NCBI RefSeq assembly: GCF_037094495.1
Contig: NZ_CP146612.1
Coordinates: 558,001 to 622,000, forward strand
Source: Dehalogenimonas sp. W
Lineage (GTDB): Bacteria > Chloroflexota > Dehalococcoidia > Dehalococcoidales > Dehalococcoidaceae
Direction of reading: 5' to 3'
DNA length: 64,000 bases
The notes under the pieces are model-generated. The model did no database searches, was not told where the DNA came from, and saw only the letters and a list, made by a program, of their open reading frames with translations. Shown here piece by piece: positions 1-64,000 of the stretch (position 1 is the stretch's first letter; each line of letters opens with the position of its first letter). The translations under genes and the position numbers were made by a program.

Positions 1-835
1 TTTCAGTAGACAGTAACGAGTAAGCAGTACGGGGGAAATCCTAATATCCAATATCTAATCCCTAAACAATATCAAATACCAAAATTATAATGACCTAAAC
101 AGGAACCGGGATTGCCACAGCCGACAGAGAAATACTACCAATACTACAAATAATACCAATTTCAAATAATTCAATAAGAGTACCGAGACTGCTTCGCGCC
201 TGCCGGCCGCTCGCAGTGACGGGGGAGGGTGTACCGGGCGGGCCGATCTGAGTTCGGCCCCTACGAGAACGGTGGACTATACTTGCACGATTGTAAAGCC
301 GCCTGACGGCGGCTTCGCAAAGACGGGAAAATACTACCAATGCCACAAATACTACCAATTTCAAATATTTGAATAAGGGGACCGAGACTGCTTCGCGCCC
401 TGGCAGGAAATCCTAATATCCAATATCTAATGCCTAAACAATATCAAATAACAAAATTATAATGACCTAAACAGGAACCGGGATTACCACAGCCGCCTGA
501 CGGCGGCTTCGCAAAGACGGGGCGGAAGTCGGTATTAGATTGCCACGGCCGCCTTGGCGGCCTCGCAATGACGCATATAGGTAGCTGACGGCTGACAGCT
601 GATGGCTGATTGCTTCGGATACTACCAATTTCCAATATTTGAATAAGGCTTACCGTTATTATAACCGCCGTGGTCTGCTGTTTACTGTCTACTACCTACT
701 AAAAAGCTGACCGCTGAAAGCTCGCTTTGCGAGGCTACGCCGAAACAATCCCGGTGCTTTTTACTGATAACTGTCTACTGCCTACTAAAAAGCTGAATGC
801 TGATGGCTGATGGCTGACTGCTTTCAGCCCGCCCG
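1..835. repeat. Repeat-only region left of yajQ
   Basis: I see no credible gene here. It holds 7-nt periodic arrays (units like CAGTAGA and AGCNNTC), AT-rich 7-nt arrays (TAATATC-type), and hairpin modules of the GATTGC...GCAATGACG and CGAGACTGC...GCAGTGACGG types. An imperfect REP-like palindrome lies at 240-260 (arms GGGCCGA/TCGGCCC). A segment of about 85 bp at 38-122 recurs at 409-493, so part of the region is a direct duplication with about 371 bp offset. Short open frames exist but consist of repeat sequence. Confidence 0.85.
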
Positions 836-1327
836 CTACCGCTTCATATTAACGAACTGCAGCGGAATGTCATAGTCCTGCTCTTTAAGCTGCCGCATGA
901 TTTCCTGAAGGTCATCAATGCTCTTGCCGGTGACCCGCAGTTGTTCGCCCTGGATGGCCGGTTCTACTTTCAGCTTCAGGCTTTTGATGAACTTGACGAT
1001 TTTCTGGGCGGTTTCCTTGGCAATGCCTTCTTTGATTTTGACTTCCATCTCCGCCTCGCCCTGCGCCGTGGCATCCATCTTGCCGAAATCCAGGCACTTG
1101 GGGTCCAGGTTAAAGCGCACCGCCTGGCCGATCAGCATTTCGGTCATGGCCTTGACCTTGACGTCATCCACGCTTTCCAGGTGAATCTTCTTTTCCTTGC
1201 GATCCAGCGTTATCTCGCTCTTAACGTTGCGGAAATCATAGCGGGACGTGGTTTCCCGTTTTACATTATTGATAGCGTTGTCCAGCGCCTGCAGGTCAAC
1301 GTCGCTGACGATATCTACTGAGGGCAT
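836..1327 (-). CDS. yajQ: YajQ/DUF520 family nucleotide-binding protein
   Basis: The 163-residue product matches the full length of the YajQ (DUF520) family. It begins with the typical PSVDIVSDVDLQ segment, carries a YDFRNV motif around residue 30, and ends with PLQFVNMKR. Family members have two ferredoxin-like alpha/beta domains and bind nucleotides; some bind cyclic di-GMP in Xanthomonas and Pseudomonas, and whether this one does is unknown. The ATG at 1327 is preceded by a strong AAGGAGG eight bases upstream. It is divergent from nurA, with about 138 bp between the two starts. The stop is followed at once by heptad repeats. Confidence 0.93.
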   Translation of the reverse strand: MPSVDIVSDVDLQALDNAINNVKRETTSRYDFRNVKSEITLDRKEKKIHLESVDDVKVKAMTEMLIGQAVRFNLDPKCLDFGKMDATAQGEAEMEVKIKEGIAKETAQKIVKFIKSLKLKVEPAIQGEQLRVTGKSIDDLQEIMRQLKEQDYDIPLQFVNMKR

Positions 1328-1465
1328 GTCTGAATCCTCCTTCGTGCCGGTTTGACTGCGCTAATTGTACCTGAAAAGACCCCCTGTCGTCAGCCGCCGC
1401 CGAAATCCGGACTGACAGCTGTCACGGTTTTGGCTTATACTGTACATATCAACGGGAGGTACCGC

Positions 1466-2668
1466 TTGTCGCTGGATATTACCAAAGTAGCCGGGCAAAT
1501 CGGCGCCATGGCCGCCGGCCTGAAACAGGGCGCCGCTGAAAAGCGGGCTCATCTGGATGCCGCGGCTAAAACCATCAGCACCGCCGACGGGGCCGTACTG
1601 AGCGAAAAGGTTCGCCTCAGCAAAACCTCCTTCCTGCTGGCCGCCCCGACCGGCAACCTTAACGAGCGCTACCCTGCCCCACCGCCGCCCGCCGATTACT
1701 CCGTGGTGGCCGCCGACGGCTCCCATATTGACCTTGACCGCCACCAGGCCGCCGCCTGCCGGCTGATCAATATCGGCACGGTGCGGCTGGATTACGGCGC
1801 CATCCCCGACGCGGCCCTGGACAGCCGCCCGCGGCTGCTGGCGGATGATGCTGATTTATACATTCAGGACCCGGACGGCCCCCGGGCGACGCCGCTCACC
1901 GGGGCTTTGCTGGGCATCAAGCGGGACGTGGAAGAGTTCCAGGCACTGGCGGAGCTCTCCGCCGCCCTGCCCCCGGAACATCCGGCGCTGGCCTTGTCCG
2001 ACGGCTCGCTCATCCGCTGGAGTCTGACCACCGCCAATTACGAAGCCTACGTCCTGCGGGAACTGCTGGAGAACGGCTACGTCAAGTGCCTGGACGAGTT
2101 TCAGCGCCGGTGCAATGAACGGGAACTGGCCGTAGCCTCTTATATCTCACGCCCCGGCGGCGAGGAGGTGGTCAACACCCTGCGGCTGGCCGTCTGCCCG
2201 TACGAACCGGCTAACTGCGACCGGCACTGCGGGCAGCTCAAAAACGGCGCCCGCCCCTGCGACACCCTGTCCGGCGTCAGCGATGCCGAATTATTTGAAC
2301 GTTTTCTGGAAACCGGACAGCGCTCCGCGGTCTTCGAAAGCACCTCCAAGGTCATCGGCCAGTACTACGGCGGCCACCGCATCGGCTTCTTCTACCTCAA
2401 GCTGGAGGACGAGGTCGCCAGGGTAGAACTGCCGCTATGGCTGGCGGAACTGCCGGGTCGGCTGGATTTGCTGCACACGCTGGTGCTGGAACAGGCCAGG
2501 AAGGGCCAGGGTTATCCCGTCGCCCTCGCCGAGGCCCATGAGCAGGCCGTGGTCACCGGCGCCGACCGGGCGGTTTTTTACGAGGTAATTGATGTTTATC
2601 TGCGGGAAGAAGGTTTGAATGAGACCGTGTCCGCCAAGAGTTTCAGCAAGCAGGCGAGGTGGTTGTGA
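1466..2668 (+). CDS. nurA: NurA-type 5'-3' nuclease
   Basis: This is a 400-residue NurA-domain protein, the nuclease partner of the HerA translocase in DNA double-strand-break end processing. The acidic DGSHID motif near residue 83 and the second DGSLIRW motif near residue 179 are the expected metal-binding core motifs. I placed the start at a TTG (1466) because a perfect GGGAGG site lies five bases upstream. The frame is open further left to a TTG at 1352, but that stretch lacks a ribosome site and looks non-coding. herA lies 2.2 kb downstream on the same strand, separated by inserted elements. Heptad repeats start directly after the stop codon. Confidence 0.85.
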   Translation: MSLDITKVAGQIGAMAAGLKQGAAEKRAHLDAAAKTISTADGAVLSEKVRLSKTSFLLAAPTGNLNERYPAPPPPADYSVVAADGSHIDLDRHQAAACRLINIGTVRLDYGAIPDAALDSRPRLLADDADLYIQDPDGPRATPLTGALLGIKRDVEEFQALAELSAALPPEHPALALSDGSLIRWSLTTANYEAYVLRELLENGYVKCLDEFQRRCNERELAVASYISRPGGEEVVNTLRLAVCPYEPANCDRHCGQLKNGARPCDTLSGVSDAELFERFLETGQRSAVFESTSKVIGQYYGGHRIGFFYLKLEDEVARVELPLWLAELPGRLDLLHTLVLEQARKGQGYPVALAEAHEQAVVTGADRAVFYEVIDVYLREEGLNETVSAKSFSKQARWL

Positions 2669-3004
2669 GGCGAGCTGTCAGCCGTCAGCTGTCAGCCGTC
2701 AGCTTTCAGCTATCAGCTGAGAAAGAATATCTAATGTCTAAACAAATTCAAATATTCAATACTCTAAACATGGGAAACCTGGGCGGGTCGGGCATGCCCG
2801 ACCCCTACAAAGCTATTCGTAAAACCCGGCTTTTCCGTAGGGGCGAGGCATGCCTCGCCCGCATCGTAAAGAACGTGACATTCAAATACAACGGTCAAAC
2901 TAGTCACCACCATCCACGAATGGCCATCCACCAGTTGGGCATGCCTTGAACCCTGATTACCGAAGTGCTAGGCTTATCGCCAGGAAAATCGCAGGAGGCC
3001 ACAT
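2669..3004. repeat. Heptad array plus a REP pair between nurA and the small membrane gene
   Basis: Six consecutive AGCNNTC heptads follow the nurA stop (2670-2722), then AT-rich heptads. Two REP palindromes in opposite orientation follow, at 2785-2804 (arms GGGTCGGGCA/TGCCCGACCC) and 2841-2860 (GGGCGAGGCA/TGCCTCGCCC). The two starts are 56 bp apart, the same spacing as the pair at 3975/4031. The tail to about 2950 is a diverged copy of the spacer found downstream of the REP at 3878. Confidence 0.85.
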
Positions 3005-3211
3005 ATGAGCTTGAGAGGCAAGATCATCATCTCCGTCGCGCTGTTCATTGGATTGCTCGGCATGGCAGGACTCAATGCTTCCTTCATGAAAGCTGGAGGC
3101 TTCATTCAAAGCGTTGAGGTTGATTCGCTTCTTTACTACGGCTCAATGCTTTTTGCCAGCATCATAGCCATTGTGTTCACTCTGGATCATGAACAAAGGA
3201 AATCCAGGTAA
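3005..3211 (+). CDS. Small two-helix membrane protein, unknown function
   Basis: This 68-residue protein has two hydrophobic segments (about residues 6-27 and 44-61) and a basic C-terminus (EQRKSR). An excellent AGGAGG lies eight bases before the ATG, which makes real translation likely. I do not recognise a family. It lies between REP elements in the gap separating nurA from herA, so it may be cargo of the inserted segment rather than part of the repair operon. Confidence 0.65.
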   Translation: MSLRGKIIISVALFIGLLGMAGLNASFMKAGGFIQSVEVDSLLYYGSMLFASIIAIVFTLDHEQRKSR

Positions 3212-3309
3212 AGCTACCGATACTATCGGCTCACAGGCCGGTTAATGTGGCGGAGCGGGGTTTCTCACGGGGGCGAGGCATGCCTCGCCCGCATCGTAAA
3301 GCAGACGTC

Positions 3310-3861
3310 ATGAATAAACCAACCCGCATAAAGACTGAATCTTTCCCGGTTCGGAAAAATACCCGGCTAAAAGAGTATGATTATTCCACGGCCGCAGTGT
3401 ATTTTATTACCGTTTGCGTACAGGACAAAAAATGCCTGTTCGGTGAAGTCACAGATGGTACGATAACCGTGAGCGCTCTCGGCACGATGACCGAACAATG
3501 CTGGAAGGATATTATCAAACATTCCCCCGACATTGAAATTGACGAATGGGTGGTCATGCCGAACCATTTCCACGGTATTGTTCATATCCCGGACATAACG
3601 GGGCGGGCGAGGCATGCCTCGCCCCTACAACACCCTGCCCCTCGGCGTACTGTTGTCGGGACTGTCATCGGTTCATTTAAATCAGCGGTAACCCGACGTT
3701 TGAAGCAGGACGGATTGATATCCGCATCAGTTTGGCAACGCGGCTATTATGAGCACGTCGTCCGGAACGAAGAAGACCTTGCCCGTATACGGGAATACAT
3801 CGCGTGGAATCCAGCCCGGTGGACGGACGACCCAGAATACCACGAGGGTGACATTCAATGA
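3310..3861 (+). CDS. REP-associated tyrosine transposase (RAYT, IS200-like Y1 family)
   Basis: This 183-residue single-strand DNA transposase-like protein is of the Y1/HUH type. The HUH motif is NHFHGIV (H86, H88) and the catalytic tyrosine lies in RGYYEHVVRNEEDL (Y147 or Y148). RAYTs act on REP hairpins and are domesticated relatives of IS200/IS605 transposases. REP palindromes flank it on both sides, at 3271-3290 upstream and 3878-3897 downstream. A further REP (3605-3624) lies inside the gene in frame, encoding about residues 97-105 between the HUH motif and the catalytic tyrosine. I chose the ATG at 3310 because the frame upstream of it reads through a REP. No clear ribosome site is visible. 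Confidence 0.88.
   Translation: MNKPTRIKTESFPVRKNTRLKEYDYSTAAVYFITVCVQDKKCLFGEVTDGTITVSALGTMTEQCWKDIIKHSPDIEIDEWVVMPNHFHGIVHIPDITGRARHASPLQHPAPRRTVVGTVIGSFKSAVTRRLKQDGLISASVWQRGYYEHVVRNEEDLARIREYIAWNPARWTDDPEYHEGDIQ
3605..3624. repeat. REP palindrome inside the RAYT gene
   Basis: A perfect 20-bp palindrome with arms GGGCGAGGCA/TGCCTCGCCC, identical to the REPs on both sides of the gene. It is read in frame as part of the transposase, encoding residues about RARHASP. Confidence 0.95.
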
Positions 3862-4230
3862 AGACGTGTTTCCGTAGGGGCGAGGCATGCCTCGCCCGCA
3901 TCGTAAAGATCTTGACGTTCAGACCTAACGGCCAAATCAATCACCACCATCCCCGATTAGCCATTGACCGGGGCGGGTCGGGCATGCCCGACCCCTACAA
4001 AGCTATTCATAACGTCGGGTGTTTCCGTAGGGGCGAGGCATGCCTCGCCCGCATCGTAAAGATCTTGACGTTCAAACCTAACGGCCAAATTGACAATCAC
4101 CATCCCCGATTAGCCATTGACCGGGGCGGGTCGGGCATGCCCGACCCCTACAAAGCTATTCATAACGTCCCTGGACTTCAAACTTTTCTCCAGTCTGATA
4201 ACGCTACACTGATATGGGAGCTATAATCCA
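3862..4230. repeat. Tandem 153-bp REP-pair (BIME-like) array
   Basis: Four REP palindromes in alternating orientation lie at 3878-3897, 3975-3994, 4031-4050 and 4128-4147. The first and third, and the second and fourth, are each offset by exactly 153 bp, so a two-REP unit has been tandemly duplicated nearly identically. The arms alternate between GGGCGAGGCA and GGGTCGGGCA types. Flanks GTAGGGGC and CGCATCGTAAAG are constant. The open frame running through the array is repeat sequence, not a gene. Confidence 0.93.
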
Positions 4231-4833
4231 ATGAATCCAGAATCTAAAATCGCCGAAATTATTGAAACCGCCTCCACCGGCTTCACCGCCCAGTGCTATG
4301 ACCTGAACGCCGCGCCGGCGCTGGGGGCGCTGGTGAAAACCACCGTGGACGGCATCGTCGTCTACGCTGTGGTATCCCACGCCGCCACCACCTCCATGGA
4401 ACCCGGCCGCAAGCCGGTGGCCCGCGGCCGGGACGAGACTGACGAAGACGCCGTCTTCGCCGCCAACCCCCATCTGGAGAAACTGATGCGCTGTGAGATT
4501 GAGGCGGTCATTGCCGGCCATGCCGGCCCTGACGGCACCATCCGTCACCACCTGCCGCCCCGCCCCGCCCGGCTCCACGGCTTCATCCATGAATGCGCCG
4601 CCGCTGAGATCCGGGACTTCAGCGCCCGGGCCGGTTTCATCCCGCTGCTGCTGGCTGCCCAAGGACCGGTCCCGCCGGAGGAACTGACCGCCGCGGCGTT
4701 GCGGGCTATCGGCGCCGCCTATGAAGGCGAGGAGCGCCGGGCTTTCCTGGTCGCCGCCGGACAGACGCTGGCGCGGCTGCTGGCCGCTGATTATAATCGC
4801 TTGAAAACCATACTGGAGAGGCTGGGGTCATGA
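4231..4833 (+). CDS. HerA-associated protein, possible HAS-barrel helper
   Basis: This 200-residue protein is encoded directly upstream of herA, with a 4-nt ATGA overlap, so the two are translationally coupled. Residues about 10-50 resemble the small beta-barrel found at the N-terminus of HerA proteins. The C-terminal half is alpha-helical. I do not recognise a named family with certainty. The coupling suggests a structural or regulatory partner of the NurA-HerA machine. A GGGAG lies about 11 bases before the ATG. Confidence 0.7.
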   Translation: MNPESKIAEIIETASTGFTAQCYDLNAAPALGALVKTTVDGIVVYAVVSHAATTSMEPGRKPVARGRDETDEDAVFAANPHLEKLMRCEIEAVIAGHAGPDGTIRHHLPPRPARLHGFIHECAAAEIRDFSARAGFIPLLLAAQGPVPPEELTAAALRAIGAAYEGEERRAFLVAAGQTLARLLAADYNRLKTILERLGS

Positions 4834-6413
4834 GCATGGAACACCACCTGGGCATCGTTACCGCCGGTTCACTGAACAAGGGCATTGAGGTCAAGCTGGA
4901 CGGCGCGGCCTCCATTGAAGACATGGCCGTCGGCCGCTACGTCACCATTGAGGGAAACAAGCGCCGTTTCTTCGGCATGATTACCGACGTTTCCCTCGGC
5001 GTCACCGACCCGGCGCTGACCGTTTCCCCGCCGTCCGATGACGGCTTTCTGTCTGAAATCCTGACCGGAACTTCGGCCTACGGCTCGCTGCATGTCGCCC
5101 CTTATCTGACCATAGGAGGCACTGAAACGGCCATAGACGGCCCCCAGCCGGTCAAGACGATACCTGGGCACTTCTCGCCCGTCAAGGAGGCCTCAGCGGC
5201 CGACATCGAGTTGGTCTTCGGCAAGGAAGACGCCAAAAAATTCTGGATCGGCAACCCGCTGGACATGGAGGTCAAGCTCTGTCTGGACTTGCAGAATCTG
5301 GCCAAACGCTCCAACGGCATCTTCGGTAAAAGCGGCACCGGCAAGACCTTCCTGACCCGCATGCTGCTCATCGGCCTGCTGCAGAAATCCGCCGCGGTCA
5401 ATCTGGTCTTTGACATGCACTCGGAGTACGGCTGGGCCGGGACATTTGAAGGCAAGGGGCGCAAGGTCAAAGCCCTGAAACAGCTCTTCCCGTCCAAGGT
5501 GGCCGTCTTTACCCTGGATGAAGAAAACTCCCGCCAGCGCGGCGTATCCACCGATTTTGTCGTCAGGATCGGCCTGGAGGAAATCGAGCCGGAGGACATC
5601 TCCCTGCTGCGTCAGACCCTCAACCTGACCGATGCCGCGGTGGAAGCGGTGTATCAGTTGCGCCGGCATTACGGCAAGGGGTGGTTCACCGCCGCTGAGG
5701 ACATTGAGGATTCCGCCACCCTGGATGAGCTGAAAATTCATGAAAGCACCTTCCAGAACCTCAGGCGCGGCCTGAACACCATCCGGCGGCTGCCGTTTAT
5801 CGCCCCCAACGCCCCCGGCGATGTGGTGGACACCATGCTGAAATACCTGGAATCCGGCAAGCACGTGGTGCTGGAATTCGGCCGTTATACCGATATCACC
5901 GCCTACATGCTGGTCGCCAACCTGCTGACCCGGCGCATCTACGCTTCCTACCGCGACCGCACCGAGAAAGCGGTGGCTGCCGACAGCGGCTACCCCACGC
6001 CCCTGGTAATCACTATCGAGGAAGCCCACAAGTTCCTGAACTCCGGCGTGGCCTCCCAGACCATCTTCGGCACCATCGCCCGCGAGATGCGCAAGTATTC
6101 CGTCACCCTGCTGATCATAGATCAGCGGCCGTCGGGCATTGACGATGAGATCATGTCCCAGCTCGGTACCAAGATCACCTGCCTGCTGGACTCGGAAAAG
6201 GATATTGACGCGGTGCTGTCCGGCGTGTCAGGCAAGAACGAATTGAAAAACGTGCTGGCCAAGCTGTCTTCCCGCCAGCAGGCGCTCATCTTCGGCCACG
6301 CCGTGCCCATGCCGGTGGCCTTCACGCCGCGGGAATACGGCAGTGACTACGGCGACTGGGGCGACACCGCGGCGCAGGTGACGGATAAGGAGATTGAGGA
6401 GTTGTGGGAATAA
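4830..6413 (+). CDS. herA: HerA-type DNA translocase/ATPase
   Basis: The 527-residue product has a HAS-barrel domain (about residues 5-100) followed by a FtsK/HerA-type RecA-like ATPase. Walker A is GKSGTGKT (166-173), and the Walker B region is VITIEEAHKF near residue 395. HerA forms a hexameric pump that works with NurA to resect DNA ends; this is established for archaea and is also known in bacteria such as Deinococcus. The ATG overlaps the preceding stop and is preceded by GGAGAGG. The stop is followed within a few bases by heptad repeats. Confidence 0.88.
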   Translation: MSMEHHLGIVTAGSLNKGIEVKLDGAASIEDMAVGRYVTIEGNKRRFFGMITDVSLGVTDPALTVSPPSDDGFLSEILTGTSAYGSLHVAPYLTIGGTETAIDGPQPVKTIPGHFSPVKEASAADIELVFGKEDAKKFWIGNPLDMEVKLCLDLQNLAKRSNGIFGKSGTGKTFLTRMLLIGLLQKSAAVNLVFDMHSEYGWAGTFEGKGRKVKALKQLFPSKVAVFTLDEENSRQRGVSTDFVVRIGLEEIEPEDISLLRQTLNLTDAAVEAVYQLRRHYGKGWFTAAEDIEDSATLDELKIHESTFQNLRRGLNTIRRLPFIAPNAPGDVVDTMLKYLESGKHVVLEFGRYTDITAYMLVANLLTRRIYASYRDRTEKAVAADSGYPTPLVITIEEAHKFLNSGVASQTIFGTIAREMRKYSVTLLIIDQRPSGIDDEIMSQLGTKITCLLDSEKDIDAVLSGVSGKNELKNVLAKLSSRQQALIFGHAVPMPVAFTPREYGSDYGDWGDTAAQVTDKEIEELWE

Positions 6414-6930
6414 AAGCTGTCAGCTGTCAGCCATCAGCTTTTTAGTAGGCAGTAGACAGTAAACAGTCAGCAGTTTACAGTAATGAATACCGGGATTGCT
6501 TCGGCGCAGCCTCGCAAGGCGAGTTGTCAGCTGCCAGCCGTCAGCTTCCTGGATTACCCGCTTTCGCGGGTAATGACAAAAAGTGAGGGTAATGACAACA
6601 AAATAAATGTCATCCTCGGCGAAAGCCGAGTACCCACCGGGCGGGAGAGGCATGCCTCTCCCCTACGGAAAAGTCCACGTTTTGAAACTTTTGGTTTAGC
6701 TTTCAGCCATCAGCAGTCAGCTATCAGCTTTCAGCCCCCCTCCCCGTCACTGCGAGCGACCAGCCGGCGCGAAGGAGTCTCGGTACTTTTGTTGAAGTAT
6801 TGGAAATTGGTAGTATTTTCCCGTCTTTGCGCCGCCCCGGTACTAGTCCTTAAGGCCCAGACATCCTTGACAATAACGAAGCGTCATTGTAATATCAAAA
6901 CATTAACATCTTTTTAGGAGGGTTCCAGGT
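6414..6930. repeat. Composite repeat island before the binding-protein gene
   Basis: The order from left to right is: AGCNNTC heptads, CAGTNNN heptads (6446-6484), a GATTGCTTCGG module, a GGATTACCCG...CGGGTAATGAC hairpin, a GTCATCC...GAAAGCC module, a REP (6643-6662, arms GGGAGAGGCA), more heptads, a GTCACTGCGAGC module and a TTGGTAGTA segment. The promoter of the following gene probably lies at about 6840-6910, but I cannot assign it firmly. Confidence 0.8.
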
Positions 6931-8091
6931 ATGTTCAAAAAAGCACTGGTTGTGAAAATCCTGGGGGCACTGCTGGTTATGGCCTTGTTGATTCCGGCCG
7001 CCGGCTGTTCCAAGGACACCATTAAAATCGGCGCGGTCATGGACCTCACCGGCGCGCTGTCCGGTATCGGCGGTCCTATCCGCGACGGCATCGTTCTGGC
7101 TGTTGAACAGATCAACGCCGCCGGCGGCATCGATGGCCGCGACGTCGAACTCATCGTTGAAGACGGCAAGACCGACCCCACCGCTGGATTCGAAGCCGTC
7201 AAGAAACTAGCCACCGTTAATCAGGTCAAGGTCATCATCGGCCCCATGATTTCCGGCGCTGTCATGGCTGCCGGCCAGTGGGCTGCCGACAACGGCGTTC
7301 TGCTGATTTCACCTTCAGCCACTTCACCTGACATCGGGCAACAGTCATGGCGACAGTACTTCATCCGCACCGCGCCTTCCGATACTCTTCAAGGTCGCGC
7401 CATGGCCCAGATTATCTCTGAAGAAGGCTATCAGAGAGTCGGCATCATCGTTCAGGACAATCAGTACGGCGTCGGTATCGGTAATGAAGTTCAGAGCCTG
7501 GTCGGCGCCGGCAATGTTGTATCCTACATCAAATACGACCCGCTCAAACTCGACTACCAGTCCGAGCTTCAGCAACTCAAGGCCGCGAATCCGGATGTCG
7601 TCGTTCACGCCGGCTACCAGGATGACGCTCAAATCGTCTTCCGCCAAGCCGCCCAGGTCGGCCTGGATACCGCACAGTGGATCACCTCCGAAGGCGTCAA
7701 GGCTGATCGCACCCTGGAAGACGCTGCTGCCGCCGCTTTCATGCGGGATAATGTCATCGGCACCAACCCGGTCGCTCCGGAAGGGTTGGCTATCGCCGCC
7801 ACCTTCGCCCAGCAGTACGAAGCCCGCTTCGAACGCGCTCCGGGTACCTACAGCGATACCGTCTATGACGCCGCCAAGCTGGTACTTCAGGCGATGAAGA
7901 ACGTTGACTATAACAGTGCTTCCGCCATCTCCGCCGAGATCAAGAGAATCGGTAGCAATTACTCCGGCGTTTCCGGTGTAATTACCTTCGACCAGTATGG
8001 CGATCGCCAGAATGCTACCTTTGAGGTCTGGAAAGTCGTCGCAGACGGCGCAGGCTTCAAGTACGAGCAGGTTCGGCTCATCGACCAGTAG
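6931..8091 (+). CDS. Branched-chain amino-acid-type ABC transporter substrate-binding lipoprotein
   Basis: This 386-residue type I periplasmic-binding-fold protein (LivJ/LivK class) would capture its ligand outside the membrane and deliver it to the livHM permease encoded from 12748 downward on the other strand. The N-terminus has a lipoprotein signal ending in the lipobox PAAGC (residues about 22-26). The mature protein begins with the typical KIGAVMDLTGALSGIG segment. The ATG follows an AGGAGG site. The actual ligand cannot be read from sequence. A very strong terminator follows. Confidence 0.9.
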   Translation: MFKKALVVKILGALLVMALLIPAAGCSKDTIKIGAVMDLTGALSGIGGPIRDGIVLAVEQINAAGGIDGRDVELIVEDGKTDPTAGFEAVKKLATVNQVKVIIGPMISGAVMAAGQWAADNGVLLISPSATSPDIGQQSWRQYFIRTAPSDTLQGRAMAQIISEEGYQRVGIIVQDNQYGVGIGNEVQSLVGAGNVVSYIKYDPLKLDYQSELQQLKAANPDVVVHAGYQDDAQIVFRQAAQVGLDTAQWITSEGVKADRTLEDAAAAAFMRDNVIGTNPVAPEGLAIAATFAQQYEARFERAPGTYSDTVYDAAKLVLQAMKNVDYNSASAISAEIKRIGSNYSGVSGVITFDQYGDRQNATFEVWKVVADGAGFKYEQVRLIDQ

Positions 8092-8106
8092 TTTTTAGTT
8101 TACGGT

Positions 8107-8147
8107 AAAGAAAGGAAGGGCGCCCGATGGGCGCCCTTCCTTTCTTT
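8107..8147 (+). terminator. Intrinsic terminator of the binding-protein gene
   Basis: A perfect 19-bp stem (8107-8125 with 8129-8147) closed by a GAT loop, A-rich on the left arm and T-rich on the right. It begins 15 bases after the stop codon. Confidence 0.93.
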
Positions 8148-8238
8148 TAATATCTAATGTCTAATATCAAAGCACCAAACAAATCCAAAACTACAATATC
8201 GAATGACCGAAACAGGGTGCCGAGATTGCTTCGCTCCC

Positions 8239-8276
8239 GTCACTGCGAGCGACCAACAGGCGCGAAGCAGTCTCGG
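8239..8276 (+). repeat. Hairpin module, left bracket of the GIY-YIG gene
   Basis: A module of the GTCACTGCGAGC...GCGAAGCAGTCTCGG type with arms ACTGC/GCAGT. It ends at the base directly before the stop codon of the GIY-YIG gene. Confidence 0.85.
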
Positions 8277-8564
8277 TTAAAGGTCTGTATAAAGGTCCTT
8301 CCATTCGGGATTCAATTCGTTTATAAGATTGATTTTCCTCTGCCTTGAACTGCCTTTGAGCTTTTTCTCACGACTAATGGCCGATTCGGCTGTTTCATGC
8401 ACTTCGTACCAAACAAGTTTGTCTATCCGATATTTCTTTGTAAATCCATCAGCCATCTTTTCCTTGTGTTGATAAACCCGGCCTGGGAGGTTGCTGGTCA
8501 CACCTACATACAGTGCTGTACCGGTTTTATTAGCCAAGATGTATACGCAGAATAATTTGTCCAT
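8277..8564 (-). CDS. Small GIY-YIG nuclease-domain protein
   Basis: This 95-residue stand-alone GIY-YIG domain starts with CVYILANK, followed by TALYVGVTSNL (the GIY-YIG core in its YVG form). A conserved arginine (R29 or nearby in LPGRVYQH) and a glutamate (E85 region, LNPEW) fit the family. GIY-YIG enzymes cut DNA in repair and in mobile introns; the function of this small subfamily is not established. It is bracketed by hairpin modules in inverted orientation (8239-8276 and 8607-8639), like the two other copies at 18890 and 19539. Confidence 0.85.
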   Translation of the reverse strand: MDKLFCVYILANKTGTALYVGVTSNLPGRVYQHKEKMADGFTKKYRIDKLVWYEVHETAESAISREKKLKGSSRQRKINLINELNPEWKDLYTDL

Positions 8565-8606
8565 TGAATAAGTAATTTATCAGAAAAGTCTGTCAAGAAC
8601 GAGAAA

Positions 8607-8639
8607 CCGAGATTGCTTCGCCGTAGGCTCGCAATGACG
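8607..8639 (-). repeat. Hairpin module, right bracket of the GIY-YIG gene
   Basis: A CCGAGATTGC...GCAATGACG module with arms ATTGC/GCAAT, in inverted orientation relative to the module at 8239-8276. Confidence 0.85.
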
Positions 8640-8747
8640 TATGGAGGAAACGACGTACGGAAAAGCAAGTTCGCACCACTCCCATCTCTGCGAGAGGCCG
8701 GAGGACGCGAAGCAGTCTCGGTGCTCCAAGCTAAAGACTGACTGCTC

Positions 8748-9113
8748 TTAATCAGGACTGTATTCGGCCGAAGACTCCGGCGACTCCCACACCTTGACCG
8801 ATTCCAGCGTCACGCCGGTGATCTCCGGCGCCAGCGCCTCATAGATGACCCTGGCGATGTTCTCAGCGGAAGGGTTGATGCCGTCGAAGGGCGGTACGTC
8901 ATTCAGGAGGGTATGGTCATAGCGCGCCAAAACCGGCTTCAGCAGGGCTTTGAGTTCGGTGAAGTCACAGGCCAGACCGGTGTCATCCAGTTCGGCAGCG
9001 GCCACTTTGACCATTACCCGGTAGCGGTGGCCGTGGAGCTGTTCGCATTTGCCGCCGTAGCCGCGGAGGAAGTGGGCGGCGTCGAAATGGCTTTCCACAC
9101 TGATACGGTACAT
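8748..9113 (-). CDS. queD: 6-carboxytetrahydropterin synthase, QueD
   Basis: A 121-residue QueD/PTPS-family enzyme that converts 7,8-dihydroneopterin triphosphate to 6-carboxytetrahydropterin, the second step towards queuosine and other 7-deazaguanines. The zinc ligands are H14 (HFDAAH), H27 and H29 (LHGH), with catalytic Cys23. The C-terminal VKVWESPES is typical. The start has a GGGGAG nine bases upstream. It lies 33 bp downstream of livF on the same strand and may be read from the transporter operon. No other queuosine gene is in the window. Confidence 0.92.
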   Translation of the reverse strand: MYRISVESHFDAAHFLRGYGGKCEQLHGHRYRVMVKVAAAELDDTGLACDFTELKALLKPVLARYDHTLLNDVPPFDGINPSAENIARVIYEALAPEITGVTLESVKVWESPESSAEYSPD

Positions 9114-9146
9114 AGGTTTAATCTCCCCTGCCGGCCGGCAGTGCTA

Positions 9147-9863
9147 TCAGCCCAGGCCCAGGTAGCGCTTGCGGGCGTCCTCGTTCTCCAGGATGGTGGC
9201 CGCCGGGCCTTCCAGCGCCAGCTTGCCGGTGACCAGCACGTAGGCGCGTTCGGAGAAAGCCAGAATCCGGCGGGTGTTCTGCTCGATAATCATCAGCGCC
9301 GTGCCGGACTCGTTGATGAGCCGGAGCTTGTCGATAATGGTCTCCACCGCCTTGTGGGACAGCGAGGCCAGCGGCTCATCCAGCAGCAAAGCCCGCGGGT
9401 TGGCCATCATCGCCCGGGCGATGGCCAGCATCTGGCGCTCGCCGCCGGACAGGCTGCCGGCATAAAACTTCTTACGCCGCTCCAGCTCCGGGAACATCTG
9501 GTACATCCGCTCGATATCGGCTTTAACGCCGGCGCCGTCGTTCCGGGTAAAAGCGCCCATCTCCAGGTTCTCCTGGATAGTGAGGTTAGCGAAGACATTA
9601 TCGGTCTGGGACACGTAACCCAGCCCCATGGCCACCGTCTTGTCAGGTGTAATATCGGTGACGTCCCGCCCGCCGAAGGTGACTTTGCCCTCAAACAACC
9701 GGGCGAAACCCAGCAGGGCTTTCAAAAGGGTGGATTTGCCGGAGCCGTTGGGTCCGATGACCGCCACGTTGCCGCCTTCTTCCAGGCGGATGGAAACGTT
9801 CTGGACGATATGGACGTCGCCGTAGCCGGCAACGATATTTTCAGCGGTCAGGATATCACTCAT
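9147..9863 (-). CDS. livF: Branched-chain amino-acid-type ABC transporter ATPase, LivF
   Basis: A 238-residue ABC ATPase with Walker A GPNGSGKST, signature SGGERQ and Walker B LLLDEP, and the compact LivF architecture. I placed the start at 9863 (MSDILTAENI) because GGAGG lies six bases upstream and the ATG overlaps the livG end by 8 nt (ATGAGTGA). A longer frame starts at 9917 but would run far into livG. It acts at the inner face of the membrane with LivG to power LivHM. Confidence 0.92.
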   Translation of the reverse strand: MSDILTAENIVAGYGDVHIVQNVSIRLEEGGNVAVIGPNGSGKSTLLKALLGFARLFEGKVTFGGRDVTDITPDKTVAMGLGYVSQTDNVFANLTIQENLEMGAFTRNDGAGVKADIERMYQMFPELERRKKFYAGSLSGGERQMLAIARAMMANPRALLLDEPLASLSHKAVETIIDKLRLINESGTALMIIEQNTRRILAFSERAYVLVTGKLALEGPAATILENEDARKRYLGLG

Positions 9864-10644
9864 TACCGGCCTCCACAGCCCCGCTGCCGATATAAACCTC
9901 AAAGAACACCGGGTCATTGACCACCTGCTCCGGTTTGCCCTGAAGCACTACCCGGCCGCGGTCCATGACATACACCCAGTCAGCATGCGCCATCAGGAGT
10001 TCCAGCCGGTGTTCAATAACCAGGAAGCTCATGCCCTTTTCGGCCTTGAGCCGGTCAAGTTCTTCAAATATCTGCTTGCCCAGCACCGGATTGACGCCGG
10101 CGGCCGGTTCATCCAGCAGCAGCAGTTCCGGCTCCGACATCAGCGACCGGCCGATCTCCAGCAGTTTCTGCTGGCCGCCGGACATCTCGCCTGCCTTGGA
10201 AAAGGTCAGGTGGGATATATTGAGCAGCTCCAGCAGTTCCATGGCGCGGATAGCCAGACGGTCCTCGTCCCGGTGCCACGCGCCGCGGCGGAACAGGCTG
10301 TTGAAGATGTTGTCGCCGGGCTGGTTCCGGGCAGCGATTATCATGTTATCCAGCACCGACATCGTCGGGAACAACCGGGGGAACTGGAAGGCGTTGGCCA
10401 TGCCCAGGTCATATATCTGGTGCGGCATCATTTTCTCAATGTCGCGTCCGGCGAAGGTGACCCTGCCGGAAGTGGCAGGACGCAGACCGTAAATGGAGGA
10501 CAGCAGCGTCGTCTTGCCGCAGCCGTTGGGACCCACCAGGCCGACAAACTGTCCGCGCCCGACTTCCAGGTCCACCCCGGCCACGGCGCACAGCCCGCCG
10601 TAGTATTTTTGCAGGTTTTCTACTTTGAGGAGGGATTCAGCCAT
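9856..10644 (-). CDS. livG: Branched-chain amino-acid-type ABC transporter ATPase, LivG
   Basis: A 262-residue ABC ATPase with Walker A GPNGCGKTT, signature MSGGQQK and Walker B LLLDEPAAGVNP, which is characteristic of LivG. Its start region, with an AAGGAGG ribosome site inside a potential hairpin, is present in three copies: here (10627), at 10775 and at 10938. A 51-codon frame begins in the middle copy and ends over this start (see separate entry). It overlaps livF by 8 nt. Confidence 0.92.
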   Translation of the reverse strand: MAESLLKVENLQKYYGGLCAVAGVDLEVGRGQFVGLVGPNGCGKTTLLSSIYGLRPATSGRVTFAGRDIEKMMPHQIYDLGMANAFQFPRLFPTMSVLDNMIIAARNQPGDNIFNSLFRRGAWHRDEDRLAIRAMELLELLNISHLTFSKAGEMSGGQQKLLEIGRSLMSEPELLLLDEPAAGVNPVLGKQIFEELDRLKAEKGMSFLVIEHRLELLMAHADWVYVMDRGRVVLQGKPEQVVNDPVFFEVYIGSGAVEAGNE

Positions 10645-10792
10645 CGCATGGCCCTCCTTTACGGAAATTCCAAATCCTAATTTCTAAATCCCAAACAAAT
10701 CCAAAATTCCAATATCCAATACCAAAACCTGACCGGTTTCGGGCTTTGTTCAGAAGAGTCTTCGGCGTCATTTCGAGGAGGGGTTCAACCAT
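10637..10792 (-). CDS. Putative 51-residue leader ORF created by duplication of the livG start
   Basis: A duplicated livG ribosome site and ATG at 10792 opens a frame of 51 codons. It begins MVEPLLE, a mutated version of the livG N-terminus MAESLLK, runs through AT-rich heptad repeat sequence, and stops with a TGA at 10637-10639, inside livG codons 2-3. It has a good ribosome site. Whether it is translated, and whether it couples translation to livG, is inference. Confidence 0.4.
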   Translation of the reverse strand: MVEPLLEMTPKTLLNKARNRSGFGIGYWNFGFVWDLEIRIWNFRKGGPCDG

Positions 10793-10930
10793 CGCATGGC
10801 CCTCCTTTACGGAAATTCCAAATCCTAATTTCTAAATCCCAAACAAATCCTAAATTCAAATATTCAATACCAAAACAGGTTGCTACCCGGTTCCGGCTAT
10901 TGTTTACGGGATTAATTGAAGCACACAGCG
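10645..10930. repeat. Repeats separating livM from livG
   Basis: Copies of a segment of about 33 bp (GAGGAGG...GGCCCTCCTT) start at 10627, 10775 and 10938. Between them lie two AT-rich heptad blocks (CCAAATC, CTAATTT and similar units). The repeated segment is the livG ribosome site and first codons and can fold as a hairpin (GGAGGG/CCCTCC with inner GCCAT/ATGGC). Confidence 0.9.
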
Positions 10931-11863
10931 TCATTTTGAGGAGGGATTCAGCCATCGCATGGCCCTCCTTGTGCCCAGGGTGTTGATCTTGCTCTCCTTG
11001 AACAGGCCGCCGGGGCGGTACATCAGTATCAGGATAATGATAAGGCCGAACATGATGTTCTGGAGATTGGTCGGGTCAATCGGTAAAGTAATATAGTCCT
11101 TGAGGATGATAGTGCCGCGCTCGAAGAGTTGAACCGCCGCGGCGCCGACGATAACGCCGATATTACTGCCCGGACCGCCCAGGATGACCATCATCCAGAT
11201 AGTAAAGGTGATAATGGGCAGGAAGGAGTCCGGGGTGATATAACCGACGAAATTAGCAAAGAGCGCCCCGCCCAGGCCGGCCATGGCCGAGCCGACCATG
11301 AAGACGATGGCTTTATACTTGACACGGTTCTTGCCGATGGAGTCGGCGGCTACTTCATCGTCACGCAGGGCGCGCATGATGCGCCCGAAGGGTGAATTAG
11401 CCAGGTAACGCATGAAGAGGTAACTCAGCAGCAGCACGAAAGCCACCAGAGCCAGGTTGAGCCACAGCCGGAGAGCGAAATCACCCTGGGCGAAAACCGA
11501 GGGAATATTGATGCCCCAGACGCCGTTGGCCAGCCAGTCCTCGGCCTTGAAGAAGATGCGCAGAATTTCGCCGAAGGTCAGGGTGACGATAGCCAGGTAG
11601 TCTTCCCGGAGCCGGATGGCCGGCAGGGAGATTAAAAGGCCGAAGAGTGAGGCGATGACCGCCGCCAGCACCAGCGCCAGCCCCCAGAACACCCCCGCCT
11701 GTACCAGCAAGGCGTAGCCGTATGCGCCGATCATGAAGAAGGCCACCTTGCCGAAGTTGGCCAGACCGGTGTAACCGTATTCGGCGTTAAGAGACTTGGC
11801 TACGATGGCGAAGATGCCGACGTAAACCAGGGCATTCAGCGCATATACCAGTAACGGCTCCAT
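10931..11863 (-). CDS. livM: Branched-chain amino-acid-type ABC transporter permease, LivM
   Basis: A 310-residue polytopic permease of the LivM class, with about eight hydrophobic segments and a conserved cytoplasmic loop (MRALRDDEVAADSIGKN) that contacts the ATPase. It starts directly after the livH stop (TAA then ATG). Its last dozen residues (RRAMRWLNPSSK) are encoded by a copy of the livG start region in another frame. This fits an ancestral livM-livG overlap that was later pulled apart by repeat insertion. Confidence 0.9.
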   Translation of the reverse strand: MEPLLVYALNALVYVGIFAIVAKSLNAEYGYTGLANFGKVAFFMIGAYGYALLVQAGVFWGLALVLAAVIASLFGLLISLPAIRLREDYLAIVTLTFGEILRIFFKAEDWLANGVWGINIPSVFAQGDFALRLWLNLALVAFVLLLSYLFMRYLANSPFGRIMRALRDDEVAADSIGKNRVKYKAIVFMVGSAMAGLGGALFANFVGYITPDSFLPIITFTIWMMVILGGPGSNIGVIVGAAAVQLFERGTIILKDYITLPIDPTNLQNIMFGLIIILILMYRPGGLFKESKINTLGTRRAMRWLNPSSK

Positions 11864-12748
11864 TTAGTTACCCTTGAACGCTTTCGCCAGCCCCTGAGGC
11901 CGGAATATCAGCACGATAATTAAAATAACGAACGGTATTGCCATGCGGTACTGGGTGGACAGGCCTATTTCGGACAACAGCACCACACCGATATTCTCCG
12001 CCAGCCCGATGGCAAAGGCCGCCACCATGGCGCCGTAGAAGCTGCCGATGCCGCCCAGCACCACCACGGCGAAGGTCGGCAGGATGATGTCCCAGCCGAC
12101 ATAGGGCGTAATCCGGGTTTCCACGCCGCGGAACAACCCGGCGATGCCGGCCAGACCGGCGGACACAAACCAGGTAATCATCAACACTTTGGTGGTATCG
12201 ATGCCGGCAGCCAGCGCCAGACGGGGGTTGGATGAAGTAGCCCGGATGGCTTTGCCGATCTTGGTGCGGGTCAGCATGTAATGCATCCCCGCGCCGACGG
12301 CAACCGCGGTGGCGATGATGATTATCCAGTGGAGGCTGACACGCAGAGAGCCGATCTCGTAAATGGGCCAGATGATATTGAAGGTGCGGGAGGAAAAGCC
12401 CCAAATTTCGCCGGCGGTATGGCGCAGGATGAAGCCCAGAGCCATAGAGGCCACCATCAAATGGATAATAGTCGTCCCGGCTTTATCGGCCAGCGGCTTG
12501 AAAACACCGCGGTAGCTCAAAAAACCAACGACACCGGCGCCCATGAAGGCCACCGGATAGGCTATAAACAGCGGCCAACCGAGCTGTTCGGCGATGAAGT
12601 AGCCAAGGAAGCCGCCGATGGCCATGAATTCGGCGTGGGCGAAGTTGGGGAACTTGACCAGGCCGTATAGCAGCGTCAGCCCGACCGCCGATATCAGATA
12701 CAGGCTGCCGGTGACCGCTGAATTTACAATTATCTGTTCCCAGTTCAA
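11864..12748 (-). CDS. livH: Branched-chain amino-acid-type ABC transporter permease, LivH
   Basis: A 294-residue LivH-class permease, first gene of livHMGF. It has about eight membrane segments and the conserved loop IRATSSNPRLALAAGID. The start codon is TTG (12746-12748), with AGGGA upstream as a weak ribosome site. No other start gives the conserved MNWEQIIVNSAVTGSLYLI N-terminus. Its stop abuts the livM start. Confidence 0.9.
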   Translation of the reverse strand: MNWEQIIVNSAVTGSLYLISAVGLTLLYGLVKFPNFAHAEFMAIGGFLGYFIAEQLGWPLFIAYPVAFMGAGVVGFLSYRGVFKPLADKAGTTIIHLMVASMALGFILRHTAGEIWGFSSRTFNIIWPIYEIGSLRVSLHWIIIIATAVAVGAGMHYMLTRTKIGKAIRATSSNPRLALAAGIDTTKVLMITWFVSAGLAGIAGLFRGVETRITPYVGWDIILPTFAVVVLGGIGSFYGAMVAAFAIGLAENIGVVLLSEIGLSTQYRMAIPFVILIIVLIFRPQGLAKAFKGN

Positions 12749-14067
12749 ATCTTGTCCCTGGTCGGAAAATCCGCGTTAATATAACAGATGAGGCCGAAAT
12801 CGGCAACCATCGCGGTATTATACCGTAATAAGCTATCAGCCGTCAGCTATCAGCTATCAGCCTTTTAGTAGGCAGTACACAGTCGGCAGTTTACAGTAAT
12901 GAATACCGGGATTGCTTCGGCGTGGCCTTGCAGGGTGAGCTTTCAGCTATCAGCTTCCGGCTGGCAGTAATCAGTACACAGTCGGCAGTTTACAGTAAAA
13001 AAACCCGGGATTGCTTCGGCGCAGGCTCGCAGGGTGAGGGCTGGCTTAAGTACCAGTCGCAGTTTCAGCTATGAGCTTTCAGCTAGCTTTCGCTGCTCAG
13101 TAATCAGTACACAGTCGGCAGTTTACAGTAAAAAATACCGGGATTGCTTCGGCGTCGCAGGGAGCTTTCAGCTATCAGCTTTCGGCTGGCAGTAATCAGT
13201 ACACAGTCGGCAGTTTACAGTAAAAAATACCGGGATTGCTTCGGCGCAGCCTCGCAGGGTGAGCTTTCAGCTATCAGCTTTCGGCTGGCAGTAATCAGTA
13301 CACAGTCGGCAGTTTACAGTAATGAATACCGGGATTGCTTCGGCGTGGCCTTGCAGGGTGAGCTTTCAGCTTTCGGCTGGCAGTAATCAGTACACAGTCG
13401 GCAGTTTACAGTAAAAAATACCGGGATTGCTTCGGCGCAGCCTCGCAGGGTGAGCTTTCAGCTATCAGCTTTCGGCTGGCAGTAATCAGTACACAGTCGG
13501 CAGTTTACAGTAAAAAATACCGGGATTGCTTCGGCGCAGCCTCGCAGGGTGAGCTTTCAGCTTCGGCGCAGCCTCGCAGGGGAGCTTTCAGCTTTCAGCT
13601 ATCAGCTTTCGGCTGGCAGTAATCAGCTTTTACAGTAAAAAATACCGGGATTGCTTCGGCGCAGCCTCGCAGGGTGAGCTTTCAGCTATCAGCTTTCACT
13701 GGCAGTCACAGTCGGCAGTTTACAGTAAAAAATACCGGGATTGCTTCGGCGCAGCCTCGCAGGGTGAGCTTTCAGCAGTCAGGTTTCAGCTTTCAACCCC
13801 CTCCCCGTCACTGCGAGCGACCACAAGGCGCGAAGCAGTCTCGGTACTCCTATTCAAATATTTGAGATTGGTAGTATTTGTGGCATTGGTAGTATTTTCC
13901 GGCCATCAGCTACATGGATTACCCGCTTTCGCGGGTAATGACAACAAAATAAATGTCATCCCCGGCGAAAGCCGGGGATCCACGTCCTCAATAACTCGTT
14001 ACTGTTTACTGGATATTAGAATTTCCTGGGGGATCCACTCCTACGGATGCGGGCCGGCGTACTCCAC
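12749..14067. repeat. Tandem array of about 100-bp composite units and flanking hairpins
   Basis: From about 12832 to 13790, a unit of roughly 91-100 bp is repeated about eight times. It contains AGCNNTC heptads, a CAGTNNN block and a GGGATTGCTTCGGCG...CTCGCAGGGTGAG module. Many units have a length divisible by three, so open frames run across several units and encode repeated peptides; I regard these as non-coding. After the array come a GTCACTGCGAGC module, a TTGGTAGTA block and the paired hairpins GGATTACCCG.../GTCATCCCCGG... (13917-13985). Confidence 0.9.
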
Positions 14068-14334
14068 CTATACGCTGCGCGCCTCCTGGTTGATCCAATA
14101 CCGGATACGGTGGCTGTCAGTGACATCATATTGCAGCAGCCACTTCAACTCACCTTTGAGACGTTTGGCTTTCCCCGCTGAATTAATGGTATCAGCCGGC
14201 GATTTCTCCAGAAAAGCCTTGCAGCGCTTCATCGGCTCCGGATACTGGCTTTCAAGCTGTCGCCAGCCCTTAAGCACGGCGTTTTTCTCCAGATACACGG
14301 CATACTTGCCGGACGGCTCAGTCAAGACGAACAT
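14068..14334 (-). CDS. RelE/ParE-like toxin, probably truncated by a nonsense codon
   Basis: An 88-residue RelE/ParE-superfamily-like protein; the segment KRLKGELKWLLQYDVTDSHRIRYWINQEARSV fits the toxin fold. The stop is a TAG at 14068-14070. The same frame continues for eight more codons (VEYAGPHP) to a second TAG at 14041, and YxEYAGPHP-like ends are what related toxins normally carry. This suggests that a tyrosine codon became TAG and removed the last strand. It overlaps the upstream antitoxin gene by 17 nt. Confidence 0.65.
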   Translation of the reverse strand: MFVLTEPSGKYAVYLEKNAVLKGWRQLESQYPEPMKRCKAFLEKSPADTINSAGKAKRLKGELKWLLQYDVTDSHRIRYWINQEARSV

Positions 14335-14767
14335 ACTCCCGGACAGCCTGGCCGTCCTTCAAAAGCACGGCAGTGGCGGGGTTGCTTTTAGCCTCGGCGG
14401 TCGCCTGCCAGGCGGCCAATAGCTCTTCCAGTTGTTCCCACTGGTTATGGCTGGCAGCTTCCTCAAATCCGGCCAGCAGTTCATCATAAAATTCGTCAAT
14501 CTCACCAGCGTTAAGGTGAATCATCCAGGAAAATACCTTACTCCCGCTCGTGGGGCTTAACCGCAGCTCCCGGCCGAGCCTGATCAATAAATCTGCGTAA
14601 TAGTTGAACGCATACATCTGACGCGCGGTTTCCCGATTAACGATAACCAGTTTCTTTTTACCACTGGTCACCGATACCGGATTGCGCCAGGCCTTTTCAA
14701 ACCACATCTTCTGTTTAGCCTTGAGTTCAGTCGCAGTGACGATTTCATCATTGAATATTGTTGGCAT
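14318..14767 (-). CDS. Phd/YefM-like antitoxin with extended C-terminus
   Basis: This 149-residue protein has an N-terminal Phd/YefM-like segment (about residues 10-55: TATELKAKQKMWF...GKKKLVIVNRETA), followed by a helical C-terminal region that may bind the toxin. It is encoded upstream of, and overlapping, the RelE-like gene, as expected for a TA operon. It would bind its own promoter. Assignment rests on fold-like similarity and context, not on a search. Confidence 0.6.
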   Translation of the reverse strand: MPTIFNDEIVTATELKAKQKMWFEKAWRNPVSVTSGKKKLVIVNRETARQMYAFNYYADLLIRLGRELRLSPTSGSKVFSWMIHLNAGEIDEFYDELLAGFEEAASHNQWEQLEELLAAWQATAEAKSNPATAVLLKDGQAVREYVRLD

Positions 14768-15260
14768 TTTTCCGTACCTTTTTTAGTATCTTTTTATATA
14801 CTTATTATGGTACCTTGCGCCGGGGATGTCAATATGAGGCCGAAAGCTGTCAGCTTTTTAGTAGGCAGTCGACAGTTGGCAGTTTACAGTAACAAATACC
14901 GGGATTGCTTCGGCGTAGCCTCGCAATGACGTTGGAGTGTGACAATGACCCCCTTCCCCGTCACTGCGAGCGACCACAAGGCGCGAAGCAGTATCGGTAC
15001 TCCTATTCAAATATTTGAAATTGGTAGTATTTGTGGCATTGGTAGTATTTTCCGGCCATCAGCTACATGGATTACCCGCTTTCGCGGGTAATGACAACAA
15101 AAATTAATGTCATCCTCGGCGAAAGCCGGGGATCCACTCCGTACTGAATACTCGTACTGTCTACTGTTCACTGAATATTCTGCCCACTCGGTATATTCAA
15201 ATATTTGAAATTGGTAGTATTTGTGGCATTGGTAGTATTTATACCCATTAGATATTAAAA
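14768..15260. repeat. Composite repeat island between the TA pair and the surface-protein gene
   Basis: It contains, in order, AGC heptads, CAGTNNN heptads, a GATTGCTTCGGCGTAGCCTCGCAATGACG module, a GTCACTGCGAGC module, a TTGGTAGTA/TTTGTGGCA 9-nt block, the paired hairpins GGATTACCCG.../GTCATCCTCGG... (15068-15135) and a second TTGGTAGTA block. The TA promoter should lie in the first 60 bases. No gene is seen. Confidence 0.8.
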
Positions 15261-15290
15261 GAGGGAGCCTCCATTTCTGGAGGCTCCCTC
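15261..15290 (-). terminator. Terminator of the 1050-residue surface-protein gene
   Basis: A hairpin with 13-bp arms GAGGGAGCCTCCA/TGGAGGCTCCCTC and a TTTC loop. Heptad repeats (15297-15325) lie between it and the stop codon. The same hairpin with an exactly inverted loop (GAAA) follows the paralogue at 20421-20450. Confidence 0.88.
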
Positions 15291-15335
15291 TGAAGCTGAC
15301 AGCTGTTAGCTGAAAGCTGATAGCTTAAAGTTTAA

Positions 15336-18300
15336 CTACACTACCGCCCGCGTCCGGACAATCAGCACAGTCACCAGAATGGTCAGAATACCGCCGATGC
15401 CGATGATCAGCCAGATATAGGTCGGCACTTCGGCGTCCGGCGCTCCCAACTGGGTCAGGGTAATGCCCGGCTGTGCCGTCTGGGTCACCGTCACCTGCGG
15501 CTGAGCCGCCGCAGCGGTAGTGAACACGCCGCTCACCCAGGCGGACTGCCCGGTAGCCGTCTGTGCCGCCACGCGCCAGTAGTACACCGCGCCGTTATTC
15601 AGCGGGCTGCCCGGCCAGGCGAAGGCGGCGATGGGTGAGGAGAAACGCTGCGGGTTGGTGAATCCGGAATCGGTGCCCACCTCAACCACATACCCCGTAG
15701 CCCCCGGTATGGGCGACCACTGGAACGAAGGATTGGTCGGCACGTCCTGGGCCGCCGGCGGCGGCGCCAGGTTCGGGTCGGTCTGTCCCGGCGCGTTCGG
15801 TTGAGTGGCAAACGAGGTGGTGCCCACGAACGAGGTCACCGGAGCCACCGCCCAGACGCTCACCGAATACACCGTATTGGAATCCAGGTTGTTAAAAGTA
15901 TAGGTCAGGGTATCCAGGTCGTCCGCGGCCAGCACAGCCGTGTACACGTCACTGGCGGCCTCTGAACCGGCCACAATGGCCACACCGTAAGTGTCGGCGG
16001 TCGGCAGACCAGTCCAGGTAACGGTGGCTGAACCGGTATTGAAAGCGCCGATGCTGACACCCGGCACAGGCACCGCCAGGTGGTCGGTATAGGTATAAAG
16101 CTCATTGCCGTCGCCGATGGTCCACAGCTTGTTGGCTCCGGCCTGAGGCTGGATATAGAGCTTATTGGCCCCGGTAAAATCGTCGGAGGGCGAAATCTTA
16201 CCGGCACGGGAAGCATCGGCCATAATCCGGCTGAGTTCAGCATCGGCATCCATGGCATAGATGACATAGTCGCCGCCGACAGCGATACCGGAGGCAATGC
16301 CGACGCCCTGGTCGACCGTGTTGGGTACGGAATTAGGTGAATCAAACAGCGGCGCGTCGCCGCCGTCATCAAAGCGGTCGCCCCATGAAGGCGTAGCGGC
16401 GGTCAGATTCATGGCAAAAACGCCGCTGTTATAGCTGGTAGCCCAGATCTTGGAATTGGAGCCGTATTCAAAGGTAATGGATACCGGAGCCGCAGCGCCC
16501 GGCAGAGCCGCTTCGGGCGACGCTGACCAGGTCACACCCAGGTCGGTGGAACGGGTCACCCGGCCGTTGTCATCAATGGCCGCCAGGGTGGAGCCGTCGG
16601 TGGAGCGGATAATGGCGGCGATATAGCCGGTCATCTCCGTGATGTTGGTGACATCCCAGAAGAAACCGCCGTTGGTGGTGCGGGCGAACCGGCCGTCGGT
16701 AGTGCCCACCACAAAGGTATTCAGGTTAATGACCTCATAGGAACAGACGGGACTGCCGGCAAACGGCGGCACCACCTGCGCCTCAAAGGTCTGGCCCCGG
16801 TCGGTGGAGCCGACGATAACGCCGCCGGTTGTGCCGTTGTCAGTGCCGTCGATGAAGAAGACACCGCCGTCGGAGGCGTAATTGGGCGAAAGTTCCAGCT
16901 TGGTCAGGTAATTGGGTTCCTGGTTGCCCAGCACCCGCTCCCAGTTGCCGCCGGAATAGCGCCACAATGACCGGTTGTCATAATTTTGGATTTCGCCCAT
17001 GCGGTGTGACTGATCCGGCGCTACTGAAGACGTAATCATGAAGATGTCGCCGTTGGCGGCGAAAGCCACGTCGTCAATGGTATAAATGGTTGAATTCAAA
17101 AGGCTCAGGCCGTTCCAGTTGACGCCCTTGTCCACTGAAAGGTGGAAGCCGGCTTCATCATAAGGGGAGCCTTCCATTCTCGGCGTGGTCAAAGCATAGG
17201 CAACGCCGGAAGAAGCGAAGTCGCCGCGGAAGAGCACCTCGGCCGGCCCGTCGCCGGTGAGCTTCTTGCCCTGGGTCCAGACCTGCCCGTAGTTAAGAGT
17301 AGTATAAACTTCACCGTAAGCGGTGCCGGCAATCAAAGAAGCCGAAGTAAAACTACCGGTTACATCCAGACTGCCCACCGGCATCGGTTCGCTGATCAGC
17401 ACGGCCGCGCCGTTCATTACCCGGTAAACGCCGCCGTCGCCGCCATAAGCGCCCACGCCGACATAGTAACTGGGGTTGGATATGGAAAAACCGGTCGGCA
17501 GGGCCAGTTGGCCGAAGATATCGTAAGCGATATATGAGCGTTCATTACTTTCAGCCAGCGTGATCTCCACGCCGGGCGTTGCTCCCCATGAGCCGCCGCC
17601 GACGTTATAGGAGATGAGGGCTGCGGTATAGGAATCGCCTAATTTATATGAATTGTAGATATTATCGTCAGTGGACAGCACCACCACACCCCTGTCGGTG
17701 GCGAAGCTGGGCGAAAGTTCGATGTCGATAATCCGCGCCCCCGGATTGGCGGTGGCAAAATCAGGCGTGCCCACCGGCACCAGGGTATTGAAGAATTCGG
17801 CTTCGTCCATTATGTAAACGTTGCCGCCGGAAAGCTCATAAGGAGTCGCACTCATTTTCTTTGAGGTGGCACCGCCGTAGGAAGTACCCACTATCACCTT
17901 ATAGGCACCGCCCACTTTGGCCACGGCCATGGCGGTGATAAATTCGTAACTGTTCAGGGACGCCATAGTGGTGAAGTTCTTGCCGCCGTCAGTGGATTTC
18001 ATGATGGTGGGGGTATAACCGGCGGTCATGGGTGTAGCCGTCGTTGTGCCCTGACCGGCGAAGGGTGTTGTGGATGGCGGCGGAGTGGAACTGGGCGGCG
18101 GTGTATTCTCCACATTAACTGCGATATAAATCACGTTAGCCTCGGTCGGCGAAGCGGCAATGGCGGTAATCTCGCCGGGCACTTCAGTGGCCGTCCAGGT
18201 GCGGCCGCCGTTGGTGGACTTGACCAGATTATAGCCCCAGTCAAGTAAGACCACATTGTTGGTCTCTTCCCCAAACCGGACATAGGCGTACAGCGCGCCG

Positions 18301-18488
18301 TCAGCGCCCATGGTCAGTAGGCCGGAGTCATATATGTTGTTGGGCATGACCAGGCCTTCCTCGGAAGGAGTGGCAAACTGCGTCCACTCATGAGTGCCGG
18401 CGCTGACCGGCATGACTGAGGTAATCAGCAGACTGGCCATAATCGCTGCGGTCAGCAGCACGTTGAAGATCCGGTGGAGTTTTTTCAT
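15336..18488 (-). CDS. Large secreted, membrane-anchored protein with BNR/Asp-box repeats and Fn3-like domains
   Basis: This 1050-residue protein has a signal peptide (residues 1-31, ending PVSAG) and a long beta-propeller-like region with Asp-box motifs such as STNGGRTW, STDGGKNF, STDRGQTF and STDLGVTW. Two fibronectin-III-like domains follow (about 815-1000), then a C-terminal membrane helix (YIWLIIGIGG...) with a short basic tail. It would be anchored in the membrane facing outwards, as an S-layer-like or adhesion component; the exact role is unknown. The leader contains a small CCGAAT/ATTCGG hairpin (18522-18536). A 1182-residue paralogue lies at 20488-24036. Confidence 0.85.
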   Translation of the reverse strand: MKKLHRIFNVLLTAAIMASLLITSVMPVSAGTHEWTQFATPSEEGLVMPNNIYDSGLLTMGADGALYAYVRFGEETNNVVLLDWGYNLVKSTNGGRTWTATEVPGEITAIAASPTEANVIYIAVNVENTPPPSSTPPPSTTPFAGQGTTTATPMTAGYTPTIMKSTDGGKNFTTMASLNSYEFITAMAVAKVGGAYKVIVGTSYGGATSKKMSATPYELSGGNVYIMDEAEFFNTLVPVGTPDFATANPGARIIDIELSPSFATDRGVVVLSTDDNIYNSYKLGDSYTAALISYNVGGGSWGATPGVEITLAESNERSYIAYDIFGQLALPTGFSISNPSYYVGVGAYGGDGGVYRVMNGAAVLISEPMPVGSLDVTGSFTSASLIAGTAYGEVYTTLNYGQVWTQGKKLTGDGPAEVLFRGDFASSGVAYALTTPRMEGSPYDEAGFHLSVDKGVNWNGLSLLNSTIYTIDDVAFAANGDIFMITSSVAPDQSHRMGEIQNYDNRSLWRYSGGNWERVLGNQEPNYLTKLELSPNYASDGGVFFIDGTDNGTTGGVIVGSTDRGQTFEAQVVPPFAGSPVCSYEVINLNTFVVGTTDGRFARTTNGGFFWDVTNITEMTGYIAAIIRSTDGSTLAAIDDNGRVTRSTDLGVTWSASPEAALPGAAAPVSITFEYGSNSKIWATSYNSGVFAMNLTAATPSWGDRFDDGGDAPLFDSPNSVPNTVDQGVGIASGIAVGGDYVIYAMDADAELSRIMADASRAGKISPSDDFTGANKLYIQPQAGANKLWTIGDGNELYTYTDHLAVPVPGVSIGAFNTGSATVTWTGLPTADTYGVAIVAGSEAASDVYTAVLAADDLDTLTYTFNNLDSNTVYSVSVWAVAPVTSFVGTTSFATQPNAPGQTDPNLAPPPAAQDVPTNPSFQWSPIPGATGYVVEVGTDSGFTNPQRFSSPIAAFAWPGSPLNNGAVYYWRVAAQTATGQSAWVSGVFTTAAAAQPQVTVTQTAQPGITLTQLGAPDAEVPTYIWLIIGIGGILTILVTVLIVRTRAVV

Positions 18489-18834
18489 GTTTAAGAAGCC
18501 TTTCTAAAAACTCTTATTGTACCGAATGTGATTCGGCATATATTAAATCAACCCATACTATAGTACTTTTAGTAACCGGAGTTCAAGCGGACGAGCTGTC
18601 AGCCATCAGCAGTCAGCTATCAGCTACCTACATGTGTCATTGCGAACACCCGCAGGGTGTGTGGCAATCTAATACCATCTTCCATTCTGTCATTGCGAAG
18701 CCGCGCAGCGGATGTGGCAATCTAATGAGTAACTGGATTACCATGATTTAGATTACCACGTCGCTTCGCTCCTCGTAATGACGGAGGGGGTAAGGGTTTT
18801 GTCTTTGCGGACGAGCTGCCATCTACCCTTATAC
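18489..18834. repeat. Upstream region of the surface-protein gene and start of hairpin-repeat cluster
   Basis: The first 110 bases are unique sequence and hold the promoter region and the 5' leader hairpin of the surface-protein gene. AGC heptads and hairpin modules of the GTCATTGCGAAG...GGCAATCT and AGATTACCACG...CGTAATGACGG types follow. The 649-bp tandem duplication starts at about 18662. Confidence 0.8.
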
Positions 18835-18870
18835 GTCATTGCGAAGCCGCGTCAGCGGCTGTGGCAATCT
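18835..18870 (+). repeat. Hairpin module, left bracket of GIY-YIG copy 1
   Basis: A GTCATTGCGAAG...GGCAATCT module with arms ATTGC/GCAAT and an inner GCCGC...GCGGC stem. It is repeated at 19484-19519 for copy 2. Confidence 0.88.
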
Positions 18871-18889
18871 AATACCAACTTCCGCCCTG

Positions 18890-19189
18890 TCATATCTCAT
18901 CATATAAATCTCGCCATTCAGGGTTGAACTTCTCTATCAGGTCGTTCTTCCGTTTCCGCGACCATGACTTCAGTTGTTTCTCTCTGGTGATGGCGCCTTC
19001 GGCCTGAGGACAGGTTTCGTAATACACCAGCTTATTGATATTGTATCGGCTGGTGAAGCCGTCGGCCAATTTGGCTTTGTGCTGATACACCCGCTGTTTT
19101 AGATTTGAAGTAACACCGATATATATCACCGTATTAAACTCGGATGCCATGATATACACGGCGAATGTTTTTTCACGCATCGTCGCCAT
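18890..19189 (-). CDS. Small GIY-YIG nuclease-domain protein, copy 1
   Basis: A 99-residue GIY-YIG protein (VYIMASEFNTVIYIGVTSNLKQRVYQH...FNPEWRDLYDEI), related to but clearly diverged from the protein at 8277. The core Y/Y-I-G pair, the arginine of LKQRV and the glutamate of NPEW are present, so it looks catalytically competent. The gene is bracketed by inverted hairpin modules at 18835-18870 and 19232-19265. The substrate is unknown. Confidence 0.88.
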   Translation of the reverse strand: MATMREKTFAVYIMASEFNTVIYIGVTSNLKQRVYQHKAKLADGFTSRYNINKLVYYETCPQAEGAITREKQLKSWSRKRKNDLIEKFNPEWRDLYDEI

Positions 19190-19538
19190 ATTAACACAAA
19201 AGGCTCCTTGCCGTACCGGACATTCAAGACGAGATTACCACGTCGCTTCGCTCCTCGTAATGACGGATGGGTTAAGCGTTATCGTCATTGCGAAGCCGCG
19301 TCAGCGGCTGTGGCAATCTAATACCATCTTCCATTCTGTCATTGCGAAGCCGCGCAGCGGATGTGGCAATCTAATGAGTAACTGGATTACCATGATTTAG
19401 ATTACCACGTCGCTTCGCTCCTCGTAATGACGGAGGGGGTAAGGGTTTTGTCTTTGCGGACGAGCTGCCATCTACCCTTATACGTCATTGCGAAGCCGCG
19501 TCAGCGGCTGTGGCAATCTAATACCAACTTCCACTCTG
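19190..19538. repeat. Hairpin modules between the two GIY-YIG copies
   Basis: It contains the right bracket of copy 1 (AGATTACCACG...CGTAATGACGG at 19232-19265), two GTCATTGCG...GGCAATCT modules, another AGATTACCACG module, and the left bracket of copy 2 (19484-19519). No gene is seen. Confidence 0.85.
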
Positions 19539-19838
19539 TCATATCTCATCATATAAATCTCGCCATTCAGGGTTGAACTTCTCTATCAGGTCGTTCTTCC
19601 GTTTCCGCGACCATGACTTCAGTTGTTTCTCTCTGGTGATGGCGCCTTCGGCCTGAGGACAGGTTTCGTAATACACCAGCTTATTGATATTGTATCGGCT
19701 GGTGAAGCCGTCGGCCAATTTGGCTTTGTGCTGATACACCCGCTGTTTTAGATTTGAAGTAACACCGATATATATCACCGTATTAAGCTCGGATGCCATG
19801 ATATACACGGTAAAGGTTTTTTCACGCATCGTCGCCAT
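19539..19838 (-). CDS. Small GIY-YIG nuclease-domain protein, copy 2
   Basis: A 99-residue protein that differs from copy 1 at only two positions (A10T and F17L). It is part of the second unit of the 649-bp tandem duplication, with the same catalytic features and the same inverted hairpin brackets (19484-19519 and 19881-19914). Confidence 0.88.
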   Translation of the reverse strand: MATMREKTFTVYIMASELNTVIYIGVTSNLKQRVYQHKAKLADGFTSRYNINKLVYYETCPQAEGAITREKQLKSWSRKRKNDLIEKFNPEWRDLYDEI

Positions 19839-20420
19839 ATTAACACAAAGGGCTCCTTGCCGTACCGGACATTCAAGACGAGATTACCACGTCGCTTCGC
19901 TCCTCGTAATGACGGAGGGGTTAAGCGTTATCGTCATTGCGAAGCCGCGTCAGCGGCTGTGGCAATCTAATGAGTAACTGGATTACCATGATTTAGATTA
20001 CCACGTCGCTTCGCTCCTCGTAATGACGGATGGGTTAAGCGTTATCGTCATTGCGAAGCCGCGTCAGCGGCTGTGGCAATCTAATACCAACTTCTACTCT
20101 TCTGTCCATCTTAGTGATGGTAAAGAAATCAGTCCAGCCGTGCCCAAATCAGTGTTTTTTAGCCTGTAAAGCCGCCAAACGGCCATAGAACGATTTTAGC
20201 TTTACAAGTCACCCGTCTTTGCGAAGCCGCTGCCAGGCGGCTGTGGCAATCTAATACCTACTTCCTCGGCGAAAGCCGGGGAGCCACCGGGGCGGGAGAG
20301 GCATGCCTCTCCCCTACGGAAAAATCCCCGTTTTGAACCTTTGAGTTTAGGATTTTAATATTGTTTGTTATTTGGTGCTTTGGATTTGTGATTTCTCTTT
20401 TTGCTGTCGTGACAGCAAAA
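19839..20420. repeat. Hairpin-repeat region downstream of the paralogous surface protein
   Basis: Several GTCATTGCG...GGCAATCT and AGATTACC...GTAATGAC modules are followed by about 90 bp of unique sequence (20100-20200), one more hairpin module, a REP (20294-20313, arms GGGAGAGGCA/TGCCTCTCCC) and AT-rich heptads. No gene is seen. Confidence 0.8.
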
Positions 20421-20450
20421 GAGGGAGCCTCCAGAAATGGAGGCTCCCTC
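20421..20450 (-). terminator. Terminator of the 1182-residue surface-protein gene
   Basis: The same GAGGGAGCCTCCA/TGGAGGCTCCCTC stem as at 15261-15290, but with loop GAAA instead of TTTC, so the whole hairpin is the exact reverse complement of the other. T-runs flank it. Heptads (about 20458-20486) separate it from the stop codon. Confidence 0.9.
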
Positions 20451-20487
20451 TTTTCTAAGCTTTTAGCTGAAAGCTAATAGCTTTGCG

Positions 20488-23400
20488 TTACACTACGCGG
20501 CGGGTGCGGACGATCAGGACGATCACCAGGACGGTCAAGATACCGCCGATGGCAATGATAATCCAGATGTAGCCCGGGGTCGCTACGTCAGGAGCCGGCA
20601 GCTGGGTCAGCGTGATGTTGGGTGAAGTGGTGGAGGTCACGGTGACCGGAGGAGTCGCGGCAGTCACGGTGGTGAAGACGCTCTCAACCGCAGCGGAAGT
20701 TCCGGTAGCGGTGGTAGCGGTCACGCGCCAGTAGTACACGGTGTTGTTGGCCAGTGAAGCGCCATCCCAGGCAACAGCGGCAATGGGGGTGGTGAGGGTT
20801 TTGACGATGTTGGTGAAGAGGGCATCAGTGGCAACTTCCACGGTGTAGCTGGTAGCACCGGCAACGCCGCCCCATTGGAAGGACGGGTTAACCGGGACAC
20901 CGATGGCGCCGGCAACCGGAGCCAGGCTAACCGGGGTGGTGACAGCATCAGGTTTGGTAGCTACTGAGGTAGTACCATAGAAGGTGTCAACCGGGTCAAC
21001 GCCCCAGACAGATACATAGTAGGTGGTGTCAGCGGCGAGGCCGGTGACAGTCAGGGTGGTGGCGTCAACGGTGGCATCACCGAAAGCGAAGGTGGCGCTG
21101 AAGTAATTCTTTTCGGCAGAGCCGGTCTTAACGTTAACCGCATACTCTTCAGCATCAGCCAGAGCAGCCCAGTTGATGGTAATGCTGGAGGTGGAGTTGG
21201 CGGTAGCGGTGACACCGGTCACGGCGACAGCCAGGGTATCGGTGTAGGAGCGGATGGCATTACCGTTGACCAGAGCGGTCAGGGTGTTGCCGGCTCCAAA
21301 CAGAGCGGTACCGGAGGTGAAGTCGCCGATGCTGGTGGCTTGGCCGTTGGACAGCAGGCGGATAACCTCACCGTTGGCATCCAATGCGTAGACAGCATAG
21401 GAGTCAGACGGAGCGGCACCGGAGAAGACGCCGACGCCGTTGGTCAGCAGGCCTTCGTCTAAATCAGTGCTTGGCTTGGAGGATTTTACCAGTTTGCCGT
21501 CATCGGTCACGCCCCAGGCGGCGGTATTGGAACCCATCTGGAGAGCTACGGCATTGATTTCGCCGGTAGCGGCATCAGCGGTCTTGGTGGCCGCGCCCCA
21601 GGTGGCGCCCATGTCAGCAGAGAAGGCAAAGCGGCCGTCGTCAGTGCCGACGACAACGGCGGTGCCGTTGGTGGCCATGGCGGTGATATCGCCAGCGGTG
21701 GCGGGAGTAGAATCGCCGCTCTTGATGGTGGTGGCGGTCCAGATGAAGCCGTTGTCGGCACTGCGATGGACCACACCGTTATTGTCGCCGACGATGAAGG
21801 TCTGAGCATTGACAGCAATGAAGGTGTTCAGGGACGGGGGATCGGAGAAGATGGTGCCGTCAAAGTTCTCGCCGTTATCCATGGATTTCTCCAGGCTGTT
21901 CACGTCACCAAAGGTGCCCATGAACAAGGCGGCGCCGTCCTCAGACAGGGTCAGCAGATCAATTGCCGCATCATCTTCAGTGAAGAGGACGCGTTCCCAA
22001 TTACCGCCACTCATGCGCCAGATTGAGTTGGTGACATTGGCGGTAACGGGAGTGATGGGATAGGCAAGGGTAAAAGCGCCGGCTACTGGCGGGTTGGCAC
22101 CGGCATAAACCGGGGCAGTGCCCGAAGTAGTGACGACAGTGCCAGTTACAGTGGTAGAACCCGTTGCGGTAACTGTGTAGGACTCACCATTGACGTCAAA
22201 CGTCATAGTGCCATCCCCACTCCCACCACTCCAGTGAGGGCCAGAGACGGAAATTGTACCACCAGTAACATCAACGGTAACAACAGTGTTGACATTACTA
22301 ACAACTGCAATGTCGGGCAGGACTACAGTGTAGTTCGGAGGAGTTCCCGTGATTGATATGTTATCACCAGAGCCGTCAAAGTTCTCAATGAAAGAATAAG
22401 TACCACCACCAGTGACGTCCATATCAAAACCAATGCCGGCTAGCAGGGCAGAAATAGTAACCGAATCCCCACCGTTAGGCAGAGTGATGAACATTGTACC
22501 GGCAACAATATTGTAACTACCAGCAGCGGAGAACGCGACACTGATATCATCAACATCGCCGGTAACCCAAGTATTCAACTCAGCAGTAAGCGAAACACTG
22601 CCTGTATTAACCAGAGTAACCGAATCAGCCGCAGTTGTGACTGCAGTACCTAAGGTCGGAACAGTCACAGTAAAAGTGCCGGCGGTTTGGCCAACGACAC
22701 CATTATAGTCGTTCTGGGTGGACAGCCAGGTGAAACCGCCACCGACTTCCATCGCTTCGATGGAGGTGATATCGGTGTTGACCAGGCTGACCTGGTTCCA
22801 GTTGACGCCCTTGTCAACCGTCAGGTTGAAAGCGGATTCGTCGTTGATGGAACCGGAAGCGGCGACCATGGCACATGCAATACCGGAGGTAACGAAGTCA
22901 TCAGCTAAGCAGACATAAACTTCATTGCCGGGGCCGGTTAGCTGGTCTGAGCCTTCGGTCCAGGAAGCGCCGGCGTTGGTGGAGATAGCGACTTCACCTT
23001 CGTCGGAGCCGATGATGATGCTGGCGGAAGCGAAGTTACCGACAACATCAATGCTGAAGACATCCATCTGTGAGATGGCGGCCGGCAGACGGAGCACGGA
23101 AGAAGTGGTGGGGCTACCGACTACGCGGTAGACACCAGAGGTTGAGCCGGTGCCGTCAATACCGACATAGAAGAAGGGGCTGGAAACGATATTGAAGTCA
23201 GCGGGCAGAGCGATCTGGCCGCCCCAGAAGGAGCCATCAATATCAGTTTCTTCAACAGCATCAACTGCGGAACCCCAGGCGCCGCCATTGACATTAAAAG
23301 AAATCAAGGGGCGATTGTCATCGCCTTCAGCCAGAACAACGATACCCTTATCGGTGGCAAAATTAGGGGACAGCACAACATCATAAATCTGGTCGGCGTC

Positions 23401-24036
23401 ATGCTGAGTGCCGAAGGACGGGGTACCGATGGTCTGGAAATTGAAGAAGAAGTCGCTCTCATCCATGTAGAAGACTTCACTGTCCGGCCAACCGGTGTAG
23501 TTGGCACCGACGACCACTTTGTAGGTGCCACCGGCCATGGCGACATCCATAGCTACGATATCGTAGCTGTCGCCCCAGCCATTAGCCGGAACGGATGCCA
23601 TCTTGGTGAAGGTAGCGCCACCATCGGTGGACTTGAACACGGTGTGCAGGGAGGCAATGTACACCACAGCAGCATCAGTGGGTGAAGTGGCGATAGCTTG
23701 AATCTCCCATTCACCAGCATCAAAAGTGACGCCGGTATTCAAACCAGTGAAAGAGGGAGTTTTAACGGTGGTCCAAGTGCGACCTCCGTTGGTGGATTTG
23801 CCAAGAAAGTACTCACCATCAATCCCAAGCGACGCAAACAGCGTGCCATCTGATGCCTGAGTCAATAAACCGGTGGATTCGATTTCATTACTGACAACCA
23901 ACCCGGTAGCGCCGGGGATGGTGACAGTGCTCCACTCATTGGTACCGGCGGCGACCGGGATGGCGGAGGTGATCAGCAAGCTGGTCATGATCGCCGCGGT
24001 CAGCACGATACTAAAGATTTTGTTTAACTTTTTCAT
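20488..24036 (-). CDS. Large secreted, membrane-anchored protein, paralogue with an extra domain
   Basis: This 1182-residue paralogue of the protein at 15336-18488 shares the signal peptide (ending PVAAG), Asp-box repeats (STNGGRTW, STDGGATF, SADNGFIW), a Fn3-like pair and a nearly identical C-terminal anchor (PGYIWIIIAIGGILTVLVIVLIVRTRRVV in form). Relative to the paralogue it has about 220 extra residues (about 447-668, nt roughly 22033-22695). These are rich in Thr, Val, Gly and Asn, with propeptide- or Ig-like strands, and their nucleotide sequence looks more AT-rich than the flanks. Role unknown; probably exposed on the cell surface. Confidence 0.85.
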   Translation of the reverse strand: MKKLNKIFSIVLTAAIMTSLLITSAIPVAAGTNEWSTVTIPGATGLVVSNEIESTGLLTQASDGTLFASLGIDGEYFLGKSTNGGRTWTTVKTPSFTGLNTGVTFDAGEWEIQAIATSPTDAAVVYIASLHTVFKSTDGGATFTKMASVPANGWGDSYDIVAMDVAMAGGTYKVVVGANYTGWPDSEVFYMDESDFFFNFQTIGTPSFGTQHDADQIYDVVLSPNFATDKGIVVLAEGDDNRPLISFNVNGGAWGSAVDAVEETDIDGSFWGGQIALPADFNIVSSPFFYVGIDGTGSTSGVYRVVGSPTTSSVLRLPAAISQMDVFSIDVVGNFASASIIIGSDEGEVAISTNAGASWTEGSDQLTGPGNEVYVCLADDFVTSGIACAMVAASGSINDESAFNLTVDKGVNWNQVSLVNTDITSIEAMEVGGGFTWLSTQNDYNGVVGQTAGTFTVTVPTLGTAVTTAADSVTLVNTGSVSLTAELNTWVTGDVDDISVAFSAAGSYNIVAGTMFITLPNGGDSVTISALLAGIGFDMDVTGGGTYSFIENFDGSGDNISITGTPPNYTVVLPDIAVVSNVNTVVTVDVTGGTISVSGPHWSGGSGDGTMTFDVNGESYTVTATGSTTVTGTVVTTSGTAPVYAGANPPVAGAFTLAYPITPVTANVTNSIWRMSGGNWERVLFTEDDAAIDLLTLSEDGAALFMGTFGDVNSLEKSMDNGENFDGTIFSDPPSLNTFIAVNAQTFIVGDNNGVVHRSADNGFIWTATTIKSGDSTPATAGDITAMATNGTAVVVGTDDGRFAFSADMGATWGAATKTADAATGEINAVALQMGSNTAAWGVTDDGKLVKSSKPSTDLDEGLLTNGVGVFSGAAPSDSYAVYALDANGEVIRLLSNGQATSIGDFTSGTALFGAGNTLTALVNGNAIRSYTDTLAVAVTGVTATANSTSSITINWAALADAEEYAVNVKTGSAEKNYFSATFAFGDATVDATTLTVTGLAADTTYYVSVWGVDPVDTFYGTTSVATKPDAVTTPVSLAPVAGAIGVPVNPSFQWGGVAGATSYTVEVATDALFTNIVKTLTTPIAAVAWDGASLANNTVYYWRVTATTATGTSAAVESVFTTVTAATPPVTVTSTTSPNITLTQLPAPDVATPGYIWIIIAIGGILTVLVIVLIVRTRRVV

Positions 24037-24962
24037 CGACCTTTAAATTTCCTTTTCGAATTATTTATTTTGGATTATTAATATGTCTTTTTGGTTATTC
24101 CCTAAAGACTCCTGGAGATCTATTTTGTTTTTCTTTCTGCCGACCCGTTTTCCTGATAAGTGGTTAGTCTATATAAAGGAAGAGGGGTCTTAACGGCTGC
24201 TTTCGTATTCCATCACCACCTTTCTGTATGTTTTATGAAATGCAGACAACGCGACACCGCGCAGCCTGCTTTTTCTGCGTTATTAATATAATACCACGGG
24301 TGTCAAGGGGGTAGGGGGGGAAAGCTTTCAGCTATCAGCAGTCAGCCATCAGCTTTTAGTACGCAGTTTTCAGTAAACGGTTCACAGTATTAGGTAGACC
24401 AGGGGGTTTTAAGGTATCCGTAAGCCTTATTGAAATATTTGAAATTGGTAGTACCCGAAGCTATCAGCTATCAGCTTTCAGCAGTCAGCTGTTTTGTAGG
24501 CAGTAGACAGTAGGCAGTATACAGGTATCAGCCACCTACATATGTCATTGCGAAGCCGCCGCCAGGCGGCTGTGGCAATCTAATGAGTAACTGGTTTACC
24601 ATGATTTAGATTACCACGTCGCTTCGCTCCTCGTAATGACGGATGGGATACACGGTTTTGTCATTGCGAAGCCGCGTCAGCGGCTGTGGCAATCTAATGA
24701 GTAACTGGATTACCATGATTTAGATTACCACGTCGCTTCGCTCCTCGTAATGACGGAGGGGTTAAGGGTTTTGTCTTTGCGAAGCCGTCTGGCGGCGGCT
24801 GTGGCAATCTCGGTTCCTGTTTAGGTCATTATAATTTTGGTATTTGATATTGTTTAGGTATTAGATATTGGATATTAGAATTTCCCGAAGGGCTTTGTCA
24901 TCCTCGGCGAAAGCCGGGGATCCACCGGGCGGGAGAGCCCGGCCGTCTTCCTTATATATATA
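24037..24962. repeat. Promoter region of the surface-protein gene, then repeat island
   Basis: 24037-24300 is unique, AT-rich sequence that should hold the promoter and leader of the 1182-residue protein gene. From 24320 on there are AGC and CAGT heptads, a TTGGTAGTA segment, paired hairpins in divergent order (GTCATTGCG...GGCAATCT, spacer, AGATTACCACG...CGTAATGACGG) at least twice, AT-rich heptads (24830-24890) and a GTCATCCTCGG module. No gene is seen. Confidence 0.8.
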
Positions 24963-25223
24963 TCAGGGGTTCTTCAAACATTCATCATGGTTATCAACAT
25001 TGCGGAGGAACAGTACCTCGCCGGACCGCTCAAAGGTCATGCGGTATTTATCATCCACATAAGCCTCAAAAATGCCCGGCGCGCCCTGAACCGGGTGACT
25101 GCGGAGGCCGGGGTGCCGGTGATCCGCGTCCAGCAGCTTCAGGGCTTTATCAACCTTGCGCTGGATTATCTTTGACAGCTCCGCGTAACGGCTGACAAAA
25201 CGCTCCGACAGACGGATGGTCAT
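24963..25223 (-). CDS. RelE/ParE-family toxin
   Basis: An 86-residue RelE-superfamily protein, with the segment HPGLRSHPVQGAPGIFEAYVDDKYRMTFERSGEVLFLRNVDNHDECLKNP typical of mRNA-interferase-like toxins. Its start overlaps the antitoxin stop by one base (TGATG), so translation is coupled. It appears full length. Confidence 0.78.
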   Translation of the reverse strand: MTIRLSERFVSRYAELSKIIQRKVDKALKLLDADHRHPGLRSHPVQGAPGIFEAYVDDKYRMTFERSGEVLFLRNVDNHDECLKNP

Positions 25224-25519
25224 CAGGCGCGGCGGCCACCGGTGCGTTTATGGAGATAGGCCACGGCCTGGCCGGCATCGGCAAATTCATGAACCCGACC
25301 GGCAGTTACATCAGCCTCAACCCCGGCCTCACCCTGCTGCCAGCGGCGGCTCCAGAACCAGGCCTGATCCTTATCTACCAGCTTCTTGAGCTTGAGGATG
25401 ATTTCCCCGTCCTGCACCCGGACGTCAACCACGTCGCCGTCCTCAATATTCAGTTGCCGCCGAATAGACAACGGCAGGGTCAGCTGGGCTTTTTTCCGTA
25501 TCTGAATCAGTTCCGACAT
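25223..25519 (-). CDS. AbrB/MazE-type antitoxin
   Basis: A 98-residue protein with an N-terminal swapped-hairpin AbrB domain (residues 3-48: LIQIRKKAQLTLPLSIRRQL...GDVVDVRVQDGEIILK) and a C-terminal toxin-binding tail. First gene of the pair. AbrB-type antitoxins normally repress their own promoter. The start at 25519 has GGAAA upstream, which is weak. Confidence 0.8.
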   Translation of the reverse strand: MSELIQIRKKAQLTLPLSIRRQLNIEDGDVVDVRVQDGEIILKLKKLVDKDQAWFWSRRWQQGEAGVEADVTAGRVHEFADAGQAVAYLHKRTGGRRA

Positions 25520-26372
25520 ATTTTCCTACTTTCTGATTTTCAGAATATCAGATGATCAGCTAAAAAGCAACATGAACGGGCGAGCTGTCAGCTGTCAGCT
25601 TTCAGCTTGTAGTAATCAGTTGGCAGTCAGCAGTTTACAGTAAAAATACCGAGATTGCTTCGGCGTAGCCTCGCAATGACGCTTAGAATATAACAATGCC
25701 CCTCCCCGTCACTGCGAGCGACCACCAGGCGCGAAGCAGTCCCGGTACTCTTATTCACATATTTGAAATTGGTAGTATTTTGATAAGGCTATCAGCTATC
25801 AGCAGTCAGCTTGTAGTAATCAGTTGGCAGTCAGCAGTTTACAGTAACGAATACCGAGATTGCTTCGGCGTAGCCTCGCAATGACGTTGGGGGTGTGGGC
25901 GGCCGTGGCAATCTAATGAGCAACTGGAATACCATGATTTAGATTACCACGTCGCTTCGCTCCTCGTAATGACGGAGGGGTTAAGGGTTTTGTCTTTGCG
26001 AAGCCGCCTGGCGGCGGCTGTGGCAATCTCGGTTCCTGTTTAGGTCATTATAATTTTGGTATTTGATATTGTTTGGGGATTAGATATTGGATATTAGGAT
26101 TTCCCGTAGGGGCGCAGGCAATTTTTACACTATTACCAAAAGCGCTTTGCGTTAACAGGCCTGTATCGCAACGGTTGTCATATAATCACGGCAGAATTTC
26201 AGGCAAAAAAGATCGCCGGAAGCACAATATCGTTTGTTTCCGCCCCTATCCCATGTTTGCTATCCATGAGATTGTTGTTGTATCATGATGGTACAAGTAG
26301 TTATCCCCCCTGCGATTTAGGTTGCAGGGTCGCAAGAGCCGCCGCAAGGTGGCTTTTGTATATGGAGAAAAA
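25520..26372. repeat. Repeat island and upstream region of the NYN gene
   Basis: 25560-26105 is composite repeat: heptads, GATTGCTTCGG and GTCACTGCGAGC modules, an AGATTACCACG module, AT-rich heptads and a broken REP at 26106-26118 (GTAGGGGCGCAGGC only). 26120-26372 is unique sequence with a TATAAT-like element near 26181 and probably holds the promoter of the NYN-domain gene. Confidence 0.75.
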
Positions 26373-27098
26373 TTGAAAACCAACGTCTATATTGACGGTT
26401 TTAACCTTTATTACGGCGCATTAAAGTATTCCCCATTCAAGTGGCTGAACCTGGCCATGTTATGCTCAAATCTGTTTCCCAACGATACCATCAATCAAAT
26501 CCGCTATTTTACCGCCAGAGTCAAACCATCGCCCCATGATCTGGAGGCACCGCTGCGGCAGGATATTTACCTGCGCGCTTTGCGTACTCTGCCGTCGCTT
26601 TCAATATATCAAGGAAGATACGTCCAGCATCCTACCTTGTCCGCCCAGTATCCCCTTGTTTATATCAACCATCCTAAAAGGCATGCAGCAGTTAAGCCGG
26701 TGCTGATAGACAAGCCGGAATATGCGTATATTGCAAATGGAGAAGCCAAACCTGAAGGCTCGCCGGTTTGTGCGTACGTCCTCAAACGGGAGGAAAAAGG
26801 TTCTGACGTTAATCTGGCCTCAATGTTGCTGGCTGACTGTTACGAAGATGCCTTTGATAAGGCGGTAGTCATCAGTAATGATTCAGATTTATGCATGCCG
26901 ATAGAGTTATCTATCAGGCGTTGCGGCAAACACATCACTGTTGTTAATCCCCACGATAAATCTTACCAGTCAGTGCATCTTAAGAAGATAGCCACTGCAT
27001 ATATGCAGAACATCAACCGCAGCGTTCTCGCCGCTTCCCAATTCCCACACACCCTCAGCGACTCAGTAGGCACCATAACCAAACCCGCAGGCTGGTGA
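26373..27098 (+). CDS. NYN-domain (LabA/DUF88-like) putative RNase
   Basis: A 241-residue PIN-like NYN protein. The core acidic residues sit in NVYIDGFNLYYG near the N-terminus, SDVNLASMLLADCYED in the middle and VVISNDSDLCMPIELS at about residue 170. Together they form the metal site of this nuclease fold. I chose the TTG at 26373 because GGAG lies five bases upstream and the conserved fold begins right there. Bacterial NYN proteins are often linked to RNA processing or defence; the role here is unknown. Isolated between repeat islands. Confidence 0.8.
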   Translation: MKTNVYIDGFNLYYGALKYSPFKWLNLAMLCSNLFPNDTINQIRYFTARVKPSPHDLEAPLRQDIYLRALRTLPSLSIYQGRYVQHPTLSAQYPLVYINHPKRHAAVKPVLIDKPEYAYIANGEAKPEGSPVCAYVLKREEKGSDVNLASMLLADCYEDAFDKAVVISNDSDLCMPIELSIRRCGKHITVVNPHDKSYQSVHLKKIATAYMQNINRSVLAASQFPHTLSDSVGTITKPAGW

Positions 27099-27419
27099 AG
27101 CCGCCGCCAGGCGGCTGTGGCAATCTCAACGGGCGAGCGTTCAGCTATCAGGTTTCAGCCTGTAGGGGCTGGACATGTCCAGTCCGCCCGGTCAGTCCTT
27201 CCCCTATCGTCACTGCGAGCGACCACCAGGCGCGTAGCAGTCCCGGTACTATTATTGAAGTATTTGAAATTGGTAGTATCCGAAGCTTTCAGCAGTCAGC
27301 TACCTGGATTACCCGCTTTCGCGGGTAATGACAAAATAAATGTCATCCTCGGCGAAAGCCGGGGATCCACGTCCTCAATGACTCGTTACTGATGACTGTT
27401 TACTGAATACTTGGCCCGT
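27099..27419. repeat. Repeat island between the NYN gene and the hicA remnant
   Basis: It contains a GTCACTGCGAGC module, an imperfect REP (27166-27185, arms GGGCTGGACA/TGTCCAGTCC), heptads, the paired hairpins GGATTACCCG.../GTCATCCTCGG... (27305-27372) and a TTACTGN heptad block. No gene is seen. Confidence 0.8.
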
Positions 27420-27539
27420 CTATTGAAATATTGGAAATTGGTAGTATTTGTAGTATTGGTAGTATTGATCCGGGGCAATTGGCCCGGTGTTCAGGCGCTT
27501 TACCAGGTCCTTCCAGGTGACCGGGGAGAGTTTAGACAC
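27420..27539 (-). pseudogene. HicA toxin truncated and fused to repeat sequence
   Basis: Starting at a GTG that overlaps the hicB end, the frame gives a typical HicA N-terminus, (M)SKLSPVTWKDLVKRLN. After about 20 residues it runs into the TTGGTAGTA 9-nt repeat (minus strand), which encodes QYYQYYKYYQF, and stops at 27420. The dsRNA-binding core and catalytic histidine of HicA are missing, so the toxin is dead. Confidence 0.75.
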
Positions 27540-27786
27540 CGGCCTTAAGGCGGCGGGGGATTTTCAGACGGGTTTTACCCAGTGCGGGGATGTCCATACC
27601 CTGACTGAGCCGGAATACTACCCAGGCGTCAACGGCATCGGCCAGATTACGGCGACACGCTTCCAGATTGGCGCCGGTAGCCCAAACGCCGGGGAGCTCC
27701 GGAATCTCACCATAATACGGCTCTGCGTCTTCAATGATTTCATATTTGGCCCGCTGTAAAGCGGCTTCAATGTATTCTCTAATCAT
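27532..27786 (-). CDS. HicB-type antitoxin, orphaned
   Basis: An 84-residue HicB-like protein (MIREYIEAALQRAKYEII...GEIPELPGVWATGANLEACRRNLADAVDAWVVFRLSQG) with the typical partial RNase-H-like fold. The ATG at 27786 has no ribosome site. Instead a promoter-like TTGCCC-17-TATAAT ends nine bases before it, so the message may be nearly leaderless. Its toxin gene is broken (27420-27539). Confidence 0.78.
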   Translation of the reverse strand: MIREYIEAALQRAKYEIIEDAEPYYGEIPELPGVWATGANLEACRRNLADAVDAWVVFRLSQGMDIPALGKTRLKIPRRLKAGV

Positions 27787-28157
27787 GACGATTTTATTAT
27801 AGGCTTTCACCAACACAGGGGCAAGGGAGGTGGCCGTGAAAAGCGACCAGCAGTCAGCAGTCAGCTTGTAGTAATCAGTTGGCGGTCAGCAGTTTACGGT
27901 TAATAATACCGGGATTGCTTCGGCGTAGCCTCGCGAGGCGAGCTGTCAGCAGTCAGGTTTCAGCCTGTAGGGGCTGGACATGTCCAGCCCGCCCCGGTCC
28001 GCACTCCCTATCGTCACTGCGAGCGACCACCAGGCGCGAAGCAGTCCCGGTACTAGTATTCAAATATTGGAAATTGGTAGTATTTCAATGCTGTCAGCTT
28101 TCAGCGTCTTTGATTATGGCAGGCTAAAGTCTGCTCGTTAAGGGGAGGGGCAACACT
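27787..28157. repeat. hicB promoter and repeat island before the RhuM fragment
   Basis: The hicB promoter candidate occupies 27796-27824. Heptads, a GATTGCTTCGG module, a REP (27971-27990, arms GGGCTGGACA/TGTCCAGCCC), a GTCACTGCGAGC module and a TTGGTAGTA segment follow. Confidence 0.75.
27796..27824 (-). promoter_or_regulatory. Promoter candidate of the orphan hicB gene
   Basis: -35 TTGCCC and -10 TATAAT, separated by 17 bases on the minus strand. The -10 ends nine bases before the ATG at 27786, and there is no ribosome site between them. The TATAATAAAATC stretch is the same as that upstream of tsaD. Confidence 0.55.
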
Positions 28158-28493
28158 TTGAACACATCTGATGCTACGGGGCGCGGGGATATAATTTTCT
28201 TTCAGGATCCCAGCGGCAATATCTCGGTCAACGTGCGTTTGGAAAGAGAAACGGTTTGGCTAAGCCTGAACCAGATGGCCGAACTGTTTGAGCGAGACAA
28301 TTCAGTTATATCCCGACATCTCCGAAATGTATTCAGGGATGGGGAATTGGAGCGGAAGGCAACTGTTGCAAAATATGCAACTGTTCAAACAGAAGGGACA
28401 CGAACGGTAATCCGTGAGGTTGAATACTTCAATCTGGATGCCATACTGTCGGTTGGCTGGAGCTGCGTGAAGCCCTTGAATACTGGGTCATGA
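28158..28493 (+). pseudogene. RhuM-family protein, N-terminal fragment
   Basis: About 100 residues match the N-terminal part of the RhuM (virulence RhuM) family: WLSLNQMAELFERDNSVISRHLRN, VAKYATVQTEGTRTV and YFNLDAILSVG. The family then normally continues for over 200 residues. Here the match stops at about 28455 and the frame reads into a hicB remnant out of frame, ending in WSCVKPLNTGS. The start is a TTG with a G-rich ribosome site. RhuM proteins often accompany TA or restriction loci. Confidence 0.72.
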
Positions 28494-28567
28494 TAAGCAT
28501 TGCCCGTCACCTGCCGCTGCCGATTGTGGATAACATAGAGCTCAAGATACCGGCAGAAATCTCCTGA
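28457..28567 (+). pseudogene. HicB antitoxin, C-terminal remnant
   Basis: An open stretch LELREALEYWVMISIARHLP... ending in IELKIPAEIS has the look of a HicB C-terminus (family pattern LREVLEEW...GLPIP...). It has no N-terminal half and begins directly at the end of the RhuM fragment. Its TGA overlaps the ATG of the hicA remnant that follows, which is the usual hicBA coupling. Confidence 0.6.
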
Positions 28568-28629
28568 TGCCGCCTTTCGGTCCGATAAAACGCCCTGACC
28601 TGGTGGCGGCGTTGCGCCGGGCAGGTTAG
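28567..28629 (+). pseudogene. HicA toxin, N-terminal remnant
   Basis: Twenty residues (MPPFGPIKRPDLVAALRRAG) match the start of HicA proteins. The frame then hits TAG exactly where the convergent hicA gene on the minus strand ends (28626). This indicates that arrival of the second hicBA pair cut this gene. Confidence 0.65.
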
Positions 28630-28850
28630 CCCTTCATCAAAGCAAGAAACTCGGCTACACTGACGCCGATACTCCGCAGAATAGCACGCAAAGTACCCCG
28701 GTCCAGTTCATCATGAAGAGGGACAGTTACCGGCTTGCGGCCTGGACAGCGCAACCTGACATGGCTACCCTTGACACGGGCTACGACACAACCGAGACCG
28801 GCAAGTATTTCAATACAACGGGCACCGGAAATAACGGGTAAGGGCGGCAA
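28626..28850 (-). CDS. hicA: HicA-family toxin (mRNA interferase)
   Basis: A 74-residue HicA/YcfA-like protein with the catalytic histidine in KGSHVRLRCPGRKPVTVPLHDELDRGTLRAILRSIGVS. It starts at a TTG (28850) directly after the hicB stop, giving MPPLPVISGARCIEIL, the standard N-terminus. It appears intact. Confidence 0.83.
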   Translation of the reverse strand: MPPLPVISGARCIEILAGLGCVVARVKGSHVRLRCPGRKPVTVPLHDELDRGTLRAILRSIGVSVAEFLALMKG

Positions 28851-29063
28851 TCAGGCACCAACCTCAACTTGATTGAGGCTATAATGCCTGGGGAGTGTCC
28901 AGCCTTCTTCATCCATACTTTCCAGGCACAGTTCAGCGGCTTCCCTGATGTTAACCAGGGCTTCGGCCTTGGTTTTACCCTGAGAGATACAACCGGGCAA
29001 CACGGGCACCTCAGCTGTATAATAGCCGTCTTCGCCTTGTGATATCAGCACCGGTAGTTTCAT
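28851..29063 (-). CDS. hicB: HicB-family antitoxin
   Basis: A 70-residue HicB protein (MKLPVLISQGEDGYYTAEVPVLPGCISQGKTKAEALVNIREAAELCLES). I chose the ATG at 29063 because GGAG lies seven bases upstream; the frame is open five codons further. It precedes its toxin with no gap and is predicted to neutralise it and repress the operon. Confidence 0.85.
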   Translation of the reverse strand: MKLPVLISQGEDGYYTAEVPVLPGCISQGKTKAEALVNIREAAELCLESMDEEGWTLPRHYSLNQVEVGA

Positions 29064-29801
29064 AGTTTTCTCCAACATGGATTGTTGATTTCAGTATAGA
29101 GCCACGGATGGAAAAATCCAAGTTACGAGCGAAGCTGGCAGCGGGCGAGCTGTCAGCGGCCAGCTTTCAGCTATCAGCTTGTAGTAATCGGTTGGCAGTA
29201 AACAGTAACGAATACCGAAATTGCTTCGGCGCAGCCTCGCAAGGTGAGCTGTCAGCAGTCAGCCGTCAGCTTTCAGCTTCCTGGATTACCCGCTTTCACG
29301 GGTAATGACAACAAAATAAATGTCATCCTCGGCGAAAGCCGGGGATCCACGTCTTCAATAACTCGTTACTGATGACTGTTTACTGAATACTTAGCCCGTC
29401 TATTGAAATATTGGAAATTGGTAGTATCCGAAGCTTTCAGCAGTCAGCTTTCAGCTTCCTGGATTACCCGCTTTCGCGGGTAATGACAACAAAATAAATG
29501 TCATCCCCGGCGAAAGCCGGGGATCCACGTCCTCAATAACTCGCTACTGATGACTGTTTACTGAATACTTGGCCCGTCTATTGAAATATTGGAAATTGGT
29601 AGTATTGGTATTATTTGCCCGTCTTTGCGAAGCCGCCAGCGGCTGTGGCAATCTCAACGGGCGAGCTGTCAGCATTCAGCTATCAGGTTTCAGCCTGTAG
29701 GGGCTGGACATGTCCAGCCCGCCCCGGTATATCTATTGAAATATTGGAAATTGGTAGTATTTGTAGTATTTGTAGTATTGGTAGTATTGGTAGTATTTCT
29801 C
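29064..29801. repeat. Composite repeat island before the MNT-HEPN genes
   Basis: The paired hairpins GGATTACCCG.../GTCATCC...GGATCC occur twice (29282-29349 and 29459-29528). There are also heptads, a REP at 29701-29720 (GGGCTGGACA arms) and a run of five 9-nt TTGGTAGTA/TTTGTAGTA units (about 29751-29798). No gene is seen. Confidence 0.82.
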
Positions 29802-29845
29802 TTGCGTCTCCCCTTAATACAGTATATAATACTTTATTTAAAGTA
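29802..29845 (+). promoter_or_regulatory. Promoter and operator candidate of the MNT-HEPN pair
   Basis: -35 TTGCGT (29802-29807), a 17-bp spacer and -10 TATAAT (29825-29830). An inverted repeat TACTTTA-TT-TAAAGTA (29830-29845) follows directly and covers the expected transcription start, so a repressor bound there would block initiation. The winged-helix domain of the first gene is the obvious candidate. Confidence 0.6.
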
Positions 29846-29859
29846 ATATTTACTACATT

Positions 29860-30516
29860 ATGAATCTGCTTGAAATCATATCCGGCTCCAAACTCAGGGC
29901 TAAACTGCTCGGCTGGCTGTTCAGTCACCCCGATGAACGTTTCTATGCCCGCCAGCTGACCGCATTGTTACAAGAGGATTCCACCAACCTCAGCCGGGAG
30001 CTGGCGCGCCTGGAAAAGGCCGGTCTGCTGAACCGGGTCATTGAGGGGCGTCAAAAGTACTACCAGGCCAACCGGCAAAGCCCGATTTTTGACGAACTCC
30101 ACCGGCTGGTCATTAAAACTTCCGGCATCGCCGACACGTTGCGGGCGGCGCTGATGTCCGTGGCCGAACAAATACGCGTCGCTTTCATCTACGGCTCTTT
30201 TGCCGCCGGCACGGAAAACCGCCACAGCGACATTGACCTGATGGTAATCGGCGACATCTCGCCGGAAGAGTTGACCGTCCCGCTGGATATTGCCGAGGCG
30301 CGGCTGGCCCGGGAGATAAACCCGGCGCTCTATACCCCGGCGGAATTCCGGGATAAACTGGACGAAGGACATCATTTCCTGAAAACAGTAACCGGAGCTG
30401 AAAAAATGTTCCTGATCGGAGACGAAGATGAGTTTGGCAGACTGGCTGGCCGAGGGCAAACTAAAAACACATACGACAAGCCGTCAGGAAATAGCCCACT
30501 TGATGACCGTATTTGA
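29860..30516 (+). CDS. Winged-helix/minimal nucleotidyltransferase (MNT) antitoxin-like protein
   Basis: This 218-residue protein fuses an N-terminal winged helix (about residues 10-70) to an MNT domain with GSFAAG (112-117) and DIDLMV (D124, D126). In HEPN-MNT systems the MNT enzyme neutralises the HEPN RNase, in known cases by AMPylating it. The fused DNA-binding domain suggests autoregulation at the inverted repeat just upstream. Its last 30 codons overlap the next gene by 89 nt and look unlike the rest of the domain. Confidence 0.82.
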   Translation: MNLLEIISGSKLRAKLLGWLFSHPDERFYARQLTALLQEDSTNLSRELARLEKAGLLNRVIEGRQKYYQANRQSPIFDELHRLVIKTSGIADTLRAALMSVAEQIRVAFIYGSFAAGTENRHSDIDLMVIGDISPEELTVPLDIAEARLAREINPALYTPAEFRDKLDEGHHFLKTVTGAEKMFLIGDEDEFGRLAGRGQTKNTYDKPSGNSPLDDRI

Positions 30517-30865
30517 CCGGGATCTGAAAGACGCCCGGGCGGACAACATCAGCCTGGACAGAAGATTCACCACCGCTTATAACGCCGCCCTGATGACCGC
30601 CAAGGCAGCACTGGCGGCTAAAGGCTACCGCACCGCAGGAGAAGCTAACCACTTTGTCACCATCAAATCCCTGGAATTCACCCTCACACCGGATCCGGTA
30701 AAAATCGCTGTCCTCAACCGTTACCGGCGACAGCGCAACCTGCTGGACTATGAAATGGCCGGCATCATTTCAGACCGGGAGGTGGCGGAAATAATCACAC
30801 TGGCTGAATATCTCCGCGCATCGCTGACGATGTGGCTGAAGGATAATTATCCGGAGCTGAGCTGA
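30428..30865 (+). CDS. HEPN-domain protein, putative RNase toxin
   Basis: A 145-residue all-helical HEPN-like protein that pairs with the overlapping MNT gene. The region RYRRQRNLLDYEM near residue 100 stands where HEPN RNases carry RX4-6H; here Asn/Asp replace the usual histidine, so catalytic activity is uncertain. The ATG at 30428 has GGAG seven bases upstream. Confidence 0.75.
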   Translation: MSLADWLAEGKLKTHTTSRQEIAHLMTVFDRDLKDARADNISLDRRFTTAYNAALMTAKAALAAKGYRTAGEANHFVTIKSLEFTLTPDPVKIAVLNRYRRQRNLLDYEMAGIISDREVAEIITLAEYLRASLTMWLKDNYPELS

Positions 30866-31164
30866 AGTATATTGCCGGTTGGGGGCATGAGCTATCAGCT
30901 TGTAGTAATCAGTTGGCAGTCAGCAGTTTACAGTAACGAATACCGAGATTGCTTCGGCGTAGCCTCGCAGGGTGAGCTTTCAGCAGTCAGCCGTCAGCTA
31001 TCAGCTGTAGGGGCTGGACATGTCCAGCCCGCCCCGGTCAGTCCTTCCCTCCACCGTCACTGCGAGCGACCACCAGGCGCGAAGCAGTCCCGGTACTAGT
31101 ATTCACATATTTGAAATTGGTAGTATTTGTAGTATTTGTAGTATTTCAATGCTGTCAGCAGGGT
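30866..31164. repeat. Repeat island between the HEPN gene and the hicA remnant
   Basis: Heptads, a GATTGCTTCGGCGTAGCCTCGCA module, a REP (31011-31030, arms GGGCTGGACA/TGTCCAGCCC), a GTCACTGCGAGC module and a TTTGTAGTA block. No gene is seen. Confidence 0.8.
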
Positions 31165-31425
31165 TTATTTACCGATACCGTATTTATCAATGAGTTCCAT
31201 AAGCCCTTTTCGGCCGATTCCGGTTTGCTTAACACCAAGGATATCATGCAGGGTGCCGTCAGGCAGCACGGCGCGGGTATCATCAACCATGGCCACTCTG
31301 GTTCTGCCGGCTGGATCAGCCTTGACTACACAAACGCAATGACGGGTTCTTCTTTTCTCTACCCAGCCATCCTTGAGAAACAGCTTCAGCAGTTGCTTGC
31401 CGGTAATGGCAGGAAACTATGACAT
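31165..31425 (-). pseudogene. HicA-like toxin with TAG at codon 3
   Basis: From the ATG at 31425 the frame reads M-S-stop and then continues open for 83 codons: FPAITGKQLLKLFLKDGWVEKRRTRHC... through LPDGTLHDILGVKQTGIGRKGLMELIDKYGIGK. This is a full HicA-like protein, which would be expected to begin MSKFPAITG. A single AAG-to-TAG change at 31417-31419 explains it. No other start codon lies close downstream. Confidence 0.78.
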
Positions 31426-31752
31426 TCAGTTTACGCCGGCCAGCGCTTTCATATCGTGCAGATGGGTCTTAATAAAGGAGGCGCTCTCCGCCGGCATTTC
31501 AACTTCCACCATAGCCCGGCCGGCGGCTGCCGGGCGGACGACAATGTGATGATCCCGGAAAAACCGTTCCCGTTCACCGACTTCTTCCAGAGTGTTCAGG
31601 TGGCAATCCACCGCCTCCCGGAGTTTGGCATCAGCTTCCGTGAGCGTTCTGCCGAAGGTGGAAGTGCCCAGTTCCCGGCACCGACCCAGCCAGCGTCTGC
31701 CTTCTCTGGAGAACTCAAGGGTAAGCTGGATGTATCCGTTGGATGATGTCAT
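31426..31752 (-). CDS. HicB-like antitoxin with disabled partner
   Basis: A 108-residue HicB-like protein (IQLTLEFSREGRRWLGRCRELGTSTFGRTLTEADAKLREAVDCHLNTLEEVGER) with a C-terminal helical tail. It lies directly upstream of the hicA copy, which carries an early nonsense codon. It appears intact. Confidence 0.72.
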   Translation of the reverse strand: MTSSNGYIQLTLEFSREGRRWLGRCRELGTSTFGRTLTEADAKLREAVDCHLNTLEEVGERERFFRDHHIVVRPAAAGRAMVEVEMPAESASFIKTHLHDMKALAGVN

Positions 31753-32409
31753 GTTTTCCTCTTGATTACATTACGCTTTCAGCGCGGACACACCATATTA
31801 ACACCGGAAAAGTTTAATGACAAACGTTGAGGCTGTCGGCGGGCGAGCTGTCAGCCATCTACATGTATCTTTGCGAACATCCGCAGGGTGTGTGGCAATC
31901 GTACCGGTGTTCAGCACAAACCAGTGTAGGGGCTGGACATGTCCAGCCCGCCCCGGTCAGTCCTTCCCTCCACCGTCACTGCGAGCGACCACCAGCCGCG
32001 AAGCAGTCCCGGTTTCCTCTCCAGCGTTCAGCTTTCAGCAGTCAGCTTTCAGCTTCCTGGATTACCCGCTTTCACGGGTAATGACAACAAAATAAATGTC
32101 ATCCTCGGCGAAAGCCGGGGATCCACGTCTTCAATAACTCGTTACTGATGACTGTTTACTGAATACTTAGCCCGTCTATTGAAATATTGGAAATTGGTAG
32201 TACCCGAAGCTATCAACCGTCAGCTTTCAGCACTCAGCATTCAGCTTCATATATGTGTCATTGCGAAAGCGCAAAGAGCTTGTGGCAATCTAATACCAAC
32301 TTCCACCCCGGACTGAATACTGAAAACTCGTTACTGTTTATTGGATATTAAGATTTCCCGAAGGGCTCGGGGAACAGCTTAAAAATACCGGCCTTACAGA
32401 GCTAAAACA
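31753..32409. repeat. Composite repeat island downstream of rho
   Basis: It contains AGC heptads, a TTTGCGAACA...GGCAATCG module, a REP (31930-31949, arms GGGCTGGACA), a GTCACTGCGAGC module, the paired hairpins GGATTACCCG.../GTCATCCTCGG... (32058-32126), TTACTGN heptads and a GTCATTGCGAAAGC module. No gene is seen. Confidence 0.8.
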
Positions 32410-32442
32410 AAGAGGGGAACAGGCGCTGCCTGTTCCCCTCTT
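32410..32442 (-). terminator. Terminator of rho
   Basis: A perfect 15-bp stem AAGAGGGGAACAGGC/GCCTGTTCCCCTCTT with a GCT loop. Heptad repeats (about 32459-32491) lie between it and the rho stop codon. An intrinsic terminator after the gene for Rho itself is sensible. Confidence 0.9.
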
Positions 32443-32494
32443 ATAAATCTTTCCGCTTTAGCTGAAACCTGATGGCTGAGAGCTGAAAGCTCTA

Positions 32495-33835
32495 CTACGC
32501 CTTCTCCCGCGTCAGATTGGTCAGGAAATCCACGTTATTCTTACTCTTCTTGAGCTTATCCAGCACACGCTCGGTGACCTCGGCGAAGTTGTTGGAGTCA
32601 TCGGCGATGATGCCCACCATGCGGCGCAGGAGCTGAATCTGCCGGTAAGCGGCGTCAGGATGCAGCAGTTCCTCGCGCCGGGTGCCGGAGCGGGGAATAT
32701 CAATGGCCGGGAAGACGCGGCGTTCCGCCAGCCGGCGATCCAGGTGCAGTTCCATATTGCCGGTGCCCTTGAACTCTTCGTAAATCAGGTCATCCATGCG
32801 GGAGCCGGTTTCCACCAGGCAGGTGGCGATAATGGTCAAAGAGCCGCCTTCAGCGGTGTTGCGCGCCGCGCCGAAGAACTTCTTGGCCGGGTGCAGAGCG
32901 ACCGGGTCCAGACCGCCGGACAGGGTGCGGCCGGACGGGGGCATGGCCAGGTTATAGGCGCGGGTCAGGCGGGTAATGCCGTCCAGCAGGATAACCACAT
33001 CCTTACCGCTTTCCACCATGCGTTTGGCGCGCTCCAGCGCCAGTTCCGCCACGCGGGTCTGGTTCTCCACCGCTTCGTCAAAGGTGGCGGCCATAACCTC
33101 GCCCTTGATGGAGCGGCGCATGTCGGTGACCTCTTCCGGGCGTTCGCCGATGAGCACCACCATCAGGTGAATATCGTTGTAATTGGAGCCGACGGCGTTG
33201 GCGATGTTCTTCATCAGCATCGTCTTACCGGCCTTGGGCGGTGAAACCACCATGCCGCGCTGGCCGCGACCGATGGGGGCCACCAGATTAATCAGGCGGG
33301 TGGACAGGATATTGGCATCGGTTTCCAGGTTCAGCAGCCGGTCGGGGAAGGTGGGCGTCAGTGAGCCGAAGTACGGGCGGCGCTTGGCGCCTTCCGGATT
33401 GAAATCATTGATGGCCTCAACGCGCAGCAGCGAGTAGTATTTCTCACCGGGCTTGGCCTGGCGGGACTGGCCGATAATCATGTCGCCGGTGCGCAGGCCG
33501 AAGCGGCGGATTTGTGATTGGGAGACGTAAATATCCGATGACGAGGGCAGCAGCGTCCCCTGCCGCAGGAAACCGTAGCCGTCCGGCATGATTTCCAGGA
33601 TGCCGGAGCAGAAGATATTGCCCTGCTGCTCCGTCGTGGCCTGGAGCAGCCGCAGGATGATGTCCTGCTTCTTGGCACCGGTCATGCCGGTCACCTTCAT
33701 GCGCTTGGCCAGCTCCAGCAGGTCCTCACGGCTCATCGTCTCCAGCCGCGACAGCGACAACGGCGGCGGCGGCGGTTCGGGGGGGAGGGGCGCTTCATTT
33801 TCAAAGTTGTTCAGATTGGGATCTTGTTCAGTCAT
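32495..33835 (-). CDS. rho: Transcription termination factor Rho
   Basis: A 446-residue Rho. A proline-rich N-terminal tail (residues 16-25) is followed by the Rho N-domain ([19 protein letters not shown]), the RNA-binding cold-shock-like domain ([27 protein letters not shown]) and the RecA-like motor with PPKAGKT and [11 protein letters not shown]. It hydrolyses ATP to strip RNA from polymerase. AGGAG precedes the ATG. Two TAG codons in tandem end the gene, and heptad repeats begin directly after. Confidence 0.96.
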
Positions 33836-33883
33836 TGTGGTTCTCCTGGGGGTTTAAAGTTTACAGTTTACAGTTAGCAGTTT

Positions 33884-34264
33884 TCAGTTTGCATTATTCG
33901 ACAGGGCGTTGGACGCCTTAACTGTCGTGGTCAGGGAAGAGATCATCCGCTTAATCTCAGTGACTTTTTCGTTGAACAGGTTGGATTGGCTCTCCGAAAT
34001 ATAGTGTAATTCGCCGGCCAGTAGCAAATAGTACTCAAGTTCACAGGCAGAACCGGTGGAAATGTGTAGAAAACGGGACAGTTCCGCCTTTCCATTCCTG
34101 CCGCAACCTTCGGCAATATTGGCTGGGATTGAGACACTGCAACGCCTCATTTGGGAAGTCAGCCCATATATTTCATTGGAAGGAAACCCTTCAGTAAGCA
34201 GGTAAACATCAACCGCAAGTCTATGTGCTTTTTGCCAGACACTCAGATTCTTATAATTCTGCAT
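33884..34264 (-). CDS. Four-helix bundle protein (S23/TIGR02436 family)
   Basis: A 126-residue member of the small four-helix-bundle family once found as inserts in 23S rRNA genes: LSVWQKAHRLAVDVYLLTEGFPSNEIYGLTSQMRRCSVSIPANIAEGCGR is the family signature. Function is unknown. The last residues and the flanks are in repeat sequence. It lies between transaldolase and rho on the same strand. Confidence 0.85.
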   Translation of the reverse strand: MQNYKNLSVWQKAHRLAVDVYLLTEGFPSNEIYGLTSQMRRCSVSIPANIAEGCGRNGKAELSRFLHISTGSACELEYYLLLAGELHYISESQSNLFNEKVTEIKRMISSLTTTVKASNALSNNAN

Positions 34265-34308
34265 CCGAACCGTCTACTATCCACTTCCTACTGTTTACTG
34301 TCTACTGT

Positions 34309-34974
34309 CTACTCGTTACTCGCCCCTGATTTCTTCCAATCCTCCATAAACGCCTCAATCCCCTTGTCCGTCAGCGGGTGTTTGAGCATCTGCTCCAGAA
34401 TCTTATACGGCACGGTGGCCACCTGGGCCCCGGCTTTCATTGACTCTACACAGTGCAGCGGGTGGCGGATGGAGGCGGCGATGACCCAGGTTTCTAACTC
34501 GTAGGTCTTGAGCATGGCGACGATATCCTGCACCAGCGCCATGCCGTCGTGGCCGATGTCGTCCAGCCGGCCGACAAACGGGCTGACGTAGGCGGCGCCG
34601 GCGTGCGCGGCCAGCAGCGCCTGATTGACCGAGAAACACAGCGTCATGTTGACCTGAATACCATCCTTGGCCAGTTCCCGGGTGGCTTCCAACCCGGCGG
34701 CATTAGTGGGCAGCTTGACCACCACGTTGTCCGGCGCCCATTCAAAGAAGCGCTTACCATCGGCCACCATGGTTTTAACATCCTCAGCCACGGTTTCCAC
34801 TGAGATCGGCGAGCCTTCCGGCAGAATACCGGCAATCTCTTTCACCAGCGCCTGGTAATCCTTGTGCCCGGCGCGGGCCACCAGCGTGGGGTTGGTGGTC
34901 ACGCCGTGGATAATGCCCATGGCGGCGGCTTTTTTAATCTCTTCGGTTACGGCGGTGTCTAAGAATAGTTTCAT
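34309..34974 (-). CDS. tal: Transaldolase / fructose-6-phosphate aldolase-like
   Basis: A 221-residue short-type transaldolase. The Schiff-base lysine is in VVVKLP (about residue 88), and TTNPTL and the VSPFVGRLDDIGHDG motif are present. It transfers a dihydroxyacetone unit in the non-oxidative pentose phosphate pathway or acts as fructose-6-phosphate aldolase. The C-terminal GASNE and the stop are encoded by a CAGT/ACTCGTTACT repeat rather than the usual family end. GTACCCC precedes the ATG, with no strong ribosome site. Confidence 0.9.
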   Translation of the reverse strand: MKLFLDTAVTEEIKKAAAMGIIHGVTTNPTLVARAGHKDYQALVKEIAGILPEGSPISVETVAEDVKTMVADGKRFFEWAPDNVVVKLPTNAAGLEATRELAKDGIQVNMTLCFSVNQALLAAHAGAAYVSPFVGRLDDIGHDGMALVQDIVAMLKTYELETWVIAASIRHPLHCVESMKAGAQVATVPYKILEQMLKHPLTDKGIEAFMEDWKKSGASNE

Positions 34975-35111
34975 TGGGGTACTCCATCGCTATTAGCTTT
35001 CAGCGGTCAGCTTTCAGCTTTTGTTGTAGTATTTATTCCTTTTGGTCTTAAATATTTAAAGTTCCGAAAGTCTTTACATATGGTTGGACGATAAATCTAT
35101 CCATTTCCAAA

Positions 35112-36785
35112 TTAGGCTGACGGCTGATGGCTGACGGCTGACGGCTCGTTATTGTCAAGCGGTAGCGCTCTCTGCGCCCCTTCCCGCATCACCTTTGAGG
35201 CCGCGCCGATGAAGTCCCGGAATAACGGCTGGGGCTTGCCGGGACGGGAGGTGAACTCCGGATGGAACTGGCAGGCCACCATCCAGGGATGGTCCTTCAG
35301 TTCGCAGATTTCCACCAGCCGCCGGTCGGGCGACAGGCCGGAGAAGACCATGCCGGCAGCTTCATATCTGTCCCAATAGGTGTTGTTAAACTCAAAACGG
35401 TGGCGGTGGCGCTCATAGACCAGTTCCTGGCCGTAGGCGTCAGCAGCTTTGGTGCCGGGCGTTACCTGACAGGGCCAGTTGCCCAGGCGCATGGTGCCGC
35501 CCTTGCCGCAGACGTCCTTCTGCTCCGGCATTATGTCAATTACCGGGTGGGCGGTGGCGGCGTCAAACTCAGTGGAATTGGCGCTGTCGGCAGCGATGAC
35601 GTTGCGGGCAAACTCAATCACCATGATCTGCAAGCCCAGGCACAGGCCGAAGTACGGCACCTGATGGACCCGGGCGTATTCCGCCGCCTTAATCATGCCT
35701 TCAATACCGCGGTCGCCGAAGCCGCCGGGCACGATGATGCCCTGAGCGTGGTCCAGCAGGTGCTCCCCGCCAGGTTTTTCCAGGTCTTCGGACTGTATCC
35801 AGTCAATCTGGACGCTGCGGCTGTGATGCAGACCGGCGTGGCTCAAGGCTTCCCGCACCGAATAATAAGCGTCCCGCAGCTCAACGTACTTGCCCACCAG
35901 GGCGATGCGTACCGGCTCGCAGGGATTTTTCAGGCAGTCAATCATCTTCTTCCAGGCTTCCAGCTGTGGCGGGTGGGCATTGGTCAGGCCGAGGCGGCGG
36001 ACCACCAGGTCGCCGACGCCCTCTTCTTCCAGCACCAGCGGCACCTCATACACCGTTTCCACGGTGGGAGCGAAGATGACGGCTTCCCGGTCAACGTCGC
36101 AGAACAGCGAGATCTTCTCGCGGATGTTTTCAGATATGGGCACATCGGAGCGGCAGACGATGATGTCCGGCTGAATACCGATGCGCCGCAGCTCGTTGAC
36201 GCTGTGCTGGGTGGGCTTGGTCTTCAGCTCCTGAGTGGAGCCGATATAGGGCAGCAAAGTAACGTGAACGTAAAGTACGTTGTCGCGGCCGACGTCCTTG
36301 CGCATCTGGCGGATGGCTTCCAGGAAGGGCTGGCCTTCAATATCGCCGACCGTACCGCCGACCTCAATCAGGATGACATCAGCCCCGGATTTCTCCGCCA
36401 GCTTGTGGAAGCGGTTTTTAATCTCCGTCGTCAGGTGGGGCACTACCTGAATGGTGCCGCCGAGGTAGTCGCCGCGGCGCTCGCGGGCGATGACCGCGGA
36501 ATAAACCTGGCCGGAGGTGGTATTGGATTCAGCTGACAGATCAATGCCGATGAAGCGTTCGTAATTGCCCAGGTCCAGGTCGGTCTCGGCGCCGTCGCCG
36601 GTCACAAAGACCTCACCGTGCTGATAAGGCGACATGGTGCCGGGGTCAACATTAAGATAGGGGTCCAGTTTCTGAACCGAGACGGAAACGCCCCGGCTTT
36701 TAAGTACGGTTCCAATACTGGCGACAGTGATGCCCTTGCCTACGGAACTGACCACGCCGCCGGTCACAAAGATATATTTAGCCAT
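35112..36785 (-). CDS. pyrG: CTP synthase
   Basis: A 557-residue CTP synthase, forming CTP from UTP, ATP and glutamine. The N-terminal amidoligase has the SVGKG P-loop (residues 13-19). The C-terminal glutamine amidotransferase domain has the GLCLGLQ nucleophile cysteine and HPEFTSRPGKP. It is about 15 residues longer than usual because the tail EPSAVSHQPSA is encoded by AGCCGTC-type heptad repeats before the TAA at 35112. Confidence 0.96.
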   Translation of the reverse strand: MAKYIFVTGGVVSSVGKGITVASIGTVLKSRGVSVSVQKLDPYLNVDPGTMSPYQHGEVFVTGDGAETDLDLGNYERFIGIDLSAESNTTSGQVYSAVIARERRGDYLGGTIQVVPHLTTEIKNRFHKLAEKSGADVILIEVGGTVGDIEGQPFLEAIRQMRKDVGRDNVLYVHVTLLPYIGSTQELKTKPTQHSVNELRRIGIQPDIIVCRSDVPISENIREKISLFCDVDREAVIFAPTVETVYEVPLVLEEEGVGDLVVRRLGLTNAHPPQLEAWKKMIDCLKNPCEPVRIALVGKYVELRDAYYSVREALSHAGLHHSRSVQIDWIQSEDLEKPGGEHLLDHAQGIIVPGGFGDRGIEGMIKAAEYARVHQVPYFGLCLGLQIMVIEFARNVIAADSANSTEFDAATAHPVIDIMPEQKDVCGKGGTMRLGNWPCQVTPGTKAADAYGQELVYERHRHRFEFNNTYWDRYEAAGMVFSGLSPDRRLVEICELKDHPWMVACQFHPEFTSRPGKPQPLFRDFIGAASKVMREGAQRALPLDNNEPSAVSHQPSA

Positions 36786-37081
36786 ATAACAGCATACCGA
36801 ACGTCCTGAAAATAGAAATTGTGATGTTCATTTGGGAAACGGACTTTTGGGGAAATTCTCAAGCCCGTAGCTTATTATAGGAGTGCCCGGCGGTTGTGTC
36901 AACAGAAATGTGGGGGGGGTAGCCGTCAGCTATCAGCTGTCAGCCGTCAGCTTGAAGTAATCAATTAGCAGTCAGCAGTTCACAGTAAACCGTACCGGGG
37001 TTGTTAAGACGACCATAGACTATATTCAAGTATTTGAAATTGGTAGTATTGGTAGTATTGGTACGTATTTCCCGGTCCCCC
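36786..37081. repeat. Short repeat island between pyrG and the Clp gene
   Basis: The first 110 bases are unique and should hold the pyrG promoter. AGC and CAGT heptads follow (36925-36990), then a TTGGTAGTA block. Confidence 0.7.
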
Positions 37082-37107
37082 GGAGAGGCCGCCTAAGCGG
37101 CCTCTCC
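37082..37107 (-). terminator. Terminator overlapping the Clp stop codon
   Basis: A hairpin GGAGAGGCCGC/GCGGCCTCTCC with loop CTAA. The stop codon (complement of 37093-37095) lies in the loop, so the last codons of the gene form one arm. Confidence 0.7.
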
Positions 37108-39528
37108 AGCCTTAAACACCAATTCCTCACCCTCCAGCTCAACCACCACGGTTGACCCGGCCTTGAAGTCCCCCTTCAAAATCCGGGTGGCCAGCGGGTT
37201 CTCCACGTATTTCTCAATGGCACGCCGCAGCGGGCGGGCGCCATAAACCGGGTCATAACCCTTCTTGGCCAGCCAGCCCTTGGCGGCTTCGGTGATTTCC
37301 AGCTTGATTTCCATTTCCTCCAGCCGCCCCTCAACGTCTTTGGCCATCAGGTCAACGATGTGCCGCAACTGCTCCTCAGCCAGTTCATGGAAGACGATGA
37401 TCTCATCAATCCGGTTAATGAACTCCGGCCGGAACTGCTTGCGCACCTCGCCCAGCACCTTGTCCTTCATCTTCTCGTAACCTTCTTTGGCATCGGCGCC
37501 GCCGCCGGTAACGAAACCCAGCCGGGACTCGCGCCGGATGGTTTCCACGCCGGCGTTGCTGGTCATAATGACCACGGTATTCTTAAAATCCACCGTGCGG
37601 CCATGGCCGTCGGTCAGCCGGCCGTCATCCAGTAATTGGAGCAGCACGTTAAAGACCTCCGGGTGGGCCTTTTCCACCTCATCCAGCAGAATAACGCGGT
37701 AAGGGCGCTTGCGGACGGCTTCGGTTAACTGCCCGCCCTCTTCAAAGCCGATGTAGCCGGGAGGCGCGCCGACCATCCGGGACACGGTATGACGTTCCTG
37801 ATACTCTGACATATCCACCCGCACCATGGCTGTTTCATCACCGAACAGGAACCAGGCCAGCGAGCGCGCCAGCTCCGTCTTGCCGACGCCGGTGGGGCCC
37901 AGGAACAGGAAACTGCCGATAGGCCGCCGCGGGTCCTTGAGACCGGCGCGGGAGCGGCGGATAGCCTCGGAGACAGCGATGACTGCCTCCTCCTGATCCA
38001 CAAATCGCTCGTGGATACGGTCCTCCATATGCACCAGCTTGGCCGCCTCCTCTTCCAGCATCTGGGTTACTGGCACGCCGGTCCAGTTGGCAATAAGCTG
38101 GGCGATATGCTCGGCGGTAACTTCGCCGGATATTTTCTCCTTAGCCAGCCAGGCTTCGCGGGCGGTATTGTATTCCTCTTCCAGCCGCAGACGCTGACTT
38201 TTAAGTTCCGCCGCCGCAGCGAAATCATCCCGCTGGGAGGCAGCTTCTTCCTCAGATTCCAGCAGCTTTAACTGCTTTTCCTGCTCCCGGATCTCCGGCG
38301 GGGCGCTCTCAGAGTCCAACCGCAGCTTGGAGGCGGCTTCATCTATCAGGTCAATGGCCTTGTCCGGCAGATGGCGTTCGGTCAGATAGCGCTGCGACAG
38401 CTTGACCGCCGCATCCAGCGCCTCATCGGTGATCTTAATCTTGTGATGCGCCTCATAACGGGGCCGCAAACCCTTCAAAATCTCAATGGCATCTTCAATG
38501 TTAGGTTCAGCCACAAACACCGGCTGCAAGCGCCGCTCCAGCGCCTTATCCTTCTCAATGAACTTACGGTAATCATCGGAGGTGGTCGCGCCGATAACCT
38601 GAAGTTCGCCGCGGGCCAGGGCGGGTTTGAGCATATTGGAGGCGTCCAGCGCGCCCTCGGTGGCGCCGGCGCCGACCAGGGTATGAATCTCATCTATGAA
38701 CAGGATGACCTCACCGGCCGAAGCTCGCACCTCGTCCATGACCGCCTTCAGACGCTCCTCAAACTCACCGCGGAACTTGGCGCCGGCCAGCAATGACCCC
38801 ATATCCAGCGCCATCACCCGGCGGCCTTTGAGGGAGGTGGGGATATCGCCGTTGACAATCTTCTGAGCCACGCCCTCGGCGATGGCCGTCTTGCCGACGC
38901 CGGCTTCACCCACGATGACCGGGTTGTTCTTGGTGCGGCGGGTCAGTATCTGCATCACCCGGCGGATCTCCATGTCCCGGCCGATGACCGGGTCCAGCTT
39001 GCCCTGCTCCGCCAGTTCGTTCAGATCACGGGAGTATTTTTCCAGCGAGCGGTACTTGCTTTCAGCACGGGCATCGGTAACCCGGTGGCTGCCCCGAATC
39101 TTCTGTAACGCCAGATAAACCTTTTCCTTGTCAATGCCGAAGCTCTTGAGGATCGCCGCCGACAGACCTTTCGGCTCACCGGCGATGGCGATGAAGATGT
39201 GCTCGGTGCCGATGAACTCATCCTTCAGCCGGGCAGCTTCCTGCGAGGCTTCCTGGCCGACCTGGTTAATGCGGGGGGTGGGGTATATCTGCTGCGCATC
39301 ATAGCCCAGTTTAGGAACTTTTTTCAGAGCGGCGTCCACCTCGGTCTTGATGTCGTCGGCATCGGCGCCCAGTTCTTTAACGATATCACCGACCAGACCC
39401 TGATCCTGACTGAGCAGGGCCATCAGCAGATGCTCCACATCCCACTGGTTATGCTGGTATTGCCGCACCAGTGCCTGGGACGCGGCGATGGCTTCCTGGG
39501 CCTGTTCGGTAAACTTTTCCTGTTTCAT
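37093..39528 (-). CDS. clpC: Clp-family AAA+ ATPase, ClpC-like
   Basis: An 811-residue two-ring AAA+ unfoldase. It has an N-terminal Clp repeat domain (1-145), ATPase 1 with GEAGVGKTA, a short middle region with a UVR-like segment ([21 protein letters not shown]), and ATPase 2 with GPTGVGKTE. The short middle domain and overall length favour ClpC over ClpB, and a LGF tripeptide stands where ClpC carries its ClpP-docking loop; homologues are sometimes labelled ClpB. I chose the ATG at 39528, preceded by AAGGA. It is the third gene after dnaJ and hspR, which suggests HspR control. Confidence 0.88.
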
Positions 39529-39558
39529 GATGTGTCCTTTCACGGCGGCCGCGGCCGT

Positions 39559-39879
39559 CTATTCTTCTTCCAGTTTGCGGTACAACCGCTGCAATTCAGC
39601 CTTCAGCAATTCATTTTCACGGGCGAGCTGGTTCATTTTCTCCAGCATGTTGTTGATGACTTCCACGCCGGCCATGTTGACCCCCAGGTCATCCATCAGG
39701 TTCCGCACCCGCCGCAGTATGTCAATATCATATTCCGAATACAGCCGGATATTGCCCGGCGACCGCTGCGGTTTGACCAGCCCGGAACGCTCATAATAAC
39801 GCAGGGTGTGCGTTTTAACCCCGATAAGCTCGGCGGCAACGTGAATCACATAACGCGGACGGTGCATTTCTTCTGTCAT
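39559..39879 (-). CDS. hspR: HspR-type MerR-family heat-shock repressor
   Basis: A 106-residue MerR-like regulator with an N-terminal winged helix (VAAELIGVKTHTLRYYERSGLVKPQRSPGNIRLYSEYDI) and a C-terminal coiled coil. In actinobacteria HspR represses dnaK/clpB-type operons with DnaK as co-repressor. Its place between dnaJ and clpC fits this role. GGAGG is five bases before the ATG. I did not find a canonical HAIR operator upstream of dnaJ. Confidence 0.9.
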   Translation of the reverse strand: MTEEMHRPRYVIHVAAELIGVKTHTLRYYERSGLVKPQRSPGNIRLYSEYDIDILRRVRNLMDDLGVNMAGVEVINNMLEKMNQLARENELLKAELQRLYRKLEEE

Positions 39880-39949
39880 CTTGTCCTCCCTGCGGGGAAA
39901 TCTTTAATCAGTTATTGGTCATTTGAGTTCTAATATCGGGTATTTCCAG

Positions 39950-40885
39950 CTAGCCGTCCGGTCTGAGCTTCGCCAGTTCGGCAAACAGTTCTTTCTCCCG
40001 ATCTGTCAGATTGGCCGGCAGTTTAACGTTGATTTTGGCAATAAGGTCGCCGTGGCCGGTCTTGCCGAGGTGCGGCATCCCCTGTCCGGTCAGCTTGAAG
40101 GTGCGGCCGTTCTGGGTTTCCGGCGGCACTTTTAGTGCCAGTTTGGTGCCCTTGATAGTGGGGACGTGAACCTCGCCGCCCAGGGCGGCAACGGTCAGCG
40201 GAACATCAATGGTTTCCATCAGGTCATCGCCCTTGCGTTCAAATCTTGAATGCGGCGCCACCTTGACCACCAGGAACAGGTCGCCGCGCGCGCCGCCGCC
40301 GGAGCCTTCGCCGCCTTTGCCGGCCAGCCGCACCCGGGAGCCGTTGGTCACCCCGGCCGGGATTTTCACTTCCAGCTTGGAATCCTGCATCGCCAGTTGC
40401 CGGGCGGTGCCGTGGTAGGCTTCTTCCAGCGATACTTCTACCCCGTATTCCAGGTCCTGACCCTTGTGAGCGCGCCGCCGGCCACCACCGCCGCCGCGGA
40501 ACATCTGGTCAAAGATACTGCCGATATCTTCACCGGCGTAACCGCCGCCGCCCTGCTGAAAATCAAAACCGCCGAACGGATTGCCGCCGCCACCGAAGGG
40601 GTTGCCACCGCCGGGCTGCTGCTGGTAACGGGCGCCGCCCGCCTTTTCAAAAGCATCGGCGTGCTGCCACTGGTCGCCGTACTTGTCGTACTTGGCGCGC
40701 TTGTCTTTATCAGACAGAACTTCGTTGGCTTCGTTGATTTCCTTGAATTTGGCCTCGGCGGCCTTGTCGCCCGGGTTCACATCCGGGTGGTATTTGCGCG
40801 CCAGCTTGCGGAAGGCCTTCTTGACCTCGTCCGTGGTGGCAGTCTTGTTGACTCCGAGTATGGCGTAATAGTCTTTACCGGCCAT
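39950..40885 (-). CDS. dnaJ: DnaJ/CbpA-type co-chaperone
   Basis: A 311-residue J-domain protein with the HPD motif (YHPDVNPGD), a long Gly/Phe-rich linker (about residues 85-140) and the two C-terminal substrate-binding domains. It lacks the cysteine-rich zinc finger and therefore belongs to the CbpA/DnaJ2 class. It stimulates DnaK, which is not in this window. First gene of the dnaJ-hspR-clpC cluster, with a good promoter at 40918-40947. Confidence 0.92.
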
Positions 40886-40917
40886 CGGGACCTCTTCTCA
40901 TGCGGGAAAGTTGACTT

Positions 40918-40947
40918 ATTATAGCATTCATCAGCTTTCTTGTCCAA
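40918..40947 (-). promoter_or_regulatory. Promoter candidate of dnaJ-hspR-clpC
   Basis: On the minus strand -35 TTGGAC (40942-40947) and -10 TATAAT (40918-40923) are separated by 18 bases, about 33 bases before the dnaJ ATG. Confidence 0.6.
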
Positions 40948-41454
40948 GTTTAGCCAGTTTTCTTAACACTTCTATATTAAGTTCCACCGACCCTGAATAA
41001 TAGCTGAGTCAATTGTAACGCGACCGATGGTGAGGTCAAAAAAGCGGGGCTAGTTGTCGGCCGTCAGCTTTCAGCCGTCAGCTGTCAGCTGTCAGACACC
41101 TATATATGTCATTGCGAGAAGCGCAGCGACGTGGCAATCTAATACCAACTTCCACTCTGGCTTCCTCGGCAAAAGCCGGAAACCAAAAACGTAATGTCAT
41201 CCTACGCGAAAGCGTGGGATCCACGTCCCTGGTCACTGAATATTGTCAACCGTTTACTGCCTACCCCGGTACCCCGTTTGGGTTTTTGAATTTTACTATT
41301 TGATATTGTTTGTTATTTGGTGCTTGGGATTTGGAATTTTCCTGCGAAGCGGGCGATGCCTCGCCCGCCCGGTAAAAGCTGACCGCTGACTGCTGTTAGC
41401 TAATGGCCGACAGTTTGCCCAAAATATATATTGCCTAAATGGGACATTTACCCC
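40948..41454. repeat. Repeat island between dnaJ and the ncRNA candidate
   Basis: It contains AGC heptads, a GTCATTGCGAGAAGCGCAGCGACGTGGCAATCT hairpin module (about 41108-41140), a GTCATCCTACGCGAAAGCGTGGGATCC module, AT-rich heptads and a degraded REP (about 41346-41370). No gene is seen. Confidence 0.75.
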
Positions 41455-41483
41455 TTGCATATCTCGCAGTTTTATGCTATTAT
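41455..41483 (+). promoter_or_regulatory. Promoter candidate driving a non-coding transcript
   Basis: -35 TTGCAT and -10 TATTAT, 17 bases apart. No start codon with a ribosome site follows within 400 bases. Confidence 0.5.
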
Positions 41484-41489
41484 ATGTTC

Positions 41490-41750
41490 TGTTATTTTCC
41501 GCCTTATGAGATTGTTTGAATTGTTTTTTGGCTGATAACTCCTCTGAGCACTGTTTTTAATCGTAAATAAGAGAGTCGTTTCCTTCGCTTTTCAAAAAGT
41601 ATACCAATACTTGACGATGTTGCCGCTCCGGACCGCCGGCAGACGCTGTAATTCGCCAAAAAAGGGGTATCTGTTACTCTAAAGTGACTCCCAGCGCCTA
41701 ACTGACCGACTTGCTTTTCACTGCCGGCTGACAGCCCGTCCCCTTTTTGT
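41490..41750 (+). ncRNA. Candidate structured non-coding RNA
   Basis: About 260 bases of unique, non-repeat sequence downstream of a good promoter, without an open frame, lie between repeat islands and purM. It has local stems (GTTACT/AGTGAC), and the 3' part is enclosed by a 9-bp helix AAAAAGGGG (41659-41667) with CCCCTTTTT (41740-41748), ending in a T-run. I looked for 6S, SRP, RNase P, tmRNA and ZTP-riboswitch signatures and could not assign any. Confidence 0.4.
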
Positions 41751-41941
41751 TCACTGTGATTTGGCTATTTAGTATTGTTTGGGATTTGGCGCTTGGGATT
41801 TTGAATTTCCGTAGGGGCGCAGGCATGCCTCGCCCGCCCGGTAAAAGCTGACCGCTGACTGCTGATAGCTGATAGCCCCCCCCCGTTGCGCCTCCCCGCG
41901 CCAGATGTTATCATTCAGCTATCACCTCAAGGAGAAATCCC
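41751..41941. repeat. Repeats upstream of purM
   Basis: AT-rich heptads, an imperfect REP (41814-41834, one extra base in an arm), AGC heptads and a C-run. The purM ribosome site AAGGAG (41929-41934) follows. Confidence 0.7.
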
Positions 41942-42952
41942 ATCAACAAAGACGCTTACGCCGCCGCCGGCGTCAGTATTGACACCGCCGCCGCAGCCAA
42001 GGAACAGATTATCAAGCTGGCCCGCGCCACCTTCACCCCCGGCGTCCTGGGCGGCCCGGGTTTCTTCGGCGGCATGTTTGAACTGCCGGGCGGCTACCTT
42101 AAGCCCGTGCTGGTCTCCAGTTGCGACGGCGTGGGCACCAAACTCAAAATCGCCTCCGTCATGGGCAAACACGACACCGTGGGCATGGACATCGTCAACC
42201 ACAGCGTGGATGACATTCTGACCTGCGGCGCGGCGCCGCTTTTCTTCCTGGATTACATCGCCATGGGCAAACTGGACAGCGCCCTGGTGGCTGATATTGT
42301 CAAAGGCCTGTCCACGGCGTGTCAAGAGGTCGGCTGCGCCCTGATCGGCGGGGAAACCGCCGAGATGCCGGGGCTTTACCACGGCAAGGATTATGACCTG
42401 GCCGGCTTTATAGTCGGCATTGTGGAAAAAGACCGGATTGTCAACGGGTTGACCATTAAACCCGGCGATGCCGTGCTGGGTCTGCCGTCGTCCGGTCTGC
42501 ATACTAACGGCTATTCCCTGGCCCGGCGCGTGCTGGGCGAGACTCCGGAGGCCCTGTCAAAGGTTTATCCCGGTTTTGACCGCAGCATCGGCGAAGTATT
42601 GCTGGCGCCTCACGTCTCCTATTTCAAAACACTCCAGCCGGTAATGAGCGATGTCAAGGGGCTGGCCCATATCACCGGCGGCGGTTTCACCGACAACATT
42701 CCCCGCTCCCTGCCGGAAGGCGTGTCCGTCCGGATCAACACCGGCACCTGGGACGTGCCGCCGGTTTTTGAACTGATTCAGAGCTTAGGCCAGGTTGCCC
42801 CGGAGGAAATGTTCCGGGTATTTAACATGGGCATCGGCATGACCGTATTTGTTGACCCCTCACACGTTTCCACCATGCTGGCCGCCATGCCGCAGGCCAG
42901 GGTTATCGGCGAAGTGACCGCCGAGGCCGGCCGAAAAGTAGAGATTGTCTAG
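41942..42952 (+). CDS. purM: Phosphoribosylformylglycinamidine cyclo-ligase (AIR synthetase)
   Basis: PurM closes the imidazole ring in step 5 of purine synthesis. Motifs include CDGVGTKLKIA, DDILTCGAAPLFFLDY and LIGGETAEMPG. The conserved N-terminal segment NKDAYAAAGVSID...PGVLGGPGFFGG is encoded upstream of the first ATG (42074). Between the AAGGAG site and that ATG there is no ATG, GTG or TTG in frame. The codon at the correct spacing (seven bases) is ATC at 41942. I therefore extend the gene to 41942 as a probable non-canonical start; a sequencing error or recent mutation is the alternative. Confidence 0.88.
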   Translation: MNKDAYAAAGVSIDTAAAAKEQIIKLARATFTPGVLGGPGFFGGMFELPGGYLKPVLVSSCDGVGTKLKIASVMGKHDTVGMDIVNHSVDDILTCGAAPLFFLDYIAMGKLDSALVADIVKGLSTACQEVGCALIGGETAEMPGLYHGKDYDLAGFIVGIVEKDRIVNGLTIKPGDAVLGLPSSGLHTNGYSLARRVLGETPEALSKVYPGFDRSIGEVLLAPHVSYFKTLQPVMSDVKGLAHITGGGFTDNIPRSLPEGVSVRINTGTWDVPPVFELIQSLGQVAPEEMFRVFNMGIGMTVFVDPSHVSTMLAAMPQARVIGEVTAEAGRKVEIV

Positions 42953-42960
42953 GGGATTCC

Positions 42961-43656
42961 ATGCTGAAGCATAAGCTATCCAAAACCCTGATTACCGCGA
43001 TGACCGCGGGGCTGATCCTGCTGGCCGGTTGCGGCACTCTGGACATGCAGCTGGAAACCGATGTCAAGGCCTCGGGCGACTACACTCAGAAGGTGGTCAT
43101 CAACGCCACCGGCGCCATCGGTGCCAGCCTGGTGACCGAGGGCGGCGCCGACGAACTGACCGGCGACGGCTGGCAGGTGAGCCAGACTCAGTCCGGCGAC
43201 ACCGTCACCCTGACCGCTTCCAAGGATTTTTCCCCGGACGACCCCTTCTTCCTGCCCGATGCCACCGGCACGGAAACCGCCTCCCCGGTACTGGATATTC
43301 AACGGCAGAACAGCTTCCTGTTCACCGATTACAGCTTCACCGTTAACATCCCGTCAGACCCGGAAGGCATGGGGTTTGACGGCGGTGATGAACTTGATAT
43401 GCTGGCGCCGAGCCTGCTGAAAAATATGTTCAGCATCTCCTGGACGGTCAATATGCCCGGCAAGATTACCGCGGCCAACGCCGATATCATCAACGGCTCT
43501 TCCGCCACCTGGAATTTTGACGTAGTCTCCATGAGTGAGGGTGTCGTGATGACCGCCGACGTGCGGGTCATCAACTGGGCGATTATTTCCGGCCTGGCGG
43601 CCTTTGCCATCATCATAGCTATATTAAGCCTGATTTTTGTCAGGCGCCGGCGCTAA
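42961..43656 (+). CDS. Membrane-anchored lipoprotein, LppM-like/DUF3153
   Basis: A 231-residue protein with a lipoprotein signal (LILLAGC, Cys about residue 24), a beta-rich extracytoplasmic domain and a C-terminal membrane helix (WAIISGLAAFAIIIAILSLIFV) ending in RRRR. The arrangement resembles LppM-like DUF3153 proteins, whose biochemical role is unclear. It lies 8 bp after purM and 22 bp before purH, so it is co-transcribed with purine genes although no functional link is evident. Confidence 0.75.
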   Translation: MLKHKLSKTLITAMTAGLILLAGCGTLDMQLETDVKASGDYTQKVVINATGAIGASLVTEGGADELTGDGWQVSQTQSGDTVTLTASKDFSPDDPFFLPDATGTETASPVLDIQRQNSFLFTDYSFTVNIPSDPEGMGFDGGDELDMLAPSLLKNMFSISWTVNMPGKITAANADIINGSSATWNFDVVSMSEGVVMTADVRVINWAIISGLAAFAIIIAILSLIFVRRRR

Positions 43657-43678
43657 TAAACAGGCGAGGAAAAAGATT

Positions 43679-45214
43679 ATGCGAGCAATCCTGAGCGTTT
43701 CCGACAAGAGCGGACTGACCGAATTCGCCACCGAACTGGCCGGACTGGGCTGGGAGATATTCTCCACCGGCGGCACTAAAAAAGCCCTGGCCGGGGCCGG
43801 CGTGCCGGTCCACGGCATCTCCGACATCACCGGTTTCCCTGAGATACTGGACGGGCGGGTCAAGACCCTTCACCCCGCCGTACACAGCGGCCTTCTGGCC
43901 CGCCGTGACAAGCCGGAGCATATGGCGGAACTGGAGAAGCAGGGGTTGTCCACCATTGACATGGTGGTGGTCAATCTATACCCCTTTGTCCAGACCGTGT
44001 CCAAACCGGATGTCACTTTGGAAGACGCACTGGAAAACATTGATATCGGCGGACCGACGATGATTCGGGCCTCCGCCAAGAATTTCCCCGGCGTCATCAT
44101 CGTCACCGACCCGGCGGATTACGCCATGGTCATTGACAAACTCAGGAGCGGCGCGCTGTCTATGGACGACCGCAAGATGCTGGCCCAGAAGGCCTTCCAG
44201 CATACCGCCATGTACGACACCGCCATTTCCCAGTATCTGTGGCAGGGCAACGAGGAATTCCCGGAAAATATGACCATCGCCCTCAAGAAAAAATACGGTC
44301 TGCGCTACGGCGAGAACCCGCATCAGGCGGCGGCCTTCTACGCGGAACAGCGGGTCGGTGCCGGTAACAACCTCGGCATCACCAACGCCGAACAACTCTG
44401 GGGCAAGGCACTGTCTTATAACAATATCCTGGACGCCGATGCTGCCTGGAGCGCCGCCACCGATTACGCCGCGCCGACGGTAGCCATCGTCAAGCATACA
44501 AATTCCTGCGGCCTGGCCAGCCACGACGACGTGGCCGAGGCCTACCGCCGCGCCTTCGCCGGCGACCCGGTCTCCGCCTTCGGCGGCATCGTGGCCGTCA
44601 ACCGCACGCTGACCGCCGAGATGGCCGAGGCCATGCGCGGCACCTTTTATGAAATCTCCATCGCGCCGGATTATGAACCGGCGGCGCTGGAAATCCTGCA
44701 AAAACGCAAGGATCTGCGCATCCTGAAAGCCGCCCTGCCGGTGGCCGAGGCGCAGACGCCGCTGGTGTACCGCCGGGTCAAAGGCGGCGTGCTGGTGCAG
44801 CAAGCCGACGCCCTGCCGGAAGACGCAGTTACTCTGACCACCGTCACCAAACGCACCCCGACCGCTGAAGAGGTGGCCGACCTGCTGTTCGCCTGGCGCG
44901 CCGTCAAGCACATCAAGTCCAACGCCATCGTCCTGGTCAAAGACCGGATGATTCTGGGCATGGGGGCCGGCCAGCCGAACCGGGTGACCAGTGTGGACAT
45001 CGCCGTCAAGCGGGCGGGTGACAAAGCCAGGGGCAGTGTCATGGCTTCCGATGCCATGTTCCCGTTCAACGACAGCGTCATGCAGGCCGCTGCAGCCGGC
45101 ATCACCGCCATCGTCCAGCCAGGAGGCTCCATCCGCGACGAGGATTCAGTCAAGGCCGCCGATGAGAACGGCATAGCCATGGTCTTTACCGGTACCCGGC
45201 ACTTCCTGCACTAG
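43679..45214 (+). CDS. purH: Bifunctional AICAR transformylase/IMP cyclohydrolase
   Basis: A 511-residue PurH catalysing the last two steps of IMP synthesis. The N-terminal MGS-like cyclohydrolase domain (SVSDKSGLTEFA...STGGT, GFPEILDGRVKTLHP) is followed by the transformylase domain (LRYGENPHQ, VAIVKHTNSCGLA). I chose the ATG at 43679 with GAGG upstream; the frame is open 14 codons further. Part of purM-lipoprotein-purH. Confidence 0.95.
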   Translation: MRAILSVSDKSGLTEFATELAGLGWEIFSTGGTKKALAGAGVPVHGISDITGFPEILDGRVKTLHPAVHSGLLARRDKPEHMAELEKQGLSTIDMVVVNLYPFVQTVSKPDVTLEDALENIDIGGPTMIRASAKNFPGVIIVTDPADYAMVIDKLRSGALSMDDRKMLAQKAFQHTAMYDTAISQYLWQGNEEFPENMTIALKKKYGLRYGENPHQAAAFYAEQRVGAGNNLGITNAEQLWGKALSYNNILDADAAWSAATDYAAPTVAIVKHTNSCGLASHDDVAEAYRRAFAGDPVSAFGGIVAVNRTLTAEMAEAMRGTFYEISIAPDYEPAALEILQKRKDLRILKAALPVAEAQTPLVYRRVKGGVLVQQADALPEDAVTLTTVTKRTPTAEEVADLLFAWRAVKHIKSNAIVLVKDRMILGMGAGQPNRVTSVDIAVKRAGDKARGSVMASDAMFPFNDSVMQAAAAGITAIVQPGGSIRDEDSVKAADENGIAMVFTGTRHFLH

Positions 45215-45233
45215 AACTCCTGAATAATATCAA

Positions 45234-46262
45234 ATGACCAAATTTTCAAAAGACGCTGAGACAGGCAACCGGATGAAATTCAAACCCTCCGAGGCAGTCC
45301 TGCGCGGCGATTCTGCCGACATCTATTTTCACCGCACTATTGAGATCTTGGACAAAGAAGGCATCAATGCCGCTGCGGTGATGGAGGTCTTTCCCAACGG
45401 CTCCGGCATCCTGTGCGGTATTGACGAATCGCTGGCCTTGCTGGACGAGGTTTTGCCGCCGGACAACCGCGAAGTCTGGTCACTAGCTGAAGGCGACAGC
45501 GTGAGTTCCAAAGAGGTGGGGCTGCGCATCAAGGCGCCTTACCGCAGTTTCGGCTTGTATGAAACCGCTCTGTGCGGCATCCTGGCCTCCGGCACCGGCT
45601 GGGCCACCGCCGCCCGGCAGTGCGCCGAGGCGGCAGGTGATATCCCCTGCATCAGCTTCGGAGCGCGCCATGTTCACCCCTTCGTCTCCGGACGCATGGA
45701 CTACGCCGCTATTATCGGCGGTTGTAAAGGCTGCTCCAGTGTTGAAGGCGCAAGACTGGCCGGACTCGAACCGTCCGGCACCATGCCCCACGCCCTGATT
45801 ATCGTCATGGGCGACACTGTCAAGGCCACGCTGGCCTTTGACCGGCACATTGACCCCGCCGTGTCCAGGGTGGCGCTGGTAGACACCTTCAAGGACGAGG
45901 CTGAGGAAAGCCTGCGGGTGGCCGCGGCCCTGGGCGACAAATTAAAATCAGTCCGGCTGGACACACCGGTGGAACGCGGCCGCGTCACCGCTGAACTCGT
46001 GAAAGAAATCCGCGCCCGGCTGGACCAGGCCGGACACCGACAGGTCGGCATTTTTGTCAGCGGCGGCATCACGCCGGAGCGCATCAGGTATTTTCTGGAT
46101 CGCGGCGCGCCGGTAACCGGCTTCGGCATCGGCAGCTATATCTCCGGCGCGCATCCCATTGATTACACCGCCGACATCCACGAAATTGACGGCAAGCCAA
46201 TCGCCAAACGGGGCCGGATTCCGGGAATTACCGAGAATCCGAGATTAAAGCGGGTTATTTAA
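45234..46262 (+). CDS. Nicotinate phosphoribosyltransferase family protein
   Basis: A 342-residue type II phosphoribosyltransferase of the nicotinate/nicotinamide group, with FGARHVHPFVSGRMDYAAIIGGCKGCSSVEGARLAG and a C-terminal FVSGGITPERIRYFLDRGAPVTGFGIGSYISG phosphate-binding region. It would salvage nicotinate into NAD. The first ATG (45234) has no ribosome site; MKFKPSEAVL at 45273 may be the real start. It follows purH by 19 bp. Confidence 0.87.
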   Translation: MTKFSKDAETGNRMKFKPSEAVLRGDSADIYFHRTIEILDKEGINAAAVMEVFPNGSGILCGIDESLALLDEVLPPDNREVWSLAEGDSVSSKEVGLRIKAPYRSFGLYETALCGILASGTGWATAARQCAEAAGDIPCISFGARHVHPFVSGRMDYAAIIGGCKGCSSVEGARLAGLEPSGTMPHALIIVMGDTVKATLAFDRHIDPAVSRVALVDTFKDEAEESLRVAAALGDKLKSVRLDTPVERGRVTAELVKEIRARLDQAGHRQVGIFVSGGITPERIRYFLDRGAPVTGFGIGSYISGAHPIDYTADIHEIDGKPIAKRGRIPGITENPRLKRVI

Positions 46263-46360
46263 CAGGCTTAGCCCTACGGCACAGCGGGTAATTTCTCAGC
46301 CCGACACTGAAAGAAGCCTAAATTAGGAGCCTTGCGATATCAGCTACCCATTTTTTTATG

Positions 46361-46393
46361 TTGACAACATCAGTATTTTCTGATTATACTGAT
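46361..46393 (+). promoter_or_regulatory. Promoter with overlapping inverted-repeat operator for the AbrB-arsM pair
   Basis: -35 TTGACA (46361-46366) and -10 TATACT (46385-46390) with an 18-bp spacer. A perfect 8-bp inverted repeat ATCAGTAT-N9-ATACTGAT (46369-46376/46386-46393) covers the spacer and the -10. This is the geometry of a repressor site. Confidence 0.72.
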
Positions 46394-46418
46394 TTATCTC
46401 TTTTTACAGAGGACAATT

Positions 46419-46682
46419 ATGGCCAAAGAAAAAACAGCTGCCAATTCCTGTTGCGACACTGGTGAATGCTGCCGCGTTGAAGCGGTGGTGGGCGTGGACG
46501 CCCGCGGCCAGGTAGTCTTACCCAAAGAAATCCGTGAGGGCATGGGCATCACCGCCGGGGAGAAGCTGGCCCTGGTCACCCTCAACCGTGATGGTAAACC
46601 GTGCTGCCTGGTGATGATGAAAGCAGACAAACTGGCCAAAGGCGCCGGCGAGTTTCTGGGTCCGATACTGAAAGAAATCTGA
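46419..46682 (+). CDS. Cysteine-rich AbrB-domain protein (HgcAB-associated type)
   Basis: An 87-residue protein with an N-terminal cysteine cluster (CCDTGECC, residues 11-18), an AbrB/MazE DNA-binding hairpin (VVGVDARGQVVLPKEIREGMGI) and a later CC pair. Small proteins of this kind occur beside arsM and beside the mercury-methylation genes hgcAB. The cysteines suggest that it senses a thiophilic metalloid. It is the first gene after the operator and therefore a likely autoregulator; this is inference. Confidence 0.78.
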   Translation: MAKEKTAANSCCDTGECCRVEAVVGVDARGQVVLPKEIREGMGITAGEKLALVTLNRDGKPCCLVMMKADKLAKGAGEFLGPILKEI

Positions 46683-46694
46683 ACGGAGACCACG

Positions 46695-47519
46695 ATGAAA
46701 GACACCGAGATTAAGAGTTATGTCAAAGAGCGCTACGGCGGTATTGCCCGCTCCGGCGGGGGATGTGGCTGCGGTTCGGGGTGCTGCGGCAGCCCGGCGC
46801 CGGACACCATCGCCAAAGTCATCGGCTATGCCGAAGAAGACCTGGCTGCCGTACCCGACGGGGCCAATCTCGGCTTGGGTTGCGGCAACCCCACCGCCAT
46901 CGCCGCCCTGCAGCCGGGAGAAACGGTGCTGGACCTGGGCTCCGGGGCAGGTTTTGATGCCTTCCTGGCCGCCCGCCAGGTCGGCCCGACCGGACAGGTG
47001 ATCGGAGTGGACATGACGCCGGACATGCTGTCCAGGGCTAAAGCCAATGCCGTCAAGGGCGGTTTTAGCAATGTAGAGTTCCGCCAGGGCGAGATAGAAA
47101 ACCTGCCGGTGGCATCAGGCACCGTGGACACCATCATCTCCAACTGCGTCATCAACCTGTCGCCGGACAAGCCGAAAGTTTTCGCCGAGGCCTTCCGGGT
47201 GCTCAAGCCCGGCGGCCGCATCGCCGTTTCAGATATTGTGCTGACCGAAGCCCTGCCGGATTATGTGCGGGATTCCGTGTCGGCTTATACCGCCTGCGTG
47301 GCCGGAGCCATCCTCAAAGAAGAATATCTAGATGCCCTCAGGCAAGCCGGGTTTCAGAATATTGAGATAATCGGAGAAAATGTCTTTGATCTGGACTTTC
47401 TGGACATGGCGCTGGAGCTGGTGAAGGAAGCCGGGACTCTGGGACTGACCGAAGAAAAGATTCAACACATATCGGAGACAATTGTCAGCGTGAAAGTGAC
47501 AGCGGCAAAACCGGTTTAA
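46695..47519 (+). CDS. arsM: Arsenite S-adenosylmethionine methyltransferase
   Basis: A 274-residue ArsM with SAM-binding motif DLGSGAGFD (80-88). The three cysteines required for arsenite methylation are present at C63 (GLGCGNP), C151 (SNCVINL) and C201 (YTACVAG). An additional Cys-rich segment GGGCGCGSGCCG (21-32) lies near the N-terminus. It converts As(III) to methylated arsenicals. It follows the AbrB gene by 12 bp. Confidence 0.93.
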   Translation: MKDTEIKSYVKERYGGIARSGGGCGCGSGCCGSPAPDTIAKVIGYAEEDLAAVPDGANLGLGCGNPTAIAALQPGETVLDLGSGAGFDAFLAARQVGPTGQVIGVDMTPDMLSRAKANAVKGGFSNVEFRQGEIENLPVASGTVDTIISNCVINLSPDKPKVFAEAFRVLKPGGRIAVSDIVLTEALPDYVRDSVSAYTACVAGAILKEEYLDALRQAGFQNIEIIGENVFDLDFLDMALELVKEAGTLGLTEEKIQHISETIVSVKVTAAKPV

Positions 47520-47605
47520 TGCTGAACCAGGCACCAGCCCGACGCATCCGGCAGGCAGGTTTGACGGAGACGTTATGACGTTTTATCTCCATGACATTAT
47601 GATGC

Positions 47606-47611
47606 TATAAT
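47606..47611 (+). promoter_or_regulatory. -10 element of the RHH-RelE pair
   Basis: A consensus TATAAT 16 bases before the antitoxin ATG, with GGAGG in between. I see no convincing -35; two ATGAC direct repeats (about 47574 and 47591) could be repressor half-sites. Confidence 0.45.
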
Positions 47612-47627
47612 ATCAGCGGAGGCTGTT

Positions 47628-47861
47628 ATGAACGAACCGTCAAAAAGAACCACCATCTATCTTGACCCATATCTTTACCGGGCCCTCCGGCTGAAAGCCG
47701 CAACTGCGGACCGTTCGGTATCTGATCTGGTCAATGAAGCCCTGCGCGAAAGTCTGGCCGAAGATGCCGAAGACATAGCTGCTTTTGAATCCCGGCTGAA
47801 CGAGCCGCTGGTCAGCTATGAGGCTATGATTAAGAAACTGAAGGCCGATGGCCGCATATAG
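47628..47861 (+). CDS. Ribbon-helix-helix antitoxin
   Basis: A 77-residue RHH (CopG/RelB-like) protein: RTTIYLDPYLYRALRLKAATADRSVSDLVNEALRESL is the DNA-binding core, and the acidic C-terminus binds the toxin. GGAGG precedes the ATG. It overlaps the toxin gene by 14 nt. Confidence 0.85.
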   Translation: MNEPSKRTTIYLDPYLYRALRLKAATADRSVSDLVNEALRESLAEDAEDIAAFESRLNEPLVSYEAMIKKLKADGRI

Positions 47862-48108
47862 CCTGTTCTTCAAGGCGTCGGTGGACAAGGATTTTCAATC
47901 CATTCCCCGAGCTGATGCCAGGAAAATAATGCTGCGGATCAGCACCCTGGCTGAAAACCCCCGACCGGCCGGCTGTGAAAAACTGACCGGACAGGAACGC
48001 TACCGCATCCGCCAGGGGCGTTACCGCATTGTTTATTCCATTCAGGATAAGGAACTGACGGTCTGGGTCGTCAGGATAGGCCACCGGAAGGATGTTTACC
48101 GGCAATAA
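47848..48108 (+). CDS. RelE-family toxin
   Basis: An 86-residue RelE-type ribosome-dependent mRNA interferase. The segment CEKLTGQERYRIRQGRYRIVYSIQDKELTVWVVRIGHRKDVYRQ contains the basic and tyrosine residues of the active site (GRYRIVY, HRKDVY). It appears intact and full length. Confidence 0.88.
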   Translation: MAAYSLFFKASVDKDFQSIPRADARKIMLRISTLAENPRPAGCEKLTGQERYRIRQGRYRIVYSIQDKELTVWVVRIGHRKDVYRQ

Positions 48109-48137
48109 CAGCCGGCAGACACCTGTACCCTGCGCAA

Positions 48138-49556
48138 TTAGATATACGTAAAATCCAGCCGCAGCACCCTGACAGTCGCCGCCGTAACCTTCACCCGGTC
48201 ATCCAGCCGGTACCCCGCCAGCCCCACAATCTGTCCAGGGCTGACAACCACCGGCACCCGGTCGCGCCACGGCCGCGGCACCCTGGCGTCAATGAAATAG
48301 TCTTTAAGTTTTTTCTCCTGGCTCATGCCCTGAGGCTGAAAGCGGTCGCCGGGGCGGCGCGCCCGAACCGTCAGGTCACCGCCGGCCTTGTCATAATCCA
48401 TCAGCATCACCATGCCTTCAGCCGCGGGCCGGTCGCCAGTATTGTCAATAATCTCCGCCGTCACCCGCCGGCCGGAAAACTCCGTCACACCGGGGATGTT
48501 CAACCGGTATTCACCTTCCAGCGGCGGTAGCGGGTTCAGACCAGCCAAATCACGCCCCAGATACAGTTCCCCGTAACCGGCGGCAAACACCAGCCCCGCC
48601 GGCAGGTCAATCGCCCGCCCGGCGTTACCGGCGGCAATATCCATCATATCTTCAATATGCCCCGCCTCAATATCCTTGGGGCTGCCCAGAGCCTCAGCCA
48701 GGGCTTGTTTCAGGACCGACCGCCGAAGAGCCGGATGCAGGGCCGCCAATCCTCGCTGGTCAATCACCGCCAGGCCGGACTGCCGTATTATCAGTTTCTC
48801 CGCAGCGCACCCGGCTTCGCCGCTGATAAAGTCCTGTTCATCAGCCGCCAGCTGTGACAGCCGGTCCAGCGCCTCATCAATGCGGGGGTTAAAATCACGC
48901 CGGATTTCCGGCAGAAGCTGTCGCCGGATTCGGTTGCGGGTAGGAGTCAGTGATTCGTTGGTGCTGTCGGTCCGGAACTCCAAACCAGCCAGCCGGCAAT
49001 AAGTCTCCACCTCAGCCCTTGTAAGACAAATTAAGGGCCGGATGATTTGAAGACACTCAATGCGCTTATAGCGCAACGTAACCGCCTCTTTCAGCCCTAC
49101 AAGGCCGGAGAGACCGCTCCCCCGGAGCAGGTGAAGCATCACCGTTTCCACATGGTCGCTTTTGGTGTGGGCGACGGCAACAGACGTAGCACCGCCGCTT
49201 TCAGCCACCTCGGACAGAAACTGGTAACGCACTTCGCGGGCGGCTTCTTCCGGAGTGAGGCGGTATTCCGCTTGGTAGGCGGTCACGTCGCGCCTGGTAA
49301 TAACCGCCGGCAAATCCAGTCTGGCGGCCAGCGCACGCACGAATTCGGCATCGGCGTCAGATTCAGCCCCGCGGAGACCGTGGTCAAGGTGGGCGACTGC
49401 CAGGGTAATGCCGAGTTCAGTTTGGTATTTATGTAAAATAGATAACAGGCAGACAGAATCAGCGCCGCCGGAGACCGCCGCTACCACCCGCTCACCCCTG
49501 GACACCAGGCGATGACCGGTGATGAAATCCAGTACCCATTTTTCCAATTGTCGCAT
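48138..49556 (-). CDS. tilS: tRNA(Ile)-lysidine synthase
   Basis: A 472-residue TilS with the PP-loop SGGADS (29-34), which adenylates C34 of tRNA(Ile) CAU and attaches lysine, making the codon AUA readable. AHLDHGLRG and NRIRRQLLPEI motifs are present. The C-terminal TilS substrate-binding domain (RRPGDRFQPQGMSQEKKLKDYFIDARVPRPWRDRVPVV) is complete. It is an essential single-copy gene in most bacteria. Confidence 0.95.
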   Translation of the reverse strand: MRQLEKWVLDFITGHRLVSRGERVVAAVSGGADSVCLLSILHKYQTELGITLAVAHLDHGLRGAESDADAEFVRALAARLDLPAVITRRDVTAYQAEYRLTPEEAAREVRYQFLSEVAESGGATSVAVAHTKSDHVETVMLHLLRGSGLSGLVGLKEAVTLRYKRIECLQIIRPLICLTRAEVETYCRLAGLEFRTDSTNESLTPTRNRIRRQLLPEIRRDFNPRIDEALDRLSQLAADEQDFISGEAGCAAEKLIIRQSGLAVIDQRGLAALHPALRRSVLKQALAEALGSPKDIEAGHIEDMMDIAAGNAGRAIDLPAGLVFAAGYGELYLGRDLAGLNPLPPLEGEYRLNIPGVTEFSGRRVTAEIIDNTGDRPAAEGMVMLMDYDKAGGDLTVRARRPGDRFQPQGMSQEKKLKDYFIDARVPRPWRDRVPVVVSPGQIVGLAGYRLDDRVKVTAATVRVLRLDFTYI

Positions 49557-49645
49557 CGGCTAGATTATAACAGGAATTACAAGACGATTGACGGCTGTCT
49601 GAAACGCGGAGAGGTTGTGAATTTGGAATTAAGCGGCTAAAGCCA

Positions 49646-50269
49646 TCACCAGGGCAGGCTGTCCACCTGGAAACAGGCTTCATTGAAAGCGACCAGTTTG
49701 GCGCTGTCGGCGGTCACTTCTATAATGGTCAGGCTGCCGGTGTTCATGCGGAATTTGCGGATAGCCTCAGGCGGCAAATCAAGCACCCGGCAAATCAAGC
49801 TCAGAATGGTGAAATAATGACTGACAATCAGCACTTCGCCATCGGGAAACCGCTCTGTCAAACCGGCCACGACCTTCCAGACCCGGTCGCGGACGTCCGC
49901 CAGTGATTCACCACCGGGCAGGCGCGCCGGACCGTCGTTGGCCGGCGCCGTCAATAGCTGCGCCAGACTGCCGCCGAACTCGCTGGCCAGGACCCCTTCC
50001 AGGTCCCCGGCATCAATCTCGCGCAGGTCGCGGTCAAACTCAATGGCGACGTGACCATGCTCCTGAGCGATGGCTTCAGCGGTGGCTCTGGCGCGGCCCA
50101 GCGGGCTGGAAACAATCGCCTCCAGCTTTTCGGTCGCCAGACGCCCGGCCAGACACTTGATCTGCTTCAGGCCGGTCTCATTCAGCGGCGTATCGGAACC
50201 ACCGCCCTGAACCCGCTTGTGGCGGTTCCAGTCGGTTTCGGCATGGCGGGCAATAAATATTCTGGTCAT
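49646..50269 (-). CDS. Histidine phosphatase family protein
   Basis: A 207-residue phosphoglycerate-mutase-fold phosphatase. RHAETDWN carries the catalytic His9; SSPLGRARATAEAIA and the second histidine in VLIVSHYFTIL complete the site. Substrate unknown; cofactor-dependent mutase, alpha-ribazole phosphatase and general phosphatase roles are all possible. It lies just downstream of the hicBA pair on the same strand. Confidence 0.88.
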   Translation of the reverse strand: MTRIFIARHAETDWNRHKRVQGGGSDTPLNETGLKQIKCLAGRLATEKLEAIVSSPLGRARATAEAIAQEHGHVAIEFDRDLREIDAGDLEGVLASEFGGSLAQLLTAPANDGPARLPGGESLADVRDRVWKVVAGLTERFPDGEVLIVSHYFTILSLICRVLDLPPEAIRKFRMNTGSLTIIEVTADSAKLVAFNEACFQVDSLPW

Positions 50270-50281
50270 CGGCAGTAATGA

Positions 50282-50458
50282 TCAGCCGGTCAACATTTTG
50301 ATGATATGTTTGGCCAGGCTGTCAGTAATCTCTCTATGTCTTGGGATTGGCTGGGACACCTTGGTTGCCGGATTTTGATACCAATCGTGGTTGCTCCCAT
50401 TACGGATCAGTACACAACCGGCTTTGGTAATGGCTTTAACAAGGTCAATCCGCTTCAC
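50282..50458 (-). CDS. hicA: HicA toxin, short type
   Basis: A 58-residue HicA protein that is easily missed: (M)KRIDLVKAITKAGCVLIRNGSNHDWYQNPATKVSQPIPRHREI. The catalytic histidine is in GSNHDWY. The GTG start overlaps the hicB stop by four bases (GTGA). It appears intact. Confidence 0.85.
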   Translation of the reverse strand: MKRIDLVKAITKAGCVLIRNGSNHDWYQNPATKVSQPIPRHREITDSLAKHIIKMLTG

Positions 50459-50646
50459 CCGACTACAAGTTCTCCGTATTTACGGACACAGGGAATGCTC
50501 CCCGTCCCGATATCGTCGTAGATCGCTTTAAGGTTCTGTTGCAGTTCGGTCAATGATTCGCCTTGAGTTTTATAATCAGGATATTCCTCCAGCCAACCCA
50601 CCAGCATGCCGTCTTCCTGATAATACACAAATCTCATCTTTTCCAT
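50455..50646 (-). CDS. hicB: HicB antitoxin, short type
   Basis: A 63-residue HicB (MRFVYYQEDGMLVGWLEEYPDYKTQGESLTELQQNLKAIYDDI) with the usual fold but no added DNA-binding tail. It is translationally coupled to the downstream hicA. MEKMRF or the second ATG (MRF) could be the start. Confidence 0.82.
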   Translation of the reverse strand: MEKMRFVYYQEDGMLVGWLEEYPDYKTQGESLTELQQNLKAIYDDIGTGSIPCVRKYGELVVG

Positions 50647-50739
50647 GATCCACTCACTTTACCAAAGGCTGTTCGCCAGCACAAAGCCGCCGCTACCACT
50701 AACAGTGTATTATTATATAACAAATCTGCAAATAATCCT

Positions 50740-51855
50740 TCAGTTTCTGACGGAATAGTCTTCAGCCATCTTCACCCGATCCTCATAACTGGGATGATCC
50801 TGTCCCAGTCTTTCCAGCCAACCGGACGGCCGGGCTTCGGCCAGGTTCTGGTCGGTCAGCCTGGTCATGGCGGAAATGAAGACTTCCGGATTGCCGGATA
50901 CTTCCAACGCATAGGCGTCCGCCGCCTTTTCCCGCCGGCGGCTGAACCAGGACAGCAGCGGCATAGCAGGCAGACCGGCAACGAAAAAGACCGTCAGCAG
51001 CAGCGGCAGCGCTGCCGGGTCGGTGATATTTACATAATCCAATACCGGCACCAACAGGCTGAACAGCCCGGCGGCCAGGGCGAAAACCGCCAGCAGCGCC
51101 ATCCCTTGAAAGGTATAAAGCCGCCAGACGTCATTATGCCGCTGGTGCCCCAGTTCATGAGCCATGACCAGTTCAATCTCTTCCGGAGTGTATTGGTCAA
51201 TCAGCGTATCGGAAATAGCCACCCGTTTGGTCCGGCCCAGGCCCATGACCGCGGCGTTGGCCTGAGCGGTCTTGGCGGCAAACTCCATGACATAAATGCC
51301 GCCCACCTGGACGCCGGTGCGTTCGGCCAGTGCTTCCAGACGGTCTTTCAAATCGCCTTCAGCCATCGGCTTCAGCTTGAAAAACATCGGGATGATGAAC
51401 ACCGGCGCCAGTACCGTCAGCAACAGAGTGACGACCATCAGCCCCGTCCAGGCACCGAGCCACCACCAGTCCGGCAGCCACAGCATTAAGCCGTAAACCG
51501 CCCCCACGGCGACAGCGCCGAAGACAATACCCATTGACAAGGACTTGACATGGTCGCCCAGCCAGCCGCGGAAATCCTGACGGGACAGCCCGTAATCCCG
51601 CGGCAGCTTAAGCCCGCTGACATAGATCAAAGGCAGGGTGACCACATCCAGGATAACCATAAGAAAAACAAAATACAGCGCCGCCGCCGGTATCACGGCC
51701 GTGGGAAAAATGGCGGCGAAGGTCGCGGACAGCGGACTCAGCAGCAGCACGGCGGCTAGCACGGCCGTCAGCCCGAATTCCAGCCGGCTCCAGCGCCGCC
51801 GGCGGCGGGCGTACTCGGCGGCTTGTTGCTGGCGGTCAGCGTCAAGCCTGGACAT
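50740..51855 (-). CDS. M48-family membrane metalloprotease
   Basis: A 371-residue polytopic protease of the Ste24/HtpX group. The zinc motif HELGH is in MAHELGHQRHND, and a downstream glutamate in the EKAADAYAL segment acts as third ligand. Several membrane helices surround it. Likely a membrane-protein quality-control enzyme. It starts 8 bp after the DUF2344 gene, so the two are co-transcribed. Confidence 0.87.
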   Translation of the reverse strand: MSRLDADRQQQAAEYARRRRRWSRLEFGLTAVLAAVLLLSPLSATFAAIFPTAVIPAAALYFVFLMVILDVVTLPLIYVSGLKLPRDYGLSRQDFRGWLGDHVKSLSMGIVFGAVAVGAVYGLMLWLPDWWWLGAWTGLMVVTLLLTVLAPVFIIPMFFKLKPMAEGDLKDRLEALAERTGVQVGGIYVMEFAAKTAQANAAVMGLGRTKRVAISDTLIDQYTPEEIELVMAHELGHQRHNDVWRLYTFQGMALLAVFALAAGLFSLLVPVLDYVNITDPAALPLLLTVFFVAGLPAMPLLSWFSRRREKAADAYALEVSGNPEVFISAMTRLTDQNLAEARPSGWLERLGQDHPSYEDRVKMAEDYSVRN

Positions 51856-51863
51856 CGGTCGGC

Positions 51864-52505
51864 CTAAGCCAGCACCAGCCGGGTTCGATGAATTGACCGC
51901 GGTTTAGCGGTAAAGCCCAGCGCCAGCGCCATCTGTTCGGGACGGCCGGAGCCGGACGGGTCGTTCTTAAGCCGCATGAACAGGGTGACGGCATCATCCT
52001 GAGTGCCAACGACATACATATCATCAATCTGAGCCCGCAGGTCATAGGTCCGGGTCGTCTTGTCCCGCTGATGGCTCCACTCCAGTGTCGTCAATTCCAG
52101 CAGGTTGTCAACGGCTTGTCCTATCTGCGCCGCCGGGCGGTCCAAAGGTAACGTTACCTGATATTCAGCGAAACGCACCAGTGATTGCAGCGACGGGGAC
52201 TCCTGCGGCATAAACATCGCCTGTTCCACGGTTACCCCCGCCGGCATCCGGGCGGCTACCAAACCAAGCACCGTGGACGCTGCCGGCGGATTTTCCAGCC
52301 AGGCTTCCATCAGCTCTGTCTCGGAGGTCCAGCCGACCGCCAGCGGTGCCGCCACCGCCAGCCGGGGGTGGGCATTGAAGCCCTCAGAATAGGCCATATC
52401 CAGCCCGGCGCGCCGGAACACCCGCGGCCACAACCGCATCATGTCCAGGTGCGAGATATATTTCAATTCTTCCCCGCGGGAATAGCGAAAGCGAATCTTT
52501 TTCAT
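51864..52505 (-). CDS. TIGR03936/DUF2344 family, radical-SAM-associated protein
   Basis: A 213-residue protein with the family start RFRYSRGEELKYISHLDMMRLWPRVFRRAGL and YSEGFNAHPRLAVAAPLAVG. In other bacteria this domain is fused to or adjacent to a radical SAM protein and the ribonuclease rng, suggesting RNA metabolism. Neither partner is visible here. The molecular role is not established. Confidence 0.87.
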   Translation of the reverse strand: MKKIRFRYSRGEELKYISHLDMMRLWPRVFRRAGLDMAYSEGFNAHPRLAVAAPLAVGWTSETELMEAWLENPPAASTVLGLVAARMPAGVTVEQAMFMPQESPSLQSLVRFAEYQVTLPLDRPAAQIGQAVDNLLELTTLEWSHQRDKTTRTYDLRAQIDDMYVVGTQDDAVTLFMRLKNDPSGSGRPEQMALALGFTAKPRSIHRTRLVLA

Positions 52506-52588
52506 TCAGTTTCCAGACATAGTTTAAAATTTATCAGCGGCGTCAGGGAATCCCGGGGCTGTGGACCGTGAAGACCGGTGCCGGGGCG

Positions 52589-53902
52589 CTAGTTTTTAAC
52601 CGGCGGCTCGCCGGCGGCGCCTTCAGCGGGCGGCGCCGGGCGCTTTTCCCGGGTAATCAGCACTTCTTCAATCTTCTTGGCGCGCATCCGGGTGATTACC
52701 AGCTTCAGCCCGTTATACCGCAGCACCTGTCCCTGCCGGGGAATCTGCCCCAGTTGTTTCAGGACAAACCCGGCGATGGTTTCATATTCATCGTCCTCCG
52801 GCAATTCAATGCCGATCTGCTCGTTGGCTTCATCAATACGCATGCCGCCGTCCACCTGAAAGGTGTTTTCATTGATGGATTCAAAGTCTTTTTCGGCACT
52901 GGAGAGCTCATCACCCACCGGGCCGACAATCTCTTCCATCAACCGGGACAGGGACACCACCCCGGCGGTACCGCCGTATTCATCCACCAGCACTGTCATG
53001 CGGAAATTCTTGTCCCTCATCTCGTTAAAAAGTTCACCGATAGGCTTGGTTTCCGGGGCAAAATAAGCCGGGCGCGCCAGTTCATCAACCGGATCGTCCA
53101 GACTCACTTCACCCCTGGCCTGGGCCATCAGCACGTCCTTGATAGACAAAATACCGACCACATTGTCCATGTTTTCTTCATAAACCGGAAAACGGGACAT
53201 GGGATATTTTTCATACAGCCCGAAGAAATCCTTCAGCAAAGTGCCTTTCTCCAGGGCCACCACTTCAGGGCGGGGTACCAGCACCTCAAAAACCGGCCGC
53301 TCCCGGAAATCCAGCACGGCATGGAGCATCTCAGCCTCATCCTTCTCCACAGTGCCTTCCTTGTGGCCGACATCAATCATACTGCGGATTTCTTCCTCGT
53401 TGAAGAGTGAACGATGATACGTCTGCCCGCCGCCGAACAGCTTCATAAACACCCCGGCAATCCAGGAAAGAAAGGCCACAAACGGGGCGAACAGCCAGGC
53501 CAGAAGCATTATCGGCCGGGCATACAGCAGGGTTAGCTTTTCGGCGTGCCGGGTGGCCGCCGTCTTCGGCGTAACCTCGCCAAAAATGAGCAGCGTAATC
53601 GTCAATCCCACGGTGGCGACGATAACGCCGTTCTGCTCGCCAAAAGCCGAGATGGCCAGTACCGTGGCCAGAGCGGAGGCGGCTACATTGACGAAGTTGT
53701 TGCCGAACAGCACCGTGGACAGCAGCCGTTCCGGTTTTTCCACCAGTGCCGCTACCAGCAGCGCGCCCTTGACCTTGTTTTCCACCATGGCCTGCAGCCG
53801 ATAGCGCGACAATGACATAAACGCCGTCTCGGAGCTGGAAAAGAACATGGAGAGTAACAGACACAGGATAAGGAGAAGCAGATACACCGATTCTATTGAC
53901 AT
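52589..53902 (-). CDS. CNNM/CorC-type membrane protein (DUF21-CBS-CorC_HlyC)
   Basis: A 437-residue protein with an N-terminal DUF21 transmembrane domain (1-180), a CBS pair (about 200-325) and a C-terminal CorC_HlyC domain (about 345-425). Related bacterial proteins export Mg2+ or Co2+. 'Hemolysin' in database names is historical. It is complete and in line with the family length. Confidence 0.9.
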   Translation of the reverse strand: MSIESVYLLLLILCLLLSMFFSSSETAFMSLSRYRLQAMVENKVKGALLVAALVEKPERLLSTVLFGNNFVNVAASALATVLAISAFGEQNGVIVATVGLTITLLIFGEVTPKTAATRHAEKLTLLYARPIMLLAWLFAPFVAFLSWIAGVFMKLFGGGQTYHRSLFNEEEIRSMIDVGHKEGTVEKDEAEMLHAVLDFRERPVFEVLVPRPEVVALEKGTLLKDFFGLYEKYPMSRFPVYEENMDNVVGILSIKDVLMAQARGEVSLDDPVDELARPAYFAPETKPIGELFNEMRDKNFRMTVLVDEYGGTAGVVSLSRLMEEIVGPVGDELSSAEKDFESINENTFQVDGGMRIDEANEQIGIELPEDDEYETIAGFVLKQLGQIPRQGQVLRYNGLKLVITRMRAKKIEEVLITREKRPAPPAEGAAGEPPVKN

Positions 53903-54000
53903 AATACTATTACAAAGCCAGCCGAATTAGATTTTATTTCTGATAATACCATTTGCGCGAATATGATACCATAAAACGCCACAATGTCCACGGCTGTTTT

Positions 54001-55014
54001 TCAGCAGATTCGGGGCAAAAGCTCCCCTGACAGCATGTCCAGCACCCGCCGTGCACCCAGCGCCGTCCTGAGGATGACCTTGCCCGGCCGTTCGGCGGTT
54101 ACTTCGCCGATAACGGCGGCTTCGGCTCCATACGGATTTGACCGTATCGCTGCCAGAATGCGGTCGGCATCATCGGCTCCGGCAATGACAATCATCTTGC
54201 CTTCATTGGCGACATACAACGGATCAAAGCCCAGCAGCTCACAGGCGCTCCGCACCGCATCCTTGACCGGCACTGCATTTTCATTGATGGTGATGCCGGC
54301 CTGGGACTGACCTGCAATTTCATTCAGCGTCGTCGCCAGACCACCGCGGGTCGGGTCCCGCAGTACCCGGACATTTTTTGAAACCGCCAGTATGGCGGCA
54401 ATCATTCCGTTGAGGGGCGCGCAGTCGCTGGCAACGGGCACTTGGAAACTGAAACCTTCGCGCTGAGCCATGATGGCCATGCCGTGGTCGCCGATGCTGC
54501 CGCTTAACATAACGACATCACCCGGCCGGGCATTGACCCCGGAAATGTCCAACCCTTCGGGGATGACGCCGATGCCTGAGGTGTTGATGAACAGCCGGTC
54601 GGCCTTGCCGCGGTTGACCACCTTGGTATCGCCGGTCACAATCTGCACTCCGGCCTCGGCGGCGGCGGCCTTGATACTCTGGACAACCCTTGACAGGTCC
54701 TCCAGCGGCAGCCCTTCTTCAATAATCATGGCCAGACTGAGGTATTTCGGCACGGCGCCGGAGGTGGCCAGGTCGTTGACCGTCCCGCAGACCGCCAGTT
54801 TACCAATGTCGCCGCCGGGAAAAAATATCGGACTGACCACATAACTGTCGGTAGTGAAAGCCAGCCGTCCGCCGCCGATATTCAGGCTGGCGGCGTCGTC
54901 CATGCGGTTCAACAGGTCATTTTCCAGTTCGCTGACAAACATGCTGCGCACCAGTTCCTGGCTCAACTTGCCGCCGGAACCGTGGGCCAGCAACACATTT
55001 TTGGTTTTCTCCAC
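54001..55014 (-). CDS. hypE: Hydrogenase maturation factor HypE
   Basis: A 337-residue PurM-like ATPase that dehydrates the thiocarboxamide on its C-terminal cysteine to make the cyanide ligand of NiFe hydrogenase. The terminal PRIC motif is present, as are LAHGSGGKLSQELV and GDTKVV. Last gene of hypA-B-F-C-D-E, 143 bp after hypD. Confidence 0.94.
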   Translation of the reverse strand: MEKTKNVLLAHGSGGKLSQELVRSMFVSELENDLLNRMDDAASLNIGGGRLAFTTDSYVVSPIFFPGGDIGKLAVCGTVNDLATSGAVPKYLSLAMIIEEGLPLEDLSRVVQSIKAAAAEAGVQIVTGDTKVVNRGKADRLFINTSGIGVIPEGLDISGVNARPGDVVMLSGSIGDHGMAIMAQREGFSFQVPVASDCAPLNGMIAAILAVSKNVRVLRDPTRGGLATTLNEIAGQSQAGITINENAVPVKDAVRSACELLGFDPLYVANEGKMIVIAGADDADRILAAIRSNPYGAEAAVIGEVTAERPGKVILRTALGARRVLDMLSGELLPRIC

Positions 55015-55157
55015 TCAATCCTCCAGAGTCAAACCCTGATTTTCCATGTCAAAGCGCTCAACAACCGTCGCTGACAAAACCGTCCATTCCAGATCACCGG
55101 CTGTTAAGGGTTGGGGCTTCCGGTTGTTACCGCCGGTTTAACGCACCAATGTTTGAA

Positions 55158-56252
55158 TCAATCAATTACTTCGGCAAAATGATAATACGCCGCGCACGAA
55201 CCCTCACTGGATACCATGCACGGACCGACCGGATTTTCCGGCGTACAGACCTTGCGGAACAGCTTGCAGTCTTCCGGCGTCTTGACGGCCCGGATAACCT
55301 CGCCGCACAAACAACCGGCTGGCTCGCGGGACGGCTTATCAAGCTTTATGTCAAATAGTTTATCGGCATCATAGGCGGCATATTCCGACCGTATCTTCAG
55401 TCCGCTGCCGGGAATCTCGCCTATCCCCCGCCAGTTGGCGGCCGACGGCTCAAAAACGGTATCCAGCATTTTCAGGGCAATCGGATTCCCTTCCGCTTTC
55501 ACCGCTCGGCTGTAGGCCGTTTCCACCTTCGGGGTACCGGCTTCAATCTGCTCCACAATCAGGTTGACGCACTGCAGGACGTCCAGCGGTTCAAAGCCGG
55601 ACACGGCACAGGCAATGCCATAACGCTCCGGGATGAACTCCCAGGCATCAGCGCCGATGATGGCAGAGACATGACCGGGGCAGATAATCCCCTGAAGCTT
55701 GACCTCACCGGCATCCAGCAACACTTTAGTAACCGGCGGCGTCACTTTATGCAGGGACAACACCGAGAAATTGGACAACTTTTCGGCTGCGGCCTGCAGA
55801 ATGGCGGCAGCAATGGTCGGTGCCGTGGTTTCAAAACCGATACCGACAAACACCACTTTCTTATCCGGATTTTGCCGGGCGATGTCCAGGGCATCCAGCG
55901 TGGAGTAAACGGTGCGCACATCGGCCCCGGCGGCCCGTGCCCGGTCCAGACTGGAATAACTGGCCGGCACCTTGATCAGGTCACCGAAGGTGGTGATGAC
56001 CACCCCCGGCACAGCGGCCAGCGCCATAACCTTGTCCAGATCAGCGCTGGCGGTGACGCACACCGGACAGCCGGGGCCGGACAACAGCTTCAGGTGCGGC
56101 GGCAGCAGCTCCCGCAAGCCGTACCGGAAGATCGCCACGGTATGACCGCCGCAGAACTCCATGATGTTGGCCGGGGTTTTGGACTTCCGCCGGATGTTCT
56201 CCAGCAGTTTTTGTGCCAGAGCGGAATCACGGAAACCTTGGGTAAAATTCAT
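55158..56252 (-). CDS. hypD: Hydrogenase maturation factor HypD
   Basis: A 364-residue iron-sulfur scaffold on which Fe(CN)2CO is assembled with HypC. Conserved cysteines are in FCGGHT, GPGCPVCVT and the C-terminal CLCGEV, TPEDCKLFRKVC, GPCMVS and GSCAAYYHF segments. It overlaps hypC by four bases (ATGA). Confidence 0.95.
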   Translation of the reverse strand: MNFTQGFRDSALAQKLLENIRRKSKTPANIMEFCGGHTVAIFRYGLRELLPPHLKLLSGPGCPVCVTASADLDKVMALAAVPGVVITTFGDLIKVPASYSSLDRARAAGADVRTVYSTLDALDIARQNPDKKVVFVGIGFETTAPTIAAAILQAAAEKLSNFSVLSLHKVTPPVTKVLLDAGEVKLQGIICPGHVSAIIGADAWEFIPERYGIACAVSGFEPLDVLQCVNLIVEQIEAGTPKVETAYSRAVKAEGNPIALKMLDTVFEPSAANWRGIGEIPGSGLKIRSEYAAYDADKLFDIKLDKPSREPAGCLCGEVIRAVKTPEDCKLFRKVCTPENPVGPCMVSSEGSCAAYYHFAEVID

Positions 56253-56476
56253 GAATTCTCCGGAATCATCTCCATCTCTTTGAACAGCTTGAGCGTCTCC
56301 AGGGCATCGGCTTCATCCAGCACCTGAATGGCATACCCGGTATGCAGCAAAATATAATCTCCCACTTTGGCGTCGGGCACCATCATCAGGCTCGCCCGAA
56401 CCTTGGTGCCTGCCATGTCGGCTTCGGCGATATCGCCGTTAATACTCTCAATCTGAGCCGGTACCGCTAAACACAT
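56249..56476 (-). CDS. hypC: Hydrogenase maturation chaperone HypC
   Basis: A 75-residue HypC/HupF protein starting MCLAVPAQI; Cys2 binds the iron centre and docks to HypD and the hydrogenase large subunit. A strong AGGAGG precedes the ATG. It is coupled to hypD. Confidence 0.95.
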   Translation of the reverse strand: MCLAVPAQIESINGDIAEADMAGTKVRASLMMVPDAKVGDYILLHTGYAIQVLDEADALETLKLFKEMEMIPENS

Positions 56477-56494
56477 CTTAAAACCTCCTCAGGT

Positions 56495-58825
56495 TTAATT
56501 TCCTGCTAAAAAAAGCTCTGTCAGGCCGGATCCGTTAACCATCCTGGACGCCACCGCGGCCTGACCCAGCGACAATCCGCCGTCATTGGCCGGGACGTCA
56601 CGATGAGTATATACCTTGAACCCCCGGGCTTCCAGCCCGGCGATGGACTGACGCAGCAGCCGCCGGTTCATAAAACAGCCGCCGGACAACGCCACTTTGT
56701 CTATGCCGGTGTCTACCCTTAGACTCTGACAGACTTTTATATTTATGTCAACTACGGTGTTGTGAAAACGAGCCGCCATCTCCGGCTCCGGCACCTGGGC
56801 CGACCGGTCCGCCAGCACCCCGGCCAGCAGCCGTTGCAGCCGGATTATCTTCATGCCTCCGGCGACTGCAATGTCAAAGGGATAGACCGCATCGGTGTCC
56901 ACCCCTTCAGCGGCCATCTCCAGTTCCACCGCCGCCTGGGCGTCATACTGTATTTCCGTCCGGATGCCCATCAATGCGGCGACGGCGTCAAACAGCCGAC
57001 CGGCGCTGGAGGTTTCCGGCGTGTTCAGCCTGTGGTCTGTTTGCCGGGCGATAAGCTCCAGTTCAGACCTATTGACACCCCTTAGACACCCAGCGGCTTG
57101 TGTCAGGCCGGCGGCGCCGAAAAGCCGGTACAGATAACCAACGGCGGTGCGGTAGGGCTTCTTCACCGCCGCCTCGCCGCCCGGCAGCGGCAGGTATTCC
57201 AGATGAGCCCGCCGTTCAAAACCGGCGAGGTCGGCCGTCATAAATTCACCACCCCAGATTTTGCCGTCTTTACCGTAACCGGTGCCGTCCAGGGCGAGGC
57301 CGATGACCCGACCGGTTTCCCCGTTTTCCGCCAGACAGGCGGCAATATGGGCATGATGATGCTGCACTCTGACCAGCGGCAGCCGGCCGGCGGACGCTGA
57401 TTCCTCCGCCCACTTGGAACTGACATAATCAGGATGAAGGTCACAGGCAATGATTTCCGGGTCAATACGGAACATTTTCCGGTACAGACCCAGCGTCTCT
57501 TCAAAATGCTCCCGGGTTTCCACGCTGTCCATGTCGCCGATATGCTGCGACACAAAAGCGTTATCATCACGGGTCAGACAGAAGGTGTTTTTTTCCTGAG
57601 CGCCCACCGCCAGCACCGGCGGCCCGCTGGCCGGCAGCCTGACGGGGTACGGGGCATAACCGCGCGCCCGCCGCAGCATCCGGGGCGCCCCGGCCTCATG
57701 CATCACCACCGAATCATCGTAGCGGGAATATATCTCCCGGTTATGCAGCAGAAAATAATCGGCAATTTCGCCCAACCGGTGCAGCGCTTCATCATTATCG
57801 CGGGCAATCGGCTCTTCTGCCAGATTACCGGAGGTCATCACCAGCGGCTGGCCGGCGTCCGCCATGAGCAGGTGATGCAGGGGGGTATAGGGCAGCATGA
57901 CGCCCTGGTATTTCAGGCCCGGAGCCACTCCCGGCGCCAGACCGGTTTCCGCCCGGAGTTTCAACAGCACAATCGGGGCCGCCGCGGCAGTGAGCAGGCT
58001 TTTTTCAGCCTCACTGACCAGGCAGATTTTTTCCACCGCCGCCATATCCGGCAGCATGACGGCAAAGGGTTTGGCCGGCCGTTGTTTGCGCCGCCGCAGT
58101 TCGCTGACGACTGCCTCAGAGGTGGCGTCACAGGCCAGTAAAAAGCCGCCGAGGCCGCGGACCGCCAGTATCTTGCCCTGGCGTAATAAGGAGGCGGCGG
58201 TCGCGACAGCATCATCGCCGGCGACTGCGCTGCCGTCAGCGGCAACCAGCCGCAATCGGGGACCGCAGACGGGACAGGCGTTGGGTTGGGCGTGAAAACG
58301 CCGGTTTAACGGGTCCTGATACTCGGCGCGGCAATCCGGGCACATGGTAAAAGCCTTCATGGTGGTCAGCGGCCGGTCGTACGGGATGTCCTCAATAATA
58401 GTGAACCGGGGCCCGCAGTTGGTGCAGTTGGTGAACGGATAACGGTACCGCCGGTTCGCCGGGTTAAATATTTCAGCCCGGCAGTCAGCACAAACCGCCA
58501 GATCAGGAGAGATAAGCTGGTACTTGTCCGGCTCGGCGATACTCGGCTGAATCTCAAAACCCGCGTAACCACAGGCCGGCAAACTACTTGACATAACTTC
58601 GGTGATATAAGACTGTGGCGGCGCTTCGGCCGTTAACGCCGCCAGAAATGTTTGCAATGTTGCCGGCTCGCCCTCAACTTCCAGCCGCACTTCACCGGAG
58701 GTATTGGTCACCCAGCCGGTCAGCTGGTGGCGTTGCGCCAGTTGATAAACAAAGGGCCGGAAACCCACCCCCTGGACAATACCTTTGACAGAAACGGCCA
58801 GCCGCTCCATCGCCCGGGCGGTCAT
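56495..58825 (-). CDS. hypF: Carbamoyltransferase HypF
   Basis: A 776-residue HypF. It has an N-terminal acylphosphatase domain (KGIVQGVGFRPFVYQ), two zinc-finger pairs (CADC...CTNC and CPDC...CPVC), a YrdC-like domain and a Kae1-like domain with VQHHHAHIAACLAENG. It transfers the carbamoyl group to HypE. I placed the start at 58825 (MTARAMERL), one base after hypB and eight bases after AGGAG; the frame is open upstream but only inside hypB. Confidence 0.95.
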   Translation of the reverse strand: MTARAMERLAVSVKGIVQGVGFRPFVYQLAQRHQLTGWVTNTSGEVRLEVEGEPATLQTFLAALTAEAPPQSYITEVMSSSLPACGYAGFEIQPSIAEPDKYQLISPDLAVCADCRAEIFNPANRRYRYPFTNCTNCGPRFTIIEDIPYDRPLTTMKAFTMCPDCRAEYQDPLNRRFHAQPNACPVCGPRLRLVAADGSAVAGDDAVATAASLLRQGKILAVRGLGGFLLACDATSEAVVSELRRRKQRPAKPFAVMLPDMAAVEKICLVSEAEKSLLTAAAAPIVLLKLRAETGLAPGVAPGLKYQGVMLPYTPLHHLLMADAGQPLVMTSGNLAEEPIARDNDEALHRLGEIADYFLLHNREIYSRYDDSVVMHEAGAPRMLRRARGYAPYPVRLPASGPPVLAVGAQEKNTFCLTRDDNAFVSQHIGDMDSVETREHFEETLGLYRKMFRIDPEIIACDLHPDYVSSKWAEESASAGRLPLVRVQHHHAHIAACLAENGETGRVIGLALDGTGYGKDGKIWGGEFMTADLAGFERRAHLEYLPLPGGEAAVKKPYRTAVGYLYRLFGAAGLTQAAGCLRGVNRSELELIARQTDHRLNTPETSSAGRLFDAVAALMGIRTEIQYDAQAAVELEMAAEGVDTDAVYPFDIAVAGGMKIIRLQRLLAGVLADRSAQVPEPEMAARFHNTVVDINIKVCQSLRVDTGIDKVALSGGCFMNRRLLRQSIAGLEARGFKVYTHRDVPANDGGLSLGQAAVASRMVNGSGLTELFLAGN

Positions 58826-58826
58826 G

Positions 58827-59483
58827 CTACATCTCCTGCCGGAGCGCCTGGGCTTTGAGCCAGTCAATCCAGGCCTCAAAACCCTCGCCGGTCCGCGCCG
58901 ACAGCGGCAGAATCAGGACGCCGGGATTCAACCCGGAAACCGCCTGTTGAAACTTAGTCAGGTCAAAGTCAAAATAGGGCAGGACGTCAATCTTGGAAAT
59001 AACCACCACATCGGCAGTGGCAAACATCCCGGGATATTTGAAGGGCTTGTCATCACCCTCCGGCACGCTCAGGATAACCACCCGCTTATGCTCGCCGAGC
59101 TTGAATTCAGAAGGACAGACCAGATTACCGACATTTTCAATCATGATAATGTCCAGGGTATCCAACGGCAGGTTGTCCAGTCCGGCGGCTATCTGGTTGG
59201 CATCCAGGTGACAACCGCCGCCGGTGTTAATCTGCACCACCGGCGAGCCATGCTGCGCCACCTTCTCGGCATCTACCGAAGAAGCCAGATCGCCTTCAAT
59301 AACGCCGACCTTCAGGTGCTGTCCAAGACTGTCAATGGTACGCAGGATAAAGGTGGTCTTACCGGAACCGGGGGAAGCCATGATGTTCAGCCCGACGATC
59401 CCCTGAGCGTCCAGGCGGGACTGGTTAGCCTCCGCCGTCGCCGAGTTAGCCGCCATAATATCCTTAAGGACCTTTATCTGCAT
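58827..59483 (-). CDS. hypB: Hydrogenase nickel-incorporation GTPase HypB
   Basis: A 218-residue SIMIBI GTPase with P-loop SPGSGKTT and metal-site motifs GGGCHLDANQI and NVGNLVCPSEF. It lacks an N-terminal histidine-rich nickel store. The start at 59483 has GAGG six bases upstream and overlaps the end of hypA by 20 nt. Confidence 0.95.
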   Translation of the reverse strand: MQIKVLKDIMAANSATAEANQSRLDAQGIVGLNIMASPGSGKTTFILRTIDSLGQHLKVGVIEGDLASSVDAEKVAQHGSPVVQINTGGGCHLDANQIAAGLDNLPLDTLDIIMIENVGNLVCPSEFKLGEHKRVVILSVPEGDDKPFKYPGMFATADVVVISKIDVLPYFDFDLTKFQQAVSGLNPGVLILPLSARTGEGFEAWIDWLKAQALRQEM

Positions 59484-59823
59484 CGTCCACCTCAATAGAA
59501 TCTATATAAAATTCTTTGCCGGCCACCACTTCCGCCTGCCACTGACCGCACTCCGGGCAGATCCACTCCTCCGGAGCCGGCACAAATTCCGCAGCACACG
59601 CCCGGCACTTCATCCGCGCCGCAACCCGCTTGAAATTAAGTTTGGCACCGGCGGCAATGGTGTCTTTGGTCATAAAATCAAAATAGAATTGAACGCTGTC
59701 ATCCACCAGGCCGGACATTTCGCCGATGACCAGGTTGACCGCGCTCACTTTCTGCGCTCCGGCTTTTTCCGCCTCTTTGAGCACAATATCCAGCAGGCTT
59801 TGGGTAACCGCCATTTCATGCAT
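59464..59823 (-). CDS. hypA: Hydrogenase nickel metallochaperone HypA
   Basis: A 119-residue HypA. The N-terminal MHEMAVTQSLL contains the nickel-binding His2, and the zinc site has two CxxC pairs (CRAC and CPEC). First gene of the hyp operon. No hydrogenase structural genes lie in the window. Confidence 0.95.
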   Translation of the reverse strand: MHEMAVTQSLLDIVLKEAEKAGAQKVSAVNLVIGEMSGLVDDSVQFYFDFMTKDTIAAGAKLNFKRVAARMKCRACAAEFVPAPEEWICPECGQWQAEVVAGKEFYIDSIEVDDADKGP

Positions 59824-59907
59824 TAAGTCATAGTCCTAATACCAAAGTACAATGTGAATTATACTTCAAAGCCGTTTTTCGGGCAATTTATAGCTGCAGA
59901 AAAACAA

Positions 59908-59937
59908 GGGAGCCGCCTGAAAATTCAGGCGGCTCCC
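59908..59937 (-). terminator. Terminator of groESL
   Basis: A 13-bp stem GGGAGCCGCCTGA/TCAGGCGGCTCCC with an AAAT loop, followed on the minus strand by a T-rich run. Confidence 0.92.
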
Positions 59938-59967
59938 AATGAAAGGGGAAACTAAGTCAATTGCCTT

Positions 59968-61578
<1,611 letters not shown>

Positions 61579-61608
61579 TTAATTTATTCTTTCTATTTTT
61601 TTTATGAC

Positions 61609-61902
61609 TTAGTCGGTCCGTTTGGCCAGGATCTGGTTCTCCGGCATGATGACCATGTCATTGCCTTCTACTTTGATCTCAGTGCCGCCGAACTTGGGAT
61701 AGATGACAAAGTCGCCGACTTTGACGTCCATGGACTCGCGGACATTGTCCTTACCCAGACGGCCGGGGCCGACGGCGATAACTTCGCCTTCCTGAGCTTT
61801 TTCCTGTGCGGTATCGGGGATGATGATACCGGAGCGGGATTCTTCTTTCTTGCCAGGTTTGACGATGACAAAGTTCTGCAGGGGTTGTACGTTTACTGCC
61901 AT
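61609..61902 (-). CDS. groS: Co-chaperonin GroES
   Basis: A 97-residue GroES with the mobile loop (EESRSGIIIPDTAQEK) and typical GEVIAVGPGR. AGGAGG lies just before the ATG. Controlled by the CIRCE-like element upstream. Confidence 0.97.
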   Translation of the reverse strand: MAVNVQPLQNFVIVKPGKKEESRSGIIIPDTAQEKAQEGEVIAVGPGRLGKDNVRESMDVKVGDFVIYPKFGGTEIKVEGNDMVIMPENQILAKRTD

Positions 61903-61938
61903 GAATACCTCCTTTTTTATTCTGCTGTTTTCAATTTT

Positions 61939-61965
61939 TTAGCAGTCCCCAGCAGAGACTGCTAA
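61939..61965. promoter_or_regulatory. Variant CIRCE operator of groESL
   Basis: A perfect inverted repeat TTAGCAGTC-N9-GACTGCTAA. The classical CIRCE is TTAGCACTC-N9-GAGTGCTAA. Both arms differ from it at the same, symmetrically paired position, so symmetry is kept. This is the HrcA repressor site; hrcA is not in the window. Confidence 0.88.
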
Positions 61966-62196
61966 CATTGCTAATGATAACCCAGACCGTGGTCTTTGTG
62001 CAAATGGGACTTTGACCGTGAACAAGTGTGTATCAACACTGAACATGAATAAACCGCCTATTTTTTATCTTGTTTGGCTGATTATCTTTATTTTTCGGTG
62101 ATTTTCTGCCATTTTAGCAAACACCACCCCCGGCTGCCAAAAACACCCACCCCTTTGACACCCCCGCCGGCGGTGAAGCCCGGCCGCCGGGTCTGT

Positions 62197-62202
62197 TATA
62201 AT
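62197..62202 (+). promoter_or_regulatory. -10 element placing the tsaD transcript start at its ATG
   Basis: A consensus TATAAT ends six bases before the tsaD ATG (62209), and no ribosome site exists. A transcript starting at the usual distance would begin at the A of the ATG, i.e. a leaderless mRNA. A TTGACA lies too far upstream (36 bp) to be its -35. Confidence 0.6.
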
Positions 62203-62208
62203 AAAATC

Positions 62209-63204
62209 ATGCTGGTATTGGGTATTGAAAGTTCCTGTGATGAAACCGCCGCCGCCGTAGTCCGCGACGGCGTTGAAATTCTGGCCAATGAAATAGCCTC
62301 CCAGGTAGACATCCACGCCCGTTATGGCGGGGTGGTGCCAGAGGTGGCCTCGCGCCAGCACCTGCTGTCTGCCGTGCCGGTACTGGAAAAATGCCTGACC
62401 ACCGCCGCCGTCACCATCAATGACATAGATGCGGTGGCCGTGACCTCAGGACCGGGGCTGGCCGGTTCGCTGCTGGTGGGGGTGAACTTCGCCAAGGCCG
62501 TCGCCATGGCCGCCCAAAAGCCATTGATTGGCGTTAATCACCTGGAAGGCCACATCTACGCCAACTGGCTGACCGGGGATCTGCCGCAGTTTCCAGTCAT
62601 GGCCCTGATTGTCTCCGGCGGCCATACCGACCTCGTATATATGAAAGACCACGGCGAATATGAGATTATAGGCCGCACCCGGGACGACGCCGCCGGCGAG
62701 GCCTTTGACAAGGCGGCGCGGCTGCTGAACCTGGGCTATCCCGGCGGGCCGGCTGTGGATAAAGCCGCCCGGCTGGGCAAACCGACCCTGAAGCTGCCTC
62801 GCGCCGTAATCCGCAACAGTCATGACTTCAGCTTTTCCGGTCTGAAAACCGCCTTGTACCGTCTTGTCCAGACTGGACAGACAGACACCCCGGAAAATGC
62901 CGCCGCCAGTTTTCAGGAAGCGGTAGTGAAGGTGCTGGTGACCAAAACCATAGCTGCCGCTATGGAATACGGCGTCAACCAGATACTGCTGTCCGGCGGC
63001 GTGGCCGCCAATTCCCGCCTGCGGGAGCGCATGGCGGCTGATTCGCCCATCCCGGTGCTTATCCCGCCGTTGAAACTGTGCACCGATAACGCCGCCGTCA
63101 TCGCCTCCTGCGGCTACTTCCATCTTCAGCGCGGCGAACGCTCCGGCCTTGACCTGGACGTTTACCCCACCATGGCCTTCACCCCGTCATCTTCCTCCGG
63201 GTAG
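62209..63204 (+). CDS. tsaD: tRNA N6-threonylcarbamoyladenosine transferase TsaD
   Basis: A 331-residue Kae1/TsaD ASKHA-fold enzyme that attaches threonylcarbamoyl to A37 of ANN-decoding tRNAs. Metal-binding H111 and H115 are in [19 protein letters not shown] and SGGHTDLVY are also present. I placed the start at 62209 ([13 protein letters not shown]), the conserved N-terminus; the 45 codons upstream are not family-like. Confidence 0.95.
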
Positions 63205-63381
63205 GGATCAGTCTCGGACCGACCCGCCGCTAGCTGTCTTTGCGAGGCCGCCTCTGGCGGCTGTGGCAATCGTGCAGGTATTCAAACCCTACCTAACCAT
63301 CTGTAAGCTGATAGCTGACGGCTGTTTGCTGAAAGCTCCCCTTTGCAATTTGTCGGCGGGTCGGTTGTCCACTGACCCGCT
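63205..63381. repeat. Short repeat stretch between tsaD and the ABC gene
   Basis: A TTTGCGAGGCCGCC...GGCTGTGGCAATCG hairpin module (about 63238-63271) and AGC-type heptads in reverse orientation. Confidence 0.75.
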
Positions 63382-64000
63382 TCAACTTTCCGTCGCCTGA
63401 AGAAATACACTCTCCAGCGTTGACTTGGCACGCGTCATCCCTCTGGGATATATACCCTCCGCCGCCAGACAAACTCCAATAGCTTCCGCCTGGCCTTCAT
63501 GCGCTGTCACGATGACTAGATCCCCCTCGATACGGGAATCGAAACCGGCGTCAAAAAGTATCGCCACCGTTTTCACGGGATTGGCGACTGATAACTCCAT
63601 TTCACTGCGGCCGTGGAGGAACAGCAGTTCTTCCATCGCACCCTGCCTGACCACCTTCCCTTTCTTGAGGATAGCCAGGTGACTGCATACCTGCTCTACC
63701 TCCGCCAACAGATGGCTGGCCAGAAACACGGTTTTGCCTTGCTCAGCCAATCTGATTATCAACCCGCGGATATCGGCAATACCTTCCGGATCCATTCCGT
63801 TGGTCGGTTCATCAAAGATATAGAATTCCGGGTCGCCCAACATGGCCAGGGCAATCGCCAGCCGCTGTTTCATACCCATGGAATATGTGTGGAATTTGGT
63901 TTTAGCCCGGTCGGCCAGCGATACCGTTTCCAGTACCTCCGCCAGCCGTTTTCTACCCACAGGCTGATGCAGCCCGCCGAAGATAAGCAGGTTGTCCAGA
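63382..64000 (-). CDS. ABC transporter ATPase, 5' end cut by the window edge
   Basis: The C-terminal part (about 205 residues) of a BcrA/DrrA-type ABC ATPase with signature YSMGMKQRL, Walker B FYIFDEPTNGMDP and the H-loop ASHLLAEVEQV. The frame continues without a break to the window end (…LLIFGGLHQPVGRKR), so the gene is truncated only by the window. The Walker A motif lies outside. The partner permease should be downstream or upstream outside the window. Confidence 0.9.
   Translation of the reverse strand, partial: LDNLLIFGGLHQPVGRKRLAEVLETVSLADRAKTKFHTYSMGMKQRLAIALAMLGDPEFYIFDEPTNGMDPEGIADIRGLIIRLAEQGKTVFLASHLLAEVEQVCSHLAILKKGKVVRQGAMEELLFLHGRSEMELSVANPVKTVAILFDAGFDSRIEGDLVIVTAHEGQAEAIGVCLAAEGIYPRGMTRAKSTLESVFLQATES

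Follow-up and report, generated by a model that had tools for sequence, protein, structure and literature searches.

The window analysed here is a stretch of 64,000 nt (positions 558001–622000 of a complete 1.77-Mb chromosome) in which short arrays of degenerate 7-nt units adjoin nurA, herA, rho and other genes (Table 1). The named relatives of one of its proteins belong to the Dehalococcoidia. The array at 2673–2719 reads AGC followed by six steps of NNTCAGC, in which the two variable letters (NN) are TG, CG, TG, CG, TT and TA in turn; TRF also reports it with a period of 14, and it looks like a quartet of units whose first two have been duplicated. We refer to arrays of this type as CAGC arrays, to those with CAGTNNN units as CAGT arrays and to both together as CAG arrays. 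Repeats of other kinds surround them. The intergenic islands at 1–840, 12749–14317 and 24037–32494 are mosaics of repeat families (GATTGCTTCGGC...CTCGCAATGACG, GGATTACCCGCTTTCGCGGGTAATGACA and GTCATCCTCGGCGAAAGCCGGGGATCC), and a degenerate tandem module of period 9, ATTGGTAGT or ATTTGTAGT, recurs through the islands at 29750–29797, 31116–31146 and 131–160. A Y1_Tnp gene (3307–3861), which encodes a tyrosine transposase of the REP-associated type, lies amid palindromes GTAGGGGCGAGGCATGCCTCGCCC in the region 3247–4169, with tandem copies at 3866–4169. These palindromes are REP elements with a GTAG tag, such as those of PMC3733652, and another palindrome built in the same way, GTAGGGGCTGGACATGTCCAGCCC, is found repeatedly near 27–32 kb.

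Table 1 Repeat arrays and related features of the window, with strand and gene context. G001 is the genome of a sister species.
Feature	Position	Strand	Context
CAGC array	2673–2719 (flagged as 2670–2722)	+	right after the nurA stop codon (nurA 1352–2668)
CAGC array	6415–6439	+	directly after the herA stop codon (herA 4830–6413); aligned with a G001 array in the same place
CAGT array	6446–6484	+	adjoins the CAGC array 6415–6439
CAGC array	6698–6735	+	shares a gene gap with 6415–6439 and 6446–6484
AT-rich, weakly 7-periodic stretch	10671–10727	+	nearly repeated at 10819–10877, with point changes between the two
Nine tandem copies of a composite (CAGC array + CAGT array + ACCGGGATTGCTTCGGCG block)	12831–13798	+
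CAGC array	15290–15330	-	closely follows the stop codon of a minus-strand gene (15336–18488); aligned with G001
9-nt module ATTGGTAGT, a counter-example in the same islands	29750–29797	+
CAGC array	32460–32491	-	just after the rho stop codon (rho 32495–33835, -); aligned with G001
CAGT array	33852–33890	+	fills the short gap ahead of rho, in which G001 carries a CAGC array, equally oriented
CAGT array	34272–34313	-	fills a short gap, in which G001 carries a CAGC array, equally oriented
CAGC array	41055–41095	+

Seven-nucleotide periodicity of the CAG arrays

Autocorrelation of the intergenic DNA of the window reached 0.313 at lag 7 (z 16.6) with further peaks at lags 14 and 21, which is the pattern of seven and its multiples that the earlier note had proposed to look for; the coding sequence of the window has a 3-nt rhythm only and no peak at lag 7 or 14. 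The same note had taken the arrays at 2670–2722 and 6446–6484 and the AT-rich stretch at 10671–10727 for three distinct modules that share one strict 7-nt step. The shared step is borne out for the first two, with lag-7 identities of 0.76 (z 8.3; lag 14, z 8.1) and 0.69 (z 5.8), but not for the AT-rich stretch, whose periodicity is weak (z 3.3 at lag 7 and 0.5 at lag 14) and whose register drifts. Nor are the first two distinct, as the AGCNNTC and CAGTNNN arrays represent a single heptamer type with a CAG core (CAGCNNT and CAGTNNN), and they often adjoin each other with CAGC first. The 9-nt module ATTGGTAGT of the same islands gives z 6.9 at lag 9 and −0.9 at lag 7 in the copy listed in Table 1. 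Because the AT-rich module is only weakly 7-periodic and another module has a 9-nt period, seven is not universal here: the 7-nt step is a hallmark of the CAG arrays and not of all low-complexity modules.

We counted runs in which CAG recurs four or more times at 7-nt steps in ~400 kb of the genome, a sample that consists mostly of stretches picked around array hits together with four control stretches elsewhere. There are 94 such runs for CAG and 0–2 for each of eleven unrelated control triplets; CTG, TCA and AGC were set apart from the controls because they merely re-count the same CAG arrays. Sorted by period, the arrays reported by TRF number 40 of 7 nt, 19 of 9 nt, 11 of 12 nt and 3 of 10–11 nt, with none of periods 2–6 or 8.

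A preferred size of four units

Arrays of the form AGC(NNTCAGC)k number 49, 30, 18, 28, 2 and 1 for k = 1 to 6 in the source genome, 63, 11, 19, 20 and 2 for k = 1 to 5 in the sister genome G001, and 14, 11, 19, 54 and 4 for k = 1 to 5 in five phage contigs. The step from k = 4 to k = 5 is a cliff in each case (28 to 2, 20 to 2 and 54 to 4), and AGC(NNTCAGC)4 is the preferred size in the tailed phages as well as in the two bacterial species. The bases that flank the quartets are hardly conserved. CAGT runs likewise peak at four units (11, 20 and 4 for k = 3 to 5, tandem duplicates included), and a wider range of sizes is found in the genomes G011 and G188.

A conserved core with drifting variable letters

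Only three arrays can be aligned between the source genome and G001, namely those after herA, after rho and at 15290. In these, 9 of 26 NN letters differ (35%) as against 4 of 54 letters of the fixed 5-nt core TCAGC (7%), a conservation of the core that is inflated, since arrays with a decayed core would escape recognition; at 32460–32491, the array after rho, the NN have changed and the core has been kept. Four-fold degenerate sites of herA differ between the two genomes at 70 of 249 positions. The core is slower than these sites (p = 0.0008) and the NN are not distinguishable from them (p = 0.5), so that the NN change at about the neutral rate. The orthologous NN are at the same time more alike than random (p = 0.004 for the 9 of 26 that differ). 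The same division holds in related phage contigs (L601/L602, L602/L604 and L602/L613, summed over both directions, so that each site is counted about twice), where 56 of 129 NN letters (43%) and 13 of 449 core letters (3%) differ, the figure for other aligned sequence being mostly 14–28%. One pair of phage contigs is nearly identical, and in it 0 of 312 NN letters have changed (both directions counted), which argues against rapid diversification. Hypermutation of the NN, at which another phage pair had hinted, was rejected on this absence of change together with the neutral pace of the NN.

The choice of variable letters follows the genome-wide word bias. The word GATC is depleted to 0.51 of expectation in stretches of the source genome and to 0.35 in those of G001, and the arrays of both lack NN = GA, the choice of letters that creates GATC; phages without GATC depletion often use it. 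The depletion looks like the mark, past or present, of a GATC-specific restriction system on the source genome and G001.

Placement, orientation and turnover

In the source genome and G001, CAGC arrays situated up to 40 nt downstream of a stop codon are in the sense orientation in 16 of 20 cases (p = 0.012). Relative to start codons, CAGT arrays are mostly found at distances other than just upstream and show no enrichment up to 40 nt away. Place and orientation are conserved as well: of the G001 gaps that match gaps with an array in the source genome, 9 of 40 hold an array, compared with 14 of 314 background gaps (p = 0.0003), and orientation is the same in all nine. At two narrow gaps near rho the species differ in array type, with CAGT in one and CAGC in the other. 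G001 carries no array at the exact spot that matches 2673–2719, and the remaining matching gaps are occupied there by other members of the same repeat collection. Because matching gaps hold other members of the collection, array turnover between the species is fast, unlike that of an essential signal, and this counts against reading the arrays as elements under selection.

Two simple accounts of orientation and spacing were considered and rejected. The first is replication polarity: dnaA lies at 873 kb, dnaA and GC skew together put the origin there, and array orientation runs in blocks of both signs on both replichores. The second, a cassette that would place stop codons in all frames (7 = 1 mod 3, with CTGA in every unit), fails for the source genome, since on the sense strand the CAGC core brings no stop codon.

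CAGC quartets in other bacteria and in tailed phages

The CAGC pattern was detected in 19 of 151 sampled genomes of the phylum (14 of 102 genera), and a further member of the genus, G005, gave no match to it. The pattern is also present in IMG/VR, where several contigs among the matches listed encode terminase, portal or major capsid proteins. Among those matches the viral quartets often form inverted pairs between genes, frequently right after a stop codon, and the order is CAGC-first in 54 of 54 pairs; L353, L300, L308, L299 and L318 are tailed-phage contigs with such CAGC-quartet pairs between structural genes. The NN of the two halves are complementary in 5 cases in phage pairs, rarer than the 12.5 expected by chance, and in 13 cases over the viral loci listed, where chance predicts 17.5 and the difference is not significant. 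Four phage pairs that were folded are strongly structured (z −5.4 to −7.1). Hairpins were rejected for the source genome, where a search within 60 nt found no inverted pairs and folding is weak (z −1.3 to −3.0); G001 likewise has no inverted pairs.

Related phages carry hairpins of other heptamers in the same gap, as seen for L318 versus L682 after the capsid gene and for L539 versus L542. The heptamer types TCAGCNN, GTCATTR and GCTAGTC occupy the same gap in this way at L318:2549–2640, L682:6083–6180, L539:5360–5463 and the homologous gap of L542. The reversed CAGC pattern yields 90 stretches in viral contigs, mostly single matches, and the reversed CAGT control does not discriminate, because other heptamer words are common there too.

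Possible origin and function of the arrays

We give roughly even weight to the reading that the CAG arrays constitute a degenerate element of defined form, with AGC(NNTCAGC)4 as its commonest version, that is kept by selection on its core. The simplest rival is that they are neutral simple-sequence repeats, heptamer arrays made by slippage (seven being the commonest long unit in bacteria) that have then decayed without function, and we regard this as unlikely though well short of negligible. Slippage does occur, as the earlier note had suggested: the tandem copy at 13346–13437 has one 7-nt unit fewer, inside the array, than the copy at 13438–13536, and related phages have different numbers of whole units in their perfect (CAGCCGT)n arrays, with a difference of four in L314/L439, for example. 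A neutral origin is also in line with a polymerase footprint of 7 nt that has been proposed in the literature and with a CAGT array whose 19 units fall mainly into just two types. This array, at G000 (source genome) 1,759,431–1,759,563 (L102:15431–15563), is almost purely CAGTTCA and CAGTTTA and is the sole array in the source genome that looks freshly expanded by slippage. What slippage does not do is explain the arrays as a whole. Identical neighbouring units, which slippage-made repeats should have, are found only in a few perfect arrays; the CAGC arrays have 13 of them against 13.5 expected by chance, or 19 against 20.5 in a larger count, and most other lineages are near or below expectation. 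The NN of neighbouring units agree at 0.23 and 0.30 at their two positions, which is the chance level, and, where both flanking cores are present, 57 of 69 units have an exact middle core. Slippage is thus inadequate as the sole account, because neighbouring units are no more alike than chance and because open-ended slippage would not give a peak at four and a cliff at five; a core that changes several times more slowly than the NN is a further difficulty for a neutral history. On the gain or loss of whole units, for which the earlier note had proposed to compare strains, related phages show whole-unit changes and the three aligned G001 arrays mainly NN point changes.

It is also conceivable, and in our judgement rather improbable, that the arrays are in-register junctions between repeat modules, formed by ectopic recombination, with gene conversion keeping the core. 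The mosaic make-up of the islands fits this, as does the finding that repeat alignments end in CAGC arrays 2.4 times more often than at interior points (11.2% vs 4.6%), but CAGT arrays have no such enrichment (8.7% vs 9.6%), and neither the size of four nor the sense bias is explained. Homogenisation would moreover randomise the NN, and the resemblance of orthologous NN argues against it as the dominant process, so that selection would seem the better account of the constant core. The earlier note had also suggested that units are added in a templated or telomerase-like manner, with a reverse transcriptase or primase-polymerase as the enzyme to look for, or copied by an unknown polymerase. A short template with loose positions would fit the fixed frame, the variable positions and the preferred number of units, but such a mechanism now appears very improbable. 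The search for a matching enzyme returned no RVT_1 (reverse transcriptase) domain in the genome, with control genomes giving matches, and no Prim-Pol domain; the NN follow the genome-wide word bias and stay unchanged between near-identical phage contigs, and the G001 arrays keep their orientation, the three alignable ones diverging mainly by point changes in the NN.

If the arrays are a selected element, ordinary repeat slippage would probably supply the heptamer units, and purifying selection on the TCAGC core at 7-nt steps would maintain both the fixed frame and the preferred quartet size. The putative reader of the element would most likely be a protein or a pairing partner that touches RNA or single-stranded DNA once per unit. 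Seven nucleotides correspond to about two thirds of a turn of DNA, which makes a reader of RNA or single-stranded DNA likelier than a reader of the double helix. More tentatively, the quartet may be a functional signal common to several Chloroflexota families and tailed phages, read every 7 nt as RNA or single-stranded DNA. The phage version would consist of CAGC-first hairpins, with helices of 5 bp separated by 2 × 2 mismatches. Since related phages carry hairpins of other heptamers in the same gaps, the form, degenerate heptamers in inverted arrangement after stop codons, may matter more than the word.

Studies have for years found heptamers to be the most frequent long simple repeat in many bacterial genomes, without assigning a function to them. 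The size of four, the resistant core, the near-neutral NN and the recurrence of this design in unrelated phages turn the question "why seven?" into a testable one, namely which molecule reads TCAGC every 7 nt, and they caution against taking heptamer arrays for mere products of slippage.

Comparison with known heptamer repeats

A literature search for the array words themselves gave no relevant match; the nearest known relatives of the CAG arrays are other heptamer repeats. In the accounts of Mrazek et al. 2007 given in PMC4679880 and PMC4692102, heptanucleotides are the most abundant class of long simple sequence repeats in most prokaryotic genomes; as described in those accounts the repeats are simple and open-ended, whereas the CAG arrays have a defined size and a division into core and variable letters. 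The TAACTGA direct repeats of Beggiatoaceae, Cyanobacteria and Bacteroidetes are likewise intergenic and vary by indels in 7-nt steps between close strains (PMC4679880). On the other strand, TAACTGA reads CAGTTAT and so falls within CAGTNNN. Its unit is nearly invariant, with close variants rare, and in the main genome examined for it most copies stand directly ahead of start codons (PMC4679880); the CAGTNNN units, in contrast, vary widely, CAGTTAT being just one of them, and are not concentrated upstream of start codons.

In Geobacter metallireducens, four or five tandem heptamers make up dispersed elements, of which one class consists of five units of MTYCTGA, and the class 3 sites are shown as pairs on opposite strands (PMC2700814). 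The CAG arrays resemble these elements in having a fixed number of heptamers in dispersed copies, here with a maximum at four units and a sharp drop at five, and MTYCTGA has the CAG core on the other strand; the consensus is a different one, and we set the two side by side by description, not by sequence. A further likeness is to the GGGAATC or GGGANTN heptamers of Xanthomonas, which are intergenic, have positions 1–4 and 6 conserved and the others variable, mostly comprise four units (range 2 to 26) and prefer downstream sites on the coding strand (PMC4692102). The CAG arrays share with them the tandem intergenic 7-nt units with conserved and variable positions, the common size of four and the downstream, coding-strand preference. 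The Xanthomonas core, however, is G-rich and quadruplex-forming with the consensus GGGANTN, and the consensus here is CAGCNNT or CAGTNNN. We therefore file the CAG arrays and the Xanthomonas repeats as the same kind of element, not as the same family.
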